A DNA stretch of 64,000 bases. Source: Bacteroidales bacterium. Lineage in GTDB: Bacteria > Bacteroidota > Bacteroidia > Bacteroidales > JAIOZK01. This document shows positions 1 to 64,000 of the stretch, piece by piece (position 1 is the first letter of the stretch; each line of letters begins with the position of its first letter). Made by a program: the position numbers and the translations under genes. The stretch spans positions 62,001 through 126,000 of the forward strand of contig JAIOZK010000007.1 in assembly GCA_021740625.1 (NCBI GenBank), written 5' to 3'. A model generated the notes under the pieces. That model had not been told where the DNA came from. It made no database searches and saw only the letters and a program-made list of their open reading frames with translations.

Positions 1-306
1 CAGTGAAAGAATGCGTCCTTTGATCCCCGCTTCTTCCTGCAGCTCTCTCAAGGCAGCATGTTCAATACTTTCGCCCGATTCTGCGAAGCCCATGGGAAGG
101 CACCAGTATCCCCTGAAAGGATCGAATTTCCTTTTTACCAGCAGGATCTCACGATCTCTTATCACGATATTCGAAGCCACCGGAAGGGGATTATCATAAA
201 AGAAAACCTGGCAGTTATTGCAAAATTCACGTTTGGTTTCACCTTCCATTTTGCATTCTGTCTTTGCACCACAGTAGGGGCAATATTTTCTTTTCCTTTC
301 AGTCAT
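1..306 (-). CDS. NUDIX hydrolase with N-terminal zinc ribbon (partial)
   Basis: The first 102 codons are visible; the gene runs off the left edge. An N-terminal zinc ribbon is formed by CPYC (residues 9-12) and CNNC (29-32), followed by a NUDIX fold with a perfect Nudix box (G73, E79, then REL-EE-G at 87-94, matching Gx5Ex7REUxEExGU). Such proteins hydrolyse nucleoside diphosphates linked to another moiety; zinc-ribbon members are often NADH pyrophosphatase- or ADP-ribose pyrophosphatase-like, but the substrate cannot be told from this part. The start ATG overlaps the last 8 bases of the upstream methyltransferase gene, so the two are probably cotranscribed. Confidence 0.9.
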   Translation of the reverse strand, partial: MTERKRKYCPYCGAKTECKMEGETKREFCNNCQVFFYDNPLPVASNIVIRDREILLVKRKFDPFRGYWCLPMGFAESGESIEHAALRELQEEAGIKGRILSL

Positions 307-1144
307 ATCTTGGTAGTTTTTTAGGGCGTGAACAAATAAATATCATATCATCTTTGGTGATCCTGAATTTTTTTCCTTTTTGCATGTCTGTGCGGACGGA
401 CTTCAGTAATTTTTCTTCCATATCAATATTTACATGTTCAGGAATGAAGAACCGATGCTTAAACTGGAAATAACTTACAAAATCATCAAAATCCTTTACT
501 TTAAAAAGCAGGCAGCTTCTGTACTTTTTTCGGATGACTTCATGAAAACAAGGATTCAGGAAATTCATGGCATTCCGACTTGAAAAAAATCCGATCAGTT
601 TTTCATAAGGCAATTCCCCGGATACCTCCACATTCCTTTTACGCAAAAAATGACGCACATAATCCGTGAATTCCTGCATATGCGGAATGGCATGTGTGAT
701 GATCACAAAATGGCCGTCTTTTTTCATTTTTTTTATAACATCCGGTACGATCCAGGGGAAAAAATACATGGCATAGCTACAGATCACCAGATCGATGGTG
801 TTATCCGGAATTTCCCGGATCGAGCAAACACCATCGCCAAGGAAATTACCCGGAATGCCTGTTTCCTCGCAAGATTCCAGATATAGTTGCTGGTATTCAG
901 GATAGCGGTCAATACCTGTGACCCTTGAACCTGCAGGTATTTTCCCCTTCAATGCCCTGGTAAAAAACCCGAAACCGCAACCCAGGTCCAGGATGTTGCG
1001 TGAATTTCTAAGATTCAATGTTTTCAGGGCTTCATACCTGACATCACGCTTGCTGGTAAGATGCCGGATAATTATCCCTGTCACCTCTTTGTGTGTATGC
1101 ACATCCCTGAAAACTTCAGCCAGTTTGTTCCCTGTATCTATCAT
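299..1144 (-). CDS. class I SAM-dependent methyltransferase
   Basis: A 281-aa soluble protein with a Rossmann-type methyltransferase core. Motif I is ILDLGCGFGF at residues 51-60, the acidic end of strand 2 is in TGIDRYPEY near residue 79, and the motif IV region (TIDLVICSYAMYFFP) lies near 117-131. The order fits the Methyltransf_11/25 family. The C-terminal 110 residues are basic and not recognised. The substrate is unknown. It overlaps the following NUDIX gene by 8 bases, which suggests translational coupling, but no shared pathway is evident. Confidence 0.85.
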   Translation of the reverse strand: MIDTGNKLAEVFRDVHTHKEVTGIIIRHLTSKRDVRYEALKTLNLRNSRNILDLGCGFGFFTRALKGKIPAGSRVTGIDRYPEYQQLYLESCEETGIPGNFLGDGVCSIREIPDNTIDLVICSYAMYFFPWIVPDVIKKMKKDGHFVIITHAIPHMQEFTDYVRHFLRKRNVEVSGELPYEKLIGFFSSRNAMNFLNPCFHEVIRKKYRSCLLFKVKDFDDFVSYFQFKHRFFIPEHVNIDMEEKLLKSVRTDMQKGKKFRITKDDMIFICSRPKKLPRYD

Positions 1145-1252
1145 TTTTTAAGCTTCCTGAAAAAACAGGCTTGCTCTTTTAAAGGTAAGACAAAATAAAG
1201 AAAAATTGCAAATTTGTTTTTTTTAACGAAATTTGTTCTAAATCAATCATGC

Positions 1253-2134
1253 ATGATGTTCAACGAATTTATTTTTACACCAGATAATAAGAAACAATTA
1301 CAGGACTTCAAAACCAGTTGGCAGAGTAGATACAACAATAAGAAAGAAGCCCACAAAGAGCTTGAGAAGGGAATAAAAAAAATGCGAAAGTTACAGGACA
1401 AGCTTTATGCTTCTGATACTTATGCATTGCTGATCATTTTTCAGGCAATGGATGCAGCCGGTAAGGATGGTACGATCAAACACGTGATGTCAGGAATTAA
1501 CCCACAGGGCTGCCAGGTGAAAAGCTTCAAAGCTCCCAGCCAGGAAGAACTGGATCATGGTTATATGTGGCGTTGTATGAAAGAATTGCCCGAGCGTGGA
1601 AAGATCGGGATTTTTAACCGATCTTATTATGAAGAGGTTCTGGTGACAAGGGTACATCCGGAGATTATCGCAAAAAATCAGAAAATTCCCGGTATCAATC
1701 AACTCAAAGATATAGATGATTCATTCTGGCAAAACCGTTATTCCGATATTGTATGTTTTGAAGAATACATGAACCGGAATGGCATCAAAATCCTTAAGTT
1801 CTTCCTGAATATTTCAAAAGAAGAACAAAAGCAGCGCTTCTTGAAAAGGATCAATAACCCGGACAAGAACTGGAAAATTTCGCTTTCGGATTTCCAGGAA
1901 AGAAGATACTGGACACAATATATGAAGGCATACGAAAGTATGCTTCAGAACACTTCTACCGAAACGGCTCCCTGGTACGTAATCCCCGCTGACAACAAAC
2001 CTTTTATGCGGGCCATGGTATCCGATATCATTATTCATGCGCTGGAATCGCTCAATTTGCAGTACCCGGAAGTTGACGAAAAGAAAAAGCAGGAAATCAG
2101 CAAAGCGGAGGAAATGCTGATGAAGGAGGAATAA
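1253..2134 (+). CDS. polyphosphate kinase 2 family protein
   Basis: A 293-aa cytoplasmic kinase of the PPK2 family, which moves phosphate between inorganic polyphosphate and nucleotides. The Walker A region FQAMDAAGKDG lies at about residues 63-73 and the Walker B/arginine region GIFNRSYYEEVLVTRVHPE about 50 residues later; the lid segment (WKISLSDFQERRYW) follows. The single-domain length of about 290 aa fits class I or III; the AMP, ADP or NDP preference cannot be assigned. An upstream TTG extends the frame to 1214, but the ATG-ATG pair at 1253/1256 gives the usual family N terminus (FNEFIFTPDNKKQL). It is transcribed away from the methyltransferase across a 108-bp divergent gap. Confidence 0.9.
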   Translation: MMFNEFIFTPDNKKQLQDFKTSWQSRYNNKKEAHKELEKGIKKMRKLQDKLYASDTYALLIIFQAMDAAGKDGTIKHVMSGINPQGCQVKSFKAPSQEELDHGYMWRCMKELPERGKIGIFNRSYYEEVLVTRVHPEIIAKNQKIPGINQLKDIDDSFWQNRYSDIVCFEEYMNRNGIKILKFFLNISKEEQKQRFLKRINNPDKNWKISLSDFQERRYWTQYMKAYESMLQNTSTETAPWYVIPADNKPFMRAMVSDIIIHALESLNLQYPEVDEKKKQEISKAEEMLMKEE

Positions 2135-2190
2135 TAAACACTTTTTATTGTGTAAATTCGTTAAGCAAACAATAACAAAAGCCTGAAACT

Positions 2191-3702
2191 TTGGACATTT
2201 ATACGAAGAAAAGACGCTGGAAGCTAATTCTTATTTCGATAGCAATAGCCATCGTTGGATTTTCGATCTGGTATACCAATTTTATTGTCAGGAAATTTGC
2301 AATCGACGAAAGAACAGATGTGCGCATCTGGGCAGATGCAATTCAGCGAAAAGCCAAGCTTGTTAAATATACAGAATTGTTTTTTGATCAGATCAAGGTT
2401 GAAGAACAGAAAAGAGCTGAAATCCTTGCGGGTGCATATAAAAACATCGCCAACAATGAAATTACATGCAACCTTAACTTTTACGTGGATATCATCAAAA
2501 ACAACACAACCATCCCGGTAGTGGTAACAAATGAAAACGACAAGATATCCAGTTTCGTCAATTATGAATTCGAATCGGATACAATTACCTATCTCTCAGG
2601 TGAATTAAAAGAGGAGTTCACAGAGAACCCACCCATCAAGATCAGTTGGGTAGTAGACAATGAAATTAATTCTAATTATCTGTATTACAAGGAGTCGAGG
2701 CTATTTTCCGAATTACGACAAGTGCTCGACGACCTGGTTCAGAGCTTTTTCTCCGAGGTGGTAACCAATTCCGCTTCTGTTCCCGTGGTGGTGACCGACA
2801 GTACACAACGGGAAGTGATCGCTTTTGGAAATGTGGATTCACTGCAAATGCAGGACAGTGTTGCTGCAGGCAAGTTGATCGAAGAGATGCAGAATGAAAA
2901 TGATCCCATTAAGCTTGATCTGCCCGAACAGGGTACCACCTACATTTTTTACAAGGATTCGGCGCTGCTCACCCAGATCAGCTTCTTTCCTTACCTGCAA
3001 TTCGGGGTGATCGGATTGTTCCTGATCATTGCTTATTTTTTATTCAGTTCGGCCAGGAGGGCTGAACAGAACCAGGTGTGGGTAGGCATGTCGAAAGAAA
3101 CAGCTCACCAGATCGGGACACCCCTGTCCTCCATCATGGCATGGCTCGAGCTGCTGAAAATGAAAGGTGTCGAAGACGACGCAATCTCTGAGATCGAAAA
3201 GGATGTTGGCCGGCTTGAAAAGATCACCGACCGCTTTTCCAAGATTGGTTCCCCGGCCAAGCTGAAAGAACAAAATATTGTTGAAGTAATCAGGGGTGCC
3301 ATAGAATATTTCAAATCCCGCTCTTCCAAAAAGGTTAAATACAAGATCAACAGTAAGCATGATGCAGTCATTGTACCCATCAACCTGCATCTTTTCGAAT
3401 GGGTTATTGAAAACCTCAGCAAAAACGCCGTGGATGCCATGGGTGGTTCCGGGGTGATTATCGTTGATATCACAGAGGAAGCGGGACAGGTGGTCATCGA
3501 TTTCGCAGATACGGGCAAAGGCATTCCAAAGTCCATGCACAAAAGCATTTTCAACCCGGGCTTTACCAGTAAGAAACGGGGCTGGGGACTGGGGCTTACA
3601 CTTTCACAAAGGATTATTAAGGATTATCATAAAGGGAAGATCTTTGTTAGGAATTCTGCCCCGGGAGAAGGGACTACTTTTCGGATTGTTTTAAGAAAAT
3701 AA
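2191..3702 (+). CDS. membrane sensor histidine kinase
   Basis: A 503-aa kinase. One transmembrane helix at about residues 11-31 and a second at 267-286 bracket a roughly 235-residue periplasmic sensor domain that I do not recognise. The H-box is ETAHQIGTPLSSI with phosphoacceptor His306. The ATPase part has the N-box NLSKNAVDAM (408-417), the G1 box DTGKGIP (440-446) and the G2 region GWGLGLTL (464-471). TTG at 2191 is the likely start because no ATG lies before the first helix. There is no adjacent response regulator, so it is an orphan kinase; the signal is unknown. Confidence 0.9.
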   Translation: MDIYTKKRRWKLILISIAIAIVGFSIWYTNFIVRKFAIDERTDVRIWADAIQRKAKLVKYTELFFDQIKVEEQKRAEILAGAYKNIANNEITCNLNFYVDIIKNNTTIPVVVTNENDKISSFVNYEFESDTITYLSGELKEEFTENPPIKISWVVDNEINSNYLYYKESRLFSELRQVLDDLVQSFFSEVVTNSASVPVVVTDSTQREVIAFGNVDSLQMQDSVAAGKLIEEMQNENDPIKLDLPEQGTTYIFYKDSALLTQISFFPYLQFGVIGLFLIIAYFLFSSARRAEQNQVWVGMSKETAHQIGTPLSSIMAWLELLKMKGVEDDAISEIEKDVGRLEKITDRFSKIGSPAKLKEQNIVEVIRGAIEYFKSRSSKKVKYKINSKHDAVIVPINLHLFEWVIENLSKNAVDAMGGSGVIIVDITEEAGQVVIDFADTGKGIPKSMHKSIFNPGFTSKKRGWGLGLTLSQRIIKDYHKGKIFVRNSAPGEGTTFRIVLRK

Positions 3703-3739
3703 TATATAGCACTTCATCAAACCTGTTAGGCTTATAAAT

Positions 3740-4369
3740 CTACTTCCTCCCGTAATCCGCCGGGATCTCTCCCCAGTTGCCGGTATCCCATTTAAGAATG
3801 GGATTATTGTATTCGTTGGATCTTAACCACATCAGCGCCCTGTCTGCAAATTCAAAAAGATTCTTGTTTCGTGGGGATCTTTCCAGGCGGGTATTTATTT
3901 TTTTTTCCCACACCCACTTCATGGCTGTCTGGCTGTCGGAATAAATGGGAATGTCTTTTTTCTCTTTTTTGAGCTGGGCCAGACCATGCACAAGTGCCAG
4001 AAATTCGCCCATGTTCACAGTAGCATTTTCAAAAGGACCCTGGCTGAAAAGCTCAATGCCGGATTTGGTATCCACACCCCGGTATTCCATGATGCCCGGA
4101 TTTCCACTGCAGGCCGCATCAACCGATAAGCTGTCCAAGCTGGGTAATTCCATTTTCTTCGACAATTCATGGTATTGTTCTTTTGAAATATGGTCCCACA
4201 GATTCACATCCGGTCCCAGTTCATAAGCCAGTTTTGCGATTTCCTCATGGTTAAATGCTTTGAACCGGGCGCTGGCTTTTCCCTGAACGGACTGCTGGCA
4301 TTTCTTCCAATCATCGAAAACCCCGGTCTGGCTTCCGCTCCATACAACATAAAACTTTTTTGAAGGCAT
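3740..4369 (-). CDS. ribonuclease H with viroplasmin N-terminal domain
   Basis: A 209-aa protein: an N-terminal Cauli_VI (viroplasmin) hybrid-binding domain (KKFYVVWSGSQTGVF, with KAFNHEEIAKLAY), then an RNase H fold. The four acidic catalytic positions are visible: D in SVDAACSGNPG, E in NMGEFLALVHGL, D in PIYSDSQTAM and the final D in the C-terminal PADYGRK. It would cleave the RNA strand of RNA-DNA hybrids such as R-loops and Okazaki primers. The start is the ATG before PSKKFY; an upstream ATG at 4405 would add 12 residues not typical of the family. Convergent with the histidine kinase gene and divergent from the GldH-like gene. Confidence 0.9.
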   Translation of the reverse strand: MPSKKFYVVWSGSQTGVFDDWKKCQQSVQGKASARFKAFNHEEIAKLAYELGPDVNLWDHISKEQYHELSKKMELPSLDSLSVDAACSGNPGIMEYRGVDTKSGIELFSQGPFENATVNMGEFLALVHGLAQLKKEKKDIPIYSDSQTAMKWVWEKKINTRLERSPRNKNLFEFADRALMWLRSNEYNNPILKWDTGNWGEIPADYGRK

Positions 4370-4436
4370 GATATACGTTCTTAATTGATGGAAATAAAGG
4401 TACACTTTTTAAGGTATTCATCCTCCTCAGATTCCA

Positions 4437-4444
4437 TATCTTTG
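4437..4444 (+). promoter_or_regulatory. Bacteroidota -7 element upstream of GldH-like gene
   Basis: TATCTTTG is an exact match to TAnnTTTG, the -7 element of the Bacteroidota primary sigma factor. It lies 27 bases before the ATG at 4472 in the divergent gap after the RNase H start. A clear -33 TTTG at the usual spacing is not visible, so the call rests on the -7 element alone. Confidence 0.5.
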
Positions 4445-4471
4445 CATGTATAAAGAATAAAATATATTCAA

Positions 4472-4939
4472 ATGAAATACTTTGTCAGGTTCACAATTTT
4501 TTCTTCCATGATTTTCATCATGTTTTCCTGTCAGCCGGAAAGCGTCCATCAATCTTCTTATCATTTCAAGCATGACACCTGGAACTCATTTGAGAAAGCC
4601 GGTTTCCGTTTCATGGTCGAAAACACACGCGGTGAATACGACTTGTATTTGAATATCGTTTATACCAATCAATACCCCAGGGAATACATCACTTTCGCCA
4701 CGCAAATGATCACGCCCGGCGGGGAGGAAAGGCTCAGGAATTTCCACCTGCGACTGCGCACCAAGGATGAGGTTTACACTGCCTACGAAAATGTTGAGGT
4801 CTTCACGGAAAAAATATTGCTGATCAAAGATTATACTTTCGAAAAAAAGGGCAATTGTATTATCCGCCTGGATAACAGAATGAGCAAGGTTGAAACAGCA
4901 GGTGTTCGCCGGATTGAGCTGGAGGTGATCAGGCATTGA
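4472..4939 (+). CDS. gldH: GldH-like gliding motility lipoprotein
   Basis: A 155-aa exported lipoprotein with a lipobox ending at Cys20 (MFSC). The body has the features I associate with GldH: an early aromatic-Trp segment (HDTWNSFEKAGFRF), then YDLYLNIVYTNQYPREY, a PGGEERLRNFHLRL strand and a C-terminal YTFEKKGNCIIRLDN before a beta strand. In the family's known members GldH is an outer-membrane-associated lipoprotein needed for gliding or T9SS function. The similarity is of the distant, pattern type, so a generic lipoprotein cannot be excluded. No other gld gene is adjacent. Confidence 0.5.
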   Translation: MKYFVRFTIFSSMIFIMFSCQPESVHQSSYHFKHDTWNSFEKAGFRFMVENTRGEYDLYLNIVYTNQYPREYITFATQMITPGGEERLRNFHLRLRTKDEVYTAYENVEVFTEKILLIKDYTFEKKGNCIIRLDNRMSKVETAGVRRIELEVIRH

Positions 4940-5043
4940 TTTGCGACTTGGGCGAGTTGCGACGAAGGCGAGGGAGGCGACTTGGGAGACAATGGCGACG
5001 AGGAAGACAAGGCGATGAGGGAGACAAGGCGATGAGGGCGTAA
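4940..5043 (+). repeat. purine-rich degenerate tandem repeat
   Basis: A G/A-rich stretch directly after the GldH-like stop codon, built of related short units (gcgacttggg, gacaaggcgatgaggg twice at 17-bp spacing, ggcgacgagg). It is strongly strand-asymmetric and non-coding. It resembles in style the 9-bp arrays at 53-55 kb but is much more degenerate. Confidence 0.55.
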
Positions 5044-5179
5044 TAATAGGAAGCAAGGCTTTTAGGCTGAATTAGGCCGGGATTACTAAATACCAAACTA
5101 AAACACATTTAACGTCTTTCAATATGTCACAAATTGTCGTACATTGGAAAAAATTAATTACTTCCTTAAATTGAGAACT

Positions 5180-6418
5180 ATGAATAAAAACAAACGCATC
5201 ACATCTCTGTTAATAGCCGCAACTATTATGTTGTTAAATGTACATTGTGTTTTTGGGCAGGAATGGGAACAGGTTGAATTACCGGATAATATTGGAGGTG
5301 TTGAACTCTACTTCGATAGTACTGATATATATTTAGGAACAGGGGATGGTATTTACGTATCTCATGATAATTGTGAGTCCTGGGAGCACCTAGGTTTGGA
5401 TAATTTTATGGTAAGAGCAATTATAATGACCTCGGAAGATAAGCTTATAGTTGGTGCTACTGGAAGAATATTCAAATATCTTGGGAATCAGGAGTGGCAA
5501 TTGCTTTATGTACTTAATGAAGATATTGAATGTGCAATTGAAGCAAGTAATGGGAATTTGTTTTTTGGATGCTGGGGTAGCATCTGTCGCTCAATTGATG
5601 GTGGTGAAACCTGGAACGTTGTACTTGCAAAATACAATACTGAGGCTTTCTACGATATCAAAGAAAGCTCCAGTGGTGTTTTATTTGCGGGTTCAACATC
5701 TTTTACTGGAAGTAATCCAGGAGGCTTTTATCGTTCAGAAGATGATGGGGAATCATGGGAACTTGCTGGACTAGAATATCATTTTGTATCATCTATTGTA
5801 ATTAATTCTTTTGATAACATTTTTGTTGGTACCTGTGGTCATTATTCTACTGGCAGTGCAAGGGTTTTCAAATCATTGGATAATATGGGTAACTCCTGGG
5901 AGATTGTTTATGATGAAAACTATATAACCTCTATGTGCATTAATGATTTCAATTCTATTGTAATAAGCTGTCCTTCCTTTGACCGTTCACCGGGAGGTAT
6001 TTTTGTTACCTACGACAATGGTGCCAATTGGGAGGATATAACCCCTTCTTTCACAGGAAGGTATTTTGAAAAAGTTATATTTAATAATTCAAATCAAATA
6101 TACGCAATCAGTTATTTTGAGTATGGTGATGTATTTAGGACGATCAATCCTATTACCTCAATATCTCTTTCAAATAATAATTCTGATATTTCAATATATC
6201 CAAACCCAGCAGGGGATTATATATTGCTAGAAACTCCTCATTTGAATAATTATACATTGTCAATTTTGGATATGAATGGAAATGAATTAGGGAGAAGTGT
6301 ATACAATTATTCAAAGATTAACAATATGTTTGATATTAGTGATTTAAAAAAAGGAATTTATGTTGTTAAAGTATCAACCAACAAGATCATTTTAATAGAA
6401 AAATTTATAAAATATTAA
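5180..6418 (+). CDS. T9SS-sorted propeller-repeat (BNR/sialidase-like) protein
   Basis: A 412-aa secreted protein. An N-terminal signal peptide (LLIAATIMLLNVHCVFG) is followed by about six repeats with the pattern DGGETW/DDGESWE/DNGANWED, typical of BNR or photosystem-assembly-like beta-propellers. The last ~80 residues form a T9SS type A sorting domain (ISIYPNPAGDYILLETP, then KKGIYVVKVSTNKIILIEKF). It should be exported through the type IX system and released or anchored at the surface; the ligand is unknown. The ATG at 5180 opens the signal peptide. The gene is clearly more AT-rich than its neighbours upstream. Confidence 0.85.
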   Translation: MNKNKRITSLLIAATIMLLNVHCVFGQEWEQVELPDNIGGVELYFDSTDIYLGTGDGIYVSHDNCESWEHLGLDNFMVRAIIMTSEDKLIVGATGRIFKYLGNQEWQLLYVLNEDIECAIEASNGNLFFGCWGSICRSIDGGETWNVVLAKYNTEAFYDIKESSSGVLFAGSTSFTGSNPGGFYRSEDDGESWELAGLEYHFVSSIVINSFDNIFVGTCGHYSTGSARVFKSLDNMGNSWEIVYDENYITSMCINDFNSIVISCPSFDRSPGGIFVTYDNGANWEDITPSFTGRYFEKVIFNNSNQIYAISYFEYGDVFRTINPITSISLSNNNSDISIYPNPAGDYILLETPHLNNYTLSILDMNGNELGRSVYNYSKINNMFDISDLKKGIYVVKVSTNKIILIEKFIKY

Positions 6419-6436
6419 ACCTAAAAATATAATTCA

Positions 6437-9400
6437 ATGAAAGCTTCAAAGTTATACCTGACAATTTTGTTTGTAATAAATTGTTTGTTGAGTTATTCCC
6501 AAGTTGTTAATTTAAATCCTGACCCAAATGGCGATCCTTGGATAACAGGAGGAGTACCTGATATTACACCTGAATATATGGAAAAAATCAATCAAATACC
6601 CATAATGACATTACAATCAATAATTGATCCTCCTGATTCGGTCGATAATTCCAAAAACATTTTTATGAGGCCAATTTTTCTACAAAAACATGGTTGCTGT
6701 GCTCAGGCCTCAGGAATTGGTTACATATTTACTTATGAAATAAACTGGATGAGAAACCTCTCTGCATGTGATTCTGTTGATGAGGCAAATTGGTACCCAA
6801 CTCATTTCACCTACAATTTTTTGAATGAAGGTGATGGAGAAAATGGTTCTTTTATAGATGACGGGTGGGATATAGTCTCAGAATCTGGATGTCCAAATGT
6901 GCCTACATATGGAGGAATGGTCGTAAATAATGATGCTACACATTGGATGACAGGCTATGATAATTATTTACAAGCTTTGGAAAATCGGGTTGATTATTAC
7001 GAAAAAATCAATTTTGATACCTTACAGGAAGATGCACTCGATTTATTAAAGCAATGGCTGTTCAATCATAACGATGATAATGAAGAAGCTGGGGGGCTGG
7101 CAAGTTTTTGCATGAAAATGGATTCTTTAACGTATGATATATTCCCGGAAGATTCTCCAGAAAGTGGAAGGTGGTTAGTTAATAGTTGGATTGATGCTGA
7201 TTCTGTTTTATTCCATCAATTAACCGTTGTTGGTTATCATGACAGTGTTTGTTACGATTTTAATGGAGATTCACTTTATACAAATGATGTGGATTTAAAT
7301 GGGGATAGTATAATCACCATGGAAGATTGGGAATATGGAGCACTGAAAGTTGCTAATAGTTGGGGTTTTTGGAAAGATAGCGGATATGTATACTTGCCTT
7401 ATAAGTTTCTTGCACAAGAAGATGTTTTAGGACATTATGGCAAAATGTTTGTTTTACATATGCTTGAAGAATATGATCCCAAACTTGTTTTCAAAGTAAA
7501 ACTTACCCACCCAAATCGTAAAAAAATTAAAATACTTATTGATACAGGTGCAAATGCCCTTTCTCAACCTTCATATTTCCCTGATACCCTTTATGCTGCA
7601 TTTGACATGAACGGAGGTGGATTTCCATTATTAGGTAATGGGAATAGTGAACCCTTAGAGGTTACACTTGATTACAATTATTTTTATGGGAATTATAATG
7701 TAGGCAAATATTTCCTGGATATTTATGAAACTACACCTCACATTTATGATGGAAAGCTGAGATTCTTTTCATTGATAGATTATAGATGGAATGAAACATT
7801 TGAACTTAATTCCGGGTTCATGCTTTCATCAATTGATAGCTTGCATAATCGGTTTCACATCGACTACGACCTCATTCCCCACGAAGACACAATCACCGAA
7901 AACCTGAACTTATTCAGCAACATGGTAAGCCGTTTTCAGCCTACTGTTGCAAATAATGTCACTTTAAGTGTGGATGACAGTGTAAAGATTGATTTTTACG
8001 GCAGTAACCTAATTATTACCGAGGGTTCTACCCTCAGCCTGGGCGATCATGTTGTTTTAACCGGCAAACGCGACAGCAGCAGCATCGATATTTATGGCAA
8101 TCTGCAAATAGGCAGCAATGTTACTTTTGCCGCCGATAACAATTGTAAACTGTACCTGAACTTCCTGAATGCAGATACAACTTATGTTGTTAATGCCGTA
8201 AGCTTTGACGGGGCAGCAATCAGTTCGGTTTGCGACAGCCTTACGATCACAAATTGTGATTTTAATGAGGGGCATGTTGAAAAAAGTGGTGGTTCATTAC
8301 TTGTCGACGACTGTATTTTTGAAGATTCCTATGTGTATGCCTTCGAGGGAAGGACAGGGAAAATCATTGAAATCTCATCGTGCAATTTTGATAATCCTGC
8401 CCAGGCCCATTCGCCGGTATTTATCGATTATTACGAAAACTTTAACATAAAGGATGACTCGATTGCTTATAGCACAGGTTCGGGAATTTCATTGTACAAT
8501 AGTGGGGGCGTTGACGGTGCGGATACTTTTAATATCATCGACAATGTTATTTACCGTAAGGGCGGCAAAAGAGGAGAATCAAAGGACCTTGGAATAAAAA
8601 TATACAACAGCAAAGCAAAAATCCTTAACGGAAATTATATTTACGACAATGAATACGGGATATCATGCCTGGATTACAGCCAGACCAAAATCCGGGGTTA
8701 CAGCAATGAAGGCTGCGATGTGTTAAAACAAAAGATCATTAACAATACCGAACACCAGGTTTATTTGTCAAGGGCCAGTTTCCCGACGGATTTTAATTTT
8801 AATCAGATATACCTGGATACGGAAGATACCACGTACCTGATTTATGAGAAAACGAATTACCAGGCATCAATCCAATGCGATGTTACATATAATTTTTGGG
8901 GAGATAGTATAAGAAACCCTACCTCATTTATTTATACAACTATGCAACCTGATTATAAGCCTATATGTACTCCGACCGGCAAAAAATCCGGAACAGTGGA
9001 ATCAATGTATGACAGTGCCGTAATTCATGTTGTTGCCGGTAATTATAGCGATGCAGAAAACAAGTTCAAAGAGATCATTGAAGATCATTCGGAATCGGCA
9101 TATTCATATGCAGCAGTAAACCAGTTGTTCGAAATAAAAAGAATTCATGACCAGGATTATGCGGGATTGAAAACCTACCTTGATACAACAACTGTATTGC
9201 AGGACACCACGGATTTGAGCAAACTGGCTGATGTTGTTTCCAATAAATGCGATATTGAACTTGAAAACTATCAGAATGCCATAGCTTTTTACGAGGACAT
9301 TATCCTCAACTCGGGCAGTTACCAGGATTCCCTTTTTGCCATCATCGACCTGGGTTACCTGTACCTCAGGATGAATAACAATGGAAATCGTTCAGGAAAT

Positions 9401-9805
9401 ATTGGCCTGTTGCCTCAATACATTCCCAAATCAAGAAAGACTTATGAGTTGGAACGCGACAGGTTGATCAATCTCCTGTTTACTGAAGATGATGTTATTC
9501 AAGTTTCGGAGGAAATGCAGCCTGATGATCAAGTCAATCAGCTAATCTATCAATTAAACTTGTTCCCGAATCCTGTTTCCAGTCATTTACATATAAGATT
9601 TTATACCAACGAAGCTGTAAAACTTCAATTTGAGGTTTACGATCAAACCGGAAGGCTTGTAAGAGAAATGGGATCGGGAAATTATATGAAAGGATTGAAT
9701 GAATTGCAATTTGACTTGGCTGGTTTGAATGCAGGCATTTACTTTCTGTCCGTTAAAAATCAGAATTATACCATTCTTAGTAAAAAACTATTGATGCTTG
9801 AATAA
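6437..9805 (+). CDS. T9SS-sorted C1-type cysteine peptidase with beta-helix domain
   Basis: A 1122-aa secreted protein. After a signal peptide (1-21) comes a papain-like domain: Gln83 and the catalytic-type Cys in QKHGCCAQAS (87-88), His260 in FHQLTVVGYHD and Asn307 in VANSWGFW. An EF-hand/dockerin-like loop (DFNGDSLYTNDVDLNGD) sits between His and Asn. Residues ~485-850 look like a right-handed parallel beta-helix, ~860-1010 contain TPR-like helical repeats, and the last ~85 residues are a T9SS type A domain (LNLFPNPVSSHLHI). It follows the propeller gene by 18 bp, probably as one operon. Base composition changes from AT-rich to GC-richer near position 7850, inside the gene. Confidence 0.85.
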   Translation: MKASKLYLTILFVINCLLSYSQVVNLNPDPNGDPWITGGVPDITPEYMEKINQIPIMTLQSIIDPPDSVDNSKNIFMRPIFLQKHGCCAQASGIGYIFTYEINWMRNLSACDSVDEANWYPTHFTYNFLNEGDGENGSFIDDGWDIVSESGCPNVPTYGGMVVNNDATHWMTGYDNYLQALENRVDYYEKINFDTLQEDALDLLKQWLFNHNDDNEEAGGLASFCMKMDSLTYDIFPEDSPESGRWLVNSWIDADSVLFHQLTVVGYHDSVCYDFNGDSLYTNDVDLNGDSIITMEDWEYGALKVANSWGFWKDSGYVYLPYKFLAQEDVLGHYGKMFVLHMLEEYDPKLVFKVKLTHPNRKKIKILIDTGANALSQPSYFPDTLYAAFDMNGGGFPLLGNGNSEPLEVTLDYNYFYGNYNVGKYFLDIYETTPHIYDGKLRFFSLIDYRWNETFELNSGFMLSSIDSLHNRFHIDYDLIPHEDTITENLNLFSNMVSRFQPTVANNVTLSVDDSVKIDFYGSNLIITEGSTLSLGDHVVLTGKRDSSSIDIYGNLQIGSNVTFAADNNCKLYLNFLNADTTYVVNAVSFDGAAISSVCDSLTITNCDFNEGHVEKSGGSLLVDDCIFEDSYVYAFEGRTGKIIEISSCNFDNPAQAHSPVFIDYYENFNIKDDSIAYSTGSGISLYNSGGVDGADTFNIIDNVIYRKGGKRGESKDLGIKIYNSKAKILNGNYIYDNEYGISCLDYSQTKIRGYSNEGCDVLKQKIINNTEHQVYLSRASFPTDFNFNQIYLDTEDTTYLIYEKTNYQASIQCDVTYNFWGDSIRNPTSFIYTTMQPDYKPICTPTGKKSGTVESMYDSAVIHVVAGNYSDAENKFKEIIEDHSESAYSYAAVNQLFEIKRIHDQDYAGLKTYLDTTTVLQDTTDLSKLADVVSNKCDIELENYQNAIAFYEDIILNSGSYQDSLFAIIDLGYLYLRMNNNGNRSGNIGLLPQYIPKSRKTYELERDRLINLLFTEDDVIQVSEEMQPDDQVNQLIYQLNLFPNPVSSHLHIRFYTNEAVKLQFEVYDQTGRLVREMGSGNYMKGLNELQFDLAGLNAGIYFLSVKNQNYTILSKKLLMLE

Positions 9806-9919
9806 ACTGGATATAAAATAAATGTTATTTGGTGGTGATTCCCCTGGTGACTGATTATATTTGGATAACAATTAAAGTTACCGTGTGAATACTCCAGCGT
9901 CCATAGTGAATAATTTCCA

Positions 9920-10849
9920 TTAATCATTCAACAACCCCATCACCGTTTCCCGGTCTTTGATCAGTTGCTGGCGCAATAATTCCAGATTGGCAAATTTGAT
10001 TTCATCTCTTATTCGGTCTACAAAATATATGGTAATGTTGCCTCCGTAAATTTCTTCCCTGAAACCAAAAATATTCACTTCTATGGTCAGTTCGCTATGG
10101 TTTACGGTAGGTCTTAGTCCGATGTTGCCCATGCCCTGGTAAATGCTGTCGTTCCAGCACACCCGGCAGGCATAAACACCGTTGGCCGTGATCAGCTTAT
10201 ACTGGTCTTCCAGGTCGATGTTGGCCGTGGGAAAACCAATTTTGCGACCTACTTTGTTGCCGCGAACCACCTTGCCTGTTATAGAATACTCATAACCGAG
10301 CAACTGGTTGGCCTTTTTGATTTTTCCTTCTTCCAGGGCTTTCCTGATCTTGGTCGAACTTACATTGATGTTGTTCACACTTTGTGCATTCACCTTTTCA
10401 ACATCAAAACCGTAAGTGATGCCCAGGTCATAAAGCTCTTTAAAATCCCCGAGCCGGTTTTTACCAAAATGATGATCATACCCGATCACCAGCTTTTTTG
10501 CTCCGATACTGTCTACGATATATTTTTTGATAAATTCAAAGGAGGTGGTTTTCGAAAACTCTTTCGTAAACTGTATTTCAATAAGATGGTCTATCCCGGC
10601 CTTCTCAAGCAGTTCATATTTCTTTTCCCTGGTGTTGATGAATTTCAGGTTTTTGCTGTCGGGATGTATCACCAGGCGCGGATGCGGGTGAAAGGTGATC
10701 AGTACCGTTTCACCATCATGCTCAGCTGCCCGCTTGATCATTTTATCAATAATCTTCCTGTGACCCACATGAACACCATCAAAGGTTCCTACCGTTACAA
10801 CCGGAAAATCAATCTTCTGAAATTCATCTATATTTCTGTATATCTTCAA
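9920..10849 (-). CDS. ribF: bifunctional riboflavin kinase / FAD synthetase
   Basis: A 309-aa enzyme that makes FMN from riboflavin and then FAD. The N-terminal nucleotidyltransferase domain carries VGTFDGVHVGHRKII with the HVGH motif and SSTKIRKALEEG; the C-terminal kinase domain carries GRKIGFPTANI and NGVYACRV, followed by EVNIFGFREEIYG. Length is normal for RibF. It is a single gene, convergent with the peptidase gene. In many bacteria ribF follows rbfA-truB; here it does not. Confidence 0.95.
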   Translation of the reverse strand: MKIYRNIDEFQKIDFPVVTVGTFDGVHVGHRKIIDKMIKRAAEHDGETVLITFHPHPRLVIHPDSKNLKFINTREKKYELLEKAGIDHLIEIQFTKEFSKTTSFEFIKKYIVDSIGAKKLVIGYDHHFGKNRLGDFKELYDLGITYGFDVEKVNAQSVNNINVSSTKIRKALEEGKIKKANQLLGYEYSITGKVVRGNKVGRKIGFPTANIDLEDQYKLITANGVYACRVCWNDSIYQGMGNIGLRPTVNHSELTIEVNIFGFREEIYGGNITIYFVDRIRDEIKFANLELLRQQLIKDRETVMGLLND

Positions 10850-10899
10850 AATTTCCTCTTTGAGAGATTTTTCGTAAATTGGTCTTCTCGTAAAGGCTG

Positions 10900-10907
10900 C
10901 AAAATTA
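10900..10907 (-). promoter_or_regulatory. -7 element upstream of ribF
   Basis: On the minus strand TAATTTTG matches TAnnTTTG exactly, 50 bases before the ribF ATG, in the 129-bp divergent gap to the lamin-tail gene. No TTTG at ideal -33 spacing is seen. Confidence 0.4.
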
Positions 10908-10978
10908 AACTAAAAATGCTATTTGGCCTTTTTCCTGCAAAAGTATTAATTATGTATCAATATCTTAAACCACCGGAT

Positions 10979-13591
10979 ATGATGATAAAAACTATGAAAA
11001 CAAAAACCTTCCTCCTTCTGTTGTTGATTGCATGTACTTCGGCAAAAGCACAGTTCTCAGATGATTTTTCAGACGGAGATTTCTCACAAAACCCCGCATG
11101 GACAGGTGATGTAAGTGATTTCAGGATCAACAGCGATCAAAGATTGCAATTGTACACGGAAGGGGCTGGTGCATCCATGCTCACAACAGCAAATAACAGA
11201 TTGAGCGGAACCGAATGGAGGTTCTGGGTAAAATTATCTTTCAGCCCTTCCTCCAACAACAATGCCCGCATTTACCTCGCTTCGGATCAGAAAAATCTGA
11301 AGGAAGCTCTCAATGGTTATTTCATCGAACTCGGCGAGGCGGGCTCAAAGGATGCAATCGAATTATTCAAACAAAAGGGAGATGATACCCTTTCCATTTG
11401 CCGGGGTCCTGCAGGCATGATCTCTTCATCTTTCGAGATCCGTATAAAAGTTAGCTGTGACGATACCGGGAACTGGAAAATCTTTGCTGATCCTTCCGGG
11501 ACCAGCAACTTCATTTTATTGGCAGAAGGATTTGATGATGAATTCCATGAAGCAGCATATGCAGGCGTTTTTTGCAATTATACCACCAGCAACAGTGAAA
11601 AGTTCTACTTTGATGATTTTTATGCCGGGGATATACAGGTCGACAGCATTGCACCCTCCATTAGCAGTTTAAGTGTATTAAATGAAAGATCTGTTCTGGT
11701 TGAATTTGATGAAGGCGTCCCGAAAGACATTGTCGAAAACCCGGGCAATTATTCTTTGTCTCCGGGAGCTCTTACTCCGGTTCATGTGAAACAGGATGAT
11801 GAAAATGCTGCCTTGGTCACCCTTACCTTTGAACAAGCTTTCGAAAGTGAAACCTATTATACCCTGAGCGCTGAAAACATCCGGGACTATGCAGGCAATA
11901 TTGCCGGAATCCTGAATGCCGAATTTGTTTTTTATGTTGCCAGCCCTTTCGAAGTAGTGATCAACGAGATCATGGCCGATCCCAATCCTGCAGTCGGTTT
12001 GCCCGAATACGAATATCTTGAATTACACAATACAACCGTATATGATATTGATCTGAATGGATGGAATTTATTTATCGGTAACACGGAAAAGGAATTCAGT
12101 AACATTAAAATAGCAGCGGGTGGATTCCTGATCCTGGCTGATATCGATGCAAAGGCAGAGTTATCTACTTTCGGGGATTTTTACGGCTTCTCAAGCATGA
12201 GCCTTACCAATGCAGGACAGGACCTTGTGCTGAGAAACAAGGAAGGACGACTGATGTCGGCGGTTTCATACGATGATTCCTGGTATGAGGACCCTGTGAA
12301 AGAAGACGGCGGATGGGCACTCGAGCAGATCAACCCGCTCAATCCCTGCGAAAGTGAAAGCAACTGGAAAGTGACAAGAAACCTGAAAGGTGGGACACCG
12401 GGTGAAGAAAACTCAGTGCTTAATGCTGTTTTTACCTATCCGAAAATATCCAATGTTTCTATTATCAATCCCCGGACATTTGAGATATTCTTCGACCAGG
12501 TCATGGACAGCCTTTCCCTGATCAATGCCGGTGCGTATGAAATCGACCATGATCTTGGCCATCCACAAAGCCTTTATGTTTCTTCTGATGACATCTCTTC
12601 TGTCATCCTGATTTATGAAAATGAGCTGGAAGAGGGCATCATTTATGAGCTGAGCATAAAAGACAGCCTTTATAATTGCGCAGGCCACACCCTGGAAACC
12701 GAAATGACTACCAGGCTGGGACTTCCTGCAAAGGTCGGCGAAAATGATATTGTGATCAATGAGATCCTGTTCAACCCGCTGGGGGAGGGCGTGGATTATG
12801 TGGAACTGTATAATCGTTCCGGTAAAATACTCAATCTGCAGGAACTGTTGATCGTTTCTGTGAAGGAGCGTTATCCCAATCCCCCCGATACTTCCACGGC
12901 AATGATCAGCCTGAACAATCAACTTTTTTTCCCGGATGCCTACATATTGCTGAGCGAAGATCCGGAAATGGTAAAGGATCAGTATTTCACGGATAACCCG
13001 GATGCCTTTTTGCAGCTCAGTGGATTTCCATCTTTCAACAAGGACAAGGGAAAAGTGATCCTGACAGATCGGGAAGGAAACACAATTGATGCCATGGAAT
13101 ATCACGAGAACATGCATTATGAAATGCTGAGTTTTTATGACGGAGTGGCATTGGAACGCATCCATTATGACAATCCCTCCCATGAAAAAACAAACTGGCA
13201 TTCCGCCTCCGAAGAAGCCGGTTTCGGAACACCGGCATACAGGAACTCCCAGTTCGTGGAAGAGATCAAAATCAAAGATCCAATCCATGTTGAACCGGAA
13301 ATATTTTCCCCCGACAATGACGGGAATGATGATGTTACCAACATCCACTATGCATTTGATAAGAGCGGTTTTACAGGAAATATTACGATATATGATGCGG
13401 ATGGCAACCAGGTCCGGGATCTTGTCAATAACAAACTGTTGGGCACAAATGGATTTATCTCATGGAATGGCTATGGCGATAATAACGAGATACTGCCGGA
13501 AGGAATCTATATCATTTACTTTGAAGTCTACCGTCCGGATGGAAGGGTAAAAAGCTATCGCAAAACCACGGTACTGGCGAAGAGATTATAG
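10979..13591 (+). CDS. secreted lamin-tail-domain protein with FlgD/CHU_C-like C terminus
   Basis: About 870 aa. A signal peptide (FLLLLLIACTSAKA) precedes a laminin-G/concanavalin-like region (FSDDFSDGDFSQNPAW). Two SbsA/Big_5 Ig-like domains alternate with two lamin-tail domains (start motifs VVINEIMADPNP and IVINEILFNPLGEG). The end, IFSPDNDGNDD followed by ITIYDADGNQVRDL and PEGIYIIYFEVY, resembles the FlgD Ig-like and CHU_C (T9SS type B) C-terminal modules. It is probably a large surface or released adhesive protein. The frame is open far upstream (to 10382) inside ribF, but only starts at 10979-10994 place the signal peptide at the N terminus. Confidence 0.8.
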   Translation: MMIKTMKTKTFLLLLLIACTSAKAQFSDDFSDGDFSQNPAWTGDVSDFRINSDQRLQLYTEGAGASMLTTANNRLSGTEWRFWVKLSFSPSSNNNARIYLASDQKNLKEALNGYFIELGEAGSKDAIELFKQKGDDTLSICRGPAGMISSSFEIRIKVSCDDTGNWKIFADPSGTSNFILLAEGFDDEFHEAAYAGVFCNYTTSNSEKFYFDDFYAGDIQVDSIAPSISSLSVLNERSVLVEFDEGVPKDIVENPGNYSLSPGALTPVHVKQDDENAALVTLTFEQAFESETYYTLSAENIRDYAGNIAGILNAEFVFYVASPFEVVINEIMADPNPAVGLPEYEYLELHNTTVYDIDLNGWNLFIGNTEKEFSNIKIAAGGFLILADIDAKAELSTFGDFYGFSSMSLTNAGQDLVLRNKEGRLMSAVSYDDSWYEDPVKEDGGWALEQINPLNPCESESNWKVTRNLKGGTPGEENSVLNAVFTYPKISNVSIINPRTFEIFFDQVMDSLSLINAGAYEIDHDLGHPQSLYVSSDDISSVILIYENELEEGIIYELSIKDSLYNCAGHTLETEMTTRLGLPAKVGENDIVINEILFNPLGEGVDYVELYNRSGKILNLQELLIVSVKERYPNPPDTSTAMISLNNQLFFPDAYILLSEDPEMVKDQYFTDNPDAFLQLSGFPSFNKDKGKVILTDREGNTIDAMEYHENMHYEMLSFYDGVALERIHYDNPSHEKTNWHSASEEAGFGTPAYRNSQFVEEIKIKDPIHVEPEIFSPDNDGNDDVTNIHYAFDKSGFTGNITIYDADGNQVRDLVNNKLLGTNGFISWNGYGDNNEILPEGIYIIYFEVYRPDGRVKSYRKTTVLAKRL

Positions 13592-13765
13592 TATCGAAGC
13601 TTTCAGAAAAGCCTATTGTTTCGCCAGGCTGAGCGCCTGGGCAGGAAGTCGAAGCCTACGATCTTTTGATTATCAGCACATCACAACTACCAACCAGTCG
13701 GCAGGCAAGGCGCTCGATGTGACCCGGATAACTATTCGGCACTTTTTGGACAGCCACTTCCTGAT

Positions 13766-14506
13766 TCAATCAGTCATCCTGTAAAGTATCCCAATCCTGA
13801 GATATATATTCCTGACAGTTTTATTAATATACTTGTAGTATTCCTCATAGATGGAAAACAAGCCATACGACAGGCTGGCCTGGAAATCTATCTTTTCCTT
13901 GAATTTGTATTTCCCACCAAGCAAAATTGCGTAATCCCATTTCTTTATGTGTTCGCTCTGATCGAAAACCTGGTCTTCAACATGCGTAAAGGGGTTTTGA
14001 GGATTTCCAACTTCTATGTCGGCGGTTCCTTTGTTTTCGCCTTTCAACAAATAAGAGAATTGCACACCTGTGAGCAGCGACCATCTCTTGCCGGTTTCAT
14101 AAAGAAACATCAGCGGTATATCCAGGTAGGCATTGTTAAAATGTCCTTCCACCCATCCATTGTAAACAGTATGAACAGAAAACGGAATGGTGTCGTTCAT
14201 GGTCGATCTGTAGATCGTATCACCACTCACCGGTGTTTGAAAAAATGAACCCTTCTTGGAATAAAGAAATTCGGCCTGGACCTGCCATTTCATGCTCAGC
14301 CTTCCCCGGATATAAAAACCAAGTCCGGGGCCAAAACCGGGCGAACCGCTGGCGCCATCCTCAGAAACACCATAGGGAGTCCCCAGGTTGAATCCGGCTG
14401 AAAGACCGGCATCCAAATTTTGGGCGATGGCAAGGGAGGGCATCATGAAAGCAGTGATCATGCTGACATACAATAAACTCTTTATTTTGCTTAAGAAATT
14501 TTTCAT
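13766..14506 (-). CDS. PorT-like outer-membrane beta-barrel protein
   Basis: A 246-aa protein with a signal peptide cleaved near AIAQ and alternating amphipathic strands ending in an aromatic-rich last strand (NIYLRIGILYRMTD). Features such as LDAGLSAGFNLG, RLSMKWQVQAEFLYSKKG and TGVQFSYLLKG are those of the porin/PorT family of small 8-strand barrels. Its start overlaps the stop of the preceding FN3 lipoprotein gene by 4 bases, so the two are translated together. Function is unknown; it may be a partner barrel for the lipoprotein. Confidence 0.75.
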   Translation of the reverse strand: MKNFLSKIKSLLYVSMITAFMMPSLAIAQNLDAGLSAGFNLGTPYGVSEDGASGSPGFGPGLGFYIRGRLSMKWQVQAEFLYSKKGSFFQTPVSGDTIYRSTMNDTIPFSVHTVYNGWVEGHFNNAYLDIPLMFLYETGKRWSLLTGVQFSYLLKGENKGTADIEVGNPQNPFTHVEDQVFDQSEHIKKWDYAILLGGKYKFKEKIDFQASLSYGLFSIYEEYYKYINKTVRNIYLRIGILYRMTD

Positions 14507-15510
14507 TCGTACACCAATCTCAGATCATCCACATATAGTGTGCTGCCGACACCTCCGATAAAAGAATCACCTTCTGCACTGGATACCATGATCATGATCA
14601 GTGTATCGGGATCGATCCCTTCAAGATGATATTCGAAATTAAAATCGAAGGCAGTATATTCCGAAGGATATTCATCCATAGCAGGCAATCCGGCCCATGC
14701 CACGGTATCTCTTTTGCCTGCTGTCGTATTCCACTTTGAGAGCAGTGCGTACAACTTACAGGAATCCCCATCAACAGGGAGGTACTTATAATAACCCCTG
14801 AATGCTGTGGGTTTGGAAGTAAAAGGTATACCCTGCTCAAGGCTTTTAACAGGATTGTTGAGATCGGGTTCGAATTTTCCAGTTGCCAGGGTGCCGGCCA
14901 TCATAAAAAAGTCTTCTGGCAATATGGTGGTTATTTTGGCAGCATATTGTCCCGAAACTGCATCTTCCGTTTTGGTAACCGTTACGGGAGGAGGATCCAA
15001 AAAGACCAGCAAGTCGGCCACTTTGTTGGGCGTTGCCCAGATACCCATGGGTGCAGGAGCTTCATACCTCTCAAAATCCTGCCACACTTCCAAATCCATG
15101 TTCGGCAACTGATCATTGCTGCTGGTACTTACTTTTATGATATTTGAAAATTTCCCGAATGTCCGGTTCTCATCACTCCCCTGGTAGATTCTCACACGAT
15201 AGTAATAATCCGTAGAACCCATTAATCCGAAAACATAAGTCCTGTTTGTATTGCCCAAAATCTTTTTTTCAAAGCCCGGCACATAGCTTGCAAAGTTTTC
15301 CTGTTTGGATACGTCAATCTGATAGCCATCAGCTTTTTCAACAGTTTGCCAGGATGCCAGGAAATTGGTTTTATAAACAAAACTAGCCTCCTCTGCCACT
15401 GGTTTACCAGTAATATCAGGAGGATCATCTCCATTTTCTTCCTCCTTTTTACAGGCTGAAAATATAACTATATGCAATAAACAAAGGAAAAGAAAATATT
15501 TGCTTTTCAT
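14503..15510 (-). CDS. lipoprotein with FN3 and PCMD-like carbohydrate domain
   Basis: A 335-aa lipoprotein with lipobox Cys20 (IFSACKKEEE). Residues ~35-130 form a fibronectin type III domain (ASWQTVEKADGYQIDVS, then YYYRVRI). The rest (NMDLEVWQDFERY, GQYAAKI, RGYYKY, LYVDDLRLVYE) resembles the PCMD putative carbohydrate-metabolism jelly-roll found in Bacteroidota surface proteins. It is the middle gene of a minus-strand set: the T9SS protein gene ends 9 bp upstream and the barrel gene overlaps its 3' end. A glycan-binding role is an inference from fold only. Confidence 0.7.
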   Translation of the reverse strand: MKSKYFLFLCLLHIVIFSACKKEEENGDDPPDITGKPVAEEASFVYKTNFLASWQTVEKADGYQIDVSKQENFASYVPGFEKKILGNTNRTYVFGLMGSTDYYYRVRIYQGSDENRTFGKFSNIIKVSTSSNDQLPNMDLEVWQDFERYEAPAPMGIWATPNKVADLLVFLDPPPVTVTKTEDAVSGQYAAKITTILPEDFFMMAGTLATGKFEPDLNNPVKSLEQGIPFTSKPTAFRGYYKYLPVDGDSCKLYALLSKWNTTAGKRDTVAWAGLPAMDEYPSEYTAFDFNFEYHLEGIDPDTLIMIMVSSAEGDSFIGGVGSTLYVDDLRLVYE

Positions 15511-15519
15511 AATTGAAGA

Positions 15520-16446
15520 TTATTCTTTGATAAAATAACCGGAAGATACTTTTTCGTTTTTACGGATCAATTGATAAAAATAAGTCCCTTTTGCAAGAAC
15601 GCTTAAACGGAGGGTTTTTGTCGGGCCATTAAAGTGCATGCTTTTTAACAATTTACCCTGGTTATCAAAGATTTTCAAAACAGCATCTTCGTATTGTACA
15701 TCAGATTCAAAAGTTATGAATGAACCAGCGGGGTTTGGATAAACCCTGATGCTTGAATTATCAAATAAATTTACATCAATGCCCGATTCCAGCTCAATGC
15801 TCATCTTATCAAGCATCAGCATGGATCCCTCATATGAGGATTCAAAAGAGGAAGATGAAATGCAGACTATATTGATCGTATCCGGAGTTGAGTCGTTGAG
15901 ATACTGAAAGGGAATTTCAATTTCGGTCCATTCGCTGATTTCTTCAGTCAGATAGGCCATGGCGATCCCAACAGTATCCTGTTCTTCGCTTTCCTCATTA
16001 TATTTATAAGAATAGGCAACAATTAAAGCACTGTCGTTTTCAGCCTGGGAAGCTTTAACATATGCTTTCAGGGCAAGCGGCCTCGCGGAAAACGGAATCC
16101 CGCCTGTTACGGAACCTGTCTGGTTGATAAAATCAACAACGATATTTCCGAGTGTAACCAGCCCCGGAACAGGCAAGCTACCCAGGGGAGAAGAGATGAT
16201 AATCGTTTCCAGCATAGCTGAATAACTTCCCTGGTATGCATCTTCACTTCTGAAAACAGAACTTGCTCCTAGCACAGAGAGATAGTCATTGGGATTGTCC
16301 CAATCCAGTAAATTGAAATAAACATACCCCATTCCGGTGGTATCTGGATCCCATTCCTCAAAATCTTTGTTTGGAATGTCTTCCTGGGCATTTGCGATCA
16401 CTGCGAAGAGAAGCAGGCCAATGCAAAAAAGTATAATTCTTTTCAT
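15520..16446 (-). CDS. T9SS-sorted PCMD-like secreted protein
   Basis: A 308-aa protein with a signal peptide (IILFCIGLLLFAVIANA), then a jelly-roll-like domain (IPNKDFEEWDPD, AYQGSYSAML, LALKAYVKA) related in layout to the next gene's second half, and a T9SS type A sorting domain (IRVYPNPAGSFITFESD to KGTYFYQLIRKNEKV). Start at the second Met (16446), because only one residue separates it from the first. First gene of the three-gene minus-strand unit with the FN3 lipoprotein and the barrel. The paired soluble and lipidated PCMD-like proteins suggest a shared surface task, not identified. Confidence 0.75.
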   Translation of the reverse strand: MKRIILFCIGLLLFAVIANAQEDIPNKDFEEWDPDTTGMGYVYFNLLDWDNPNDYLSVLGASSVFRSEDAYQGSYSAMLETIIISSPLGSLPVPGLVTLGNIVVDFINQTGSVTGGIPFSARPLALKAYVKASQAENDSALIVAYSYKYNEESEEQDTVGIAMAYLTEEISEWTEIEIPFQYLNDSTPDTINIVCISSSSFESSYEGSMLMLDKMSIELESGIDVNLFDNSSIRVYPNPAGSFITFESDVQYEDAVLKIFDNQGKLLKSMHFNGPTKTLRLSVLAKGTYFYQLIRKNEKVSSGYFIKE

Positions 16447-16505
16447 AGACATAATGTTTTGAATTTTCCCTTAAATGTAGTGAATTTAATAACATTATTA
16501 CAACA

Positions 16506-17213
16506 TCAGTCAAAAGCATAAGCAATGCTGCCTATGTATACTTTTAACTGGTTCTCTCGCTGCAGACCATGCACACAGGCTTCAAGGGTTGCTCCTGTTG
16601 TAATGACATCGTCAATTAAAAGAATATTTTTGTTTCGTAAAGCATACTTGTTTTTTACCGCAAACATTTCACCCACATTCAGCCATCGCTCATAACGGCT
16701 TTTTTTAGTCTGTGTTTCGGTAAACCTGGTCCTGACCAATGCATCTGGCAGGAGGTCCACCTTCAAAATTTGATTCATGCCCAGTGCGATTTGCTCGCTC
16801 TGGTTGTATCCCCGCTTCTTTTGTTTTTTAGGATGAAGCGGAACGGGTATAATTGTATCAATGTTTTCAAACAAAACAGATTGCTGCAATTCAATAGCAA
16901 AAAGGCGCCCCAGGTATATCCCTACATCTTTTCGGTTTCTGTATTTCAGGTGATGCAGTAACTGCTGGACCATTCCCCCTTTCGAGAAATAAAGAAACGA
17001 GGTAGCCGATTCGGTATCCGCCCTTCCCCAGAAAGCCTTTTGTACCGGGTTATCCCTGAGCAGATGAAAATTTGTTTTGGGCAAACGAAACCGGCAATAG
17101 GTACAGATCACCTCTTCCCTTGCATATAAAGAATTGCCACAAGCCAGGCATATCCTGGGATAAAAAAGATTCACCAGATCTTCAAAAAACTTCAAACCAG
17201 TTATCATACACAT
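16506..17213 (-). CDS. ComF family phosphoribosyltransferase-like protein
   Basis: A 235-aa protein. An N-terminal four-Cys zinc finger (CLACG near residue 18 and CTYC near 36) precedes a PRTase fold with the PRPP-binding motif LLIDDVITTGATLEA. In competent bacteria ComF helps bring in single-stranded DNA; in most Bacteroidota its role is untested. Two in-frame Met codons (17213 and 17207) are possible starts. It is divergent from the FISUMP lipoprotein gene. Confidence 0.9.
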   Translation of the reverse strand: MCMITGLKFFEDLVNLFYPRICLACGNSLYAREEVICTYCRFRLPKTNFHLLRDNPVQKAFWGRADTESATSFLYFSKGGMVQQLLHHLKYRNRKDVGIYLGRLFAIELQQSVLFENIDTIIPVPLHPKKQKKRGYNQSEQIALGMNQILKVDLLPDALVRTRFTETQTKKSRYERWLNVGEMFAVKNKYALRNKNILLIDDVITTGATLEACVHGLQRENQLKVYIGSIAYAFD

Positions 17214-17260
17214 TAATTCCTTTTCCTGCTATTTTGTCCCTCCGGGGAAAGGATTTTTTC

Positions 17261-17268
17261 TATTTTTG
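17261..17268 (+). promoter_or_regulatory. -7 element upstream of PKD/FISUMP lipoprotein gene
   Basis: TATTTTTG exactly matches TAnnTTTG, 21 bases before the ATG at 17290. A TTTG at 17233-17236 could be the -33 element, but the 24-base spacing is longer than usual. Confidence 0.45.
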
Positions 17269-17289
17269 GCAAAAACTAATCAATACGGC

Positions 17290-18558
17290 ATGAGTCACTT
17301 TAGATGGATCACCCTGGCAATACTTTCATTTTCATTGATTTTAACGTCCTGTTCAAAAGATGATGAGGATACCAAAAACAAAGGCCCCGTTGCTGAATTT
17401 TCAGTCACCCCTCCAAATGGGAACATTTCGACAGTTTTCAATTTTGATGCTTCTGCATGCAGCGATGAAAACGAAGCAACATCTGAACTCAAGGTAAGAT
17501 GGGACTGGGAAAACGATAACCAGTGGGATACCGAATATTCAAAAATAAAAACGACACAGCACCAATTTGAAAATGCATGCGATTACACTGTTGTGCTGGA
17601 AGTCAAGGACAGGGAAGGCTGGACCGACAAAACCCAGAAAAACATCAGTGTTGCGGGAAGCGGTAGTCTCAGTTTTCAAACAGGATCAGTATCAGATATA
17701 ACTACAACTTCAGCATTATTTACAGGAAACATTTCTTCGGTTGGACAGGCCGAAATACTACAACACGGGCATTGCTGGTCGTATTTCCAAAATCCCACCA
17801 TGGAGGATTCCAGAACAGAGCTCGGGGCCACGGCTGTTCCCGGATCATTTGAAAGCAATCTGTATGATCTGATTGAAAGCCTCGATTTCTTCGTAAGGGC
17901 TTATGTTACCACGACAAGCGGAACTTTTTACGGAGAAGAAATTAGTTTCACAGTTGCAACAAGTGCCAACGGAGATCCCTGTCCGGGTGAGCCTGGCATA
18001 ACAGATTCGGAAGGCAATGTTTATCATACTGTTTTGATCGATGGAAAATGCTGGATGAAGGAAAACCTGAAAACCGGGACCATGATCAGCAGTTCGCAAA
18101 ACCAGGCTGATAATGGGAACCTTGAAAAGTACTGTTATCATGATGAGGAAAAATATTGTGAAGTCTTCGGAGGATTATACCAGTGGGATGAACTCATGGC
18201 TCATGCCGGAAAGAACAGCACACAGGGTATTTGTCCTGACGGCTGGCGATTGCCAGATCTGGATGAATTAAAAACCCTTGAAGCCACTTTCGGCAATGGC
18301 TATGACCTGCTTTCACAGGGGATCGCTGTCTCAGCTACCAATGCTTCCGGGTTTTCAGCCCTGCTGGCAGGATATAAATCCTATTTACCGGATGAATTTG
18401 CTGGCTATAAACAGGAAACAAGATTCTGGTCGGGTGAGGAATATTTTCTTTCGGATGACCAGGCTTATTCCTTGTCGCTCGATATTGGCGGTGTGATTCA
18501 ATATCCTACCAAAAATAAATTATCCGCATATTCTGTCAGGTGCATTAAAGACGAATAA
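17290..18558 (+). CDS. PKD-domain FISUMP lipoprotein
   Basis: A 422-aa lipoprotein (lipobox LILTSC). A PKD domain (VAEFSVTPPNGN, FDASAC, DYTVVLEVKDREGW) is followed by an FN3-like segment and a C-terminal Fibrobacter succinogenes major paralogous domain: ITDSEGNVYHTVLIDGKCWM, WRLPDLDEL, FWSGEEY and the terminal SVRCIKDE. FISUMP domains are common in surface proteins of Bacteroidota and Fibrobacteres; their ligand is unknown. A start at the upstream Met (17266) would push the signal peptide inward, so 17290 is preferred. A second FISUMP protein lies at 41.7 kb. Confidence 0.85.
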   Translation: MSHFRWITLAILSFSLILTSCSKDDEDTKNKGPVAEFSVTPPNGNISTVFNFDASACSDENEATSELKVRWDWENDNQWDTEYSKIKTTQHQFENACDYTVVLEVKDREGWTDKTQKNISVAGSGSLSFQTGSVSDITTTSALFTGNISSVGQAEILQHGHCWSYFQNPTMEDSRTELGATAVPGSFESNLYDLIESLDFFVRAYVTTTSGTFYGEEISFTVATSANGDPCPGEPGITDSEGNVYHTVLIDGKCWMKENLKTGTMISSSQNQADNGNLEKYCYHDEEKYCEVFGGLYQWDELMAHAGKNSTQGICPDGWRLPDLDELKTLEATFGNGYDLLSQGIAVSATNASGFSALLAGYKSYLPDEFAGYKQETRFWSGEEYFLSDDQAYSLSLDIGGVIQYPTKNKLSAYSVRCIKDE

Positions 18559-18632
18559 TATCCCGTGGGGTTCTGCATGCGATTCTTTTTATTAGCTTTA
18601 CAATTACATTCCTTTTCGGGAGTTTGTAAATT

Positions 18633-20366
18633 ATGATTTCTGATCAAGAGAACATGTCTGAAGACCTTATCACAATTCAAGATCTGAGTGTAAACTTCAA
18701 CACAGAGGGTGAGAAGGTAAAGGCAGTTGATCACATAGATTTTAATATCAAAAGGGGCCAGATCCTGGGCATCGTTGGTGAATCCGGTTCAGGGAAATCC
18801 GTGACAGCGCTCTCCATCCTGAAATTGATACAGGATCCCGGAAAGATCGCTTCCGGCAAAATTCTATATTACAAAAAGGGGTATAATGCAGTTGATCTGC
18901 TGAAACTGCCTGAAAATGAAATGCAGCATTACCGCGGGAACGAGATTTCCATGATCTTCCAGGAGCCCATGACTTCGTTGAACCCGGTATATAAGTGCGG
19001 GAAACAGGTGGCAGAACCCATACTCACACACAAAAAGAAAAGCAAATCGGCAGCGAAAAAAAGAAGCATTGAATTGTTCAGGGAGTTGAAACTGCCCAGG
19101 CCGGAAAAGATTTGGGATCAGTATCCACATGAATTGTCAGGCGGGCAGAAACAAAGGGTCATGATCGCCATGGCCATGGCTTGCGAACCTGCCCTGCTGA
19201 TTGCAGATGAACCCACCACGGCCCTGGATGTTACCGTGCAAAAATCCATCCTTGAAAACCTGCAGGAACTCAGCAGCCGGCACGGAATGAGCATTTTGTT
19301 TATCACCCACGACCTGGGAGTTATTGCTGAACTGGCAGACGAAGTGCTCATCATGTACAAAGGAAAGATCGTAGAACAAGGCGCAACGCACAAAGTTTTT
19401 CATGGCCCCGAACATCCTTATACGAAAGGATTGCTGGCCTGCCGGCCTGAAATGGACACCCATACCAGGCGCTTGCCTACCGTTGCCGACTTCATGAATG
19501 CGAATACACCGGCACAAAATACCTCCTACCCACAAAAACAAAGTAAAAAGGATTTTTCATCTGCGGATGACCTGGTGCGCACAAAAAACCTGAGCAAAGT
19601 TTTTAAACTAAAATCAGGCCTGTTCCAAAAGGCAGAGTTCATCAGGGCTATTGACCGGATCAATCTGGCGGTAAAGCGAGGAGAAACCCTGGGTTTGGTT
19701 GGAGAGTCAGGATGCGGAAAAACCACCCTGGGCCGCACCATCCTCCGGCTAATTGATGCCACGGAAGGGGATGTTTTTTTCAGGGAATTCAACCTGACCC
19801 ACTTAAAATCCGGGGAACTCCGTAAACTGAGAAAAAAAATACAGATCATTTTCCAGGATCCTTATTCTTCCCTGAACCCGAGAATATCCATTGGCTCGGC
19901 CATCAAAGAGCCGATGAAGGTTTTCGGACTGCACGCTTCCGACAAAGCAAGAAAACAAAAAGCGCTTGATCTGCTGGAAAGAGTAGGTCTTGAAAAAGGC
20001 CATTACAACCGATATCCCCATGAGTTCAGTGGTGGGCAACGGCAGCGGATCAGCATTGCACGTGCCCTGGCCGTGGAGCCCGAATTCATTGTATGCGATG
20101 AAAGTGTTTCCGCCCTGGATGTTTCTGTGCAGGCACAGATCCTGAACTTGCTGAATGACCTGAAAGATGAATTCGGCTTTTCTTATATTTTCATTTCACA
20201 CGATCTATCCGTCGTGAAATACATGTCGGATCGCATCGCGGTAATGAAAGACGGGAAAATTCTGGAAACCGGACAGGCAGATGAAATATATAAAAAGCCA
20301 GAGACGAAATATACAAAAGAATTGATAAAATCCATTCCCATGGCAAATCCGACCTTGAATAAATAA
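18633..20366 (+). CDS. fused dipeptide/oligopeptide ABC transporter ATPase (DppD-DppF type)
   Basis: A 577-aa protein with two complete ABC ATPase units. Unit 1: Walker A GESGSGKS, signature LSGGQKQR, Walker B LLIADEPTTALD, then the oligopeptide-family tail (HPYTKGLLACRPEMD). Unit 2: Walker A GESGCGKTTLGR, signature FSGGQRQR, Walker B FIVCDESVSALD. It is a cytoplasmic energising subunit for peptide (or nickel/opine) uptake; no permease or binding protein lies in the window, so it must work with distant partners. Start may be 18633 or the ATG at 18654. Confidence 0.92.
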   Translation: MISDQENMSEDLITIQDLSVNFNTEGEKVKAVDHIDFNIKRGQILGIVGESGSGKSVTALSILKLIQDPGKIASGKILYYKKGYNAVDLLKLPENEMQHYRGNEISMIFQEPMTSLNPVYKCGKQVAEPILTHKKKSKSAAKKRSIELFRELKLPRPEKIWDQYPHELSGGQKQRVMIAMAMACEPALLIADEPTTALDVTVQKSILENLQELSSRHGMSILFITHDLGVIAELADEVLIMYKGKIVEQGATHKVFHGPEHPYTKGLLACRPEMDTHTRRLPTVADFMNANTPAQNTSYPQKQSKKDFSSADDLVRTKNLSKVFKLKSGLFQKAEFIRAIDRINLAVKRGETLGLVGESGCGKTTLGRTILRLIDATEGDVFFREFNLTHLKSGELRKLRKKIQIIFQDPYSSLNPRISIGSAIKEPMKVFGLHASDKARKQKALDLLERVGLEKGHYNRYPHEFSGGQRQRISIARALAVEPEFIVCDESVSALDVSVQAQILNLLNDLKDEFGFSYIFISHDLSVVKYMSDRIAVMKDGKILETGQADEIYKKPETKYTKELIKSIPMANPTLNK

Positions 20367-20368
20367 TC

Positions 20369-20443
20369 CTACATCAGATTTGAAAGCTCCCTATGACGTC
20401 CTACAGTTGCTTTTAAATGTTTGACAAAATCACGACGTTTCAT
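20369..20443 (-). pseudogene. collapsed hicA (YcfA-type) toxin remnant
   Basis: A 24-codon frame joins MKRRDFVKHLKA, the standard N terminus of HicA/YcfA toxins, directly to TVGRHRELSNLM, which matches the conserved late part of the same family. The roughly 25-30 residues between these segments, including the active-site His strand, are missing, so the gene appears to have suffered an internal deletion and C-terminal loss. Its ATG overlaps a TGA of an upstream frame (tgATG), as in two-gene toxin-antitoxin operons; I do not recognise that upstream frame. Confidence 0.6.
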
Positions 20444-20631
20444 CAGGCAATATTAAGTATCCTCTTTATAATCTTACGTCCCTGATACATATTTAAGGTA
20501 TGTTCACGGTGATAATCAATTCTACAATCTATAAAGTGAAGACAAATAAAAACCTTACAGCAAAACCATTAAAAATACCTGGCTTTTTTGATCAAATGAA
20601 TTAAATTTGTTGCATTGTAATATTGAAAGTA

Positions 20632-20862
20632 ATGGCAACAGTAATTATAGATACAAATTCAGAAGAAGCATAAAAAATGCTTGAGTTCTTGAAAACAACC
20701 AGATACGCTAAAGTATTCGAAGAAAAAATTCCTAATGAAGAAACAGAAGAAGCGATAAATGAGTTGAAAGAAGGACAGGTTAATACTTATAAATCAGCGA
20801 GTGAACTTATTAACAAGTTGGCCAGCATGGTGGAGATCGATGAAAAATACATGACAAAATGA
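20632..20862 (+). pseudogene. RelB/DUF2683-like antitoxin with in-frame stop
   Basis: Read from the ATG at 20632 the frame gives MATVIIDTNSEEA, a TAA at 20671-20673, and then continues in the same frame as KMLEFLKTTRYAKVFEEKIP to a stop at 20862. The joined reading has the N terminus and layout of small antitoxins that pair with YafQ/RelE toxins. Either a nonsense mutation killed the gene or translation restarts at the ATG at 20677 (61 aa, lacking the DNA-binding N terminus). The stop overlaps an ATG (20859) as in TA operons, but the following frame closes after seven codons. Confidence 0.6.
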
Positions 20863-20873
20863 AAAAACTATTT

Positions 20874-21700
20874 GTTTTTTAAAACAAATTTCTTATTATC
20901 GCGTTTAAATTATATAACGCTCTGGGCAACGTATTCTCAATTCTTCATAAAAATAGCGAGAATGCCGACCCTAGGGCTTTTTTATTTTAAATAAACATGA
21001 AAAAGAAAACAGCAATTTTAGTAGACGGTGGATTTTTTCTAAAAAGATATCGTTCGATACATAAAATAAAAAAACTTGATCCCGTCCGAACAGCCTCAGA
21101 TTTATGGGAAATGTGTTTAAAACATTTGACACAAGCAAAAGGTGAAACATTTGATTTATACAGGATATTCTATTATGACTGTTTACCTTATGAGAAAAAG
21201 CAACATAATCCAATTACAGGAAAATCTATTGACTTTTCTAAGACTGACCAAAACAAATTTCAATGTGAATTCTTCAGTGAATTAAAGAAAAAAAGGAAGG
21301 TAGCACTGAGATTAGGTATTTTAGAAGACAGAAATCGTTGGATTATTAAACCTTCTAAAACAAAAGACTTACTTGCAAAGAAAATTCAAATAGACGATTT
21401 GACAGAAGATGATGTTCTATTCGATTTTAGTCAAAAAATGGTTGATATAAAAATAGGATTAGATATTGCCTCTATTACATTGAAAAAACAAGTTGAACAG
21501 ATAATTCTAGTTTCAGGAGATAGTGATTTTGTTCCTGCAGCTAAATTAGCAAGAAGAGAAGGAATTGATTTCTTGCTTGATCCAATGTGGAACCCAATAA
21601 AACCTCATTTATTTGAACACATTGATGGGTTAGTCTCAAAAATCAAGAAACCCCTTAACCACGCTGGCTAATACACGCTGTATATGTTAATGAGTCCAGG
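20874..21700. mobile_element. possible AT-rich insertion carrying a NYN gene
   Basis: The toxin-like frame starting at 20859 stops after MKKLFVF, and the rest of a YafQ-like toxin appears in frame-compatible form after about 21703. The interval holds only the NYN-domain gene, is very AT-rich, and has weakly similar inverted ends (attatataacgctctg on the left; cgctgtatatgttaat on the right, reading outward). Exact ends and target-site duplication are not resolved. This is a hypothesis, not a defined element. Confidence 0.35.
20997..21671 (+). CDS. NYN-domain (PIN-like) nuclease family protein
   Basis: A 224-aa protein with the LabA/NYN signature: AILVDGGFFLKRY at residues 5-17, an internal acidic region, and ILVSGDSDFVPAAKLARREG near 165-185. 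The three conserved Asp residues expected to hold metal in PIN-like nucleases are present (D10, D172 and D174 approximately). A ribonuclease role is inferred from the family. The gene is markedly AT-rich and lysine-rich compared with the adjacent rnr and ABC genes, a sign of recent transfer. It lies between parts of a broken toxin-antitoxin locus. Confidence 0.8.
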   Translation: MKKKTAILVDGGFFLKRYRSIHKIKKLDPVRTASDLWEMCLKHLTQAKGETFDLYRIFYYDCLPYEKKQHNPITGKSIDFSKTDQNKFQCEFFSELKKKRKVALRLGILEDRNRWIIKPSKTKDLLAKKIQIDDLTEDDVLFDFSQKMVDIKIGLDIASITLKKQVEQIILVSGDSDFVPAAKLARREGIDFLLDPMWNPIKPHLFEHIDGLVSKIKKPLNHAG

Positions 21701-21837
21701 GTTTTACCCATAAGTTTGAAAAAGATTTTGTTAAATGTGCCAAACGAAAATACGATCTGAAACAGATTGAACAAGTTATTTTAACCTTTCATAGCAAATT
21801 TCCCTTCCTCCCTGATTATGCTTACCTTTACATTTAA
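21694..21837 (+). pseudogene. YafQ/RelE-like toxin fragment
   Basis: A 47-codon open frame with no start codon, preceded by TGA at 21691. Its core KFEKDFVKCAKRKYDLKQIE followed by QVILTF matches the first two helices of YafQ-type mRNA interferase toxins (pattern FEKD-K-KRGYDL-L-VI). The catalytic C-terminal half is absent; the short tail LPDYAYLYI ends in TAA. Together with the antitoxin-like gene at 20632 it suggests one TA module whose toxin gene was split or rearranged around the NYN gene. Confidence 0.5.
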
Positions 21838-21847
21838 CACATAAGAT

Positions 21848-24001
21848 ATGGCGCGAAAGAAAAGAAAAAAGAAAAGCGGAAAGAAAAACACCCTGGCCTA
21901 CAACATCCTGGGTATATTTGGCAAAAATCCTTACAAAACATTCAATTATAAACAGGTAGCTGCCGCGCTTGGCGTAAAAGACAAAACCAGCAAAGACCTG
22001 GTCGATAAGATCATGATCGACCTGGCCGGGGCGGGAGAGATCCTGGAAACCAGAAAAGGCAAATACAAGCTGAATCCTGAAAAACTGGATGATTTTGCCG
22101 GCAAACGTTACATCACCGGGATCGTCGACATGATGCAAACCGGTAAAGCCTATATCGTTTCTGATGAAATAGGAGAAGACGTTTTTATTTCAGCCAACAA
22201 TACCTACCATGCCCTGAACAAAGACAAAGTGAAAGTATTGCTTTTCCCACAGCGGAAAGGCAGAAAAACGGAAGGACAGATCGTTGAAGTAATTGAAAGG
22301 AAAAAAAAGCAATATGTGGGAACCATTGAAATATCTCATCATTATGCTTTTGTAATCCCCGATCATAAATCCACACATGTGGATATTTTTATTCCTGAGA
22401 ATAAGCAGAAAGATGCAAAAAATGGTCAAAAGGTTATTTGCAAAATCACCGACTGGCCGGAACATGCAAAAAATCCCTTCGGTGAAGTTATTCATGTGCT
22501 GGGAAAACCCGGGGAACACAATGTGGAAATGGAATCCATACTGGCGGAATATGAGTTTCCGCTTGGATTCCCAAAACATTTGGAAGATGAAGCCGCAAAA
22601 ATAAATGTTGGGATCCCCAAATCAGAGATCAGAAAAAGAAAAGATTTCAGGGATGTACTCACCCTCACCATCGACCCAAAAGATGCCAAGGATTTTGACG
22701 ATGCCCTTTCTCTCAGAAAACTCGAGAACGGAAATTACGAAGTCGGGATCCACATTGCCGATGTGTCCCATTATGTTAAACCCGATTCCATCATAGACAA
22801 AGAAGCTTTGTCAAGAGCTACTTCTATTTACCTGGTCGACCGGGTTATCCCCATGTTGCCCGAAAAACTATCCAACATGCTTTGCTCCCTGAGGCCCAGG
22901 GAGGAAAAACTGTGTTTCTCAGCAGTGTTTGAACTGGATGAGAAAGCCAAAGTGATCAAACAGTGGTTTGGAAAAACGATCATCAATAGCGATAAAAGAT
23001 TTAATTACGAAGAAGTGCAGGAGATCCTGGAAAAGGGAAAAGGGGAATTATCCGAGGAACTCATCACCCTGAATAAACTGGCAAAGACGCTGAGGTCAGC
23101 GCGTTTCAAGAAGGGTGCCATCAATTTCAAATCCCAGGAAGTGCGTTTTGATCTGGATGACGAAGGAAACCCGCTCAGCATATACATCAAAGAACAAAAA
23201 GATTCGAACAAGCTGATTGAGGAATTCATGTTGCTGGCTAATCGCAAAGTGGCCGAACTGATCGGCAAGAAGAAACCCAAAGAAAAAGCAAAAACCTTTG
23301 TGTACAGGATCCATGATCAACCAACACCGGAAAAGCTGAGCACCTTCGTGGAATTCGTGAACAAGCTGGGATACAAATTGAACCTCAACAACCAGCGCAG
23401 CCTGGCAAAATCATTCAACCAGTTGTTTGAACAAGTCGCCGGAAAAGGGGAGGAGCACATGATAGAAACCATTGCCATCCGCACCATGGCCAAAGCTGAA
23501 TATTCTACCGACAATATCGGGCATTATGGACTTGCATTTTCATATTATACTCATTTTACTTCCCCCATTCGCCGCTATCCTGATTTGATGGTTCACCGAT
23601 TGCTCGAGCGTTACCTGGATGGAAAAGATTCTGCCAACAAAACAGAATACGAAGATAAATGCATACACTCCTCCGAAATGGAAAGGAAGGCCCAGGAAGC
23701 AGAACGGGATTCTGTTAAATACAAACAGGCAGAATACCTGCTGGATAAGATCGGTCAGGAATTCGAGGCATTGATATCGGGCGTGAGCAAATGGGGCGTA
23801 TACGCTGAAATTATTGGAAACAAATGCGAGGGCATGATCAGGCTGAAAGACCTGGAAGATGATTTTTATTATCTGGATGAAGACAACTACCGTGTGATCG
23901 GTCAACGCTACGGATACACATATAAACTGGGTGATCAGATCAGGATACGGGTAAAAAAGATAGACCTTTCCAGGAAACAGATGGATTTTGAACTTGCCTG
24001 A
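21848..24001 (+). CDS. rnr: ribonuclease R
   Basis: A 717-aa 3'-5' exoribonuclease. A lysine-rich N terminus and winged-helix region are followed by cold-shock domains (ITGIVDMMQTGKAYIV), the RNB catalytic domain with DPKDAKDFDDALSL (acidic metal ligands), HIADVSHYV and the highly conserved HYTHFTSPIRRYPDL-type segment (YTHFTSPIRRYPD), and a C-terminal S1 domain (ALISGVSKWGVYAEI). It degrades structured RNA and rRNA fragments. Length is typical for Bacteroidota RNase R. Confidence 0.95.
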   Translation: MARKKRKKKSGKKNTLAYNILGIFGKNPYKTFNYKQVAAALGVKDKTSKDLVDKIMIDLAGAGEILETRKGKYKLNPEKLDDFAGKRYITGIVDMMQTGKAYIVSDEIGEDVFISANNTYHALNKDKVKVLLFPQRKGRKTEGQIVEVIERKKKQYVGTIEISHHYAFVIPDHKSTHVDIFIPENKQKDAKNGQKVICKITDWPEHAKNPFGEVIHVLGKPGEHNVEMESILAEYEFPLGFPKHLEDEAAKINVGIPKSEIRKRKDFRDVLTLTIDPKDAKDFDDALSLRKLENGNYEVGIHIADVSHYVKPDSIIDKEALSRATSIYLVDRVIPMLPEKLSNMLCSLRPREEKLCFSAVFELDEKAKVIKQWFGKTIINSDKRFNYEEVQEILEKGKGELSEELITLNKLAKTLRSARFKKGAINFKSQEVRFDLDDEGNPLSIYIKEQKDSNKLIEEFMLLANRKVAELIGKKKPKEKAKTFVYRIHDQPTPEKLSTFVEFVNKLGYKLNLNNQRSLAKSFNQLFEQVAGKGEEHMIETIAIRTMAKAEYSTDNIGHYGLAFSYYTHFTSPIRRYPDLMVHRLLERYLDGKDSANKTEYEDKCIHSSEMERKAQEAERDSVKYKQAEYLLDKIGQEFEALISGVSKWGVYAEIIGNKCEGMIRLKDLEDDFYYLDEDNYRVIGQRYGYTYKLGDQIRIRVKKIDLSRKQMDFELA

Positions 24002-24038
24002 TCTTTTCTGAAGCTGCTGAATTTTCTTGCCAATTCAG

Positions 24039-24218
24039 TTATTTTCTGGCTTTATCCGACAACAGTGTTACAAATAATCCAATCAAGGGGCTAAAAACAA
24101 AGCTGATAAAAAATGACCATTCAACCCCTATTTTTCTGCTTTTTCCCATGGTTTCCGATATCACAAGGGACAATGCATACCAAATAACGAAAGCGATAAC
24201 AACGATTATTTCTTCCAT
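24039..24218 (-). CDS. small two-helix membrane protein
   Basis: A 59-aa reading frame starting 3 bases after the stop of the PepSY gene, so it is probably the last gene of that operon. Two hydrophobic segments (about 3-20, IIVVIAFVIWYALSLVI, and 35-53, SFFISFVFSPLIGLFVTLL) are joined by a short basic loop and followed by a basic tail (SDKARK). The spacing, codon use and membrane layout support a real gene. Function unknown. Confidence 0.6.
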   Translation of the reverse strand: MEEIIVVIAFVIWYALSLVISETMGKSRKIGVEWSFFISFVFSPLIGLFVTLLSDKARK

Positions 24219-24220
24219 GT

Positions 24221-24778
24221 TTAGATTATTTTGTAAAAAACCAGTACAAATATGATGGGTATGATGATACCCAGTATGGTCAGCCAGGCACCCCTCCCTG
24301 TAATCCCTTTCTTTCCTTTCAAAATGAACAAACCCGAAATCGCCAGGACGATCAGGGCGCCTGCAAATATGTCCGAATACCAGGTCCAGTATATCATGGG
24401 GTCATAATGCAAATCGGTGGTTTCTTTGAACAGGAACCTGGGGATCTTTTTGTTGATCGTTCCTTTGCCTGTTGTTCTGTCGATCAAAACTTCCCCGTCG
24501 ATGATGAATATTTTAATATAGCGATCGTTGGGCACAAAGTGTTTTCTGTAATTTCCCTCTTCTCCATTTCGCCTGAGTACCTCCTTAAGATAATCTGCAG
24601 TTACTTCCTTTTCCGGATCGATGCTGATCTCCTTTTTTTCATGTTTGTACCTGGGATCCCAGTCTTCCAGGTGATTGATGGCAATTCCGGATATAGAATA
24701 GATGATGGTCATTCCAACGAAAAAATATCCGAAATCGCGGTGAATGACCCTGTTCCATTTTCTCCATTTAAATCCCAT
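24221..24778 (-). CDS. PepSY-associated membrane protein
   Basis: A 185-aa inner-membrane protein. It opens with a basic stretch and a helix containing HRDFGYFFVGMTIIYSISG, the hallmark of PepSY-TM proteins (His near the membrane face), then has an extracytoplasmic domain and two C-terminal helices (~120-145 and 158-182) before IIF. Related proteins occur with iron uptake and flavin-dependent reductases; here no TonB receptor is adjacent. The neighbouring upstream gene encodes a metal-ligand-rich lipoprotein. Confidence 0.75.
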   Translation of the reverse strand: MGFKWRKWNRVIHRDFGYFFVGMTIIYSISGIAINHLEDWDPRYKHEKKEISIDPEKEVTADYLKEVLRRNGEEGNYRKHFVPNDRYIKIFIIDGEVLIDRTTGKGTINKKIPRFLFKETTDLHYDPMIYWTWYSDIFAGALIVLAISGLFILKGKKGITGRGAWLTILGIIIPIIFVLVFYKII

Positions 24779-24800
24779 ATTACTTTATGATTGATAGTGT

Positions 24801-24948
24801 ACTACCCCGCCGCAGAGCAGCGGAGTATCAAAAGAAAAAACTTGTCCGCCTTCTGGCGGATTAAATTGCGCCCCAAGGGGCGGGGAACCTAACTGCCCTG
24901 CCTGGCCGGCAGGCAAGTTAAACCCTTGTCCGCCTACTGGCGGATTAA
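24801..24948. repeat. GC-rich modular palindromic repeat (copy 1)
   Basis: A chain of small palindromes: ccgccgcagagcagcgg, cttgtccgccttctggcgg, gcgccccaaggggcggggaac, ctgcctggccggcaggcaag and a second cttgtccgcctactggcgg. The same modules recur at 42966-43040 and, in near-complete form on the opposite strand, at 54698-54808. It is intergenic in all three places and behaves like a REP-type family. Confidence 0.75.
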
Positions 24949-25006
24949 AAAAGGCTGACCCAAATTTTGGTAAATGAGGCAGCCTTGATTTTAATTGTTT
25001 TCCGTT

Positions 25007-25621
25007 TTATCCTTCTATTTCTTTATCCTTTTTTGATTTGTAATTGGTACAAACAATGGAATAAAATGAAAGATGGTCATTACCGCTTTCTTTAATTTGC
25101 TGGCGGTATTTTTTAATCTGTTCCATGCCTTCAATATGCAATCCCTGGTCGGCTTCTTCGCCCATTTTACTGCCTTCATGACCACTGCCATCACCTTTGT
25201 GTTCCCCCTCATGCATTTCACCTTCCTCGGCGTGCATCATCAGTTCATTTTCCCATTCTGTCAGGTAAGCTTCATCGATCCGCAATTCATCCACAATACC
25301 TTCAACAGCAACATAACTTCCTTCCATATCGGTATTGAAACTATCCATGTCTTCACCGGTGACTACTTTCACCCTTCCGTCGGTACCCTCATCAATGATG
25401 AACATACGTTTACCGCCATGCTGACAAACATGGTCGACAGTACCATAGAGAACGATCATTTCACCAACAAGATCGCCGGCTTTTTCTTCAAAATTGGCAA
25501 CTGTAACTTTTACGGGTGCCTGGTATTCTGCTTCCTGCGAAGTATTATCTTTTTTTTGCTGGTTGCCGCAGGAAATCATAAATGCTGCCGATATCAGTAT
25601 CAATAATAAATTTCTATACAT
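25007..25621 (-). CDS. OB-fold lipoprotein with His/Met/Glu-rich segment
   Basis: A 204-aa lipoprotein (lipobox Cys18, FMISCGNQ). Residues ~36-115 fit an OB-fold of the periplasmic DUF4920/tRNA_anti-like type (VKVTVANFEEKAGDLVGE, VVTGEDMDSF, YVAVEGIV). A CxH motif lies in HVCQHGGKR (64-72), and residues 128-160 are unusually rich in His, Met, Glu and Gly (MMHAEEGEMHEGEHKGDG), which suggests binding of a soft or transition metal. The C terminus has a helix and one more Cys. Last gene after the MORN gene, 66 bp apart. Confidence 0.65.
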   Translation of the reverse strand: MYRNLLLILISAAFMISCGNQQKKDNTSQEAEYQAPVKVTVANFEEKAGDLVGEMIVLYGTVDHVCQHGGKRMFIIDEGTDGRVKVVTGEDMDSFNTDMEGSYVAVEGIVDELRIDEAYLTEWENELMMHAEEGEMHEGEHKGDGSGHEGSKMGEEADQGLHIEGMEQIKKYRQQIKESGNDHLSFYSIVCTNYKSKKDKEIEG

Positions 25622-25687
25622 AATTCCTCCTGTTAATTGATTTAGTGTGCAAACATAAAAAAATTTATTAATTAAATTCCTTGTTTT

Positions 25688-27190
25688 TTACTCAACAGAT
25701 ACTTTTATGCCATCATATTTTGTTTCTTTTCCCTGTTGATAATCTATACGCAATAATATTTCTCCCGCTGCACTGTATTTTTTCCATTCACCATCTTTTC
25801 TCCCCATCACATAATAACCCTCATCTTTAATGTTGCCATTGGGCCAGTACCAGGTATGTTTTCCATTGGGATTGTCATCAATAAACCGGCCCTGGAAAAT
25901 CAGTTGTCCGCTGGAGTGATAATGTTTCCACATGCCGTTGCGTAAACCGTCAATATATTCCCCCTCAATTTTCACATCTCCATAGTCATAATACCAGAAT
26001 CCGTTTTCGAGTCCTTCGATATAGTCACCTTCAACAACTACATTTCCATATTCGTCGTATTCAGTCATCAGACCATCGGCCATTCCGTTTCGGTATGTTT
26101 CTTTTCTGAGCAAATTTCCATTTTCATAAAACCATTTCCATTCCCCAACATATTTTCCTTCATCATTAAAATTGCCAATTTGTTCCAGATTTCCACTCTC
26201 ATGATAATACTTCCATTCGCCCACTTTAATGTCATTTTTGTATTGGCCTTCTGTTTTCAGTTTTCCACTGTCATAATATTCTTTCCAGGAACCATTTCTT
26301 TCTCCCTTTTCTGTCATCGGGCCTTCTCCCACAACAACGCCATTCTTATAAACAATGGCATTTTCAATTTCACCTTTGAGTGTATATTGTTTTGTAACTC
26401 CCTCCTGTATGTCATCTTTAAAGGTAGCAACTGTTTTTAGTTTTCCATCGGGATAATATTCTTTCACGACATCCAGTTTGCGCAATTCTTCAGCATCTTT
26501 CTGCAATTCTCCATTCAGGTATTTTTCAGCCTTCAGCAAATTACCTTCTCTGTCGTAGGTTTTAAAATACCCATGTGGCTGTCCATGTTTATAATTCCCC
26601 TCCATTTTCACAACTTCATTGTTGTAAAATTCCTTCCAGGCTCCATGTCTTTTCTGTTGTTGATCGAAACGGTTGATTCTTTCCCGCCTGGTAATATAGC
26701 CCTTTTCATATTCTATCAGTGTGATGATCCGGCCATCTGCAGCATATTCTTTGGAAAGACCTTCTTCAATACCATTTTCAAAATAGACAATCTTTTTTAG
26801 TTTTCCACCGGGATAAAAATATTTCGTTGGACCTTCTTTAACATCATTTACAAACTGCTCTTCAATGATTTCGTTTTCACGGATAATTTTTCTGATGCCG
26901 TTCTTTTTCCCTTTTTCATAGTTTATCTCCATTAACAGTTCACCCTGCTCATTGTAAAATTTCCACAGGCTATCCAGTAAGAAATCTTTCCTGTTCCCTT
27001 CAGAAACCAGGGTACCTGCTTCATTGTAGGTTTTCCAGTATCCATCTGGTTTTCCGTTTACCATAATACCTTCACTCGATATTTTACCATTTTCATGATA
27101 AAACACCTTGTAATCTCCTTCAGGTTTTTCCTGTGAAAAAATAACGACAGGCCATACCGACAACAATATGATGAGTACTTTTTTGAACAT
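25688..27190 (-). CDS. secreted MORN-variant repeat protein (YwqK-like)
   Basis: A 500-aa protein with a signal peptide (VLIILLSVWPVVIFS) and more than a dozen ~23-residue MORN_2 repeats of the form YYESGNLxxxGxYxxGxxxGxWKxYY, for example EYYDSGKLKTEGQYKNDIK and WYWPNGNIKDEGYYVMGRK. Members are often labelled YwqK antitoxin-like, but here the signal peptide points to a periplasmic or surface repeat protein. It follows the hypothetical lipoprotein by 12 bp in the nadA operon. Ligand unknown. Confidence 0.8.
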   Translation of the reverse strand: MFKKVLIILLSVWPVVIFSQEKPEGDYKVFYHENGKISSEGIMVNGKPDGYWKTYNEAGTLVSEGNRKDFLLDSLWKFYNEQGELLMEINYEKGKKNGIRKIIRENEIIEEQFVNDVKEGPTKYFYPGGKLKKIVYFENGIEEGLSKEYAADGRIITLIEYEKGYITRRERINRFDQQQKRHGAWKEFYNNEVVKMEGNYKHGQPHGYFKTYDREGNLLKAEKYLNGELQKDAEELRKLDVVKEYYPDGKLKTVATFKDDIQEGVTKQYTLKGEIENAIVYKNGVVVGEGPMTEKGERNGSWKEYYDSGKLKTEGQYKNDIKVGEWKYYHESGNLEQIGNFNDEGKYVGEWKWFYENGNLLRKETYRNGMADGLMTEYDEYGNVVVEGDYIEGLENGFWYYDYGDVKIEGEYIDGLRNGMWKHYHSSGQLIFQGRFIDDNPNGKHTWYWPNGNIKDEGYYVMGRKDGEWKKYSAAGEILLRIDYQQGKETKYDGIKVSVE

Positions 27191-27202
27191 AGGTGTGTTT
27201 TC

Positions 27203-27736
27203 CTAGTTGACTTTCTGTCCTTTTAAAATTCGCTGGTTTAACTGGTAAATATATTTGTCATCCTTTTCTATCAGCAGTATGGGTATTTTTTTGGTTGGCT
27301 GCAAGCTGTATAGGATAGAATCATATTCAACGCGTCCGCTTTCATTTGCACTTCTGCTTACCTTGAGATCATAGGTTTTACTCATTTTATTCAATTTGAA
27401 ATCAATGGTTTTGTTGTTTCCCGGTTCAAATGAAATTCCCAGGATCAAATCATCACTCATCCGGCAGATGCCGGGTGTTTCTTTATTTATGATGATTTCT
27501 TCAACCATTTTTCCGTTTTCTATGCTGACCTCTCCCTGAAAAATTCTGGCATTATCCAGCGGTGCAACGCTTCTCAACACAATTTTCTCTGAATTATAGA
27601 ATTGTACCCGTGAAATGTCGAGATCATGCTTGTCGATTTTCTTTTTAAGATCATAGGTAAATGGTATTTTATTGCTGCAGGATGAAAAAAGCATGGCAAC
27701 AATAAAAAGGCAGATAATCGATACACTTTTTTTCAT
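27203..27736 (-). CDS. hypothetical lipoprotein
   Basis: A 177-aa lipoprotein with lipobox LFSSC (Cys20). The body is beta-rich (VQFYNSEKIVLRSV, GKMVEEIIINKETPG, LILGISFEPG, YIYQLNQRILKGQKVN) and I recognise no family. It lies 5 bp after nadA and 12 bp before the MORN gene, so the three are probably one transcript. Confidence 0.65.
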   Translation of the reverse strand: MKKSVSIICLFIVAMLFSSCSNKIPFTYDLKKKIDKHDLDISRVQFYNSEKIVLRSVAPLDNARIFQGEVSIENGKMVEEIIINKETPGICRMSDDLILGISFEPGNNKTIDFKLNKMSKTYDLKVSRSANESGRVEYDSILYSLQPTKKIPILLIEKDDKYIYQLNQRILKGQKVN

Positions 27737-27741
27737 GCTTA

Positions 27742-28725
27742 TCAGATTATGTTCAGCTTCCTGGAAATATCAAGCATTTTATTGATTGGCTCTTTGGCTT
27801 CTTCAATAACCTGATCAGTGAGTTTTATTTCAGGAACCTCATTTTTCAAACAAAGATATAATTTCTCCATGGTATTTTTCTTCATATAAGGACAATCATT
27901 GCAGGCGCATGTTTCATCCGAAGGAACAATGAAGAATTCCTTATTCGGATTTTCTTTTCTCATCTGGTGTAAAATTCCTGATTCTGTTGCAACAATAAAT
28001 TGTTTGGCATCTGTTTCACGTGCATATTTTAACAGTTGTGTGGTGGATCCAACAAAATCTGATATTTCAAGTACCGGGGCCTTGCATTCGGGATGGGCGA
28101 TCAGTTTTGCTTCCGGATTCTCTGCTTTCATTTTTATCACAGCTTCCATCTCAAGAACGTCATGCACCTCGCAGGTTCCATCCCAGAGTACCATATTCCT
28201 GCCTGTCATCTTATTTACATAAGCTCCCAGGTTTTTATCCGGTGCAAAAATGATCTTCTGTTCTTTTGGAAAAGATTCCACGATCTTAACCGCATTGCTT
28301 GAAGTACAAATAACATCGGACAACTGCTTGATTGCAGCCGAACAATTGATATAAGAAATTACGATATGATCCGGATATTTTTGCTTGAATTTTTTGAAAT
28401 CTTCGGGTGGGCATGAATCGGCCAGGGAACATCCTGCTTCAAGATCCGGTAAAACTACTTTTGTTTCCGGATTCAGAATCTTTGCTGTTTCAGCCATAAA
28501 GTGCACCCCGGCAAAAACGATAATATCTGCATCCGCATCCGAAGCCTTTTGGGCCAATCCAAGACTATCACCTACAAAATCTGCAATGTCCTGAATTTCG
28601 CCTACCTGATAAAAATGTGCAAGTATCAATGCATTTTTTTCTTCCTTCAGCCTTAATATTTCATCTTTGTAATTTATTTTCTTTTTCTGATCTTTAATTT
28701 CTGTAGTTGCTATTGCCATTGTCAA
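27742..28725 (-). CDS. nadA: quinolinate synthase
   Basis: A 327-aa iron-sulfur enzyme that condenses iminoaspartate with dihydroxyacetone phosphate to quinolinate for NAD. The three cluster cysteines sit in EAGCSLADSC, HPECKAPV and CACNDCP. Also typical are LAHFYQVGEIQDIADFVGDS and the closing ISRKLN-like helix. A TTG at 28725 opens the frame, but the ATG two codons later (28719), preceded by aaggg-ag at good Shine-Dalgarno distance, is the more likely start. nadB and nadC are not in the window. First gene of a four-gene leftward unit. Confidence 0.95.
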   Translation of the reverse strand: MTMAIATTEIKDQKKKINYKDEILRLKEEKNALILAHFYQVGEIQDIADFVGDSLGLAQKASDADADIIVFAGVHFMAETAKILNPETKVVLPDLEAGCSLADSCPPEDFKKFKQKYPDHIVISYINCSAAIKQLSDVICTSSNAVKIVESFPKEQKIIFAPDKNLGAYVNKMTGRNMVLWDGTCEVHDVLEMEAVIKMKAENPEAKLIAHPECKAPVLEISDFVGSTTQLLKYARETDAKQFIVATESGILHQMRKENPNKEFFIVPSDETCACNDCPYMKKNTMEKLYLCLKNEVPEIKLTDQVIEEAKEPINKMLDISRKLNII

Positions 28726-29208
28726 CTCCCTTTATATTATATATTTTTTTAAATTAAATTTTTTCTTATTATATATCCTGTTGATAATGCTGAAAAAATA
28801 TTTTTGTTTTTCTTGACATTGTGTTTTTTTAACTTTTATCAACAGATATTCCTATAACTTAACGAAATTAAATACTTAATATTTAGTTTATTACTAATAT
28901 TTTTAACAATTGTTAATTCGCTTATTTGTTCATAAATCAAGGAACTATTTTTACTCATTTTGTGTTGAAATCAAAACAGTAAATTCTGAAAAATTCCGGG
29001 TAGAATGAAAAATCGGACTTAGTTTTTTGAAATTGTTAATAAGCTTCAAAATTGTTAAGATTTTGACAACAAATTTAAACACATATAAACAAACAGTTTG
29101 TTAACAACTCAATAAAAAATTGATCCTTAAAAAAATAAGCTATATCTCAAAAAGCAGGAATTTTATAAACGATTAATTTAGAATACAATAAAAAAGAGCT
29201 GAAATTAA
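28726..29208. other. AT-rich divergent intergenic region with palindromes (origin-like)
   Basis: About 480 bp with no gene, between divergent nadA and rpiB. It holds an inverted pair of TTATCAACA, one mismatch from the DnaA box (28779-28787 minus, 28836-28844 plus), a perfect 14-bp palindrome TTAACAATTGTTAA (28903-28916), the palindrome TTGTTAACAA (29098-29107), and further TTGTTAA copies at 29033 and 29052. It could be a replication origin, a regulator-binding region or only an AT-rich promoter region; the sequence alone does not decide. Confidence 0.4.
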
Positions 29209-29213
29209 ATGAG

Positions 29214-29221
29214 TAGTTTTG
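29214..29221 (+). promoter_or_regulatory. -7 element for rpiB
   Basis: TAGTTTTG matches TAnnTTTG exactly. It lies inside the first codons of the longest reading frame (ATG 29209) and 17 bases before the ATG at 29239, which argues that the transcript starts after 29209 and that 29239 is the true start. Confidence 0.45.
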
Positions 29222-29238
29222 TAAAAAAAGAAATCAAC

Positions 29239-29688
29239 ATGTTCGATAAAAATCTTACAATACCTATTGCAAGCGATCATGGCGGATATGATATGAAAAA
29301 ATACATATCCGAGAAACTGCAGGACGAAGGATTTAAGGTAATGGATATGGGCACCAATTCTCTTGAAAGTGTGGATTATCCTGATTTTATTCATCCCCTG
29401 GCGCGTGCTGTCAACAATGGAGAATATATGTTCGGGATTATTTTATGCGGAAGTGGTAACGGGGCACAGATGACGGCCAACAAATACCCCAATATTAGAG
29501 CAGCTTTGTGCTGGAATATTGAACAGGCTGAACTTACCCGCAAACACAATGATGCCAATATTATTTCATTGCCCGGTCGCTTTGTTGAATTTGAAGAAGC
29601 TTTTGAAATGGTGAAATCTTTCCTGCATACGGAATTTGAAGGCGGAAGGCACAAGAGAAGGGTTGAAAAAATCTCCGAAACAAAATAA
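29239..29688 (+). CDS. rpiB: ribose-5-phosphate isomerase B
   Basis: A 149-aa isomerase of the RpiB/LacAB family that interconverts ribose 5-phosphate and ribulose 5-phosphate. It has the N-terminal IASDHGGYDMKKYI, the active-site Cys in GIILCGSGNGAQMTANK, and the phosphate-binding RKHNDANIISLPGR. The start is chosen at MFDKNLT because this gives the family's usual distance to the SDHGG motif and fits the promoter-like site. lutB follows after 9 bp. Confidence 0.93.
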   Translation: MFDKNLTIPIASDHGGYDMKKYISEKLQDEGFKVMDMGTNSLESVDYPDFIHPLARAVNNGEYMFGIILCGSGNGAQMTANKYPNIRAALCWNIEQAELTRKHNDANIISLPGRFVEFEEAFEMVKSFLHTEFEGGRHKRRVEKISETK

Positions 29689-29697
29689 ATTGGTTTC

Positions 29698-31083
29698 ATG
29701 AATAATATTTCCAGGAAATTTACTGCAGATGCCGAGAAAAAAGGTTTTGATCCTGTTCACCGGAAGACGATCAAATACAATATGTCTCGTTATGACCGGG
29801 CTGTGGATGATGGCATGAAACAGTTTGAAAACCTGGAATTGGCCAGGCAAAGAGCTGCATATCTGAAATATAAGATCATCAATGATCTCGAAGACCAGTT
29901 GAGGGAATTCGAAAGTAATTTTAAGGCAAACGGTGGAAAGATCATATGGGCTACGGATGCAAAAGATGCCATTAAAGGGATCCTGAAGGTTTTACAAAAA
30001 CAGAATGCAAAATCTGTGGTAAAATCAAAATCCATGACCACCGAAGAAATTGAAATGAATGAAGCGCTTGAAAAACAAAACATTGAATCCCTGGAAACCG
30101 ATCTTGGCGAATATATTGTACAGATTGCCGGTGAAAAGCCTTATCATATTGTAACTCCGGCTATGCACAAATCAAAAGAAGATATTGCTTCTTTGTTTCA
30201 TGAAAAATTCAAGCTTGATAAAGATAGCAGTCCCGAAGAGATTACCGGGTATGTGCGCAATATTTTGAGGGAGAAATTCAAAAAAGCCGATGTAGGCATT
30301 ACAGGTTGTAATTTTCTTGTGAGTGATACAGGATCAGTATGTATTACTGAAAATGAAGGCAATGCCATGATGTCCATGTCCTTCCCGAAAGTTCACATTG
30401 CCGTTGCCGGTATTGAAAAACTGATCCCTTCCCTGGAACATCTTGATCTATTCTGGCCTTTGCTGGCAGGTCATGGTACAGGTCAGCATATCACGGTGTA
30501 TAATTCAATTGTAAACGGTCCTAAAAAAAGCAATGAAGCCGACGGACCCGATGAAATGTATCTTGTTTTACTCGATAACAAAAGAAGTGAACTTTTAAAA
30601 CAGGAAAAACAAAGAATAGCACTCTCGTGCATACGCTGCGGTGCCTGCCTGAATGCCTGTCCGGTATACAGAAATATAGGCGGCCATGCTTATGCCACCA
30701 CATACAGTGGACCTATTGGTTCAGTAATATCCCCATGGTTATTCGGCATGAAAAATTATAAACACCTGAGTTTTGCATCATCGCTCTGCGGAAAATGTAC
30801 GGAAGTTTGCCCGGTAAAAATTCCGTTGCATGAATTGCTGCTGCGAAACCGCAATGATGCAGTAAAAAAAGGAGCTTATGAGTTTTCGGAAAAAGTGATC
30901 ATGTTTGGCTGGAAACAAAGTTTGCTCAACAGGAAAATGCTGGACATGAGTGGTGGGAAATTCAAAAATTTTATCCTGAAAAGAGCTTTCAGCAAAACAT
31001 GGGGACCGCGCAGGACATTGCCAAAAATGCAATCCAAATCCTTTAGCCAGCAGTGGAAAGAAAAGGAGAGAAGGAAGAAGTAA
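29698..31083 (+). CDS. lutB: lactate utilization iron-sulfur protein LutB
   Basis: A 461-aa LutB/LldF protein. The N-terminal LUD domain is followed by two 4Fe-4S motifs, CIRCGACLNACPVYR (near residue 311) and CGKCTEVCPVKIP (near 365), and a basic tail. With LutA and LutC it oxidises L-lactate to pyruvate. Neither lutA nor lutC is adjacent; they must be elsewhere or the protein serves another redox partner. Probably cotranscribed with rpiB. Confidence 0.88.
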   Translation: MNNISRKFTADAEKKGFDPVHRKTIKYNMSRYDRAVDDGMKQFENLELARQRAAYLKYKIINDLEDQLREFESNFKANGGKIIWATDAKDAIKGILKVLQKQNAKSVVKSKSMTTEEIEMNEALEKQNIESLETDLGEYIVQIAGEKPYHIVTPAMHKSKEDIASLFHEKFKLDKDSSPEEITGYVRNILREKFKKADVGITGCNFLVSDTGSVCITENEGNAMMSMSFPKVHIAVAGIEKLIPSLEHLDLFWPLLAGHGTGQHITVYNSIVNGPKKSNEADGPDEMYLVLLDNKRSELLKQEKQRIALSCIRCGACLNACPVYRNIGGHAYATTYSGPIGSVISPWLFGMKNYKHLSFASSLCGKCTEVCPVKIPLHELLLRNRNDAVKKGAYEFSEKVIMFGWKQSLLNRKMLDMSGGKFKNFILKRAFSKTWGPRRTLPKMQSKSFSQQWKEKERRKK

Positions 31084-31164
31084 TAAAGGCAAAAGTAAAA
31101 AGGCACGAATGATAAATTATAGCAGAATAACAAAAATATCATTGGGTTCCCTAAAAAGACACGC

Positions 31165-32295
31165 TCACTGATTCAACAACTCTTCAACCTTCTTCCTCAA
31201 TTCTTCTCCCCGCAGGTTTTTGGCAATGATAATCCCTTCGGGATCGACCAGGATGCTGTGCGGTATGGATCTTACCCCATAAAGACTGGCTGCTTTATTT
31301 TGCCAGCCCACCAGGTCAGAAACATGATTCCAGTCCAGTTCATCATCATAGATGGCCTGTATCCATTTTTCCCTGTCTTTGTCGAGCGATACCCCGAAAA
31401 CATCAAAACCCTTGTCTTTATAATCTTCGTAAACAGCAACGATATTGGGATTTTCTGCTCTGCAGGGCCCACACCAGGAAGCCCAGAAATCAACAAGTAA
31501 AAAGCCATTGCCCGTCAAATCGGAAAGTTGTATATCATTTCCTGCGGTATCTTGCATGCTAAAATCGACAATGGGTTGCCCGATATCGACTCGTTTCAAT
31601 ACGGCCAGCCGGTCCTTAAGCTTCTTTACATCGCTGGCCGTTTCAATGGAGGGATCGATATGGTCAACGATTTCTTCAAGTTTATCAAGTTCAAAAAGAT
31701 ATGAATTGCGATTGATAAGATATGCTGCCGCGACATTATCACCATCTTCTTTCAGTATATTTGCCATGAATTCTATTTTTGCCTGGCGGTTCTCTTCCCA
31801 GAGTGAATCTGCAATATCAAGGTATTCTTGATTATCCTGTTCTTTGCCGCTTTTGTAATAAACCTGATAAATCTCATTGTCGGTTTCATCAAAGGATTTA
31901 ATTTGTTCGGAAAAATTTTCATAGGCATTGTGCATTTCGGAACCGCTGATTTTTGTTTCAGCAAAACGCGCCGAATCAATCTTCAAATCCATCTGTATTT
32001 CAGAAGCCTCAAGAAAAATGGGAACATATCCATCAACATCATTGATTTTCAGGTAATACATTCCGGGAGATTCAATTTCAGCCTGGAGTTCAAAAATTCC
32101 ATCTACGAATTCTCCCGAGAACATTTCTTCAAAACCGCCGTCTTCATATATTTCCAGGGCGAGTGTTCCATATGTTCTGCCATCGATTTCACCTTTCAGG
32201 GTAAATTCACCACCGAGATCAGAAAATTTTTCTGTTGTCGTATTGCAGGACCAGCATAAAACAATTAAACCAATCAGTAAAACAAATTTTTTCAT
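31165..32295 (-). CDS. TlpA-like thioredoxin lipoprotein with DUF4369 domain
   Basis: A 376-aa lipoprotein (lipobox near Cys17, VLCWSC). Residues ~25-130 form the DUF4369 beta domain common in Bacteroidota, residues ~130-235 are helical, and the C terminus is a TlpA/ResA-type thioredoxin fold with the active site WCGPC in FWASWCGPCRAENPN and the cis-Pro region SIPHSILVD. It should act as an envelope thiol-disulfide reductase. The Met two codons after 32301 is taken as start. It ends convergently with lutB. Confidence 0.88.
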   Translation of the reverse strand: MKKFVLLIGLIVLCWSCNTTTEKFSDLGGEFTLKGEIDGRTYGTLALEIYEDGGFEEMFSGEFVDGIFELQAEIESPGMYYLKINDVDGYVPIFLEASEIQMDLKIDSARFAETKISGSEMHNAYENFSEQIKSFDETDNEIYQVYYKSGKEQDNQEYLDIADSLWEENRQAKIEFMANILKEDGDNVAAAYLINRNSYLFELDKLEEIVDHIDPSIETASDVKKLKDRLAVLKRVDIGQPIVDFSMQDTAGNDIQLSDLTGNGFLLVDFWASWCGPCRAENPNIVAVYEDYKDKGFDVFGVSLDKDREKWIQAIYDDELDWNHVSDLVGWQNKAASLYGVRSIPHSILVDPEGIIIAKNLRGEELRKKVEELLNQ

Positions 32296-32357
32296 AGTCA
32301 AATATTCATATGTTTAAATCAGAAGATAAGTGGCAAATATAGTATAAAAAGATGCCA

Positions 32358-32873
32358 TTAGTTTTTCGACGGTTTCATGAACAGATATTGTGTTAGTATG
32401 ATCAGGAAGAGGGTCAGCAGGCTGCTCAGAACCGCTTCTTTCAGGGTTGTTAAAAAATGTGTAAACTTAAAAGTTTCCAGGTAAAACAGGATGAGGTGAT
32501 GACAAAGGGTGAGAATGCTTGCATAGATCAAAAAACCTTTGAAGCCAAAATCCCGGATACCGGGCTTCAAATTCGATTCATCATCTTTGTCGGCCATCAG
32601 GGATTTGATCAGACCTGGTCGCATCCAGGCGATGAAAACACTTGCAGCCATATTGATACCGATGGTTTGCATGAAGACATCTATGCAAAAACCCATCAGG
32701 AAGGCACTCAGCAACTGCAACCATTTTGGTGATTCTATTGGGAAAAGCAAAATAAATAATATATAAAGATATGGATTGACATATCCACCAATATGGATCT
32801 TATTCAGGACGAAAACCTGTAAAAAGACCAGGATTATAAACCGGATGATATTGATGATCAGTTTTTTACTCAT
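32358..32873 (-). CDS. mreD: rod shape-determining protein MreD
   Basis: A 171-aa integral membrane protein with about five hydrophobic segments (for example IIRFIILVFLQVFVLN and YLYILFILLFP). Weak sequence conservation is normal for MreD; the call relies on topology, length and its position overlapping the mreC 3' end by 8 bases. Confidence 0.85.
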   Translation of the reverse strand: MSKKLIINIIRFIILVFLQVFVLNKIHIGGYVNPYLYILFILLFPIESPKWLQLLSAFLMGFCIDVFMQTIGINMAASVFIAWMRPGLIKSLMADKDDESNLKPGIRDFGFKGFLIYASILTLCHHLILFYLETFKFTHFLTTLKEAVLSSLLTLFLIILTQYLFMKPSKN

Positions 32874-33687
32874 CTTCTTCGCTTTCTTCTTTCAGGTTTT
32901 CAAGTTCTTTCCGGTTCAGGTTTTCAATGACATAAACCTGTGTGATACTGTTGAAATCGACAGCATATTTTATTTTTGCAGTATTGAGATTGCCGCCATT
33001 ACCAGGATCATCAAATTCACTTATGCTACCGATGAGCACACCTTTTGGAAAGTAAAAAGAGTAACCGCTTGTTAGAATGCTGTCACCTTTTTCAAGTTCG
33101 ATATGGATCGGGATATCGTTCAGGTTTCCATAAAGGTAATCTTGATTTTCCCATACCACGTTCACCAGTTGATTATTTTTGGAGATGATTGCACTCAAAC
33201 GGGAGTGCTTATGGATCAAAGGCATGGCGATGGAATAATGATCGGAAACACCCACAATGATACCAACCACGCCCTCCCCGGAAATAACGCCCATATCTGT
33301 TGTAATACCATGATTTTTCCCTTTGTTGAGCATCAGGTAATTGTTTTTCCTGCGGGTTGATTTACTGATTACCCGGGCCTGTGTATAGCGGAACAGAGAA
33401 TCCCTGAAGTAAAAACTGGTGTCGGTGATGGAAAGGGAGCTTTGCAGCTTGTTTCTGAGCTGTGCATTCTCTCGTGCAAGTTCCTGGTTTTCTTCTTTCA
33501 GGCCAAAATAATCATTGATGTTGGTGAAAGCTTCATGCATGCTCCCGGTGTAATCGGCGGCTGCATTTACAAAAACAGACGAATGATATTGGTTGTAGCG
33601 TATCAACAGGCTGATCGAAATCACTTCAAGGATCAGGAAAAAAAAGAAGAAATAATTTCGGATCAGGAATGCAACTAATAAACGCAT
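32866..33687 (-). CDS. mreC: rod shape-determining protein MreC
   Basis: A 273-aa periplasmic protein anchored by one N-terminal helix (FFFFFLILEVISISLLI), followed by a coiled coil (LKEENQELARENAQLRNKL) and the two-lobed MreC beta domain (GKNHGITTDMGVISGEGVVG, GYSFYFPKGVLIG). It links the cytoskeleton to elongasome enzymes. An acidic C-terminal tail (ENLKEESEEDE) overlaps the mreD start. Confidence 0.93.
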   Translation of the reverse strand: MRLLVAFLIRNYFFFFFLILEVISISLLIRYNQYHSSVFVNAAADYTGSMHEAFTNINDYFGLKEENQELARENAQLRNKLQSSLSITDTSFYFRDSLFRYTQARVISKSTRRKNNYLMLNKGKNHGITTDMGVISGEGVVGIIVGVSDHYSIAMPLIHKHSRLSAIISKNNQLVNVVWENQDYLYGNLNDIPIHIELEKGDSILTSGYSFYFPKGVLIGSISEFDDPGNGGNLNTAKIKYAVDFNSITQVYVIENLNRKELENLKEESEEDE

Positions 33688-33689
33688 GT

Positions 33690-34712
33690 TTATTTAATTA
33701 AGAATGGGAATTTATCAAAGTTCTTGAGGGCAATTCCCGTTCCCCTGGCCACTGCTCTCAGCGGATCATCGGCAACATGCACGGGGAGTTTGGTTTTCAG
33801 GTGAAGCCTTTCGGCCAGTCCACGCAACATGGAACCGCCCCCTGCCAGGTAAATACCGGTTCTGTATATATCGGCTGAAAGCTCCGGAGGCGTCATCTCC
33901 AGGGCATTCAGAACCGCTGTTTCAATCTTGGAGATGGATTTGTCCAGGGCATGGGCAATTTCAGCATAATTCACCGTGATCTCCTTGGGTATGCCTGTCA
34001 GCAGGTCGCGGCCGTGTACTGCATAATCGTCAGGGGGATTGTCGATCTCGGTCATGGCAGCACCCACTTCCAGCTTGATCCTTTCAGCAGTTCTTTCGCC
34101 AATGCTGATGTTGTGTTGCTTGCGCATGTATTCCTGAATGTCGGTTGTGAAATCATCCCCGGCGATGCGAATGGATTTATTGTTCACAATACCACCCAGG
34201 GCGATCACTGCAATTTCACTGGTGCCGCCGCCAATATCGATGACCATGTTACCGGTTGGTTCCAGCACATCAATGCCAATGCCGATGGCTGCGGCCATGG
34301 GTTCATGGATCAGACGTACCTCTTTGGCGCCAGCCTGCTCGGCAGAATCCTTTACCGCTCTTTCCTCTACTTCTGTAATACCGGATGGGATACAGATGAC
34401 CATTTTCAGGGAAGCCTGAAAAAGAGAATTCTTGATACCGATCATTTTGATAAATTCCCGTATCATGAATTCGGAAGACTGAAAATCAGCGATCACACCA
34501 TCCTTCAAAGGTCGTATCGTTTTGATGTTTTCATGCGTCTTGCCATGCATCATCATGGCTTTCTTCCCGACAGCGATCAGCTTGCCGGTTTCACGTTGTA
34601 TGGCAATGATGGATGGCTCGTCCACCACTACTTTGTCGTTGTAGATAATAATGGTGTTGGCTGTACCAAGGTCGATCGCAATCTCTTTCGTCAAAAAGCT
34701 AAATAATCCCAT
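33690..34712 (-). CDS. mreB: rod shape-determining protein MreB
   Basis: A 340-aa actin homologue. Phosphate-binding motifs are IDLGTANTIIIY near residue 15, VIDIGGGTSEIAVIALGG near 160 and LAGGGSMLRGL near 290. It forms filaments guiding lateral wall synthesis. It lies 2 bp before mreC and 20 bp after purH. Confidence 0.97.
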   Translation of the reverse strand: MGLFSFLTKEIAIDLGTANTIIIYNDKVVVDEPSIIAIQRETGKLIAVGKKAMMMHGKTHENIKTIRPLKDGVIADFQSSEFMIREFIKMIGIKNSLFQASLKMVICIPSGITEVEERAVKDSAEQAGAKEVRLIHEPMAAAIGIGIDVLEPTGNMVIDIGGGTSEIAVIALGGIVNNKSIRIAGDDFTTDIQEYMRKQHNISIGERTAERIKLEVGAAMTEIDNPPDDYAVHGRDLLTGIPKEITVNYAEIAHALDKSISKIETAVLNALEMTPPELSADIYRTGIYLAGGGSMLRGLAERLHLKTKLPVHVADDPLRAVARGTGIALKNFDKFPFLIK

Positions 34713-34732
34713 CTTCTGTCTCGTAAATAATA

Positions 34733-36250
34733 TTAATGTTTAAAATGCCGCTTACCGGTGAAAACCATCGAAAGATCATTTTTATTGCAATAATCTATCG
34801 AATCCTGGTCTTTTACCGAACCACCGGGTTGAATTACGGACGTGATCCCTGCTTCGTCAGCAATCTCAACAGAATCGGCAAAGGGGAAGAAAGCATCCGA
34901 GGCCATCACGGCACCTTTCAGTTCAAAGCCATTTGCTTTGGCTTTGGTGATGGCTTGTTTGAGTGCATCCACTCTTGAGGTTTGCCCCGTTCCGCTTGCG
35001 ATCAATTGCTTTTCTCTTGCCAGCACGATTGCATTGGATTTGGTATGTTTTACAATCTTATTGGCAAAAACAAGATCAATGATCTCTTTTTCACTGGGAG
35101 CTTTTTCGGTAACGGTAGTAAGATCTTTTTTCGTTTCCGTGGCCAGATCCCTGTCCTGTACCAGCACCCCGTTCAGTACCGATCTGAATTGCTTGTCTTT
35201 CAGGTCATAACGCCTCTTCTGCAAAATTATTCTATTTTTCTTTGATTTCAGCAATTCCAGGGCATTTTTTTCGTAGCCGGGAGCCAGAATTATTTCAAAG
35301 AATAACTTGTTGATCTCTTTGGCTGTTTTGGAATCGATGAGGTTATTGGTGATGATCACACCTCCGAAAGCGGAAACGGGATCCCCTGCCAGGGCGTCTT
35401 TCCATGCATCGAGTGGATTGGTGCGACTGGCAAGGCCACAGGCATTGTTGTGTTTTAAGATGGCAAAAGTGGGTTCATTGAATTCCCGGATCAGGCATGT
35501 GGCTGCATCCAGGTCCAGGAGATTGTTGTATGATATGGCTTTTCCGTGAAGTTGTTCGAAGTTTTTATAAAGATCCCCGTAGAACACTCCCTTCTGGTGT
35601 GGATTTTCACCGTATCTCAGGGATATGGCCTGATCGGAATCCTGTTTGAAAACATCAATGTTTCCGTCGCTGTTAAAATGCTTGAAAATGGCTGTATCAT
35701 ATTGGGATGACACATGATAGGCTTTTGCTGCAAAACGTTTCCTGTCTTCGATACTGGTTGCTGCTTGCTTGCCGTTCAGTATGTCCAGCAAATCATTATA
35801 ATCTTCGGGGGAGGCAATGCAAAGTACTTCTTTGTAGTTTTTTGCAGCAGCCCGGATCAGGGAAATGCCACCAATATCGATCTTTTCAATGATCTCAGAT
35901 TCATCATTTGTTTTCTCAAGGGTTTCTTCAAATGGATAAAGATTCACGATCACAAGATCAAATTCCGGGATCTCATACTGTTTCATTTCCTCGCGATCTT
36001 CCTGCAGGTCATTCCGCCCAAGGATACCTCCGAAAATCTTGGGATGCAAAGTTTTTACCCTGCCCCCGAGAATAGAAGGATATGAAGTCAGTGATTCGAC
36101 GGAAGTAGCAAAAACACCCAGTTTTTTGATGTAATCCAGGGTGCCCCCTGTTGAATAAATATTCACCCCTGATTTGTCAAGTGATTTTATGATATCATCA
36201 AGCCCGTCTTTATAATATACGGAAATTAAAGCATTTCTTATCTTTTTCAA
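34733..36250 (-). CDS. purH: bifunctional AICAR transformylase / IMP cyclohydrolase
   Basis: A 505-aa enzyme for the last two steps of IMP synthesis. The N-terminal MGS-like cyclohydrolase domain has ISVYYKDGLDDIIKSLDKSG and GRVKTLHPKIFGGIL; the transformylase domain has RYGENPHQKGVFYG, LKHNNACGLA and SDAFFPFADSVEIA. The C terminus FTGKRHFKH is the classic end. First gene of the purH-mreBCD unit. Confidence 0.97.
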   Translation of the reverse strand: MKKIRNALISVYYKDGLDDIIKSLDKSGVNIYSTGGTLDYIKKLGVFATSVESLTSYPSILGGRVKTLHPKIFGGILGRNDLQEDREEMKQYEIPEFDLVIVNLYPFEETLEKTNDESEIIEKIDIGGISLIRAAAKNYKEVLCIASPEDYNDLLDILNGKQAATSIEDRKRFAAKAYHVSSQYDTAIFKHFNSDGNIDVFKQDSDQAISLRYGENPHQKGVFYGDLYKNFEQLHGKAISYNNLLDLDAATCLIREFNEPTFAILKHNNACGLASRTNPLDAWKDALAGDPVSAFGGVIITNNLIDSKTAKEINKLFFEIILAPGYEKNALELLKSKKNRIILQKRRYDLKDKQFRSVLNGVLVQDRDLATETKKDLTTVTEKAPSEKEIIDLVFANKIVKHTKSNAIVLAREKQLIASGTGQTSRVDALKQAITKAKANGFELKGAVMASDAFFPFADSVEIADEAGITSVIQPGGSVKDQDSIDYCNKNDLSMVFTGKRHFKH

Positions 36251-36363
36251 TGTGCTGGAATTTAAGATTTAAACAATGCAATTTTATTAAAAAACCAGTC
36301 AACAACCAATATTTTTCTGTTATTTTCATGCAGATTGTTAATTTTACAGTTCTTTTTGACAAC

Positions 36364-37620
36364 ATGAAAAGACTGATTCTCATATTCAAACTCATCGGTG
36401 AAAGTTTTGTTTTTGCCTTTAACGAGGTTTTGATCAATAAAACAAGAACCATACTTTCCCTGTTGGGGATCACCATTGGGATTTTTTCAATCATCTCTGT
36501 ATTTACGGTTTTCGATTCAATGGAAAATTCTATCAAGGAGGAGATCGAATCCCTGGGCGACAATGTGCTGTTTATACAAAAGTGGCCCTGGGCGATGGGC
36601 GGTGATTATCCATGGTGGAAATATTACAAACGACCCGAACCCGACATAAATGACCTGAGGGAAATCGAAAGACGCAGCACGACTGCCGAAGCAGCAACTT
36701 TTATGGTGGGGGTAAACAGGACAGTAAAATATCGCAACAACAGCATCGAAAATGTGGGCATCGAAGCCGTTACCCAGGATTACGACCGGGTAATGCCTTT
36801 TGAACTGGGTGCGGGCCGTTATTTTACACCCATAGAATCCAAGGGAGGCGATAACGTGGCCATCATTGGTTCCCTGATCGGTGAAAATCTCTTCGGTGAA
36901 AATGTCGATCCCATCGGTAGAAAGATCAAAATATTCGGATTGAACATGGATGTGATCGGTGTGTTGAAAGAAGAAGGCGAAGATCTTTTTGGCAATACAT
37001 CCGACAACAAGGTGATCATACCCGTGAACTTTGCCAGGAATGTGATCGATATCAGGGATATTAACGCTACCATTGCCGTAAGAGCCAAGAACCAGATCTC
37101 AAATGATCAGATGAAGGATGAACTGACCGGGATACTGCGCTCGGTTCATAAGTTGAAACCATCGGCCGACAATGATTTTGCCATCAATGAAACCGATATT
37201 ATCAGCAAAGGTTTTGATGATCTGTTTGCCGTAATTGCCATGGTGGGTTGGGTGATCGGAGGCTTTTCACTGCTTGTAGGAGGGTTTGGGATCGCTAACA
37301 TTATGTTTGTCAGTGTCAAGGAAAGAACACGACAGATCGGGATACAGAAATCACTGGGCGCAAAAAATTATTTCATCCTTTTACAGTTTTTATTCGAAGC
37401 TGTATTCCTCTCTATTTTCGGGGGTTTTATCGGGTTGATCATTGTTTACGTACTTACCCTGGTCGGTTCCAATGCCATTGGTTTCGATTTAATTTTAACC
37501 GAAGGCAATATTTTACTGGGTATTCTTGTTTCTGCTTTCATAGGATTGGTTTCCGGGATTATTCCTGCTTTTAATGCATCCCGTTTGAACCCGGTCGATG
37601 CGATGCGATCGACTTTCTAG
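36364..37620 (+). CDS. MacB/FtsX-type ABC transporter permease
   Basis: A 418-aa inner-membrane permease: first helix at residues ~20-45 (RTILSLLGITIGIFSIISVF), a large periplasmic MacB_PCD domain (to ~280), and three C-terminal helices of the FtsX domain, with SVKERTRQIGIQKSLGAKN between the second and third. Family members work with a separate ATPase in lipoprotein, peptide or drug handling; none is adjacent. The frame extends upstream to 36250, but the ATG at 36364 gives the family's N terminus. Confidence 0.9.
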   Translation: MKRLILIFKLIGESFVFAFNEVLINKTRTILSLLGITIGIFSIISVFTVFDSMENSIKEEIESLGDNVLFIQKWPWAMGGDYPWWKYYKRPEPDINDLREIERRSTTAEAATFMVGVNRTVKYRNNSIENVGIEAVTQDYDRVMPFELGAGRYFTPIESKGGDNVAIIGSLIGENLFGENVDPIGRKIKIFGLNMDVIGVLKEEGEDLFGNTSDNKVIIPVNFARNVIDIRDINATIAVRAKNQISNDQMKDELTGILRSVHKLKPSADNDFAINETDIISKGFDDLFAVIAMVGWVIGGFSLLVGGFGIANIMFVSVKERTRQIGIQKSLGAKNYFILLQFLFEAVFLSIFGGFIGLIIVYVLTLVGSNAIGFDLILTEGNILLGILVSAFIGLVSGIIPAFNASRLNPVDAMRSTF

Positions 37621-37697
37621 TTTGAATAAGATCATTTTTACGGCATTTATTGGTTAAAACAAATTCTATTGCTTAAATTTATCCGAAATTATTGATT

Positions 37698-39461
37698 ATG
37701 GAAAAGCGCTGGGTAATAAAAAAACAGGGAGATCCTGAACGGGTCGCTACTTTATCCGGTGAACTGAATATCAATAAACACCTGGCCAACCTTTTGGTAC
37801 AAAGAGGAATAACAAATTATCAGCAAGCAAAAGAATTTTTCCGCCCCGAACTCTCCAAATTGCATGATCCTTTCCTGATGAAAGATATGGACCGTGCAAT
37901 CGAACGCATTGAAAAAGCCATTCGAAACAAAGAAAAAATACTCGTTTACGGTGATTATGATGTGGATGGTACCACGGCAGTTTCCCTGGTATATACCTAC
38001 CTGAAAAAATTCCATGATCAACTTGATTTCTATATCCCTGACCGTTATTCAGAAGGTTATGGCATTTCCTATCAAAGCATTGATTTTGCATGCGAAAAAG
38101 GATTCTCCCTGGTCATTGCGTTGGATTGCGGGATAAAGGCTGTTGAAAAGATCGCATATGCCGGTGAAAAAGGACTGGATTTCATCATCTGCGACCATCA
38201 CCGTCCGGGGGATACATTGCCTGATGCTGTTGCAGTACTCGATCCACAGCGAGAAGATTGCCATTATCCCTTTGAGGAATTATCGGGCTGCGGAGTAGGT
38301 TTTAAACTGATTCAGGCATACCAGCAAAAAGAATGTCTGCCATTCGAAGAACTGGAACAATACCTCGACCTCGTAGTGGTGAGCATTGCCGCCGACATTG
38401 TACCTGTTACCGGTGAAAACAGGATACTGGCCTATTACGGGCTCAAACTGATCAATTCCAATCCAAGGCCGGGCATTGAGGCCATTCTGTATTACAGCAA
38501 CATCAAACGAAAAGATCAGGGATTGAGCAAAAAAAATGCATTTAGCAAGGAGCTTAACATCACCGATCTGGTTTTCCTGGTAGGCCCCAGGATCAATGCG
38601 GCTGGAAGAATAGAAAGTGCCAACAATTCGGTAGAATTGCTGGTTGCTGATAATTTTGAAAAAGCCCAGAAGTTTGCGGAACAGATCAATAACTTCAATA
38701 CCGAAAGACGCAATTTGGATGCCCAGATTACCCAGGAAGCACTGGAAATGATCGACCAGGACGAAGAAATGAAATCTCAAAAGGCTACCGTGGTATTCAA
38801 TCCTGAATGGCACAAGGGTGTTATTGGAATTGTGGCCTCCCGCCTTACCGAAGTTTATTACAGGCCCACCGTAGTGCTGACCAAATCAAACGGGCTCATC
38901 ACGGGATCGGCACGATCGGTAAAGGATTTTGATGTTTATGATGCCATTGATTCATGCAGCGAACTCCTGGAGCATTTCGGCGGACATAAATATGCTGCAG
39001 GCCTTTCTCTGAAACCTGAAAACCTGGTAGCTTTCAAAGAAAAATTCAACAGCATCGTTAACGAAACCATACAAGATCATATGCTGGTACCCGAAATCGA
39101 GATCGATGCCATCCTGAACCTTTCAGATATCAACAGCCGGTTTTTCAGGATACTCAAGCAATTTGCTCCCTTCGGACCAGGAAATATGTCGCCTGTGTTC
39201 CTGGCTGAAAAGCTGATCGATACGGGCCATGCCAGGATTGTTGGTCATAATCACCTCAAACTTAAAGTGATCCACCGTGAGATCAGCAGCCTGCCATTTC
39301 CTGCCATTGCTTTCCAGCAAGCCAAATTCTTTGAAGACATATCCAATGGGTCAGCTTTCAATCTTTGCTATCATCTCGAAGAAAACGAATGGAACGGCAT
39401 GGTAAGTCTTCAGATCAATGTAAAGGATATAAAGATAGAGAAAGCAGAAATGGCGATTTGA
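37698..39461 (+). CDS. recJ: single-stranded-DNA-specific exonuclease RecJ
   Basis: A 587-aa 5'-3' exonuclease of recombination and mismatch repair. The DHH domain has VYGDYDVDGTTAVSL and ICDHHRPGD; the DHHA1 domain has GSARSVKDFDVYDAI and HFGGHKYAAGLSL; an OB-like domain follows. The ATG at 37698 is preferred over the TTG at 37692. Confidence 0.96.
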   Translation: MEKRWVIKKQGDPERVATLSGELNINKHLANLLVQRGITNYQQAKEFFRPELSKLHDPFLMKDMDRAIERIEKAIRNKEKILVYGDYDVDGTTAVSLVYTYLKKFHDQLDFYIPDRYSEGYGISYQSIDFACEKGFSLVIALDCGIKAVEKIAYAGEKGLDFIICDHHRPGDTLPDAVAVLDPQREDCHYPFEELSGCGVGFKLIQAYQQKECLPFEELEQYLDLVVVSIAADIVPVTGENRILAYYGLKLINSNPRPGIEAILYYSNIKRKDQGLSKKNAFSKELNITDLVFLVGPRINAAGRIESANNSVELLVADNFEKAQKFAEQINNFNTERRNLDAQITQEALEMIDQDEEMKSQKATVVFNPEWHKGVIGIVASRLTEVYYRPTVVLTKSNGLITGSARSVKDFDVYDAIDSCSELLEHFGGHKYAAGLSLKPENLVAFKEKFNSIVNETIQDHMLVPEIEIDAILNLSDINSRFFRILKQFAPFGPGNMSPVFLAEKLIDTGHARIVGHNHLKLKVIHREISSLPFPAIAFQQAKFFEDISNGSAFNLCYHLEENEWNGMVSLQINVKDIKIEKAEMAI

Positions 39462-39490
39462 TTTTTTTTGGTTACTCTGTAGCCTGTCCT

Positions 39491-39561
39491 GTTCGATATT
39501 TGTTATTCATTATTCGAAATTCGACATTTGAATAACGAATATCGAAGTTAGAATCCTTTCG
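39491..39561. repeat. TTCGAAATTCGACATT / GAATAACGAATATCGAA inverted repeat
   Basis: A palindrome-like AT-rich stretch (gttattcattattcgaa ... gaataacgaatatcgaa) made of the same words as the tandem array after the four-helix-bundle gene, so that gene is bracketed by related repeats. Confidence 0.55.
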
Positions 39562-39638
39562 ATATTGCAGTTTTGAAAATTTTCTTTAAAAGATGTGACA
39601 AATAGAGGAGTAAAGGTATTAAGGCATAAAAATGTCTT

Positions 39639-40016
39639 ATGAAGAATCCTGTTAAATATGATCTCGAAGAAAGACTGATAGATTTCAGTGTTCAAATTGT
39701 GAAAATCGTAGAAAAAGTTGTCAAAACAAAAGCTGGTAATTTGCTAACGACTCAATTGATTAAAGCCGGAACTTCTCCGGCTTTGAACTACGGTGAGGCA
39801 CAAAGCAGCGAATCCCGAAAAGATTTTATTCATAAAATGAGGATAGCGTTAAAAGAACTAAGAGAAACGAATGTATGTCTCAGAATAATTAGAAAAGGAA
39901 AGCTAATTAATGATCTCCTCCTGATTGATAAAATCTTAAAAGAAAACAATGAATTAATTGCAATTTTTGTTAAAAGTATAGATACGGCCGGAAAGGGATT
40001 GGATAAAGTAGGATAA
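39639..40016 (+). CDS. four-helix-bundle protein (23S rRNA-intervening-sequence type)
   Basis: A 125-aa protein of the S23/four-helix-bundle family: LEERLIDFSVQIVKIVEKV, LTTQLIKAGTSPALNYGEAQ, SRKDFIHKMRIALKELRET and a final helix. Relatives are coded by intervening sequences in 23S rRNA of some bacteria, but most, as here, are stand-alone genes of unknown function. It is AT-rich and lies between two stretches of TTCGAATATCGAA-type repeats. A second family member is at 54250-54630. Confidence 0.85.
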   Translation: MKNPVKYDLEERLIDFSVQIVKIVEKVVKTKAGNLLTTQLIKAGTSPALNYGEAQSSESRKDFIHKMRIALKELRETNVCLRIIRKGKLINDLLLIDKILKENNELIAIFVKSIDTAGKGLDKVG

Positions 40017-40025
40017 TTCTAATAT

Positions 40026-40300
40026 TGAAACGATGCTGCGCCTTTCGACATTATTTTGAATATCGAATATCGAATTTCCAATGTCGAATATCGAAGTGAT
40101 GCTATGCCCGTTCGACATTCGAAATTTTTTGAATAACGAATATCCAATATCCAACGTCGAATATCGAAGTGACGCTATGCCCGTTCGACATTGGTTATTC
40201 ATTATTCGACATTCGAAATTTTTTGAATAACGAATATCCAATATCCAATGTCGAATATCGAAGTGATGTAGTACCCGTTCGACATTCGTTATTCTTTTTT
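40026..40300. repeat. tandem array of ~66-94 bp units
   Basis: Four related units, each with the sequence cgaagtgatgctatgcccg followed by ttcgacatt and then gaataacgaatatccaatatcc. The anchor cgaagt occurs at 40092, 40165 and 40259 (73- and 94-bp steps; the longer unit holds an extra gttattcattattcgacatt), with a diverged copy beginning near 40026. Units are full of small palindromes. The array ends at the stop codon of the HdeD gene. Confidence 0.8.
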
Positions 40301-40831
40301 CAGTGTTTTCAGGTTGATGGAGTAGAGGGTAATGAAAAGACCGAAAATAATGGCAAATATCCCCACCAGGTAAGTTACCGCAACAGCTCCTTCGAATGGA
40401 TTGATGAACAGAATGATCGAGAATACGATCACGATCAGGGCGTTCAGGAACATCATCCATCGTGATTTGTTCTCACGGTTGGCGTTCATCGCATTCACCA
40501 GTTGGGAAAAACCCACCGAAATGGCCCAGATGGCCAGGATGATGATGAAGATGTCAATGGAGAATTCAGGAAAGAAAATGATTACCAGTCCGATCAAGAT
40601 ATCAAAGATCCCTTCGTACAACCAGTTTCGCCAGGATTTGCTGTGATCTTTATGCGTCAATGCCCCGGTGATCAGGAAAATACCACCGATGATGATGACA
40701 ATCCCGAAATAGATCATAAGCGTGATCAGGGTGGTGCCCGGCATGGCCACGGCAAAAATACCAAAGATTATGGCAAGCAATCCTTTCAGGGTCAGCAGCC
40801 ACCAGTTTTTAAAAGGTTTTTGTTTTTTCAT
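40289..40831 (-). CDS. HdeD/DUF308 family membrane protein
   Basis: A 180-aa membrane protein with six predicted helices in three pairs (LLTLKGLLAIIFGIFAVAMP, LIYFGIVIIIGGIFLITGAL and similar), the DUF308 arrangement named for E. coli HdeD of acid resistance. A role in acid stress is by name only. The start is the ATG before KKQKPFKNWW; an upstream in-frame TTG/Met adds three residues. It follows the LysE gene by 2-11 bp, probably as one operon. Confidence 0.85.
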   Translation of the reverse strand: MKKQKPFKNWWLLTLKGLLAIIFGIFAVAMPGTTLITLMIYFGIVIIIGGIFLITGALTHKDHSKSWRNWLYEGIFDILIGLVIIFFPEFSIDIFIIILAIWAISVGFSQLVNAMNANRENKSRWMMFLNALIVIVFSIILFINPFEGAVAVTYLVGIFAIIFGLFITLYSINLKTLKKE

Positions 40832-40842
40832 AATTAACAAAT

Positions 40843-41475
40843 TTACAAAAATTCATATAAAGACCTGATTATTAAAAATATACCAAATCCGGTCAAACCT
40901 ATTCCGGCAATGCGGTTCACCCACTCAATCAGGTTTGATGTTAAATATTTTTTGATTTTATAAGCGCCGAAACATTTCAGCACATCCATGATCAATACGG
41001 TAAGCAGAGTGGCTGAAAAAAAGATCAGCAGGTTTTGCTCATCCTTGCCTGAACCTGCTGTAAAGCCAACCACCACACCCATCCAGAATATCCATACGAA
41101 AGGATTGGCAATGTTCAGGAAAAAACCTTTCAGGATGAAAGTGACCACACTGGGTGTATCTTCATCATTCACCCTCTCATTTCCGGTGATCTTGACCCTG
41201 CGTGTATAGGTCACGATGCCGAAAATGATCAGGATCACACCGCTGATGATGCCAAAGGCAAGATGATTTTCTTCTTTGTTGAGTAATTTAAAAGCGCCAA
41301 AAAAACTCAGGGCTACGAGGGCAACATCGCTCAGGAACACACCGACGGCAAGCTGAACCCCCGACCAGAATCCCCTGTGGATGCTGGTCTGGATCTCAGC
41401 AAATAAGGCCGGACCAAATCCAAAGAATATAGCCAGTGTCATTCCCAGGATTACACCTTCGTATAAAGAAGCCAT
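40843..41475 (-). CDS. LysE/RhtB family exporter
   Basis: A 210-aa membrane protein with six helices and the LysE-family opening GVILGMTLAIFFGFGPALFAEIQTSI compressed into the first helix and loop, then GFFLNIANPFVWIFWMGVV. It exports amino acids or related small metabolites; substrate not predictable. The HdeD-family gene follows closely. Confidence 0.85.
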   Translation of the reverse strand: MASLYEGVILGMTLAIFFGFGPALFAEIQTSIHRGFWSGVQLAVGVFLSDVALVALSFFGAFKLLNKEENHLAFGIISGVILIIFGIVTYTRRVKITGNERVNDEDTPSVVTFILKGFFLNIANPFVWIFWMGVVVGFTAGSGKDEQNLLIFFSATLLTVLIMDVLKCFGAYKIKKYLTSNLIEWVNRIAGIGLTGFGIFLIIRSLYEFL

Positions 41476-41701
41476 GTTACTGAATTAAGCGTTTCGTGTT
41501 TTCAATTTTTCTTTGTTGCCTGAATATTGAAAGCACCAAATTTAAACAAATCAATTTACCGGGAAAAGTTTGATGGATTATTTTGCTTGTCTTGTTTATT
41601 ACCATCATATGCTGACAGCGGCCTACTGTTTACTTTTTTCATAATAGCCGTATTGACTTTGAATAACAAAGTTCATTTTTAAAATTTGAAATATCAAACT
41701 T

Positions 41702-42598
41702 CTAATCCTTCAAGCAACGAACAGATAAACCGTCTCCCTGACTGTGAGTGTAACGGTTTACTTCATCGGCGCCATAGCCTAGGCCCCAGTTCCAGGCTTC
41801 CGACCCATTCTCAGCAGTAGAGGACCAAAAGTAAGCGGCCAACTCTAAGTAATGAAAAATACCATCGCTGTCACGGTAGCCGCCCGGAAGGGCCGTGAAG
41901 CCATAGGCGTCAGATCCGTTTCCATTTGAATACCAACCACTTGTGCTTTTCATTTTATATCCTGCATCGGTTCCAATCCATGTTAAAGATTCACAATCCA
42001 CAGTCTCATCAATGTAAGTTGTTAGCGTACACCAATCATCATCACTTGGCAAATGCCAGCCAGTGGGGCAGGCGCCCAATGCCGTTGACCAATCATACAG
42101 CCTCCCATAAGTATCACAATTGGAAGAATTATCGTCATAACACCAGCTATTGCCCGTTTCGTAGTTGAGGTTTTCAGCCATCCAGCACTGTGTTCCAATT
42201 TCAACAGTATTGTATGTCTGACCATCTCTGGAATCCGTTATGGGATCACCGCAAGACCAGGAATTGGCAATAATCTTAATACGTGCTGTAGAAGAAGTAC
42301 TATTAGGATAGCTAATGCGACCATCCCAGATAAGATGAATATCATTTCCCGGACTAACATTTAATGAGCCTGTTATTTCATTGGGTTCAATGGAAGTATA
42401 GGTAGTACCGTTATCGAAACTTACTTCAAGGGTAATATCGTAAGCTGAGCTATTTCCTGCAAGGTCAAACATAATATCAACTACACGCTCATTACTACCG
42501 GTTCCTTGTTCTACCCGGATGTTGGTTATTGATCCGCTTTGTGCAAAAGCACTGAATATAAAAAATAATAATGCGAATAAACTTATTGTCTTTTTCAT
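41702..42598 (-). CDS. secreted FISUMP-domain protein
   Basis: A 298-aa secreted protein: signal peptide (LFALLFFIFSAFAQ), an Ig-like beta domain (ITNIRVEQGTGSNERVVDIM, VSFDNGTTYTS), then a FISUMP domain with DSRDGQTYNTVEIGTQCWM, WHLPSDDDWCTL, FWSSTAENG and SVRCLKD at the end. Unlike the protein at 17.3 kb it is not a lipoprotein. A TTG start 12 codons upstream is open but the ATG opens the signal peptide. The 71-aa gene lies immediately upstream. Confidence 0.85.
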   Translation of the reverse strand: MKKTISLFALLFFIFSAFAQSGSITNIRVEQGTGSNERVVDIMFDLAGNSSAYDITLEVSFDNGTTYTSIEPNEITGSLNVSPGNDIHLIWDGRISYPNSTSSTARIKIIANSWSCGDPITDSRDGQTYNTVEIGTQCWMAENLNYETGNSWCYDDNSSNCDTYGRLYDWSTALGACPTGWHLPSDDDWCTLTTYIDETVDCESLTWIGTDAGYKMKSTSGWYSNGNGSDAYGFTALPGGYRDSDGIFHYLELAAYFWSSTAENGSEAWNWGLGYGADEVNRYTHSQGDGLSVRCLKD

Positions 42599-42639
42599 AA
42601 TGCTAAATTTGGTTTGATTGTTCAATGTCTGCAAAATAA

Positions 42640-42855
42640 TTAAGCTGTTGATTTTCTGCTCTTAAAATACCGCCACAACAGAAAACCTCCGATTAATACA
42701 GCGCCAATATAAAGCGCATAATCTGACAGGGGTGCAGCATATGCCGATCCGAATAAAAAGGGATCTGAGATACCAATGATCTCTTCCGCATTTACATTAA
42801 CTGCCAATAAAAAAATTATTAGCATGACAAGGGTCTTGTAAATTTTAAATTTCAT
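42640..42855 (-). CDS. small exported protein with sorting-signal-like C terminus
   Basis: A 71-aa protein. An N-terminal signal peptide (LVMLIIFLLAVNVNA) is followed by a short Gly/Ala/Ser-rich middle and a C-terminal three-part signal: motif APLSDYAL, a hydrophobic helix (YIGAVLIGGFLLW) and a basic end (RYFKSRK). This arrangement resembles exosortase targets such as IPTL-CTERM (IPTLSEW-helix-RRR). An exosortase is encoded at 53.4-54.0 kb. It lies 41 bp upstream of the FISUMP gene on the same strand. A simple bitopic membrane peptide is the alternative. Confidence 0.6.
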   Translation of the reverse strand: MKFKIYKTLVMLIIFLLAVNVNAEEIIGISDPFLFGSAYAAPLSDYALYIGAVLIGGFLLWRYFKSRKSTA

Positions 42856-42965
42856 AAGATTTATGTTTTGGTTTGTTTATCCGGGAATTATACAAAACAA
42901 ATCTAATAAATATATCTATGAAAACCAAATATTTGTTACTTTATGAATTGCATTAACATCTGTAT

Positions 42966-43040
42966 TAATCCGCCAGTAGGCGGACAAGGGTCTAACTTTC
43001 CTGAATACAGTCGGGTTCCCCGCCCCTTGGGGCGCTATTT
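42966..43040. repeat. GC-rich modular palindromic repeat (copy 2)
   Basis: Contains taatccgccagtaggcgg-acaaggg and ggttccccgccccttgggg-cgctatt, the same modules as at 24801-24948 (reverse orientation) and 54698-54808. It is part of the 470-bp gap between the 71-aa gene and the EEP gene. Confidence 0.7.
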
Positions 43041-43049
43041 AGAGTCTGT

Positions 43050-43198
43050 CCATAAAGTCTCAATTTTACCACCACCCTCCGCACCCCCTTAGTCCCCTGA
43101 AATCACCCACACAAATAAGGGATTGGATGGTTCTCTCCGCCTCAGGCGGAGAGTTAGAGGGGTTTGCGAAGGAGGGCGAGTTTATGGATAGAATCTAG
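43050..43198. repeat. ~150-bp imperfect hairpin element
   Basis: The ends gagtctgtccataaagtctc and (reverse complement) gattctatccataaactc match; next to them ccctccgcacccccttag pairs with ccctccttcgcaaacccctc, and the centre holds the perfect hairpin ctctccgcctcaggcggagag. The whole stretch could fold into one long hairpin and has the look of a small MITE. No coding potential is seen. The remaining gap (42856-42965, 43199-43325) is AT-rich with no feature. Confidence 0.55.
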
Positions 43199-43325
43199 TT
43201 AAATTAATATTTCAATGGTTTTCATGATCAAGATCCCGACCATCAGTTATTTTCTTAAAAATCGATTATCTTTATATTTTACTAGTATATCAAGCTAAAA
43301 TAAGTAACAACAGAAAGATTTTCAA

Positions 43326-44390
43326 ATGAATCAAAGCATGAAAAAATATGCAGGGGTCCTGCTGCGTCTGCTCATTATATTTCTGGCATTGCTGGGCTCT
43401 TTCCTTGTTTATATCAGTGTGAATGACTTTGATCCACCGGCCAGGATCAAACTGGATGTAATGGGCCCCGGAGAAGATGTACTTGCTGATAGCCGGGAAT
43501 TTACTTTCCTCAGCTGGAATATCGGTTATGCCGGACTGGGAAAGGAAATGGACTTTTTTTATGATGGGGGTGTACAGGTGAGACCTGAACAAGATCAGTT
43601 CAATACCTACTGGACTGGTATATGCAGTATACTGACAAAACTCGACACCATTGATTTCATTCTTTTGCAGGAAGTAGACATGAGATCCAAAAGAAGTTAT
43701 TTCACCGATCAAAAAGATAGCATCTCCTCCATTTTCAATGAACATTACGAAAGTTTTGCGGTAAATTATGATGTGAAGGTGGTGCCTGTTCCACTCCTGG
43801 ATCCTTTGGGTAAGGTAAAAGCCGGCATCATGAGTCTTTCAAAATATAAACCGGTCCTTGCCGAAAGGATCGCCTATCCCAACATTGCCTCCTGGCCGAA
43901 AAAGTTGTTTTTGCTCGACCGTTGCTTCATCGCCATGAAAATCCCCCTGGGTGAAAATGACCTGCTGGTGCTGAATACCCACAATTCATTTTATGTGAAA
44001 GAACCTGAATTGCGACAAAAAGAACTGGACATCATCAGGGAATACATGCTGAACGAATTCAGAAAAGGGAATTATGTGGTGGCAGGTGGTGACTGGAACC
44101 AGAATCCGCCGGAACTGCCCGATCTCAACTTTGAGAGTGAGGATCATTTCCAACGGATCATGAAAATCGATACCGAATTCCTGCCGGAGGACTGGAAATA
44201 TGCCTGTGACAAACGTTATCCAAGCAACCGCAATCTTGATGAGAAATATATCAAAGGCAAAACCCCGACTACCATCATCGATTATTTTATCCTCTCACCC
44301 AATGTAAAAGATTTTCAGGTAAGAACAATACCGATGGAATTTAAATATTCAGACCATCAGCCGGTAATTTTAACCATTGAAATTAAATGA
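43326..44390 (+). CDS. endonuclease/exonuclease/phosphatase family protein
   Basis: A 354-aa EEP-fold enzyme with one N-terminal membrane helix (LLRLLIIFLALLGSFLVYI), so the catalytic domain faces the periplasm. Conserved motifs: FTFLSWNIGYAG (Asn), FILLQEVDMRS (Glu metal ligand), NTHNSFY, VVAGGDWNQNP (Asp/Asn) and the closing KYSDHQPVILTI (Asp-His). The substrate may be a phosphodiester, phospholipid or inositide. First gene of a unit with yceI and a LytS/LytR pair. Confidence 0.85.
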   Translation: MNQSMKKYAGVLLRLLIIFLALLGSFLVYISVNDFDPPARIKLDVMGPGEDVLADSREFTFLSWNIGYAGLGKEMDFFYDGGVQVRPEQDQFNTYWTGICSILTKLDTIDFILLQEVDMRSKRSYFTDQKDSISSIFNEHYESFAVNYDVKVVPVPLLDPLGKVKAGIMSLSKYKPVLAERIAYPNIASWPKKLFLLDRCFIAMKIPLGENDLLVLNTHNSFYVKEPELRQKELDIIREYMLNEFRKGNYVVAGGDWNQNPPELPDLNFESEDHFQRIMKIDTEFLPEDWKYACDKRYPSNRNLDEKYIKGKTPTTIIDYFILSPNVKDFQVRTIPMEFKYSDHQPVILTIEIK

Positions 44391-44391
44391 T

Positions 44392-44976
44392 ATGAATTCC
44401 TGTAGCTTCTATAAAATACAAATATTGCAGTTGCTCCTGCTGGGCCAGATTGTTTTGATAAATCAACATCAAATCCAGGCTCAGGATATTTATCTCACAA
44501 AGGATTGCAGGGTTGAATTTGTTTCGGATGCACCCCTGGAGCTGATCAGGGCCAGCTCGGATAAACTGAATGGAGCCATCGATCTGGAAAAACGAACATT
44601 TGCTTTCAGCATCCCAAACAATTCTTTCAAAGGTTTTAACAGTCCACTGCAACAGGAGCATTTTTACGAAAACTATATTGAAAGTCATGAATACCCAACA
44701 TCCACTTATGAGGGCAAGATCATCGAAGATTACGATTTTCAAAAGGATGGTGAATATGAAGTCCGGGCCAAAGGGAAATTTAACATCCATGGTGTTTCAA
44801 AGGAGCGCATCATCAAAGCAAAACTTCTGAAAAAAGGGAATGAAATAAAGCTGAAGGCAAATTTCAGTATTCCGCTCGAAGAACACAACATTCATATTCC
44901 CCGCATCGTATACCAGAAAATTGCAGAAGTGATCGATGTAAGCATTGAAGGCAAACTGAAAAAGACCGAACAATGA
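44392..44976 (+). CDS. YceI family protein
   Basis: A 194-aa secreted lipocalin-like protein; signal peptide to about QIQAQ. The YceI barrel is shown by LEKRTFAFSIPNNSFKGF, MQEHFYENYIESHEYPTSTY-type spacing (QQEHFYENYIES), and KGKFNIHGVSKERIIKAKL, then FSIPLEEHNIHIP. The family binds polyisoprenoids or amide lipids. Start ATG lies one base after the EEP stop; its own stop overlaps the kinase start (ATGA). Confidence 0.88.
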   Translation: MNSCSFYKIQILQLLLLGQIVLINQHQIQAQDIYLTKDCRVEFVSDAPLELIRASSDKLNGAIDLEKRTFAFSIPNNSFKGFNSPLQQEHFYENYIESHEYPTSTYEGKIIEDYDFQKDGEYEVRAKGKFNIHGVSKERIIKAKLLKKGNEIKLKANFSIPLEEHNIHIPRIVYQKIAEVIDVSIEGKLKKTEQ

Positions 44977-47888
44977 AACAGCTCTCCCATCTTGCTCTGT
45001 TCGTACTGCTATTGCTGGCTTTGAAATTACCGGCACAAATGCCCTATTTTAAAAACCTGAAATCTGATTTTTTTTCAGAAGAGGTTACCATCAACAGGCT
45101 TTATCAAACCCGGGATGGTTTTATCTGGCTGGGCACTTCCGACGGACTCTATCGCTTCAATGGGATAGATTTCGAAAGGATTGCCAGGACACAGAACAAG
45201 GCTTTTAAGAACATCACTGCATTGTTTGAAACAGCAAATGCTGTGTTATGGATGGGTATGGAAACGGGAAAACTGGCTGTTTTTCATCATGAAGAATTTA
45301 ATTCGATCAAAACCGACACTTTCAATATTGAAGTGCCGGTTACAGATATTCTCCAGGATACCCGGGGCAGGATCTGGATTGCAACCTATGGCCAGGGCAT
45401 ACTGCTGAAGGAAGGAAATTCTTTTCTTTTGTTGAATGATCAAAATGGATTGAAAGATAATTTTGTTTATGATTTGGAACTGGGTCCGGAAGGAGACGTT
45501 TGGGCGGGAACGGATGCAGGTATCGCCATTTGCAGCCTCGAAGAACAAACACCCGAAACGCTGATCATCGATACCCGCTCGGGTTTGCCCGATATCATCA
45601 TAACCTGTCTGAAAAAAGATCAGTACAACAACATGCTGATTGGGATGCAGGATGCCGGCATCTGTTATTATGATTTTGAAAAAGACCACATTGCAATGAT
45701 TGACATGATGAAAAAATGGAGGTTTGGTACGGTCACCTCCTTGATCCCCGCCGGCGAAAACATTTGGATCGGAACCTCAGGAGAAGGTATCATCAGCTAT
45801 CATCCTGAAAAAGAAAGGTTCAATCAATATATCAATATTATCCAAAACAAATCCTTTTTCCAGGTAAACGATATGATGGCCTGTATGGAGGGCAATTACT
45901 GGATTGCCTCAGGGAATGAACTGATCATAAGCCCGGGAGAGAAATTCGAATTCTTTCATACCTACCGGGGCATTGACTTTTCCAATCCGCTGGCCCTTCA
46001 CGCCGACAAAGAAAACAATCTGTGGTTCAGTACTGAAAGAGGTTTGTACAGGTATAGGGGTACAGGTCAAAAAGGAGAAGAAATACAACAATACCGTTTC
46101 CTTTCAAAGTTCCGGGATTTGAACATCATGAGCATCTACCGCGACAGGCACGGATTCGTCTGGCTCGGAACATTCGGCAGGGGATTGTTCAGGCTGGACC
46201 CTGGCTCCGGGAAGATCATGCATTTCACGGAGAACGACGGATTGATCAACAACAACGTATTGTCGATCGATGGGAGAGATGATGAAATATGGCTCGCCAC
46301 TCTGGGCGGAGTTTCCCGTCTGGAAATTCCCCCGGAATACGATCATGAAAAAAGGGATTTCATATTTCAGTCTTTCCGGGAAGAAAGCGGGCTGGGCAAT
46401 AATTTTATTTATGAGGTTTTTGCTGATAGCAAGAACAGGATCTGGTTTGGCACCGATGGAAACGGGATCACTGTTTATGATAAAGGCAGTTTTACCAATT
46501 ACAATGAAAAGAATGGACTTGCGGATAAAATTGTATATTCTGTTACGGAGGACCGGACAGGACTTATCTGGTTTTCCACTTCCGAAAGCGGTATCTACTC
46601 TTTTAATGGAGAAGCGTTTAAGAACTATGGAATGAAAGAGGGCTTGCGCGACCTGAACATTTCGGGGATTGAGGCCGATGAGGATAATGATATCATCATC
46701 CTGCACGATGCAGGCATAGATATTCTCGACCGGGCGAGTGATGCTTTCCGCTATTATGCAAAAGAAGTCGGTTTGTTTGACATTGATCCCAATTTGAATG
46801 CGATTAGCAGGGACCAGAATGGTAATGTCTGGTTTGGGACACAAAAAGGCATAGTTCAATACAGGGCAAACGAATACAAATACCGTGACCGGCCCATTAC
46901 GCAAATCACGGGCGTTTCTGTTTACCTTCAGCCCAGGAAATTTTCATTCGACAACAAATTTGCATGGGATCAGAATCATTTTTCCTTTTCATACATAGGT
47001 TTGTGGTATATCGATCCGCAGGCGGTAACGTATGAAGTAATGCTGGAAGGCCACGATCTGGACTGGAACAGAACCAGGAATCGATTTATTACCTATTCCC
47101 AGCTTTCACCGGGGGAATATACTTTTAAGGTGCGATCTGGCCTGCGGGATGATTTTCAAAATGCAGAGGTCAGGGAATATGCTTTTGAGATCAGGTCTGC
47201 TTTCTGGAATACCTTCTGGTTTTACAGCATCCTGGCCGTCGCATTGCTTCTGATCATCTTTGCCTATATCAAATACCGGGAGAATCGCTTGCGGCTGAAG
47301 GAAAATCTGAAGAAAGAAAAACTTGAGTTTGAATTCCAGACCCTGAAAAATCAGGTGAACCCGCATTTTTTGTTCAACAGCTTCAGCACCCTTATTTCGC
47401 TAATTGAAAATGACGATCAACTGGCGGTGGAATATGTTGAGAAGCTCAGCGCGTTTTTCAGGAACATATTGCAATACCGGGATCTTGAATTGATCAGCCT
47501 GGAAGAAGAAATCGGGATCATTGAAACCTATTTTTTCATTCAGCAAAAAAGATATGGCAGGAACCTGCAATACGAAATCGATATTCCCGAAAAATACCTG
47601 GACAGTTTTATCCCCCCGCTGACACTGCAGATGCTGGTCGAAAATGCCGTAAAACACAACATCATTTCCCGAACCAGGCCCTTGCGAATCAAGCTGTTTA
47701 TCAGGGATGATGCGATTGTCGTCAGCAACCCCCTGCAGCCGAAGATGGAAAAAGAAAAATCTACCGGTGTCGGATTGAAAAACATCATGGAAAGATATAA
47801 GATCATTGCCGGACAGCAGGTGAAGATCCAAAAGGATAAGGATCAATTTTCTGTTTTGTTACCACTGATAAAAAAATACAAAAAATGA
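44973..47888 (+). CDS. LytS-type sensor kinase with two-component-regulator propeller
   Basis: A 971-aa membrane kinase. After a signal peptide come about a dozen Reg_prop beta-propeller repeats (TRDGFIWLGTSDGLYRFNG, DRHGFVWLGTFGRGLFRLD), a Y_Y_Y domain (~680-745), one transmembrane helix (~746-768) and a LytS-class His_kinase domain with His798 in VNPHFLFNSFSTL plus the ATPase box GVGLKNIMERYK. Such sensors detect extracellular glycans or other ligands. The start and stop overlap the neighbouring genes by 4 bases each. Confidence 0.93.
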   Translation: MKQLSHLALFVLLLLALKLPAQMPYFKNLKSDFFSEEVTINRLYQTRDGFIWLGTSDGLYRFNGIDFERIARTQNKAFKNITALFETANAVLWMGMETGKLAVFHHEEFNSIKTDTFNIEVPVTDILQDTRGRIWIATYGQGILLKEGNSFLLLNDQNGLKDNFVYDLELGPEGDVWAGTDAGIAICSLEEQTPETLIIDTRSGLPDIIITCLKKDQYNNMLIGMQDAGICYYDFEKDHIAMIDMMKKWRFGTVTSLIPAGENIWIGTSGEGIISYHPEKERFNQYINIIQNKSFFQVNDMMACMEGNYWIASGNELIISPGEKFEFFHTYRGIDFSNPLALHADKENNLWFSTERGLYRYRGTGQKGEEIQQYRFLSKFRDLNIMSIYRDRHGFVWLGTFGRGLFRLDPGSGKIMHFTENDGLINNNVLSIDGRDDEIWLATLGGVSRLEIPPEYDHEKRDFIFQSFREESGLGNNFIYEVFADSKNRIWFGTDGNGITVYDKGSFTNYNEKNGLADKIVYSVTEDRTGLIWFSTSESGIYSFNGEAFKNYGMKEGLRDLNISGIEADEDNDIIILHDAGIDILDRASDAFRYYAKEVGLFDIDPNLNAISRDQNGNVWFGTQKGIVQYRANEYKYRDRPITQITGVSVYLQPRKFSFDNKFAWDQNHFSFSYIGLWYIDPQAVTYEVMLEGHDLDWNRTRNRFITYSQLSPGEYTFKVRSGLRDDFQNAEVREYAFEIRSAFWNTFWFYSILAVALLLIIFAYIKYRENRLRLKENLKKEKLEFEFQTLKNQVNPHFLFNSFSTLISLIENDDQLAVEYVEKLSAFFRNILQYRDLELISLEEEIGIIETYFFIQQKRYGRNLQYEIDIPEKYLDSFIPPLTLQMLVENAVKHNIISRTRPLRIKLFIRDDAIVVSNPLQPKMEKEKSTGVGLKNIMERYKIIAGQQVKIQKDKDQFSVLLPLIKKYKK

Positions 47889-48646
47889 AAGTACTGATCG
47901 TTGAAGATGAACCAATGACAGCCGACAGGCTGGGAAAAATGCTTAACGAAATCAAACCAGGGATTGAAATTCTTGCACAAACGGATACGGTGGAAGATAC
48001 GGTTGCATGGCTGAAAAATCATACCGAACCCGATCTCATCCTCCTGGATATCCATCTGGCGGATGCATCCAGCTTTGAAATTTTCAAACAGGTGGAGGTG
48101 AACTGCCCGGTGATTTTTACCACGGCTTACGATCAGTATGCCATACAGGCCTTTAAGGTCAACAGCATCGATTATTTGCTGAAACCCGTCAAAAAAACGG
48201 AACTGGCCGAAAGCCTGAAGAAACTGGAAAAGCTGCAAAGATCATCCGGACAAATCCTGGATTATTCAAAATTGCCCGAACTGCTTGGAAAAGAAAATGT
48301 GGAATACCGGAAACGCTTCATGATCCGCATTGGCTCACAGTTCAGGGTTGTGGCCATCGAAGCGGTGGCTTATTTCTACATCGACCAGAAGATCGTATAT
48401 CTCACAACGAAAGACAATCATCATTATCCGGTCGACCAGAGCCTTGATCAATTGGAGGAACAGCTTGACCCCGAACGTTTCTTCCGGATCAACCGGGCCT
48501 TTATCGTCAGCATAGATTCCATTGACAAAATGATCGCCTATTCCAAATCCCGTGTGAAAGTAAAACTAAATCCACCCTGCGAACTGGAATCCATCACCAG
48601 TACCGACAGGAGCGGGGGGTTTAAGGAATGGCTGAAAGGGAAGTGA
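47885..48646 (+). CDS. LytTR family response regulator
   Basis: A 253-aa regulator: receiver domain with acidic pair E7-D8, phosphoacceptor Asp55 in LILLDIHLAD and conserved Lys in YLLKPVKKTEL, then a LytTR DNA-binding domain (RFMIRIGSQFRVVAIEAVAYFY-type core, FRINRAFIVSIDSIDKM). It is the partner of the overlapping LytS-type kinase. Targets unknown; yceI and the EEP gene in the same unit are candidates. Confidence 0.95.
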   Translation: MKVLIVEDEPMTADRLGKMLNEIKPGIEILAQTDTVEDTVAWLKNHTEPDLILLDIHLADASSFEIFKQVEVNCPVIFTTAYDQYAIQAFKVNSIDYLLKPVKKTELAESLKKLEKLQRSSGQILDYSKLPELLGKENVEYRKRFMIRIGSQFRVVAIEAVAYFYIDQKIVYLTTKDNHHYPVDQSLDQLEEQLDPERFFRINRAFIVSIDSIDKMIAYSKSRVKVKLNPPCELESITSTDRSGGFKEWLKGK

Positions 48647-48674
48647 AATAAATAGAAGTCTCTCAGTCAAAAAA

Positions 48675-50996
48675 TCACTTCTTTTTCCTGTACCGCTTTC
48701 TGGGAGTATTCTTCGGGTCTTCGGCAATTTTGTAGCAATCTTCCAGGCTCAGTTTTTCTGGATCCTGGTCTTTGGGAATCTTGAAATTCTTTCTTCCGAT
48801 CTTGATATAAGGTCCATACCGGCCTTTCAGAACTTTTACTTTCTTATCTTTATCAAATTCACGTATGGTATTTTCACTTGCCTTTTTTCTTTTTTCTTCG
48901 ATCAGTTCGATGGCTCGCTCCTGGCCAATGCCAGCGGGATCATCTTCTTTCTTCAGTGAAAAGAACTGGTTGTCGTGCCGCACATACGGACCAAAACGGC
49001 CGATGTTCACCGTCAGCTCTTTTCCTTCATATTCACCGATAGACCTGGGAAAATCGAAAAGCTTCAGGGCCTCTTCGAGGGTGATGGTCTCTATGCTCTG
49101 TCCTTTACGCATCCCGGCAAACTTCGGCTTTTCTTCGCTTTCGGTATCCCCGATCTGCACCATGGGGCCATAACGCCCGATTTTGGCAAAGACGTTTTTC
49201 CCGCTTTCCGGATCTTTTCCCAGCAAGCGTTCCCCGCTGAATTTTTTCGTTTTCTCAGCCGTTTCCTGTATCTTATCATGAAAGGGACTGTAGAATTCCC
49301 CGATCATCTTGTTCCATTTTTTATCCCCTGCAGCGATCTCATCAAATTCTTTTTCAACCTTGGCCGTAAAGTTGTATTTCATGATGTTGTTGAAGAACTG
49401 CATCAGGAATTTATTGACCAGGGTCCCCAGGTCGGTAGGAAAAAGCTTGCCCTTTTCCACCCCGCTCATTTCCTTTTTCTTCTGCTCACTGATCTTGTCG
49501 CCCTGGAGGGAAATATAATCATACTCACGGAATTCGCCATTGCGATCTTCTTTCACCACATATTCCCTTTTCTGGATGGTAGAAATGGTTGGTGCATAAG
49601 TTGAAGGTCTGCCAATGCCGAGTTCTTCCATTTTTTTCACCAGGCTGGCCTCGGAGTATCTTGGAGGATGTTTGGTGAATCGTTCGGTGGCCAGCATTTC
49701 TTTCAGGTCAAGTTCATCGCCTTTTTTCAGGGGAGGCAATACACCGGCTTTTTCTTCCTGTTCATCATCATCCCTGCCTTCCAGGTAAACTTTTAAAAAA
49801 CCATCAAATTTTATGATCTCCCCTTTGGCAACAAGTTTTTCTTTCGAAGTTGAAATACTGATATCAACATTTGTCTTTTCGATTTTGGCCTCCGCCATCT
49901 GTGATGCCAGCGTTCTTTTCCAGATCAGTTCATAAAGCCTCTTTTCCTGGACATTGCCTTCCACCTGCCTTTTGTTCATAAATGTAGGGCGGATGGCTTC
50001 GTGTGCTTCCTGGGCTCCCTTGCTCCGGGTCCTGAATTGCCGCGTTCTAACATATTCATCACCATACAGGGATTTTATTTCCTGGCTGGCCTGGGCCATG
50101 GCCATTTTCGAGATGTTTACCGAATCCGTTCTCATGTAAGTGATCTTCCCGGATTCGTAGAGGTTTTGCGCGATGCGCATGGTGTTGGCCACTGAAAATC
50201 CAAGCTTCCGGCTGGCTTCCTGCTGCAGGGTAGAAGTAGTAAACGGAGGTGCGGGGGATTTTTGGGCAGGCTTCTTCTCTACCTTGTCTACCTTAAATTT
50301 AGCTCCCTGACAGGATTTCAAAAATTCAAGTGCTTCCTCTTTGGTTTTGAAACGTTTCGGCAATTCGGCATTGACGATCTTTTGTCCTTTGCCTTCTTTC
50401 AGGATCAACTGTGCTGTAATCCTGTAACTGGAAGTCTTTTTAAAATTCCGGATCTCCTCTTCCCGCTCCACGATCAGCCTTACGGCCACCGATTGCACCC
50501 TTCCGGCAGAAAGGCCCGGTTTCACTTTTCTCCAGAGGAGCGGTGATAATTCATAACCAACCAGTCTGTCGAGGACGCGCCTGGCCTGCTGGGCATTCAC
50601 CAGGTTTTTATCGATCTGCCTTGGGTTTTTGATGGCTTCATCAATGGCCGTTTTGGTGATCTCGTGGAAAACAATCCGTTTAGTCTTGTCTTCTTTGATC
50701 TTCAGGGCGTTCACCAGGTGCCAGGAAATGGCCTCCCCTTCACGGTCTTCATCCGTTGCCAGCCAGATCCATTCAGCATCCCTGGCTGATTTTTTCAGAT
50801 TCGTGACAACCTTTTTTTTGTCGGGAGATATTTCATACTTAGGCTCAAAACCATTTTCAATATCCACACTCAGATCTTTTTTCGACAGGTCCACTACATG
50901 TCCCATGCTTGACATCACGGTGTAATCTTTGCCGAGAAATTTCTCTATGGTCCTCGCTTTGGCCGGTGACTCAACTATTACAAGATTCTTTATCAT
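48675..50996 (-). CDS. topA: DNA topoisomerase I
   Basis: A 773-aa type IA topoisomerase that relaxes negative supercoils. TOPRIM domain LVIVESPAKARTIEKFLG at the N terminus with ATDEDREGEAISWHL; active-site Tyr in ITYMRTDSVNIS; GRVQSVAVRLIVERE. The C terminus has three short repeats of the FGRYGPYVxxG type (KIGRYGPMVQIG, NIGRFGPYVRHD, LKGRYGPYIKIG) instead of Cys4 zinc fingers, and a basic tail. Confidence 0.97.
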   Translation of the reverse strand: MIKNLVIVESPAKARTIEKFLGKDYTVMSSMGHVVDLSKKDLSVDIENGFEPKYEISPDKKKVVTNLKKSARDAEWIWLATDEDREGEAISWHLVNALKIKEDKTKRIVFHEITKTAIDEAIKNPRQIDKNLVNAQQARRVLDRLVGYELSPLLWRKVKPGLSAGRVQSVAVRLIVEREEEIRNFKKTSSYRITAQLILKEGKGQKIVNAELPKRFKTKEEALEFLKSCQGAKFKVDKVEKKPAQKSPAPPFTTSTLQQEASRKLGFSVANTMRIAQNLYESGKITYMRTDSVNISKMAMAQASQEIKSLYGDEYVRTRQFRTRSKGAQEAHEAIRPTFMNKRQVEGNVQEKRLYELIWKRTLASQMAEAKIEKTNVDISISTSKEKLVAKGEIIKFDGFLKVYLEGRDDDEQEEKAGVLPPLKKGDELDLKEMLATERFTKHPPRYSEASLVKKMEELGIGRPSTYAPTISTIQKREYVVKEDRNGEFREYDYISLQGDKISEQKKKEMSGVEKGKLFPTDLGTLVNKFLMQFFNNIMKYNFTAKVEKEFDEIAAGDKKWNKMIGEFYSPFHDKIQETAEKTKKFSGERLLGKDPESGKNVFAKIGRYGPMVQIGDTESEEKPKFAGMRKGQSIETITLEEALKLFDFPRSIGEYEGKELTVNIGRFGPYVRHDNQFFSLKKEDDPAGIGQERAIELIEEKRKKASENTIREFDKDKKVKVLKGRYGPYIKIGRKNFKIPKDQDPEKLSLEDCYKIAEDPKNTPRKRYRKKK

Positions 50997-51274
50997 CTTT
51001 TTCCTTTCTGCCTGCTAAAAATTTCGGGCTACAAAAGTATAAATTTCATTAATCTTACAAATCGGGCTTTTTTTACCTTAATACTTTTAACGGATAAAAT
51101 GTCCTCAGTCGGGAGCGTAAAATTCCGGATTTCTGGTTTCGGATTCCGTATTGGGAATTTCATTCATGATTGAATTTACTTACTGTCATTATGGATATTC
51201 AGTAAACCCCATTCCTGAATCCGGAATTCGAAACCTGGAATCAAAAGAATCATGATCCTTAAACAAATTTCTTG
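50997..51274. other. intergenic region with inverted 'aattccggatt...tggtttc' repeat
   Basis: A 278-bp gap between topA and ppa. It holds the inverted pair attccggatttctggtttc (51122 on) and gaatccggaattcgaaacctgg (51218 on), about 75 bp apart, of the kind scattered between Bacteroidota genes. No gene, tRNA or clear promoter is seen. Confidence 0.45.
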
Positions 51275-51946
51275 CTACACTGTCTTCAGCGCCGAATCCA
51301 GTGTATCAAATTTATGGAAGTAGTCCTCCATGGATCTTCTGATCACCTCGTGGGCTTCGTCTATCCCAAAGGTATGGGTGATCTCCACATCGCTTTGCTT
51401 GCCCGGGAGGTCTTTATAGGTGAGAAAATAATGTTTCAGCCGGTCGATGACCAGATCGGGGCAGTCGGAAATATCTTTGTAATCGCCATACACTGCATCA
51501 TTGTTCAATACGGCAATGATCTTATCGTCCGACTGGTTGGAATCCAGCATTCTGAAACCCCCGATGGGTCTTGCCCGCACCAGGATATCCCCATGAACGA
51601 TTTCTTTTTCGGTAAGGATGCATATATCAATGGGGTCACCATCTCCATGGATATCATCCCGTCCTGTTTTTTCCATACAGAATTTCGCTACTTCTTTGCC
51701 GCTGTATGTTTGCGGAACAAAGCCATACAGGGCAGGTACCGTATTGGAATACTTTTGCGGGCGGTCGATTCGGAGGTACCCGGTTTCCTTATCCACTTCA
51801 TATTTAACTGTATCGGTGGTCACCATTTCGACAAAGCATATCAGTTTTTCAGGAGCTTCCTTGCCGATGTCGACCCCATGCCAGGGATGTGATTTATAAC
51901 GCAATCCCATCAGTCTGCCAATGGGATCCATGATCTTGTTCGCCAT
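51275..51946 (-). CDS. ppa: inorganic pyrophosphatase (class I)
   Basis: A 223-aa soluble pyrophosphatase. The signature DGDPIDICILTE with its Asp metal ligands is present, with KYEVDKETGYLRIDRP, YGFVPQTY and the final LKHYFLTYKDLPGK. It is about 45 residues longer than E. coli Ppa, mainly at the N terminus, as in other Bacteroidota. Confidence 0.95.
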   Translation of the reverse strand: MANKIMDPIGRLMGLRYKSHPWHGVDIGKEAPEKLICFVEMVTTDTVKYEVDKETGYLRIDRPQKYSNTVPALYGFVPQTYSGKEVAKFCMEKTGRDDIHGDGDPIDICILTEKEIVHGDILVRARPIGGFRMLDSNQSDDKIIAVLNNDAVYGDYKDISDCPDLVIDRLKHYFLTYKDLPGKQSDVEITHTFGIDEAHEVIRRSMEDYFHKFDTLDSALKTV

Positions 51947-52110
51947 TTATGTTGATTTTTAGTTTTTTGCAAAGATAGGGAAAGTTTGCAGGAAGCCGGG
52001 AAACGGAGAACCTTCAAATGCTTTAGCCGAACAGGAAGCGCGAGAGCAAGCGTTTCGCTGGGAAAGGAACTTAACAGGCAAGAGACCAGCACACTATTTG
52101 GATAGCCACT

Positions 52111-53142
52111 CTAGAAAACCCTTCTTGCCAGACCCGGCCCGGTCGCCTTACAAAATCCATAAGGAAGCTTTTTCCATATCTTGTTCAGAAAACCAAACTT
52201 CCTGATATTCCTGCCTTGCGGATGCGAATGGTTCCAGTACAAGGGCAAATCTTCGGTTCCCCATTGTTTTTTGTATTGATGCGTACCGGAATTGAAAGTG
52301 CTTCGCCCGAAAGAATAAGTATCGGCATTTTGACCAATGGCATACTGGATCATGTTCCATTGAAGGATGTAAGAAGGATACAGTGTATTGAATTTATCCA
52401 GTGTGGCGAAATAAATGTTTTCCCAAAAATTCTTATAACCAAGCAGAAGAGATGCACCAATTGGTTTTTTTCCGCGGTAGGCTATAAAAATTTTTCCTTT
52501 TTGCCCGGGATAAGATTTTATCAGCCTGGTATAGAAATCTTTCCTCAAAAAAGGAGATCCCAGGCGATGCATGTTTTTGCTGAAAACTTCATAAAAATCA
52601 TCTGCCAGTTCCTGTCTTCCTGTTTTCACCATGATCCCGTTCTTTTCCGCTTTGCGAATCTTTCGCCGGAGGTTGGAGCTGAAAAGAGCAAATTGCTCCT
52701 CCGGATCCACGGCAGGCCTTATCAGGCTCATTACCTTATCCCGGTAAACATTATCTGTGAAAGGTATAAAACTGCGCACTTGCCAGCAAAGGTCTTTTTT
52801 GTTTTTGTAAGCCATCACCGGCAGGGCATCCCTGATCTCCTGCAAGGGTATAATAATCTTTTGCTTTTTTGAAAGATTGTTTTCCAGCTCTTCCACCAGC
52901 AATGACATCAATCCATCCAGTTCCCCCACGCTGAATTGATCGGAGAGGTTTCCCAGCCCAATCACCGATCCATGCGGCACAGAAACCCATTGCCTGCCAA
53001 CCCGGACAAATGGTAATTGTGCGATCTCCTTTTCCCCTTCCCGTATCAGGCCCATGCGATACTTCCAGTCGAAATATTCTGCTATAAATCCACTGAAAAC
53101 AGGATCATTGTAAATCGTATATACGGGCAGAGAGGATTGCAT
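52111..53142 (-). CDS. FemAB/GNAT-like acyltransferase
   Basis: A 343-aa protein with two GNAT-like halves. The C-terminal half is typical of FemAB-type aminoacyl/acyl transferases found beside exosortases and capsule genes: ENGIMVKTGRQELADDFYEV, GSPFLRKDFY, IFIAYRGKKPIGASLLLGYK and the closing STFNSGTHQYKKQWG. Its neighbour is the exosortase gene, with only a 9-bp repeat array between. A role in modifying surface polysaccharide or a cell-wall precursor is inferred from family and context. Confidence 0.78.
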   Translation of the reverse strand: MQSSLPVYTIYNDPVFSGFIAEYFDWKYRMGLIREGEKEIAQLPFVRVGRQWVSVPHGSVIGLGNLSDQFSVGELDGLMSLLVEELENNLSKKQKIIIPLQEIRDALPVMAYKNKKDLCWQVRSFIPFTDNVYRDKVMSLIRPAVDPEEQFALFSSNLRRKIRKAEKNGIMVKTGRQELADDFYEVFSKNMHRLGSPFLRKDFYTRLIKSYPGQKGKIFIAYRGKKPIGASLLLGYKNFWENIYFATLDKFNTLYPSYILQWNMIQYAIGQNADTYSFGRSTFNSGTHQYKKQWGTEDLPLYWNHSHPQGRNIRKFGFLNKIWKKLPYGFCKATGPGLARRVF

Positions 53143-53198
53143 GTTGCAAAGGTTTTATGCGAATGTAAGGAAAAAATTCTTCGAACGAAGTGACTTTG

Positions 53199-53340
53199 GC
53201 GAATGAAGAGAACGAAGCGAAAAAAGCGAACGAAGCGAACGAAGCGAATGAAGCGAATGAAGCGAACGAAGAGAACAAAGAGAACAAAGCGAACGAAGCG
53301 AACAAAGCGAACTGAGCGAACGAAGCGAATGAAGCGAATA
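53199..53340 (+). repeat. 9-bp tandem array 1 (unit gcgaacgaa)
   Basis: Fifteen near-identical 9-bp units plus a partial unit, with variants gcgaatgaa, gagaacaaa and gcgaacaaa. Because 9 bp is three codons, all frames stay open and give false low-complexity frames. It faces array 1R, so the two can pair. Confidence 0.95.
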
Positions 53341-53355
53341 ATGGCCGAAAATATC

Positions 53356-53429
53356 GCTTCGTTCACTAAAGTCGCTTCGTTCGCTTCGTTCGCTCAGTTC
53401 GCTCAGTTCGCTCAGTTCGCTCAGTTCGC
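53356..53429 (-). repeat. 9-bp array 1R (inverted: cttcgttcg)
   Basis: Eight units (cttcgttcg, ctcagttcg) in the opposite orientation to array 1, only about 15 bp away, giving a potential stem of about 70 bp. It overlaps the last ~20 codons of the exosortase gene and supplies its Arg-Thr-Glu tail. Confidence 0.95.
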
Positions 53430-53992
53430 CAAAACCTCTCAACCCAAACCATCCACAACACAAAGATCACTACATAATAGAAAGGTCTGAGAACCCACAT
53501 ATGTGCAAAGTCCCAGCGTTCGGGCCACCACACCAGGATATAAGTGAGGGAGACGATACGAAATACATTCACGAAAAATATCAGGACCATGCCCATGGGG
53601 ATATACCAGATCTTGTGTTTCCACGGCCCCGGGAATATCAGCAGCAGGAAAAACAACTGGTAAAATTGTTTCAGTCCGGAGCAACTGGGAACGATCTGAA
53701 TGTAGGTACCATTAAAATACAGGGTATCATTGTAACCATTGTGAATAAAACCAAAAATATTTTCCAGGCTCCAGCTTGAGGAAAGATACACCCAGTGTGC
53801 CAGCACATCGGCCCAATCTTTCAGGAAAGAGGTGGGTGTCCATTTCCACAACCAGTTCCACCAAAGCAGGTGCAGGCCCAGGGTAATGATGGCAAAAAGG
53901 GCCACATCCACCAGCGATTGCAGGCCTTTTTCATTGATCTTTTGCCTTGCCAGGTTGATCTTTTCTCTGATTGGCTCAAACATGCTTTTCAT
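53366..53992 (-). CDS. exosortase/archaeosortase family protein
   Basis: A 208-aa integral membrane protein with about six helices. The three catalytic residues of the family are visible: Cys104 in VPSCSGLKQFYQ, Arg145 in FVNVFRIVSLTY and His164 in WDFAHMWVLRPFYY. Exosortases cut C-terminal sorting signals and join the cargo to an envelope glycan or lipid. The core ends near WVERF; the last 20 residues are an Arg-Thr-Glu repeat encoded by array 1R. The frame is also open upstream through array 2, but MKSMFEPI (53992) is the first sensible start. It lies in a polysaccharide locus. Confidence 0.88.
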   Translation of the reverse strand: MKSMFEPIREKINLARQKINEKGLQSLVDVALFAIITLGLHLLWWNWLWKWTPTSFLKDWADVLAHWVYLSSSWSLENIFGFIHNGYNDTLYFNGTYIQIVPSCSGLKQFYQLFFLLLIFPGPWKHKIWYIPMGMVLIFFVNVFRIVSLTYILVWWPERWDFAHMWVLRPFYYVVIFVLWMVWVERFWRTERTERTERTERTKRTKRL

Positions 53993-54029
53993 TTTGGGGC
54001 GTAAAGATAGGGTTTTATCTTCGAAGGGA

Positions 54030-54160
54030 GCGAATGAGGCGAACAAAGCGAACGAAGCGAACAAAGCGAACGGAGCGAACGAAGCGAACGGAGTGAACGG
54101 AGGGAACGAAGGGAACGAAGGGAACGAAGCGAATGAGGCGAACAAAGCGAACGGAGTGAA
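54030..54160 (+). repeat. 9-bp tandem array 2 (unit gcgaacgaa)
   Basis: Fourteen units with variants gcgaacgga, gggaacgaa and gcgaatgag, directly upstream of the exosortase start. In-frame translation on the minus strand gives a false Phe/Ala/Ser-rich extension of the exosortase. Confidence 0.95.
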
Positions 54161-54189
54161 GTGTGGTTAGTTATTGCTAAGCTTAGTCA

Positions 54190-54246
54190 CTTCGTTCGCT
54201 CCCTTCGCTCAAGTCGCTTCGTTCGCCAAAGTCGCTTCGTTCGCTA
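54190..54246 (-). repeat. 9-bp array 2R (inverted)
   Basis: Six units (cttcgttcg, ctcccttcg, ccaaagtcg) inverted to array 2 across about 30 bp. It ends four bases before the stop codon of the second four-helix-bundle gene. Confidence 0.9.
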
Positions 54247-54249
54247 AAA

Positions 54250-54630
54250 TCACCATTTCCAGTTCTCCGAATTACTGCTCATCATTACCAACATTGCAAG
54301 TATATGATCGTATTTATCATATAATTCAAGATATGTTTTCTCCTGAATATATTCACCTTTAAAGGCATAGTCTAGCCAGACCTGTGTTTCAGCAGCCTCT
54401 CCTTCGCTATCAGATAATTTGGAAATAAAGTATCTCGGGTATCTTCTTTTTCGAAATGCTTCAGCAATATTCCCTGAAACTGATCTTGATGACCTCCTGA
54501 TCTGATCCGTCAGGGAGTAAGTCTCAAATTTGGGAAAGGTTTTTGAAATTTCAAAAATTTCCATACCAGCCTCAAATGAAAGCTGAAATACCTTTAGTTC
54601 ACGATGCGTTCTGATTTTTGTTGTTTTCAT
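54250..54630 (-). CDS. four-helix-bundle protein (second copy)
   Basis: A 126-aa S23/four-helix-bundle family protein: ELKVFQLSFEAGMEIFEIS, YSLTDQIRRSSRSVSGNIAE, AFRKRRYPRYFISKLSDSEG, AETQVWLDYAFKGEYI. These are the strongly conserved family motifs (S-x-N-I-A-E), better kept than in the copy at 39.6 kb. Function unknown. It sits between inverted 9-bp arrays and a palindromic repeat, while the other copy also lies among repeats. Confidence 0.92.
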   Translation of the reverse strand: MKTTKIRTHRELKVFQLSFEAGMEIFEISKTFPKFETYSLTDQIRRSSRSVSGNIAEAFRKRRYPRYFISKLSDSEGEAAETQVWLDYAFKGEYIQEKTYLELYDKYDHILAMLVMMSSNSENWKW

Positions 54631-54697
54631 AGGATGTTGGGGTTTTATCGTAAAAATAATATTAACTGCCGAAAAAACCTAACCAATAATATGAACT

Positions 54698-54808
54698 TTA
54701 ATCCACCATTAGGCGGACAAGGGTTTAATTCCCCGCCCCTTGGTGCGCTATTTAATCCACCATTAGGCGGACAAGTTTTTCCTTTTGATACTCCGCTGCG
54801 GGGTAGTT
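54698..54808. repeat. GC-rich modular palindromic repeat (copy 3)
   Basis: Reverse-strand version of copy 1: actaccccgcagcggagtat, aaaacttgtccgcctaatgg, gcgcaccaaggggcgggga and a second cttgtccgcc module in the same order. Compared with 24801-24948 it shows the family's module order is kept between sites 30 kb apart. Confidence 0.8.
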
Positions 54809-54831
54809 CATTCTACAAAGAGAGCTCATCC

Positions 54832-54916
54832 CTTCGTTCGCTTCGTTCGCTTTTTTCGCTCCGTTCGCTCCGTTCGCTCCGTTCGCTCCGTTCGCTTAGT
54901 TCGCTTAGTTCGCTAT
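54832..54916 (-). repeat. 9-bp array 3 (cttcgttcg orientation)
   Basis: Nine units (cttcgttcg, ctccgttcg, cttagttcg) with no facing partner nearby; it could pair with array 2 or array 1. It lies just downstream of the terminator of the 34-aa gene. Confidence 0.9.
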
Positions 54917-54941
54917 AGTCGTTTATTTCACTTCCCCCGCA

Positions 54942-54970
54942 CAAAAAAAGGCCCCGATTTACAGAGCCTT
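54942..54970 (-). terminator. rho-independent terminator
   Basis: On the minus strand AAGGCTCTG-TAAAT-CGGGGCCTT forms a fully paired 9-bp stem (two G-T pairs) with a 5-nt loop, followed by TTTTT. It lies 34 bp after the stop of the 34-aa reading frame. Confidence 0.8.
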
Positions 54971-55003
54971 GCATTTTTCTCTTTTACGATCCTTACCGGA
55001 AGT

Positions 55004-55108
55004 CTATCGTTTTTCCTCCGCTTCGCTTCCGTTTCCAAAAATCGGTTCATTTACTTTTGAGTATACGAGAAAAATCAGTGCTGCTGCAGTTACCATTGTT
55101 AAAATCAT
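55004..55108 (-). CDS. 34-aa membrane peptide
   Basis: A very short gene: hydrophobic N-terminal helix (MILTMVTAAALIFLVY), then a polar, acidic/basic tail (SKVNEPIFGNGSEAEEKR as far as the stop). It is preceded by a strong Shine-Dalgarno (aaaggag) seven bases before the ATG and followed by an intrinsic terminator, both rare enough here to suggest real expression. No family recognised. It is a single-gene unit inside the exopolysaccharide locus. Confidence 0.5.
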   Translation of the reverse strand: MILTMVTAAALIFLVYSKVNEPIFGNGSEAEEKR

Positions 55109-55237
55109 CACTCATCTCCTTTGTTAAGTAAATGTTAGTTAAATATGTTTACATATGTTAAGAAATTAACGGGAAAATGAAAATGAAAATTGCGTGAAAT
55201 TCAACTATTTATACTCAATTCAAAATAGGGGGAGACA

Positions 55238-55469
55238 GCCACGAATGCACGAATGAATTTGGGACTCAATCTTACCCTTGAGGCGAGATCGAGTCCCGGG
55301 CTTCGACCCCCCAGACTTGTACAACGTCCAGCCTGACGTAGCGTCTCAACCAGCGAGAGCTTCGCTGAACAGTCTGTTCACCATTCCAGATTCCCTACCC
55401 AGCGAAACCCTCGCCGGCCTCCAAACCAACATACCAATTAACAAACAATTCTATTCGTGCATTCGTGGC
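55238..55469. mobile_element. MITE-like element with 17-bp perfect terminal inverted repeats
   Basis: Begins with gccacgaatgcacgaat (55238-55254) and ends with its exact reverse complement (55453-55469), 232 bp in all. No coding frame. The interior holds gactcaatctt...gagatcgagtc and cagcgagagcttcgctg palindromes. The last ~80 bp have an inverted, diverged copy at 59370-59455. The rest of the 54631-55498 gap holds copy 3, array 3 and the 34-aa gene. Confidence 0.6.
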
Positions 55470-55498
55470 CAATTATCCTTATTTTTGATCCCGGAACA

Positions 55499-56350
55499 AT
55501 GAACATCCTCACTTTCGACATAGAAGACTGGTTCCATATCCTGGGGCATCCCATCAACAACGACATCAGCCGCTGGAAGGATCAAAAGAGCAACCTGGAG
55601 GAAAATATCGATAAGATCCTTGGCTTGCTGCTGGAGCATCAGCAAAAGGCAACCTTTTTTGTCCTGGGATGGATCACAGAGCGTTATCCACAGAGCATCC
55701 GGAAGATCAGCGAAGCCGGTTTCGAGATCGGAAGTCATACGCACTCGCACAGGAGAATAAAGGAATTTTCTCCCCGGAGCTTCCTGCAGGATGTGGAAAG
55801 ATCGATCAAAATAACAGAGGATACCCTTGGAAAAAAAGTGAAGAGTTTCCGTTTCCCCGGGTTTCAGATCAGCACAGAATACCTCTGGGCACTCGAAACC
55901 CTATCTGATCTGGGAGTTGAATTCGACAGCTCGGTACAGATCAATTACCAGAATACCCGCATGCAGTATAAGTCATATCCAGTATACCTGGAAGTGAACG
56001 GGCATCGCCTGAAGGAGTTTCCCGTTCCAGTCAGGTACTTGTTCGGCCAGATCGTCTTCAGGAGTGGAAGCGGATTTTTCAGGTTTTTCCCTTACCGGTC
56101 AACAAAAACATTTCTCAAAAGGAACAACTACAACCTGTTGTATTACCATCCAAGAGACTTCGACATTGAAATGCTTGATGAAGAGAATTATAATTTTTTG
56201 AGAAATTTTAAAAACCGGGCCGGGATCAAATCCTCCATTCCTAAATTTGTAAGATTGCTGAAGGAGTTTGAATTTTCAGATATTCAAACTGCCAATGAAA
56301 AAATTAACTGGGAAGAGAGCCGGGTATTCCGTCATCATGATAAGTATTGA
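55499..56350 (+). CDS. polysaccharide deacetylase family protein
   Basis: A 283-aa cytoplasmic NodB-fold protein of the type found with exosortase/EPS loci. The first motif is LTFDIEDWFHIL (Asp-Asp type), the metal-binding motif is GSHTHSH, followed by KSFRFPGFQIS and YYHPRDFD. It would remove N-acetyl groups from the polymer or a lipid-linked precursor. Start at 55499 gives the standard MNILTFDIEDW N terminus; longer starts lie in the repeat. Confidence 0.88.
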   Translation: MNILTFDIEDWFHILGHPINNDISRWKDQKSNLEENIDKILGLLLEHQQKATFFVLGWITERYPQSIRKISEAGFEIGSHTHSHRRIKEFSPRSFLQDVERSIKITEDTLGKKVKSFRFPGFQISTEYLWALETLSDLGVEFDSSVQINYQNTRMQYKSYPVYLEVNGHRLKEFPVPVRYLFGQIVFRSGSGFFRFFPYRSTKTFLKRNNYNLLYYHPRDFDIEMLDEENYNFLRNFKNRAGIKSSIPKFVRLLKEFEFSDIQTANEKINWEESRVFRHHDKY

Positions 56351-56499
56351 ACGGTGAGCGATGAGCAGAAGCTGCTTTTTATCGGATAAGCAGAAACTAA
56401 ATGAAATCACTACTGTCCGGAAAAACGCATAGAGATTCCTCGGCTTTTCGGAATGACCGTTTATCAGGAGTTTGGGGGAAAAAGCAAAAAAACAATGGA

Positions 56500-56577
56500 A
56501 AGACAATTGCGCAATTGAACAATGAAGCAATTGAACAATCGAACAATTGGGCAATCGAACAAAATAATTGGACATAA
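56500..56577. repeat. tandem caattgaacaat-type repeat
   Basis: Short palindromic words (caattgcgcaattg, gaagcaattgaacaatcg, aacaattgggcaatcg) repeat about every 13-14 bp just upstream of the WecA-type gene. The rest of the 56351-56600 gap has no feature except the promoter-like site. Confidence 0.6.
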
Positions 56578-56590
56578 ATCAAAAATAACT

Positions 56591-56598
56591 TAGTTTTG
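56591..56598 (+). promoter_or_regulatory. -7 element at the WecA-type gene start
   Basis: TAGTTTTG matches TAnnTTTG exactly but ends only two bases before the first ATG (56601). If used, the transcript would begin at about 56605, and the in-frame ATG at 56619 would be the start. Confidence 0.4.
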
Positions 56599-56600
56599 CC

Positions 56601-57710
56601 ATGAATTACCGGGATGATATGGCCGCCTTATTTCAAAACTATGGATTGTTGATTTTTGCGAGCTTCTTGCTTGCTGCTCTGATCACCTATGTAGCTATAC
56701 CCACAGTGATCGATGTGGCCCGGGCCAAGCGCCTTTTCGACGAACCCAACGGCCGGGGATCCCATACCCTGAGTACGCCCACACTTGGAGGACTGGCCAT
56801 TTTCGCAGGTTACGTGATCTCCTCCATGATCTTTATCAACATAGAACTGATCCGGGAAGTGCAATACGTCATTGCCGGTTCCATCATCATTTTCTTCATC
56901 GGACTGAAGGATGATATCATTGCCCTCGATCCTTTGAAAAAACTAATTGGGCAGATCATAGCAGCCGGAATCATCATCGATCTTGGAAATATCAGAATCG
57001 CCAGCCTGCAGGGTTTTATGGGTATTTATGAGATCGACTATTTTTCCAGCGCCATTTTCAGCCTTTTTGTGGTGATCGTGATCATCAACGCCTTCAACCT
57101 GATCGATGGCATCGACGGACTGGCCAGCGGTATTGGCATCCTCACCGCATCTGTTTTCGGTTTCTGGTTTTACCTTGTGGAAGAATACCAGTATTCCATC
57201 CTGGCAGCAAGCCTTGTGGGTGCCCTTTCCACTTTCTTTCTGTTCAATGTTTTCGGGCACAAAAACAAGATCTTTATGGGGGATACGGGTTCCCTGCTAC
57301 TTGGGTTTTTTTCATCCGTACTGGCCCTGAAATTCATCGACCTGAACAGCAGCCTGAGCAACCCCTACAATGTGAATGCAGCACCTACCGTCGCCATAGG
57401 CATTCTCATCGTGCCCCTTTTCGATACCCTGCGTGTGTTTACAATACGGGTCCTTAAAAGGAAATCTCCTTTCAAACCCGACCGACAGCATGTACATCAC
57501 CGTCTGCTAACGCTGGGAAACAGTCATATACAAGCAACCAGCATTTTACTGGGAGCCAACATCCTGTTCATAGCATTGGTATTTCTGCTGCAGCCCATCG
57601 GGATTTACTGGCTTACGATTATCATCCTGACACTGGCCCTGGTACTTTCATACATACCGGTGTATATGGTGAGGAGGAGGAAGGAGAAGGTTGAAAGGAA
57701 AAAGGAGTAA
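56601..57710 (+). CDS. undecaprenyl-phosphate GlcNAc-1-phosphate transferase (WecA/MraY family)
   Basis: A 369-aa polytopic membrane enzyme that starts glycan assembly by moving a sugar-1-phosphate onto undecaprenyl phosphate. Family motifs: GLKDDIIALDPLKK, NAFNLIDGIDGLASG, GDTGSLLLGF and PDRQHVHHRLL (the HxHH-like loop). The sugar is probably GlcNAc or a relative, as in WecA, but is not proven. Possible later start at 56619 (see promoter site). A basic tail (RRRKEKVERKKE) ends the protein. Confidence 0.92.
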   Translation: MNYRDDMAALFQNYGLLIFASFLLAALITYVAIPTVIDVARAKRLFDEPNGRGSHTLSTPTLGGLAIFAGYVISSMIFINIELIREVQYVIAGSIIIFFIGLKDDIIALDPLKKLIGQIIAAGIIIDLGNIRIASLQGFMGIYEIDYFSSAIFSLFVVIVIINAFNLIDGIDGLASGIGILTASVFGFWFYLVEEYQYSILAASLVGALSTFFLFNVFGHKNKIFMGDTGSLLLGFFSSVLALKFIDLNSSLSNPYNVNAAPTVAIGILIVPLFDTLRVFTIRVLKRKSPFKPDRQHVHHRLLTLGNSHIQATSILLGANILFIALVFLLQPIGIYWLTIIILTLALVLSYIPVYMVRRRKEKVERKKE

Positions 57711-57736
57711 GGAAAAAGGCAAAAGGTAAAAAGTTG

Positions 57737-59365
57737 ATGAGATTACTGAGAATACATTTTTCTGCTTTATTGTTTTTCTTGCTGATCATTACAGAAGTTT
57801 CGGCACAGGAGTATAATGCTTATTTAAATAATTCTTATTCCTATACGATCCGCAAAGCGATCAATGTATACGGAAGCCCCGCGCATACCTCTGTCCGGCC
57901 CATGCTTTATTCTGAGGTAAACAAGATCATTGATTACGATTCTGTTCTCATGGCACAGAGCATTCCATCAGAAAGTACTTCGGGTTTTTGGAAAGGATTG
58001 CATAACAGGGTTTTCAATGATCATCTCATCGATGTCAGGAAAAAGGACTTTACTTTCCAGATGGATCCCCTTTTTCATTTTGAAGCAGGAATTGAAAGTA
58101 GCAGTGGCAGTGGCAGTGAGGATATGGAATATGTAAATACAAGGGGATTTCAGATCAGGGGGACCATTGGTGATAAAGTGGGATTTTATTCTTCTTTTTA
58201 TGAGAACCAGGCCAGTTTTCCAGCATACATCGATGATTTCATTGAGAAATATGGTGTGGTGCCCGGGCAGGGCAGGCCGCGAAGTTTTGGCAAGGAAGGC
58301 TATGATTTTGCCATGGCCAACGGATATGTATCTTATTCTCCTTCGAAACATTTTAATTTCCAGTTCGGTCATGGAAAGAATTTCTGGGGCGATGGTTACC
58401 GTTCACTCATCCTTTCGGATAACAGCTTCAATTATCCCTTCCTGAAGATCACCACCGATTTCTGGCGCATCAAATATGTGAATCTTTATGCACAGTTCAT
58501 GGATTATAATGTGCCCCATTCGCACGAACTCGGGTTTCAAAGAAAATACGGTACCCTGCATTACCTGAGCATCAACATTTCCAAAAGGGTTAACCTGAGC
58601 CTGTTCGAAGCCATCATCTGGGAAGCACAGGACAGCACAGGACAAAGGGGGTTCGACATTGCCTACTTAAATCCAGTGATTTTCTACCGCCCGGTGGAGT
58701 TTTCCATCGGATCCCCCGACAATGCCCTGCTGGGACTCAACCTCAGCGTGAAGATCGGTAAACGAAATCTGGCATACGGGCAATTGCTGCTGGATGAATT
58801 CAAAATCAAGGAAGTAACTGCCATGGACGGCTGGTGGGGAAACAAACAGGCTTTTCAGTTGGGCTTTAAATCATTTGATGCTTTTCGAATACCCAACTTA
58901 TTTGCCCAGTTGGAATACAATTACATCAGGCCCTATACTTACGCCCACCGTATCCCCCTGCAGGCCTACGGGCATTACGGGCAGCCCCTCGCTCATCCCA
59001 TCGGAGCCAATACCATGGAGCTGCTGGGCCGGTTCCAGTATCATCATAAACGATTCTATTTTGACTACAAAATATTATTTGCTGTGTATGGCGAGGACGA
59101 AAATGGCCTGAATTACGGGAAGGACATTTTTAAAGATTATGACAGCAGGGCCAAAGACTATGATAATTTCGTGGGACAGGGATTGCGAACCAATTTAACT
59201 TACAACGACATTCGCCTGAGTTACCTCATCAATCCCGCTTACAACCTGAATTTCAGCATTGGGTATATCAACCGCATGCAAAAAAACGATGTGGCCGACA
59301 ATAATATGAATTACTTTTATGTTGCATTGAGAACGTCGATTGAAAATTACTATTATGATTTTTAA
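57737..59365 (+). CDS. RemB/Wzi-like outer-membrane barrel protein
   Basis: A 542-aa exported protein (signal peptide to VSAQE) of the capsule assembly Wzi family, closest in layout to gliding protein RemB: RGTIGDKVGFYSSFYENQ, PSKHFNFQFGHGKNFWGDGY, RSLILSDNSFNYPFLK, and a C-terminal aromatic strand ending YDF. Wzi anchors capsule at the surface; RemB is a mobile surface protein in gliding flavobacteria. Its position in the EPS operon favours polymer attachment. ATG at 57737 is preferred over the TTG just before. Confidence 0.85.
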   Translation: MRLLRIHFSALLFFLLIITEVSAQEYNAYLNNSYSYTIRKAINVYGSPAHTSVRPMLYSEVNKIIDYDSVLMAQSIPSESTSGFWKGLHNRVFNDHLIDVRKKDFTFQMDPLFHFEAGIESSSGSGSEDMEYVNTRGFQIRGTIGDKVGFYSSFYENQASFPAYIDDFIEKYGVVPGQGRPRSFGKEGYDFAMANGYVSYSPSKHFNFQFGHGKNFWGDGYRSLILSDNSFNYPFLKITTDFWRIKYVNLYAQFMDYNVPHSHELGFQRKYGTLHYLSINISKRVNLSLFEAIIWEAQDSTGQRGFDIAYLNPVIFYRPVEFSIGSPDNALLGLNLSVKIGKRNLAYGQLLLDEFKIKEVTAMDGWWGNKQAFQLGFKSFDAFRIPNLFAQLEYNYIRPYTYAHRIPLQAYGHYGQPLAHPIGANTMELLGRFQYHHKRFYFDYKILFAVYGEDENGLNYGKDIFKDYDSRAKDYDNFVGQGLRTNLTYNDIRLSYLINPAYNLNFSIGYINRMQKNDVADNNMNYFYVALRTSIENYYYDF

Positions 59366-59369
59366 AATA

Positions 59370-59455
59370 GCCACGAATGCACGAATAGAATTGTTTGTTT
59401 ACTTGCTGTATTGTTTTGTTGGCTGGCGAGGTTTTCGGTGGGTAGGGAAGCTTGT
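59370..59455. repeat. inverted partial copy of the 55238-55469 element
   Basis: Starts with the same gccacgaatgcacgaat five bases after the RemB-like stop and continues as a diverged reverse complement of 55390-55469 (shared words agaattgtttgtt, ggcgaggtttt, gggtagggaa). The other end is missing or too diverged. The two copies face each other around the deacetylase-WecA-RemB genes. Confidence 0.7.
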
Positions 59456-59588
59456 TTGATAAATGGACTGCTGAGCGAAGTCGAAGTCCTTGATTTGCAC
59501 CTCGACTACGCTCGGTGTGACCGAAGTAAGTGGGTCAGTCCAAGTACATTCCTGCCGGTAAGCAAGGCATAGTTAAAAATTACAACCT

Positions 59589-60551
59589 ATGAAGCATAAA
59601 CAAAAACGATTTGGTTTGATTGGGGCGGCAGGTTACATTGCCCCGCGCCATATGAAGGCCATCAAAGAAACCGGGCATGAACTGCTTGCCGCCCTCGACA
59701 AAAACGACAGTGTGGGCATCATCGATTCTTATTTCCCGGAATCGGACTTTTTTACAGAAACGGAACGCTACGACCGCCACCTGGATAAGTTGAGAAGAAA
59801 AGGGAAAAAAAAGATTGATTATGTCAGCATCTGTTCCCCCAACTACCTGCATGATGCACATATCCGGCTGGCCCTGCGTAACCAGGCCCATGCCATCTGT
59901 GAAAAACCCATCGTACTCAATCCCTGGAACGTGGACGCCCTGCAGGAGATCGAAAAGGAAAGTGGGAAAAGGATCTACAATGTGCTGCAATTGCGGCTGC
60001 ACCCTGCCATCAAAACCCTGAAGGAAAAAGTGGAAAAGGGGCCTCAAGACAAAATCTACGACCTGGATCTTACCTATATTACCAGTCGCGGCCGCTGGTA
60101 CCACATGTCGTGGAAAGGCGATATTCATAAATCAGGGGGCATTGCCACCAACATCGGAGTGCACTTTTTTGATATGATGACCCATGTATTTGGCAAGGTG
60201 AAAAGAAACGATTTGAATTACACCGGAAAAAATACAGCAGCCGGGTATATGGAACTCGACAAAGCCAGGGTCCGCTGGTTCCTCAGCCTCGACCCCGCTC
60301 ATCTGCCGGAAGAAGTTGTGAAGACCGGGCAACGCACCTACCGCTCCATCACCGTGGAAGGAGAAGAGATCGAGTTCAGCGGGGGCTTTACAGACCTGCA
60401 TACGGAACTATACAGGGATATACTATCGGGTGGTGGCTACGGCATGGAAGACGCCCGCAGCAGCATAGAGATCGTGCATCATATCAGGAATGCGGAAGCG
60501 ATCGGGATGAAAGGGGAGTATCATCCTTTGCTGCGAAAGAATCTTTTGTGA
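59589..60551 (+). CDS. wbpB: Gfo/Idh/MocA oxidoreductase, WbpB/WlbA-like
   Basis: A 320-aa NAD-dependent dehydrogenase very like WbpB/WlbA, which oxidises C3 of UDP-GlcNAcA on the way to diacetamido-uronic-acid sugars. Seen: dinucleotide-binding GAAGYIAPRHMKAIKETG, VSICSPNYLHDAHIRLALRN, the catalytic EKPIVLNPWN and the family stretch GGIATNIGVHFFDMM. The other enzymes of that path (WbpA, D, E, I) are not in the window. Its presence suggests an amino-uronic sugar in the exopolysaccharide. Confidence 0.88.
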   Translation: MKHKQKRFGLIGAAGYIAPRHMKAIKETGHELLAALDKNDSVGIIDSYFPESDFFTETERYDRHLDKLRRKGKKKIDYVSICSPNYLHDAHIRLALRNQAHAICEKPIVLNPWNVDALQEIEKESGKRIYNVLQLRLHPAIKTLKEKVEKGPQDKIYDLDLTYITSRGRWYHMSWKGDIHKSGGIATNIGVHFFDMMTHVFGKVKRNDLNYTGKNTAAGYMELDKARVRWFLSLDPAHLPEEVVKTGQRTYRSITVEGEEIEFSGGFTDLHTELYRDILSGGGYGMEDARSSIEIVHHIRNAEAIGMKGEYHPLLRKNLL

Positions 60552-60740
60552 ATGGTCAATGGTGAATAGTGAATAGACAAGACAAGACAAGACAGCTCTT
60601 CACCATTCACTATTGACGGGACAAGATGCCCGAACATTGGTCATCGACAATCGGAAATATCCGGGAATTGTCGATTGTCCATGGTCGATTACTATTCACC
60701 ATTCACTACTCACCACTCACCACTCACTACTCACGATTCA
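60552..60740. repeat. inverted and simple repeats upstream of wza
   Basis: The 304-bp gap after wbpB contains an inverted pair around gaatggtgaatagtgaat (60559 on) and attcactattgacgg / ctattcaccattcacta, a 5-bp tandem (gacaa four times) and a run of ctactcac/caccactcac units. There is no gene; the wza promoter follows at 60791. Confidence 0.65.
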
Positions 60741-60790
60741 CTAACAAAAATTTAACTAGCCCCCTTTACCCCATATTTCAAAAATTCCCT

Positions 60791-60798
60791 TACTTTTG
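60791..60798 (+). promoter_or_regulatory. -7 element for wza-wzc
   Basis: TACTTTTG matches TAnnTTTG exactly, with TTTA about 22 bases upstream as a weak -33 element; start of wza is 58 bases downstream. Confidence 0.5.
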
Positions 60799-60855
60799 CA
60801 CCTATTATATTAAAAGTGTTTATTTTCAATTCGTTCAACCAATAATCAAAACCGG

Positions 60856-61644
60856 ATGAAACATTCCTCACGATATTATTTCAGAATATTTATCATACTG
60901 ATTGCCGGAGCAGCAATATTTTCCTCCTGCGTACCACAGAAAAAGATCAAGTACCTGCAGGTCAAAGAAGAAGCACAAATGCGGGAGAACTTCACCAATG
61001 AAAGGAAAGTAGAATATAAAATACAACCCGGGGATAACCTCTACATCAAAGTGGTCAGCATTGACGAAAAAACAAGTGCACTTTTTAATACCGCTGATAC
61101 CAGAAGTTCTTATGCCATGAACTCGGATGCCGGTATTTACCTGAATAGCTATACTGTGAATGAAAACGGGTATGTGGATTTTCCCCTGATCGGCAGTGTG
61201 AAAGTAAGAAACCTGACCGTGGAGCAGGTAAAAGACGAGCTCCAGAAAACCCTGAATGAATATATCAAAGAATCGGTGGTGATCGTGAAAATGGTGAATT
61301 TTTACGTGACCATGCTCGGAGAGGTCAAAAGACCTGGAGAATACAAGATCTACCAGGACGAGTTGAACATCTTCGAGGCCATATCCCTGGCCGGCGACCT
61401 GACCGATTTTGCCAATCGCGACCAGGTAAAGCTGATCCGACAGACCAAGGAGGGAAGCAAGATCATCGACATCGACCTGACTGACCGGGACATTTTGGCA
61501 TCGGATTACTATTTTATGATGCCCAACGATATTCTTTATTTTGAGCCACTGAAGGGAAAGCAGTTTACCTTTGCCAATTTCCCTTACGGGATCATCTTTT
61601 CAGCCATCTCAACCACATTGTTATTGATTAATTATTTTAAATAA
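60856..61644 (+). CDS. wza: polysaccharide export lipoprotein (Wza family)
   Basis: A 262-aa outer-membrane lipoprotein (lipobox FSSC in AAIFSSCVPQKK). Poly_export domain YKIQPGDNLYIKV, then SLBB-type segments (NENGYVDFPLIGSV and VTMLGEVKRPGEYKIY), and a C-terminal hydrophobic helix (FPYGIIFSAISTTLLLINYF). It forms the export channel for the polymer and works with the Wzc kinase coded 9 bp downstream. Confidence 0.93.
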   Translation: MKHSSRYYFRIFIILIAGAAIFSSCVPQKKIKYLQVKEEAQMRENFTNERKVEYKIQPGDNLYIKVVSIDEKTSALFNTADTRSSYAMNSDAGIYLNSYTVNENGYVDFPLIGSVKVRNLTVEQVKDELQKTLNEYIKESVVIVKMVNFYVTMLGEVKRPGEYKIYQDELNIFEAISLAGDLTDFANRDQVKLIRQTKEGSKIIDIDLTDRDILASDYYFMMPNDILYFEPLKGKQFTFANFPYGIIFSAISTTLLLINYFK

Positions 61645-61653
61645 GCAGATCAA

Positions 61654-64000
61654 ATGAATTCGGATAATATTCAGGATATACAGAAGGAGCAAAGCATAGA
61701 TTACAAAGCCTTGTTCTTTAAATTTTATGCTTACTGGCATTTTTTCGCCATTGCGATCTTTGTGACCCTGATCATCGCCTTTTTGTTCAACAAATACACA
61801 AAACCTGTATATAAGGTCAATACCACGGTCCTGGTCAAGGATGATAAATCCAGCATGGACCCGCAGGCCTTGTTGGGTTTCGGGATCTCCAACACACAAC
61901 AGAACCTGGAGAACGAGATCGGGATCCTGAAATCTTATTCCCTGACCCGGAAAACCATCAAGAACCTGAATTTCGATGTTTCCTACTTCACGGTAGATAA
62001 TTTCATTCACACTGAACTATACCCCGAATCTCCTATTGAGGTGGTGTATGATTCCACTCACTTGCAACCCATTGGCATGCGATTTTATATTACTTTTCTG
62101 GAAGACGGGAAGTTCAGGCTGGAAGCGGATGGTCAGAATGTGAAGTTGTATAATTATGTGAAGAATGAGTTCACCGAAGAAGAATACCCGGCTTACAGTT
62201 ACACAAAAACATTCAGGATAGGCGAAGATATCGAGAACAAAATGTTCAAGTTCAAAGTCTACCTGACACGTCATTACAAAGAAAAAGAACAAGAAGACAG
62301 TGAGTTGTATTTTGTTTTCAATGATACGGAAAGCATCATCAGCAAATACAGGGGTTTTGAGATAGAACCCATCAACCGGGAAGCTTCCATCGTGGACATT
62401 TCACTGGAGGGGAACAACACACAGAAGGCGGCCGATTTCCTGAACGGATTGACAAACGAATACCTGAAGAGCGGTCTGGAAAAGAAGAACCTGATCGCCA
62501 TCAACACCATCAATTTCATCAACCAGGAGCTGGAAGGCATCATCGACTCCCTGCGTTTTGCCGAGCAGAACCTGCAGGATTACCGGACCGAAAACACAGT
62601 GATGGACCTGGAATTCCAGGCCCAGCAGGTGTTGGAATACCTCAAAGATTTGCAGAACCAAAAGGCCGAGTTGATCATCAAATCCAAGTATTACAACAAC
62701 CTGAAGAAGTATTTGCTGAGCCGCAACGATGTGGATGAGATCGTTGTGCCTTCTTCCATCGGGATTGATGATCCCACCGTCAATGAGCTGGTCATTAAAC
62801 TTACCGACCTGTATACCGAAAGAGCCGATCTTTTGCTTACATCCACATCTAAAAGTCCGCTCGTGCTCAGCATCGAAAGCAAGATCAGGGATATCAAGAA
62901 CGCTCTCATCGAGAATATCAACAACCTGATCGAAACCTCCAAAATTGCCATTGAGGATATAGACGAACGCATCGACGATTTACTGGGCAGGATCAGCAAA
63001 CTGCCCGAAACGCAAAGGCAGTTGATCAGCATTGAAAGACGTTTCGAACTCAACAACAGTCTGTATACTTACCTGCTTGAGAAGCGTTCGGAAGCCCAGA
63101 TCACCAAGGCATCCAATTTACCTGATAATGAAGTTGTCGACAGAGCGCGCATCCCTGCAAACAATGCCCCTGTATACCCCAAAAAAGCATTGAACTACCT
63201 CATTGCCCTGGTCATCGGGATCATTGTCCCGGTTACATATATCCTGACCAAGGATTATTTCAACGACAAGATCGTGGAACGCAAGGACATAGAAAATGTA
63301 ACGGATATCCCCGTGATCGGGCATATCGTGCATAGTACCAAAGAAACCAAGATGGTGGTGGCCGAATCGCCCAAATCTTCCATTTCGGAATCCTTTCGCT
63401 CGGTACGTACCAACTTGCAGTATCTTGGACAGGGTAGTGAAAAACAGGTAATACTGGTGACTTCCGATATGGTTGCTGCCGGCAAGACATTCATCTCCAT
63501 CAACCTGGCATCCATTTTTGCACAATACGGCAAGAAGACCCTCCTGATGGGCTTCGACCTGCGAAAACCCAAGATCTACCAGGATTTTGGTCTGACAAAT
63601 ACGGAAGGGATCAGTTCCTACCTCATCAAAAAAAGCGAACTGGACGATATCATTCAAACTTCACCCATTTCCAATCTTGATGTGATCATGGCCGGGCCCG
63701 TACCGCCCAACCCCGCCGAATTGATCGCCTCCGAAAGAAACCAGCAGTTATTTGATGAACTGAGAGAAATCTACGACTACATCGTGATCGATACGCCACC
63801 TGTAGGTTTGGTAACCGATGCTTTCCTTTTGATGAAGCATACTGATGTGAACCTTTTCATCGTACGGCAAAACTATACCCACAAGAAGATCTTTGCTTCC
63901 ATCATGAAAGATGTGGAACAAAGAAAGCTTCCCAACCTGGCCATCCTGGTCAACGATGTGAAGCTCACCCGCGATTCCTACGGTTATGGTTATGGCTACG
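61654..64000 (+). CDS. wzc: Wzc-type tyrosine autokinase / chain-length regulator (partial)
   Basis: The first 782 codons are visible; the right edge cuts the gene. Order: Wzz domain with helix ~30-47, long coiled-coil periplasmic region with GNVR-like segment, second helix ~511-535, then a BY-kinase domain. Walker A is SDMVAAGKT (Lys611, Thr612), Walker A' MGFDLRKPK (Asp635) and Walker B YIVIDTPP (Asp713). A C-terminal Tyr cluster begins (YGYGY) where the window ends. The P-loop lacks the usual GEG before GKT, which is unusual. It controls polymer length with Wza. Confidence 0.93.
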   Translation, partial: MNSDNIQDIQKEQSIDYKALFFKFYAYWHFFAIAIFVTLIIAFLFNKYTKPVYKVNTTVLVKDDKSSMDPQALLGFGISNTQQNLENEIGILKSYSLTRKTIKNLNFDVSYFTVDNFIHTELYPESPIEVVYDSTHLQPIGMRFYITFLEDGKFRLEADGQNVKLYNYVKNEFTEEEYPAYSYTKTFRIGEDIENKMFKFKVYLTRHYKEKEQEDSELYFVFNDTESIISKYRGFEIEPINREASIVDISLEGNNTQKAADFLNGLTNEYLKSGLEKKNLIAINTINFINQELEGIIDSLRFAEQNLQDYRTENTVMDLEFQAQQVLEYLKDLQNQKAELIIKSKYYNNLKKYLLSRNDVDEIVVPSSIGIDDPTVNELVIKLTDLYTERADLLLTSTSKSPLVLSIESKIRDIKNALIENINNLIETSKIAIEDIDERIDDLLGRISKLPETQRQLISIERRFELNNSLYTYLLEKRSEAQITKASNLPDNEVVDRARIPANNAPVYPKKALNYLIALVIGIIVPVTYILTKDYFNDKIVERKDIENVTDIPVIGHIVHSTKETKMVVAESPKSSISESFRSVRTNLQYLGQGSEKQVILVTSDMVAAGKTFISINLASIFAQYGKKTLLMGFDLRKPKIYQDFGLTNTEGISSYLIKKSELDDIIQTSPISNLDVIMAGPVPPNPAELIASERNQQLFDELREIYDYIVIDTPPVGLVTDAFLLMKHTDVNLFIVRQNYTHKKIFASIMKDVEQRKLPNLAILVNDVKLTRDSYGYGYGY

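Follow-up and report, generated by a model that had tools for sequence, protein, structure and literature searches.

Facing 9-bp tandem arrays in a Bacteroidales genome: probable hairpin arms of an IVS-like S23 element

In REP elements, the small gene of a REP-associated tyrosine (Y1) transposase is surrounded by palindromic intergenic DNA. A different small gene, encoding the protein S23, is enclosed by inverted ends in the intervening sequence (IVS) of the Coxiella 23S rRNA: in the accessible text of one account (PMC4990558), the S23 ORF lies in the loop of a 28-bp inverted stem, RNase III cuts within that stem, and three tandem heptamers (two in some strains) precede the ORF; the same account gives S23 no known function and regards the origin of rRNA IVSs as unclear. 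S23 and the Avd protein of diversity-generating retroelements are described as related four-helix bundle proteins in the accessible part of another paper (PMC10053308). Tandem heptamers have a literature of their own, in which arrays of TAACTGA are described from intergenic regions of Beggiatoaceae, Cyanobacteria and some Bacteroidetes; most lie a short way ahead of a start codon, and one set comes immediately behind a stop codon (PMC4679880, accessible text). As far as that text goes, the study deals with one unit in direct repeats, with one inverted case, and mentions other heptamers beside it in some Bacteroidetes (PMC4679880); a search of the paper for the terms S23 and four helix found neither. 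In the literature covered, outside which most subscription journals lie, there was no report linking S23 genes outside rRNA with arms made of tandem arrays, nor any named element of the form discussed here, in agreement with the original prediction (made from the DNA alone), whose author knew of none.

The five arrays and the genes among them

The window (the whole stretch of 64,000 nucleotides of Bacteroidales DNA that was analysed) contains five arrays of a degenerate 9-bp unit with the consensus GCGAACGAA, amounting to about 53 units in Tandem Repeats Finder, whose rows measure 140, 76, 125, 53 and 83 bp. The exact consensus occurs 14 times, against a mean of 0.30 and a maximum of 3 in 100 shuffles. 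It had been predicted that five arrays of one 9-bp unit, some 52 units in all, would be found here, with arrays 1/1R and 2/2R facing each other, and both the count and the strands of the arrays bear this out.

Read along the minus strand, on which the topoisomerase, pyrophosphatase, FemAB, exosortase and S23 genes of the window all lie, the order is array 3 (54832-54914, minus strand, about nine units of 9 bp), the S23 gene (54250-54630), array 2R (54196-54248, minus strand), placed directly after the S23 stop codon, array 2 (54029-54155, plus strand), the exosortase-family gene (53366-53992), which runs into array 1R (53354-53429, minus strand), array 1 (53199-53338, plus strand), and then the FemAB-family gene (52111-53142), the next gene in the same direction after the exosortase. 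Array 3 would thus be the 5' (upstream) arm of a structure around the S23 gene, of which array 2 would be the 3' arm; the inner array 2R would be the 5' arm of a hairpin with array 2; and array 1R, at the exosortase gene's 3' end, would form the 5' arm of a gene-less hairpin whose 3' arm, array 1, lies upstream of the FemAB gene. The succession of gene, sense array and antisense array seen in S23, 2R and 2 is found again at another S23 locus of the genome (L015).

The minus-strand RNA of 53199-53429, which covers arrays 1 and 1R, has a predicted fold of -110 kcal/mol (z -10.7, 200 shuffles), and that of 54020-54920 one of -341 kcal/mol (z -11.1, 20 shuffles), in which the S23 gene is enclosed by pairing of array 3 with array 2; arrays 2 and 2R could also pair as a short hairpin. 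Long transcript hairpins before and after the exosortase, as had been foreseen, are therefore predicted by these folds, but array 3, which had been taken for a lone copy, has a partner in array 2.

With which gene, then, do the arrays belong? The original prediction centred on the exosortase, but the recurring partner is the S23 gene, which it did not mention. The 126-aa product of this gene, encoded between arrays 2R and 3, matches 23S_rRNA_IVP (PF05635) in Pfam at 2.5e-30 and TIGR02436 (four helix bundle protein) in NCBIfam at 1.6e-27, and it has solved relatives in 2gsc and 2rld. The exosortase-family product scores above the cut-off of TIGR04178, with exosortase X as its best model (below the cut-off of that model) and the Pfam family EpsH just below cut-off; to judge from the sequence, the gene probably starts at 53992. 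Its ORF extends to 53366, so that its final codons fall within array 1R, and the tail RTERTERTERTERTKRTKRL is, in translation, encoded by that array. The idea that a period of 9 keeps reading frames open is thus apt for this place, where array 1R lengthens the exosortase, but it does not make a rule, since 7 or 8 is the best period at 89 of 97 armed S23 loci. The exosortase was considered as the key partner and rejected, as the arrays go with S23 genes; its relative in a congener, G001 (43% identity, at L229, elsewhere in the genome), has no 7-9-bp array in its 3-kb locus.

The leader that separates array 3 from the S23 gene contains a palindromic dispersed repeat (54697-54815), which is present again at 24817-24949 and at 42965-43041, as well as in G001. 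It was rejected as a part of the S23 structure, as none of the six G001 loci with the palindrome that were checked (0/6) has an S23 gene. No rRNA was matched in positions 48000-60000 of the window, nor in the 20 loci checked among the 80 of the named set described below.

The 9-bp family occurs elsewhere in the same genome, as a pair flanking a DUF6266 gene (C47:126487-126657, minus strand, and 127460-127567, plus strand) and as a further array (C44:154743-154877, plus strand). The search of the genome and its relatives for such arrays that had been proposed was thus rewarded in the genome itself but in no other: two joined 9-bp units (with at most one mismatch), sought in 41 genomes, were found in this genome only, so that the unit is private, but the architecture is not.

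Arms around S23 genes in this and other genomes

Arms were scored by local alignment of the 350 bp upstream of a gene with the reverse-complemented 350 bp that follow it, with cut-offs (32 and 35) that were chosen after the first 14 loci had been seen. There are 14 S23 genes in the genome of the window; the first eight of these loci (L011-L018) have short tandem arrays on both sides in Tandem Repeats Finder, and 11 of the 14 genes have an arm score of at least 35. The inverted match between the flanks of the S23 gene in the window scores 125, compared with 16-23 when its upstream flank is set against the downstream flank of each of the other 13 loci, and flanks taken from different loci of the genome mostly give 15-25, the few high values coming from loci with a similar unit.

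Might the genome simply be full of arrays? This reading was rejected: 457 kb contain 105 arrays with periods of 6-30, and a comparable hairpin is present in 10 of 193 gaps of 60-900 bp (five convergent and five tandem), a count made with a crude ORF caller that hides some arrays, those of the window included, inside ORFs. Among 346 ORFs of at least 80 aa (from the window, L002, part of L001 and 19 stretches), 13 score 35 or more, and these include four of the five S23 genes present; the proportion for non-S23 ORFs is 9/341, against 11/14 for S23 genes (p = 2e-13). Three of the nine (the exosortase, a transporter of L002 and the gene at 17156 of L001) adjoin an S23 or GxxExxY gene and have arrays in common with it.

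S23 matches were found in 28 of the 41 genomes of the relatives search, own genome included. At a score of at least 32, arms are present at 48 of 83 S23 loci in 27 genomes (again including that of the window), compared with 1.4% of mismatched flank pairs; the 83 loci comprise 14 from the own genome, omit G026, and include as unarmed L094b, which is without a downstream flank. In a second, named set, consisting of the best 80 of at least 584 loci, all of one S23 clade, from a species-genome collection, 38 of the 77 scored are armed (1.5% of mismatched pairs). By record title, the armed loci of this set are from Bacteroidota, Cloacimonadota, Geobacter, Gastranaerophilales, Ignavibacteriales, Clostridia, Neomarinimicrobiota, Acidobacteria, Acetothermia, Gammaproteobacteria and further groups; many come from metagenome bins, and the labels of several named loci may be wrong. 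The isolates Flavobacterium terrigena DSM 17934, Geobacter sp. AOG1 and Adhaeribacter soli have the same architecture. Of the 148 genomes sampled from the phylum to which the window belongs (own genome included), 116 have S23 (four helix bundle) genes, and in a phylum-wide draw 11 of 30 loci, these being the best matches of the draw, are armed (0.6% of mismatched pairs). The loci that fall below the cut-off in the three sets (35/83, 39/77 and 19/30) count against the reading of S23 genes and arms as a single element.

Two other families were put through the same script. ParE toxin genes, a small-gene control, have arms at none of 28 loci (28 of 30 scored, flanks of less than 100 bp being dropped). 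GxxExxY genes, on the other hand, have inverted arms at 14 of 28, with sequences different from those of S23 arms (there were 32 loci, of which three weak matches were dropped, 29 were run and 28 were scored, with the same treatment of flanks below 100 bp), so that arms are not private to S23.

The arms of S23 loci consist of tandem units, with a best period of 7 at 67 of 97 armed loci, 8 at 22 and 9 at five (6, 10 and 11 are best at one locus each), and shuffled arms are flat in this respect. The unit is specific to the element: GATTACA at L014, GTTCGATT at L017, CTGCCGA at L015 and GCGAACGAA in the window. G exceeds C in the upstream arm at 39 of 48 loci. Terminal inverted repeats common to the copies, by which an insertion sequence or transposon would be recognized, were not found, the arms matching within a locus; between loci, arm matches are rare except among close S23 relatives.

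At 147 of 169 loci, both neighbours of the S23 gene run in its own direction, which is so for 41 of 75 genes of 90-200 aa (p = 1e-7), a control that comes from the own genome only and may include one unarmed S23 gene; a looser control gave 133/296. The proportions for armed and unarmed S23 genes are 76/88 and 52/57, and since unarmed genes are oriented in the same way, orientation is independent of arms. (Neighbours came from a simple greedy caller, one for all loci, and gene starts are approximate.) At the window locus, S23 has a plus-strand gene (55457-56350) upstream of it, a fact that counts against the reading of S23 and its arms as an element in a same-direction run. Taking the start of the aligned stretch as the arm start, and the nearest open frame of 90 codons as the upstream gene, the left arm begins at a median of +4 nt from the first base of the upstream stop codon (quartiles -6.5 and +15.5, 83 loci), and at 24 of the 83 loci it begins between -3 and +10.

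A separate observation concerns the identity of this stop codon, which is TAG at 31 of 83 loci compared with 100 of 413 other genes of the loci (p = 0.02), a weak excess; the excess is also present at unarmed S23 genes (22/56).

Inheritance and turnover of the arms

The arms are inherited with the S23 gene. Pairs of armed loci have arms in common in 4/4 cases when their S23 proteins are at least 70% identical, in 26/96 at 55-70%, in 33/974 at 45-55% and in about 2% below 45%. Among pairs without a shared neighbour (a label that the arms themselves can also trigger), arms are common to 19 of the 80 with an identity of at least 55%, and to 11 of the 562 sampled below 45% (p = 1.6e-11). An S23 lineage that has kept one pair of neighbours in four genomes (L019, L069, L081 and L103) is without arms, as is another that has kept its pair in two genomes (L020 and L080), and a tree of 187 S23 proteins requires at least 48 changes between the armed and unarmed states.

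In G001, arrays of other units flank the S23 genes. A run of genes on C44 of the own genome (G000), which we take to be those for an epimerase, CysD, CysN, an SLC13-type transporter and CysC, is collinear with one on C74 of G001, at about 80% DNA identity. In the first gap of this run, the own genome has gene-less facing arrays of CAAATAA type and G001 a broken S23 gene. The second gap has one S23 element in both genomes, with 8-bp arms whose higher-order repeats differ; in the third, both the S23 genes and the arms differ; and in the fourth there are gene-less facing ATTACAG/AATCTGT arrays in the own genome, and in G001 an S23 gene that is truncated and has no clear pair of arms. For the window element, there is neither an exact empty site nor a counterpart at the same place in G001: the pyrophosphatase and polysaccharide export genes are separated by 8.9 kb in the window and by 335 bp in G001, where a relative of the oxidoreductase gene of the 8.9-kb stretch lies further on.

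If pairing in RNA were what kept the arms matched, substitutions within them might be biased towards wobble pairs. There is no excess of transitions that would keep a pair in the sense RNA over those that would not (70 vs 101; the naive p of 0.02 is in the opposite direction, and by locus the figures are 17 vs 15). In view of this lack of a G-U excess, selection on RNA pairing is not supported, and the matched arms may be DNA-level or neutral in origin.

Possible explanations and the comparison with known systems

As the Coxiella IVS has the same plan, it seems probable to us that the arrays of the window are hairpin arms of an IVS-like S23 element, situated between genes of a same-direction run, together with gene-less derivatives. 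Arrays 3 and 2 would be the outer arms around the S23 gene, and 1R/1 (and 2R/2) hairpins of the same type without a gene. Where a same-direction gene exists upstream, the element would lie in sense at its end and might be co-transcribed with its neighbours, the arms forming a long stem whose loop holds the S23 reading frame; if the analogy with rRNA IVSs holds, RNase III would cut the stem, freeing the S23 RNA and splitting the flanking messages. The arms would be carried by the element, which may move as a unit, and repeat slippage could make the units grow, shrink and drift while the arms stay complementary.

A wider proposal, which we put forward much more tentatively, is that S23 elements are widespread mobile elements of bacterial protein-coding transcription units, the rRNA IVS being a special case. 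Each S23 protein might recognize the units of its own arms and each arm pair co-evolve with its own S23, entry might be in sense at stop-codon ends (perhaps via RNA, as Avd hints), the stem might be cut from the message, and GxxExxY might be a second cargo. The bAvd model gives a weak match, below cut-off, for one S23 protein. If the rRNA IVS is indeed one branch of a hairpin-armed S23 family among protein genes, then stem cutting, the binding of S23 to its own arms and movement of the element become testable in cultured bacteria, and S23 elements would be a source for many intergenic 7-9-bp tandem arrays.

Could the element instead act at the level of DNA, with S23 binding its own arm DNA much as in iterons, or with the arms serving as DNA hairpins in movement, and with RNA folding as a by-product? 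We are doubtful of this, but take it seriously: the pairs that only RNA can form by wobble are not in excess, the arms go with the protein, as would be expected of a protein and its binding site, and Avd, the relative of S23, acts in retrohoming (PMC10053308, accessible text). Set against these points are the orientation bias (147/169), which would be unexpected for plain DNA insertion unless selected through expression, and the lack of an end sequence common to all elements.

It is, we think, unlikely that the site came first, in the sense that facing tandem arrays are a general intergenic feature, such as terminators or spacers, in or beside which S23 merely lands. Such an origin would suit the gene-less facing pairs (1/1R, positions 7021-7087 of L002, and others), the GxxExxY genes and the one DUF6266 gene that likewise lie between inverted repeats, and the intergenic heptamer arrays of Bacteroidetes reported, in the accessible text, without mention of S23 (PMC4679880). 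However, arm units follow S23 relatedness in the absence of a shared neighbour (19/80 vs 11/562), ParE genes, which are small too, have no arms (0/28), and a comparable hairpin occurs in just 10 of 193 own-genome gaps (by a crude ORF caller that misses some, those in the window included).

We regard it as very improbable that arrays 2 and 1R, which are inverted and flank the exosortase, mark invertible DNA that could flip this gene: their orientation would fit, but the arms are degenerate, with few identical units in succession, no inversion was seen in the comparisons made, and the general pattern concerns S23 genes. An artefact of assembly or binning is scarcely credible, for although the genome is a draft of 52 contigs and G001 lacks the window element at the corresponding position, the architecture recurs in independent assemblies, isolates included, and the 8-bp element is common to two congeners.

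How closely, then, does the favoured IVS-like S23 element resemble what is already described? With the S23-coding IVSs of 23S rRNA (in Coxiella and Leptospira), it shares an S23 ORF and complementary arms that enclose the ORF, and with that of Coxiella also the tandem units in an arm, as far as the accessible text describes them. In the rRNA IVS, the S23 ORF is in sense inside the host transcript, and the elements discussed here would probably have the same orientation, though at the window locus the genes that follow S23 share its strand and the one upstream does not; excision by RNase III without ligation is a feature of the rRNA IVS that, by analogy, may extend to them. In contrast to the rRNA IVS, these elements lie between protein-coding genes, in many copies per genome, with arrays on both arms and a unit particular to each element, and there are gene-less pairs too. 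Thus, with S23 ORF, arms and tandem units all present, but away from rRNA, the element is IVS-like by anatomy and is not filed as an rRNA IVS. Like the TAACTGA heptamers, the arrays are intergenic and tandem, often with a period of 7 bp, but they form inverted pairs, have a unit for each element and are tied to S23. They differ from REP elements in that the enclosed gene is S23 rather than a Y1 transposase gene, and in that the arms are tandem arrays with no sequence common to all copies. The anatomy of the S23-coding IVS, best known from rRNA, recurs between protein genes in many bacteria.

The exosortase–S23 region and the same-genus genome

The stretch at window 51946-60856 (8.9 kb), carrying FemAB, exosortase, S23 (23S_rRNA_IVP) and exopolysaccharide genes, is missing at the corresponding position of the same-genus genome G001, between a pyrophosphatase gene and the export gene (L237 10043-10378). 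On translation, the C-terminal tail of the exosortase-family protein, RTERTERTERTERTKRTKRL, is found to be encoded by array 1R, one of the five 9-bp arrays; the coding part is window 53366-53429.

A palindromic repeat is dispersed in the window (54697-54815, 24817-24949 and 42965-43041). G001 has about 10 DNA matches to this repeat, and none of the six matching G001 loci that were checked has an S23 gene.

Other S23 genes and their remnants

A second S23 gene (39639-40016, + strand) is followed by GAATATC-type arrays, the whole occupying window 39639-40301; this gene has a paralogue with similar repeats (C15:354-632). In one G001 gene run, two gaps contain broken S23 genes (L074 952-1324 and 7582-7815), and the same gaps in the window's own genome are occupied by facing arrays without a gene.

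Inverted arms around other genes

Inverted flanking arms were also seen at GxxExxY genes (PF13366, PD-(D/E)XK family; L193-L196, L239-L255 and L258-L265), in 14 of the 28 loci scored. Their repeats, of the CACAGAT, AACGGATT, CGCAAAG and CCACATAAG types, differ from those at S23 genes. One GxxExxY gene is flanked on both sides by 96-bp tandem repeats (L001 15755-17144).

Inverted arrays belonging to the same 9-bp unit family as the five window arrays enclose a DUF6266 gene (L001 14487-15567, equivalent to G000:C47:126487-127567 in the window's own genome); the polarity of the arms is the reverse of that in the S23 elements.
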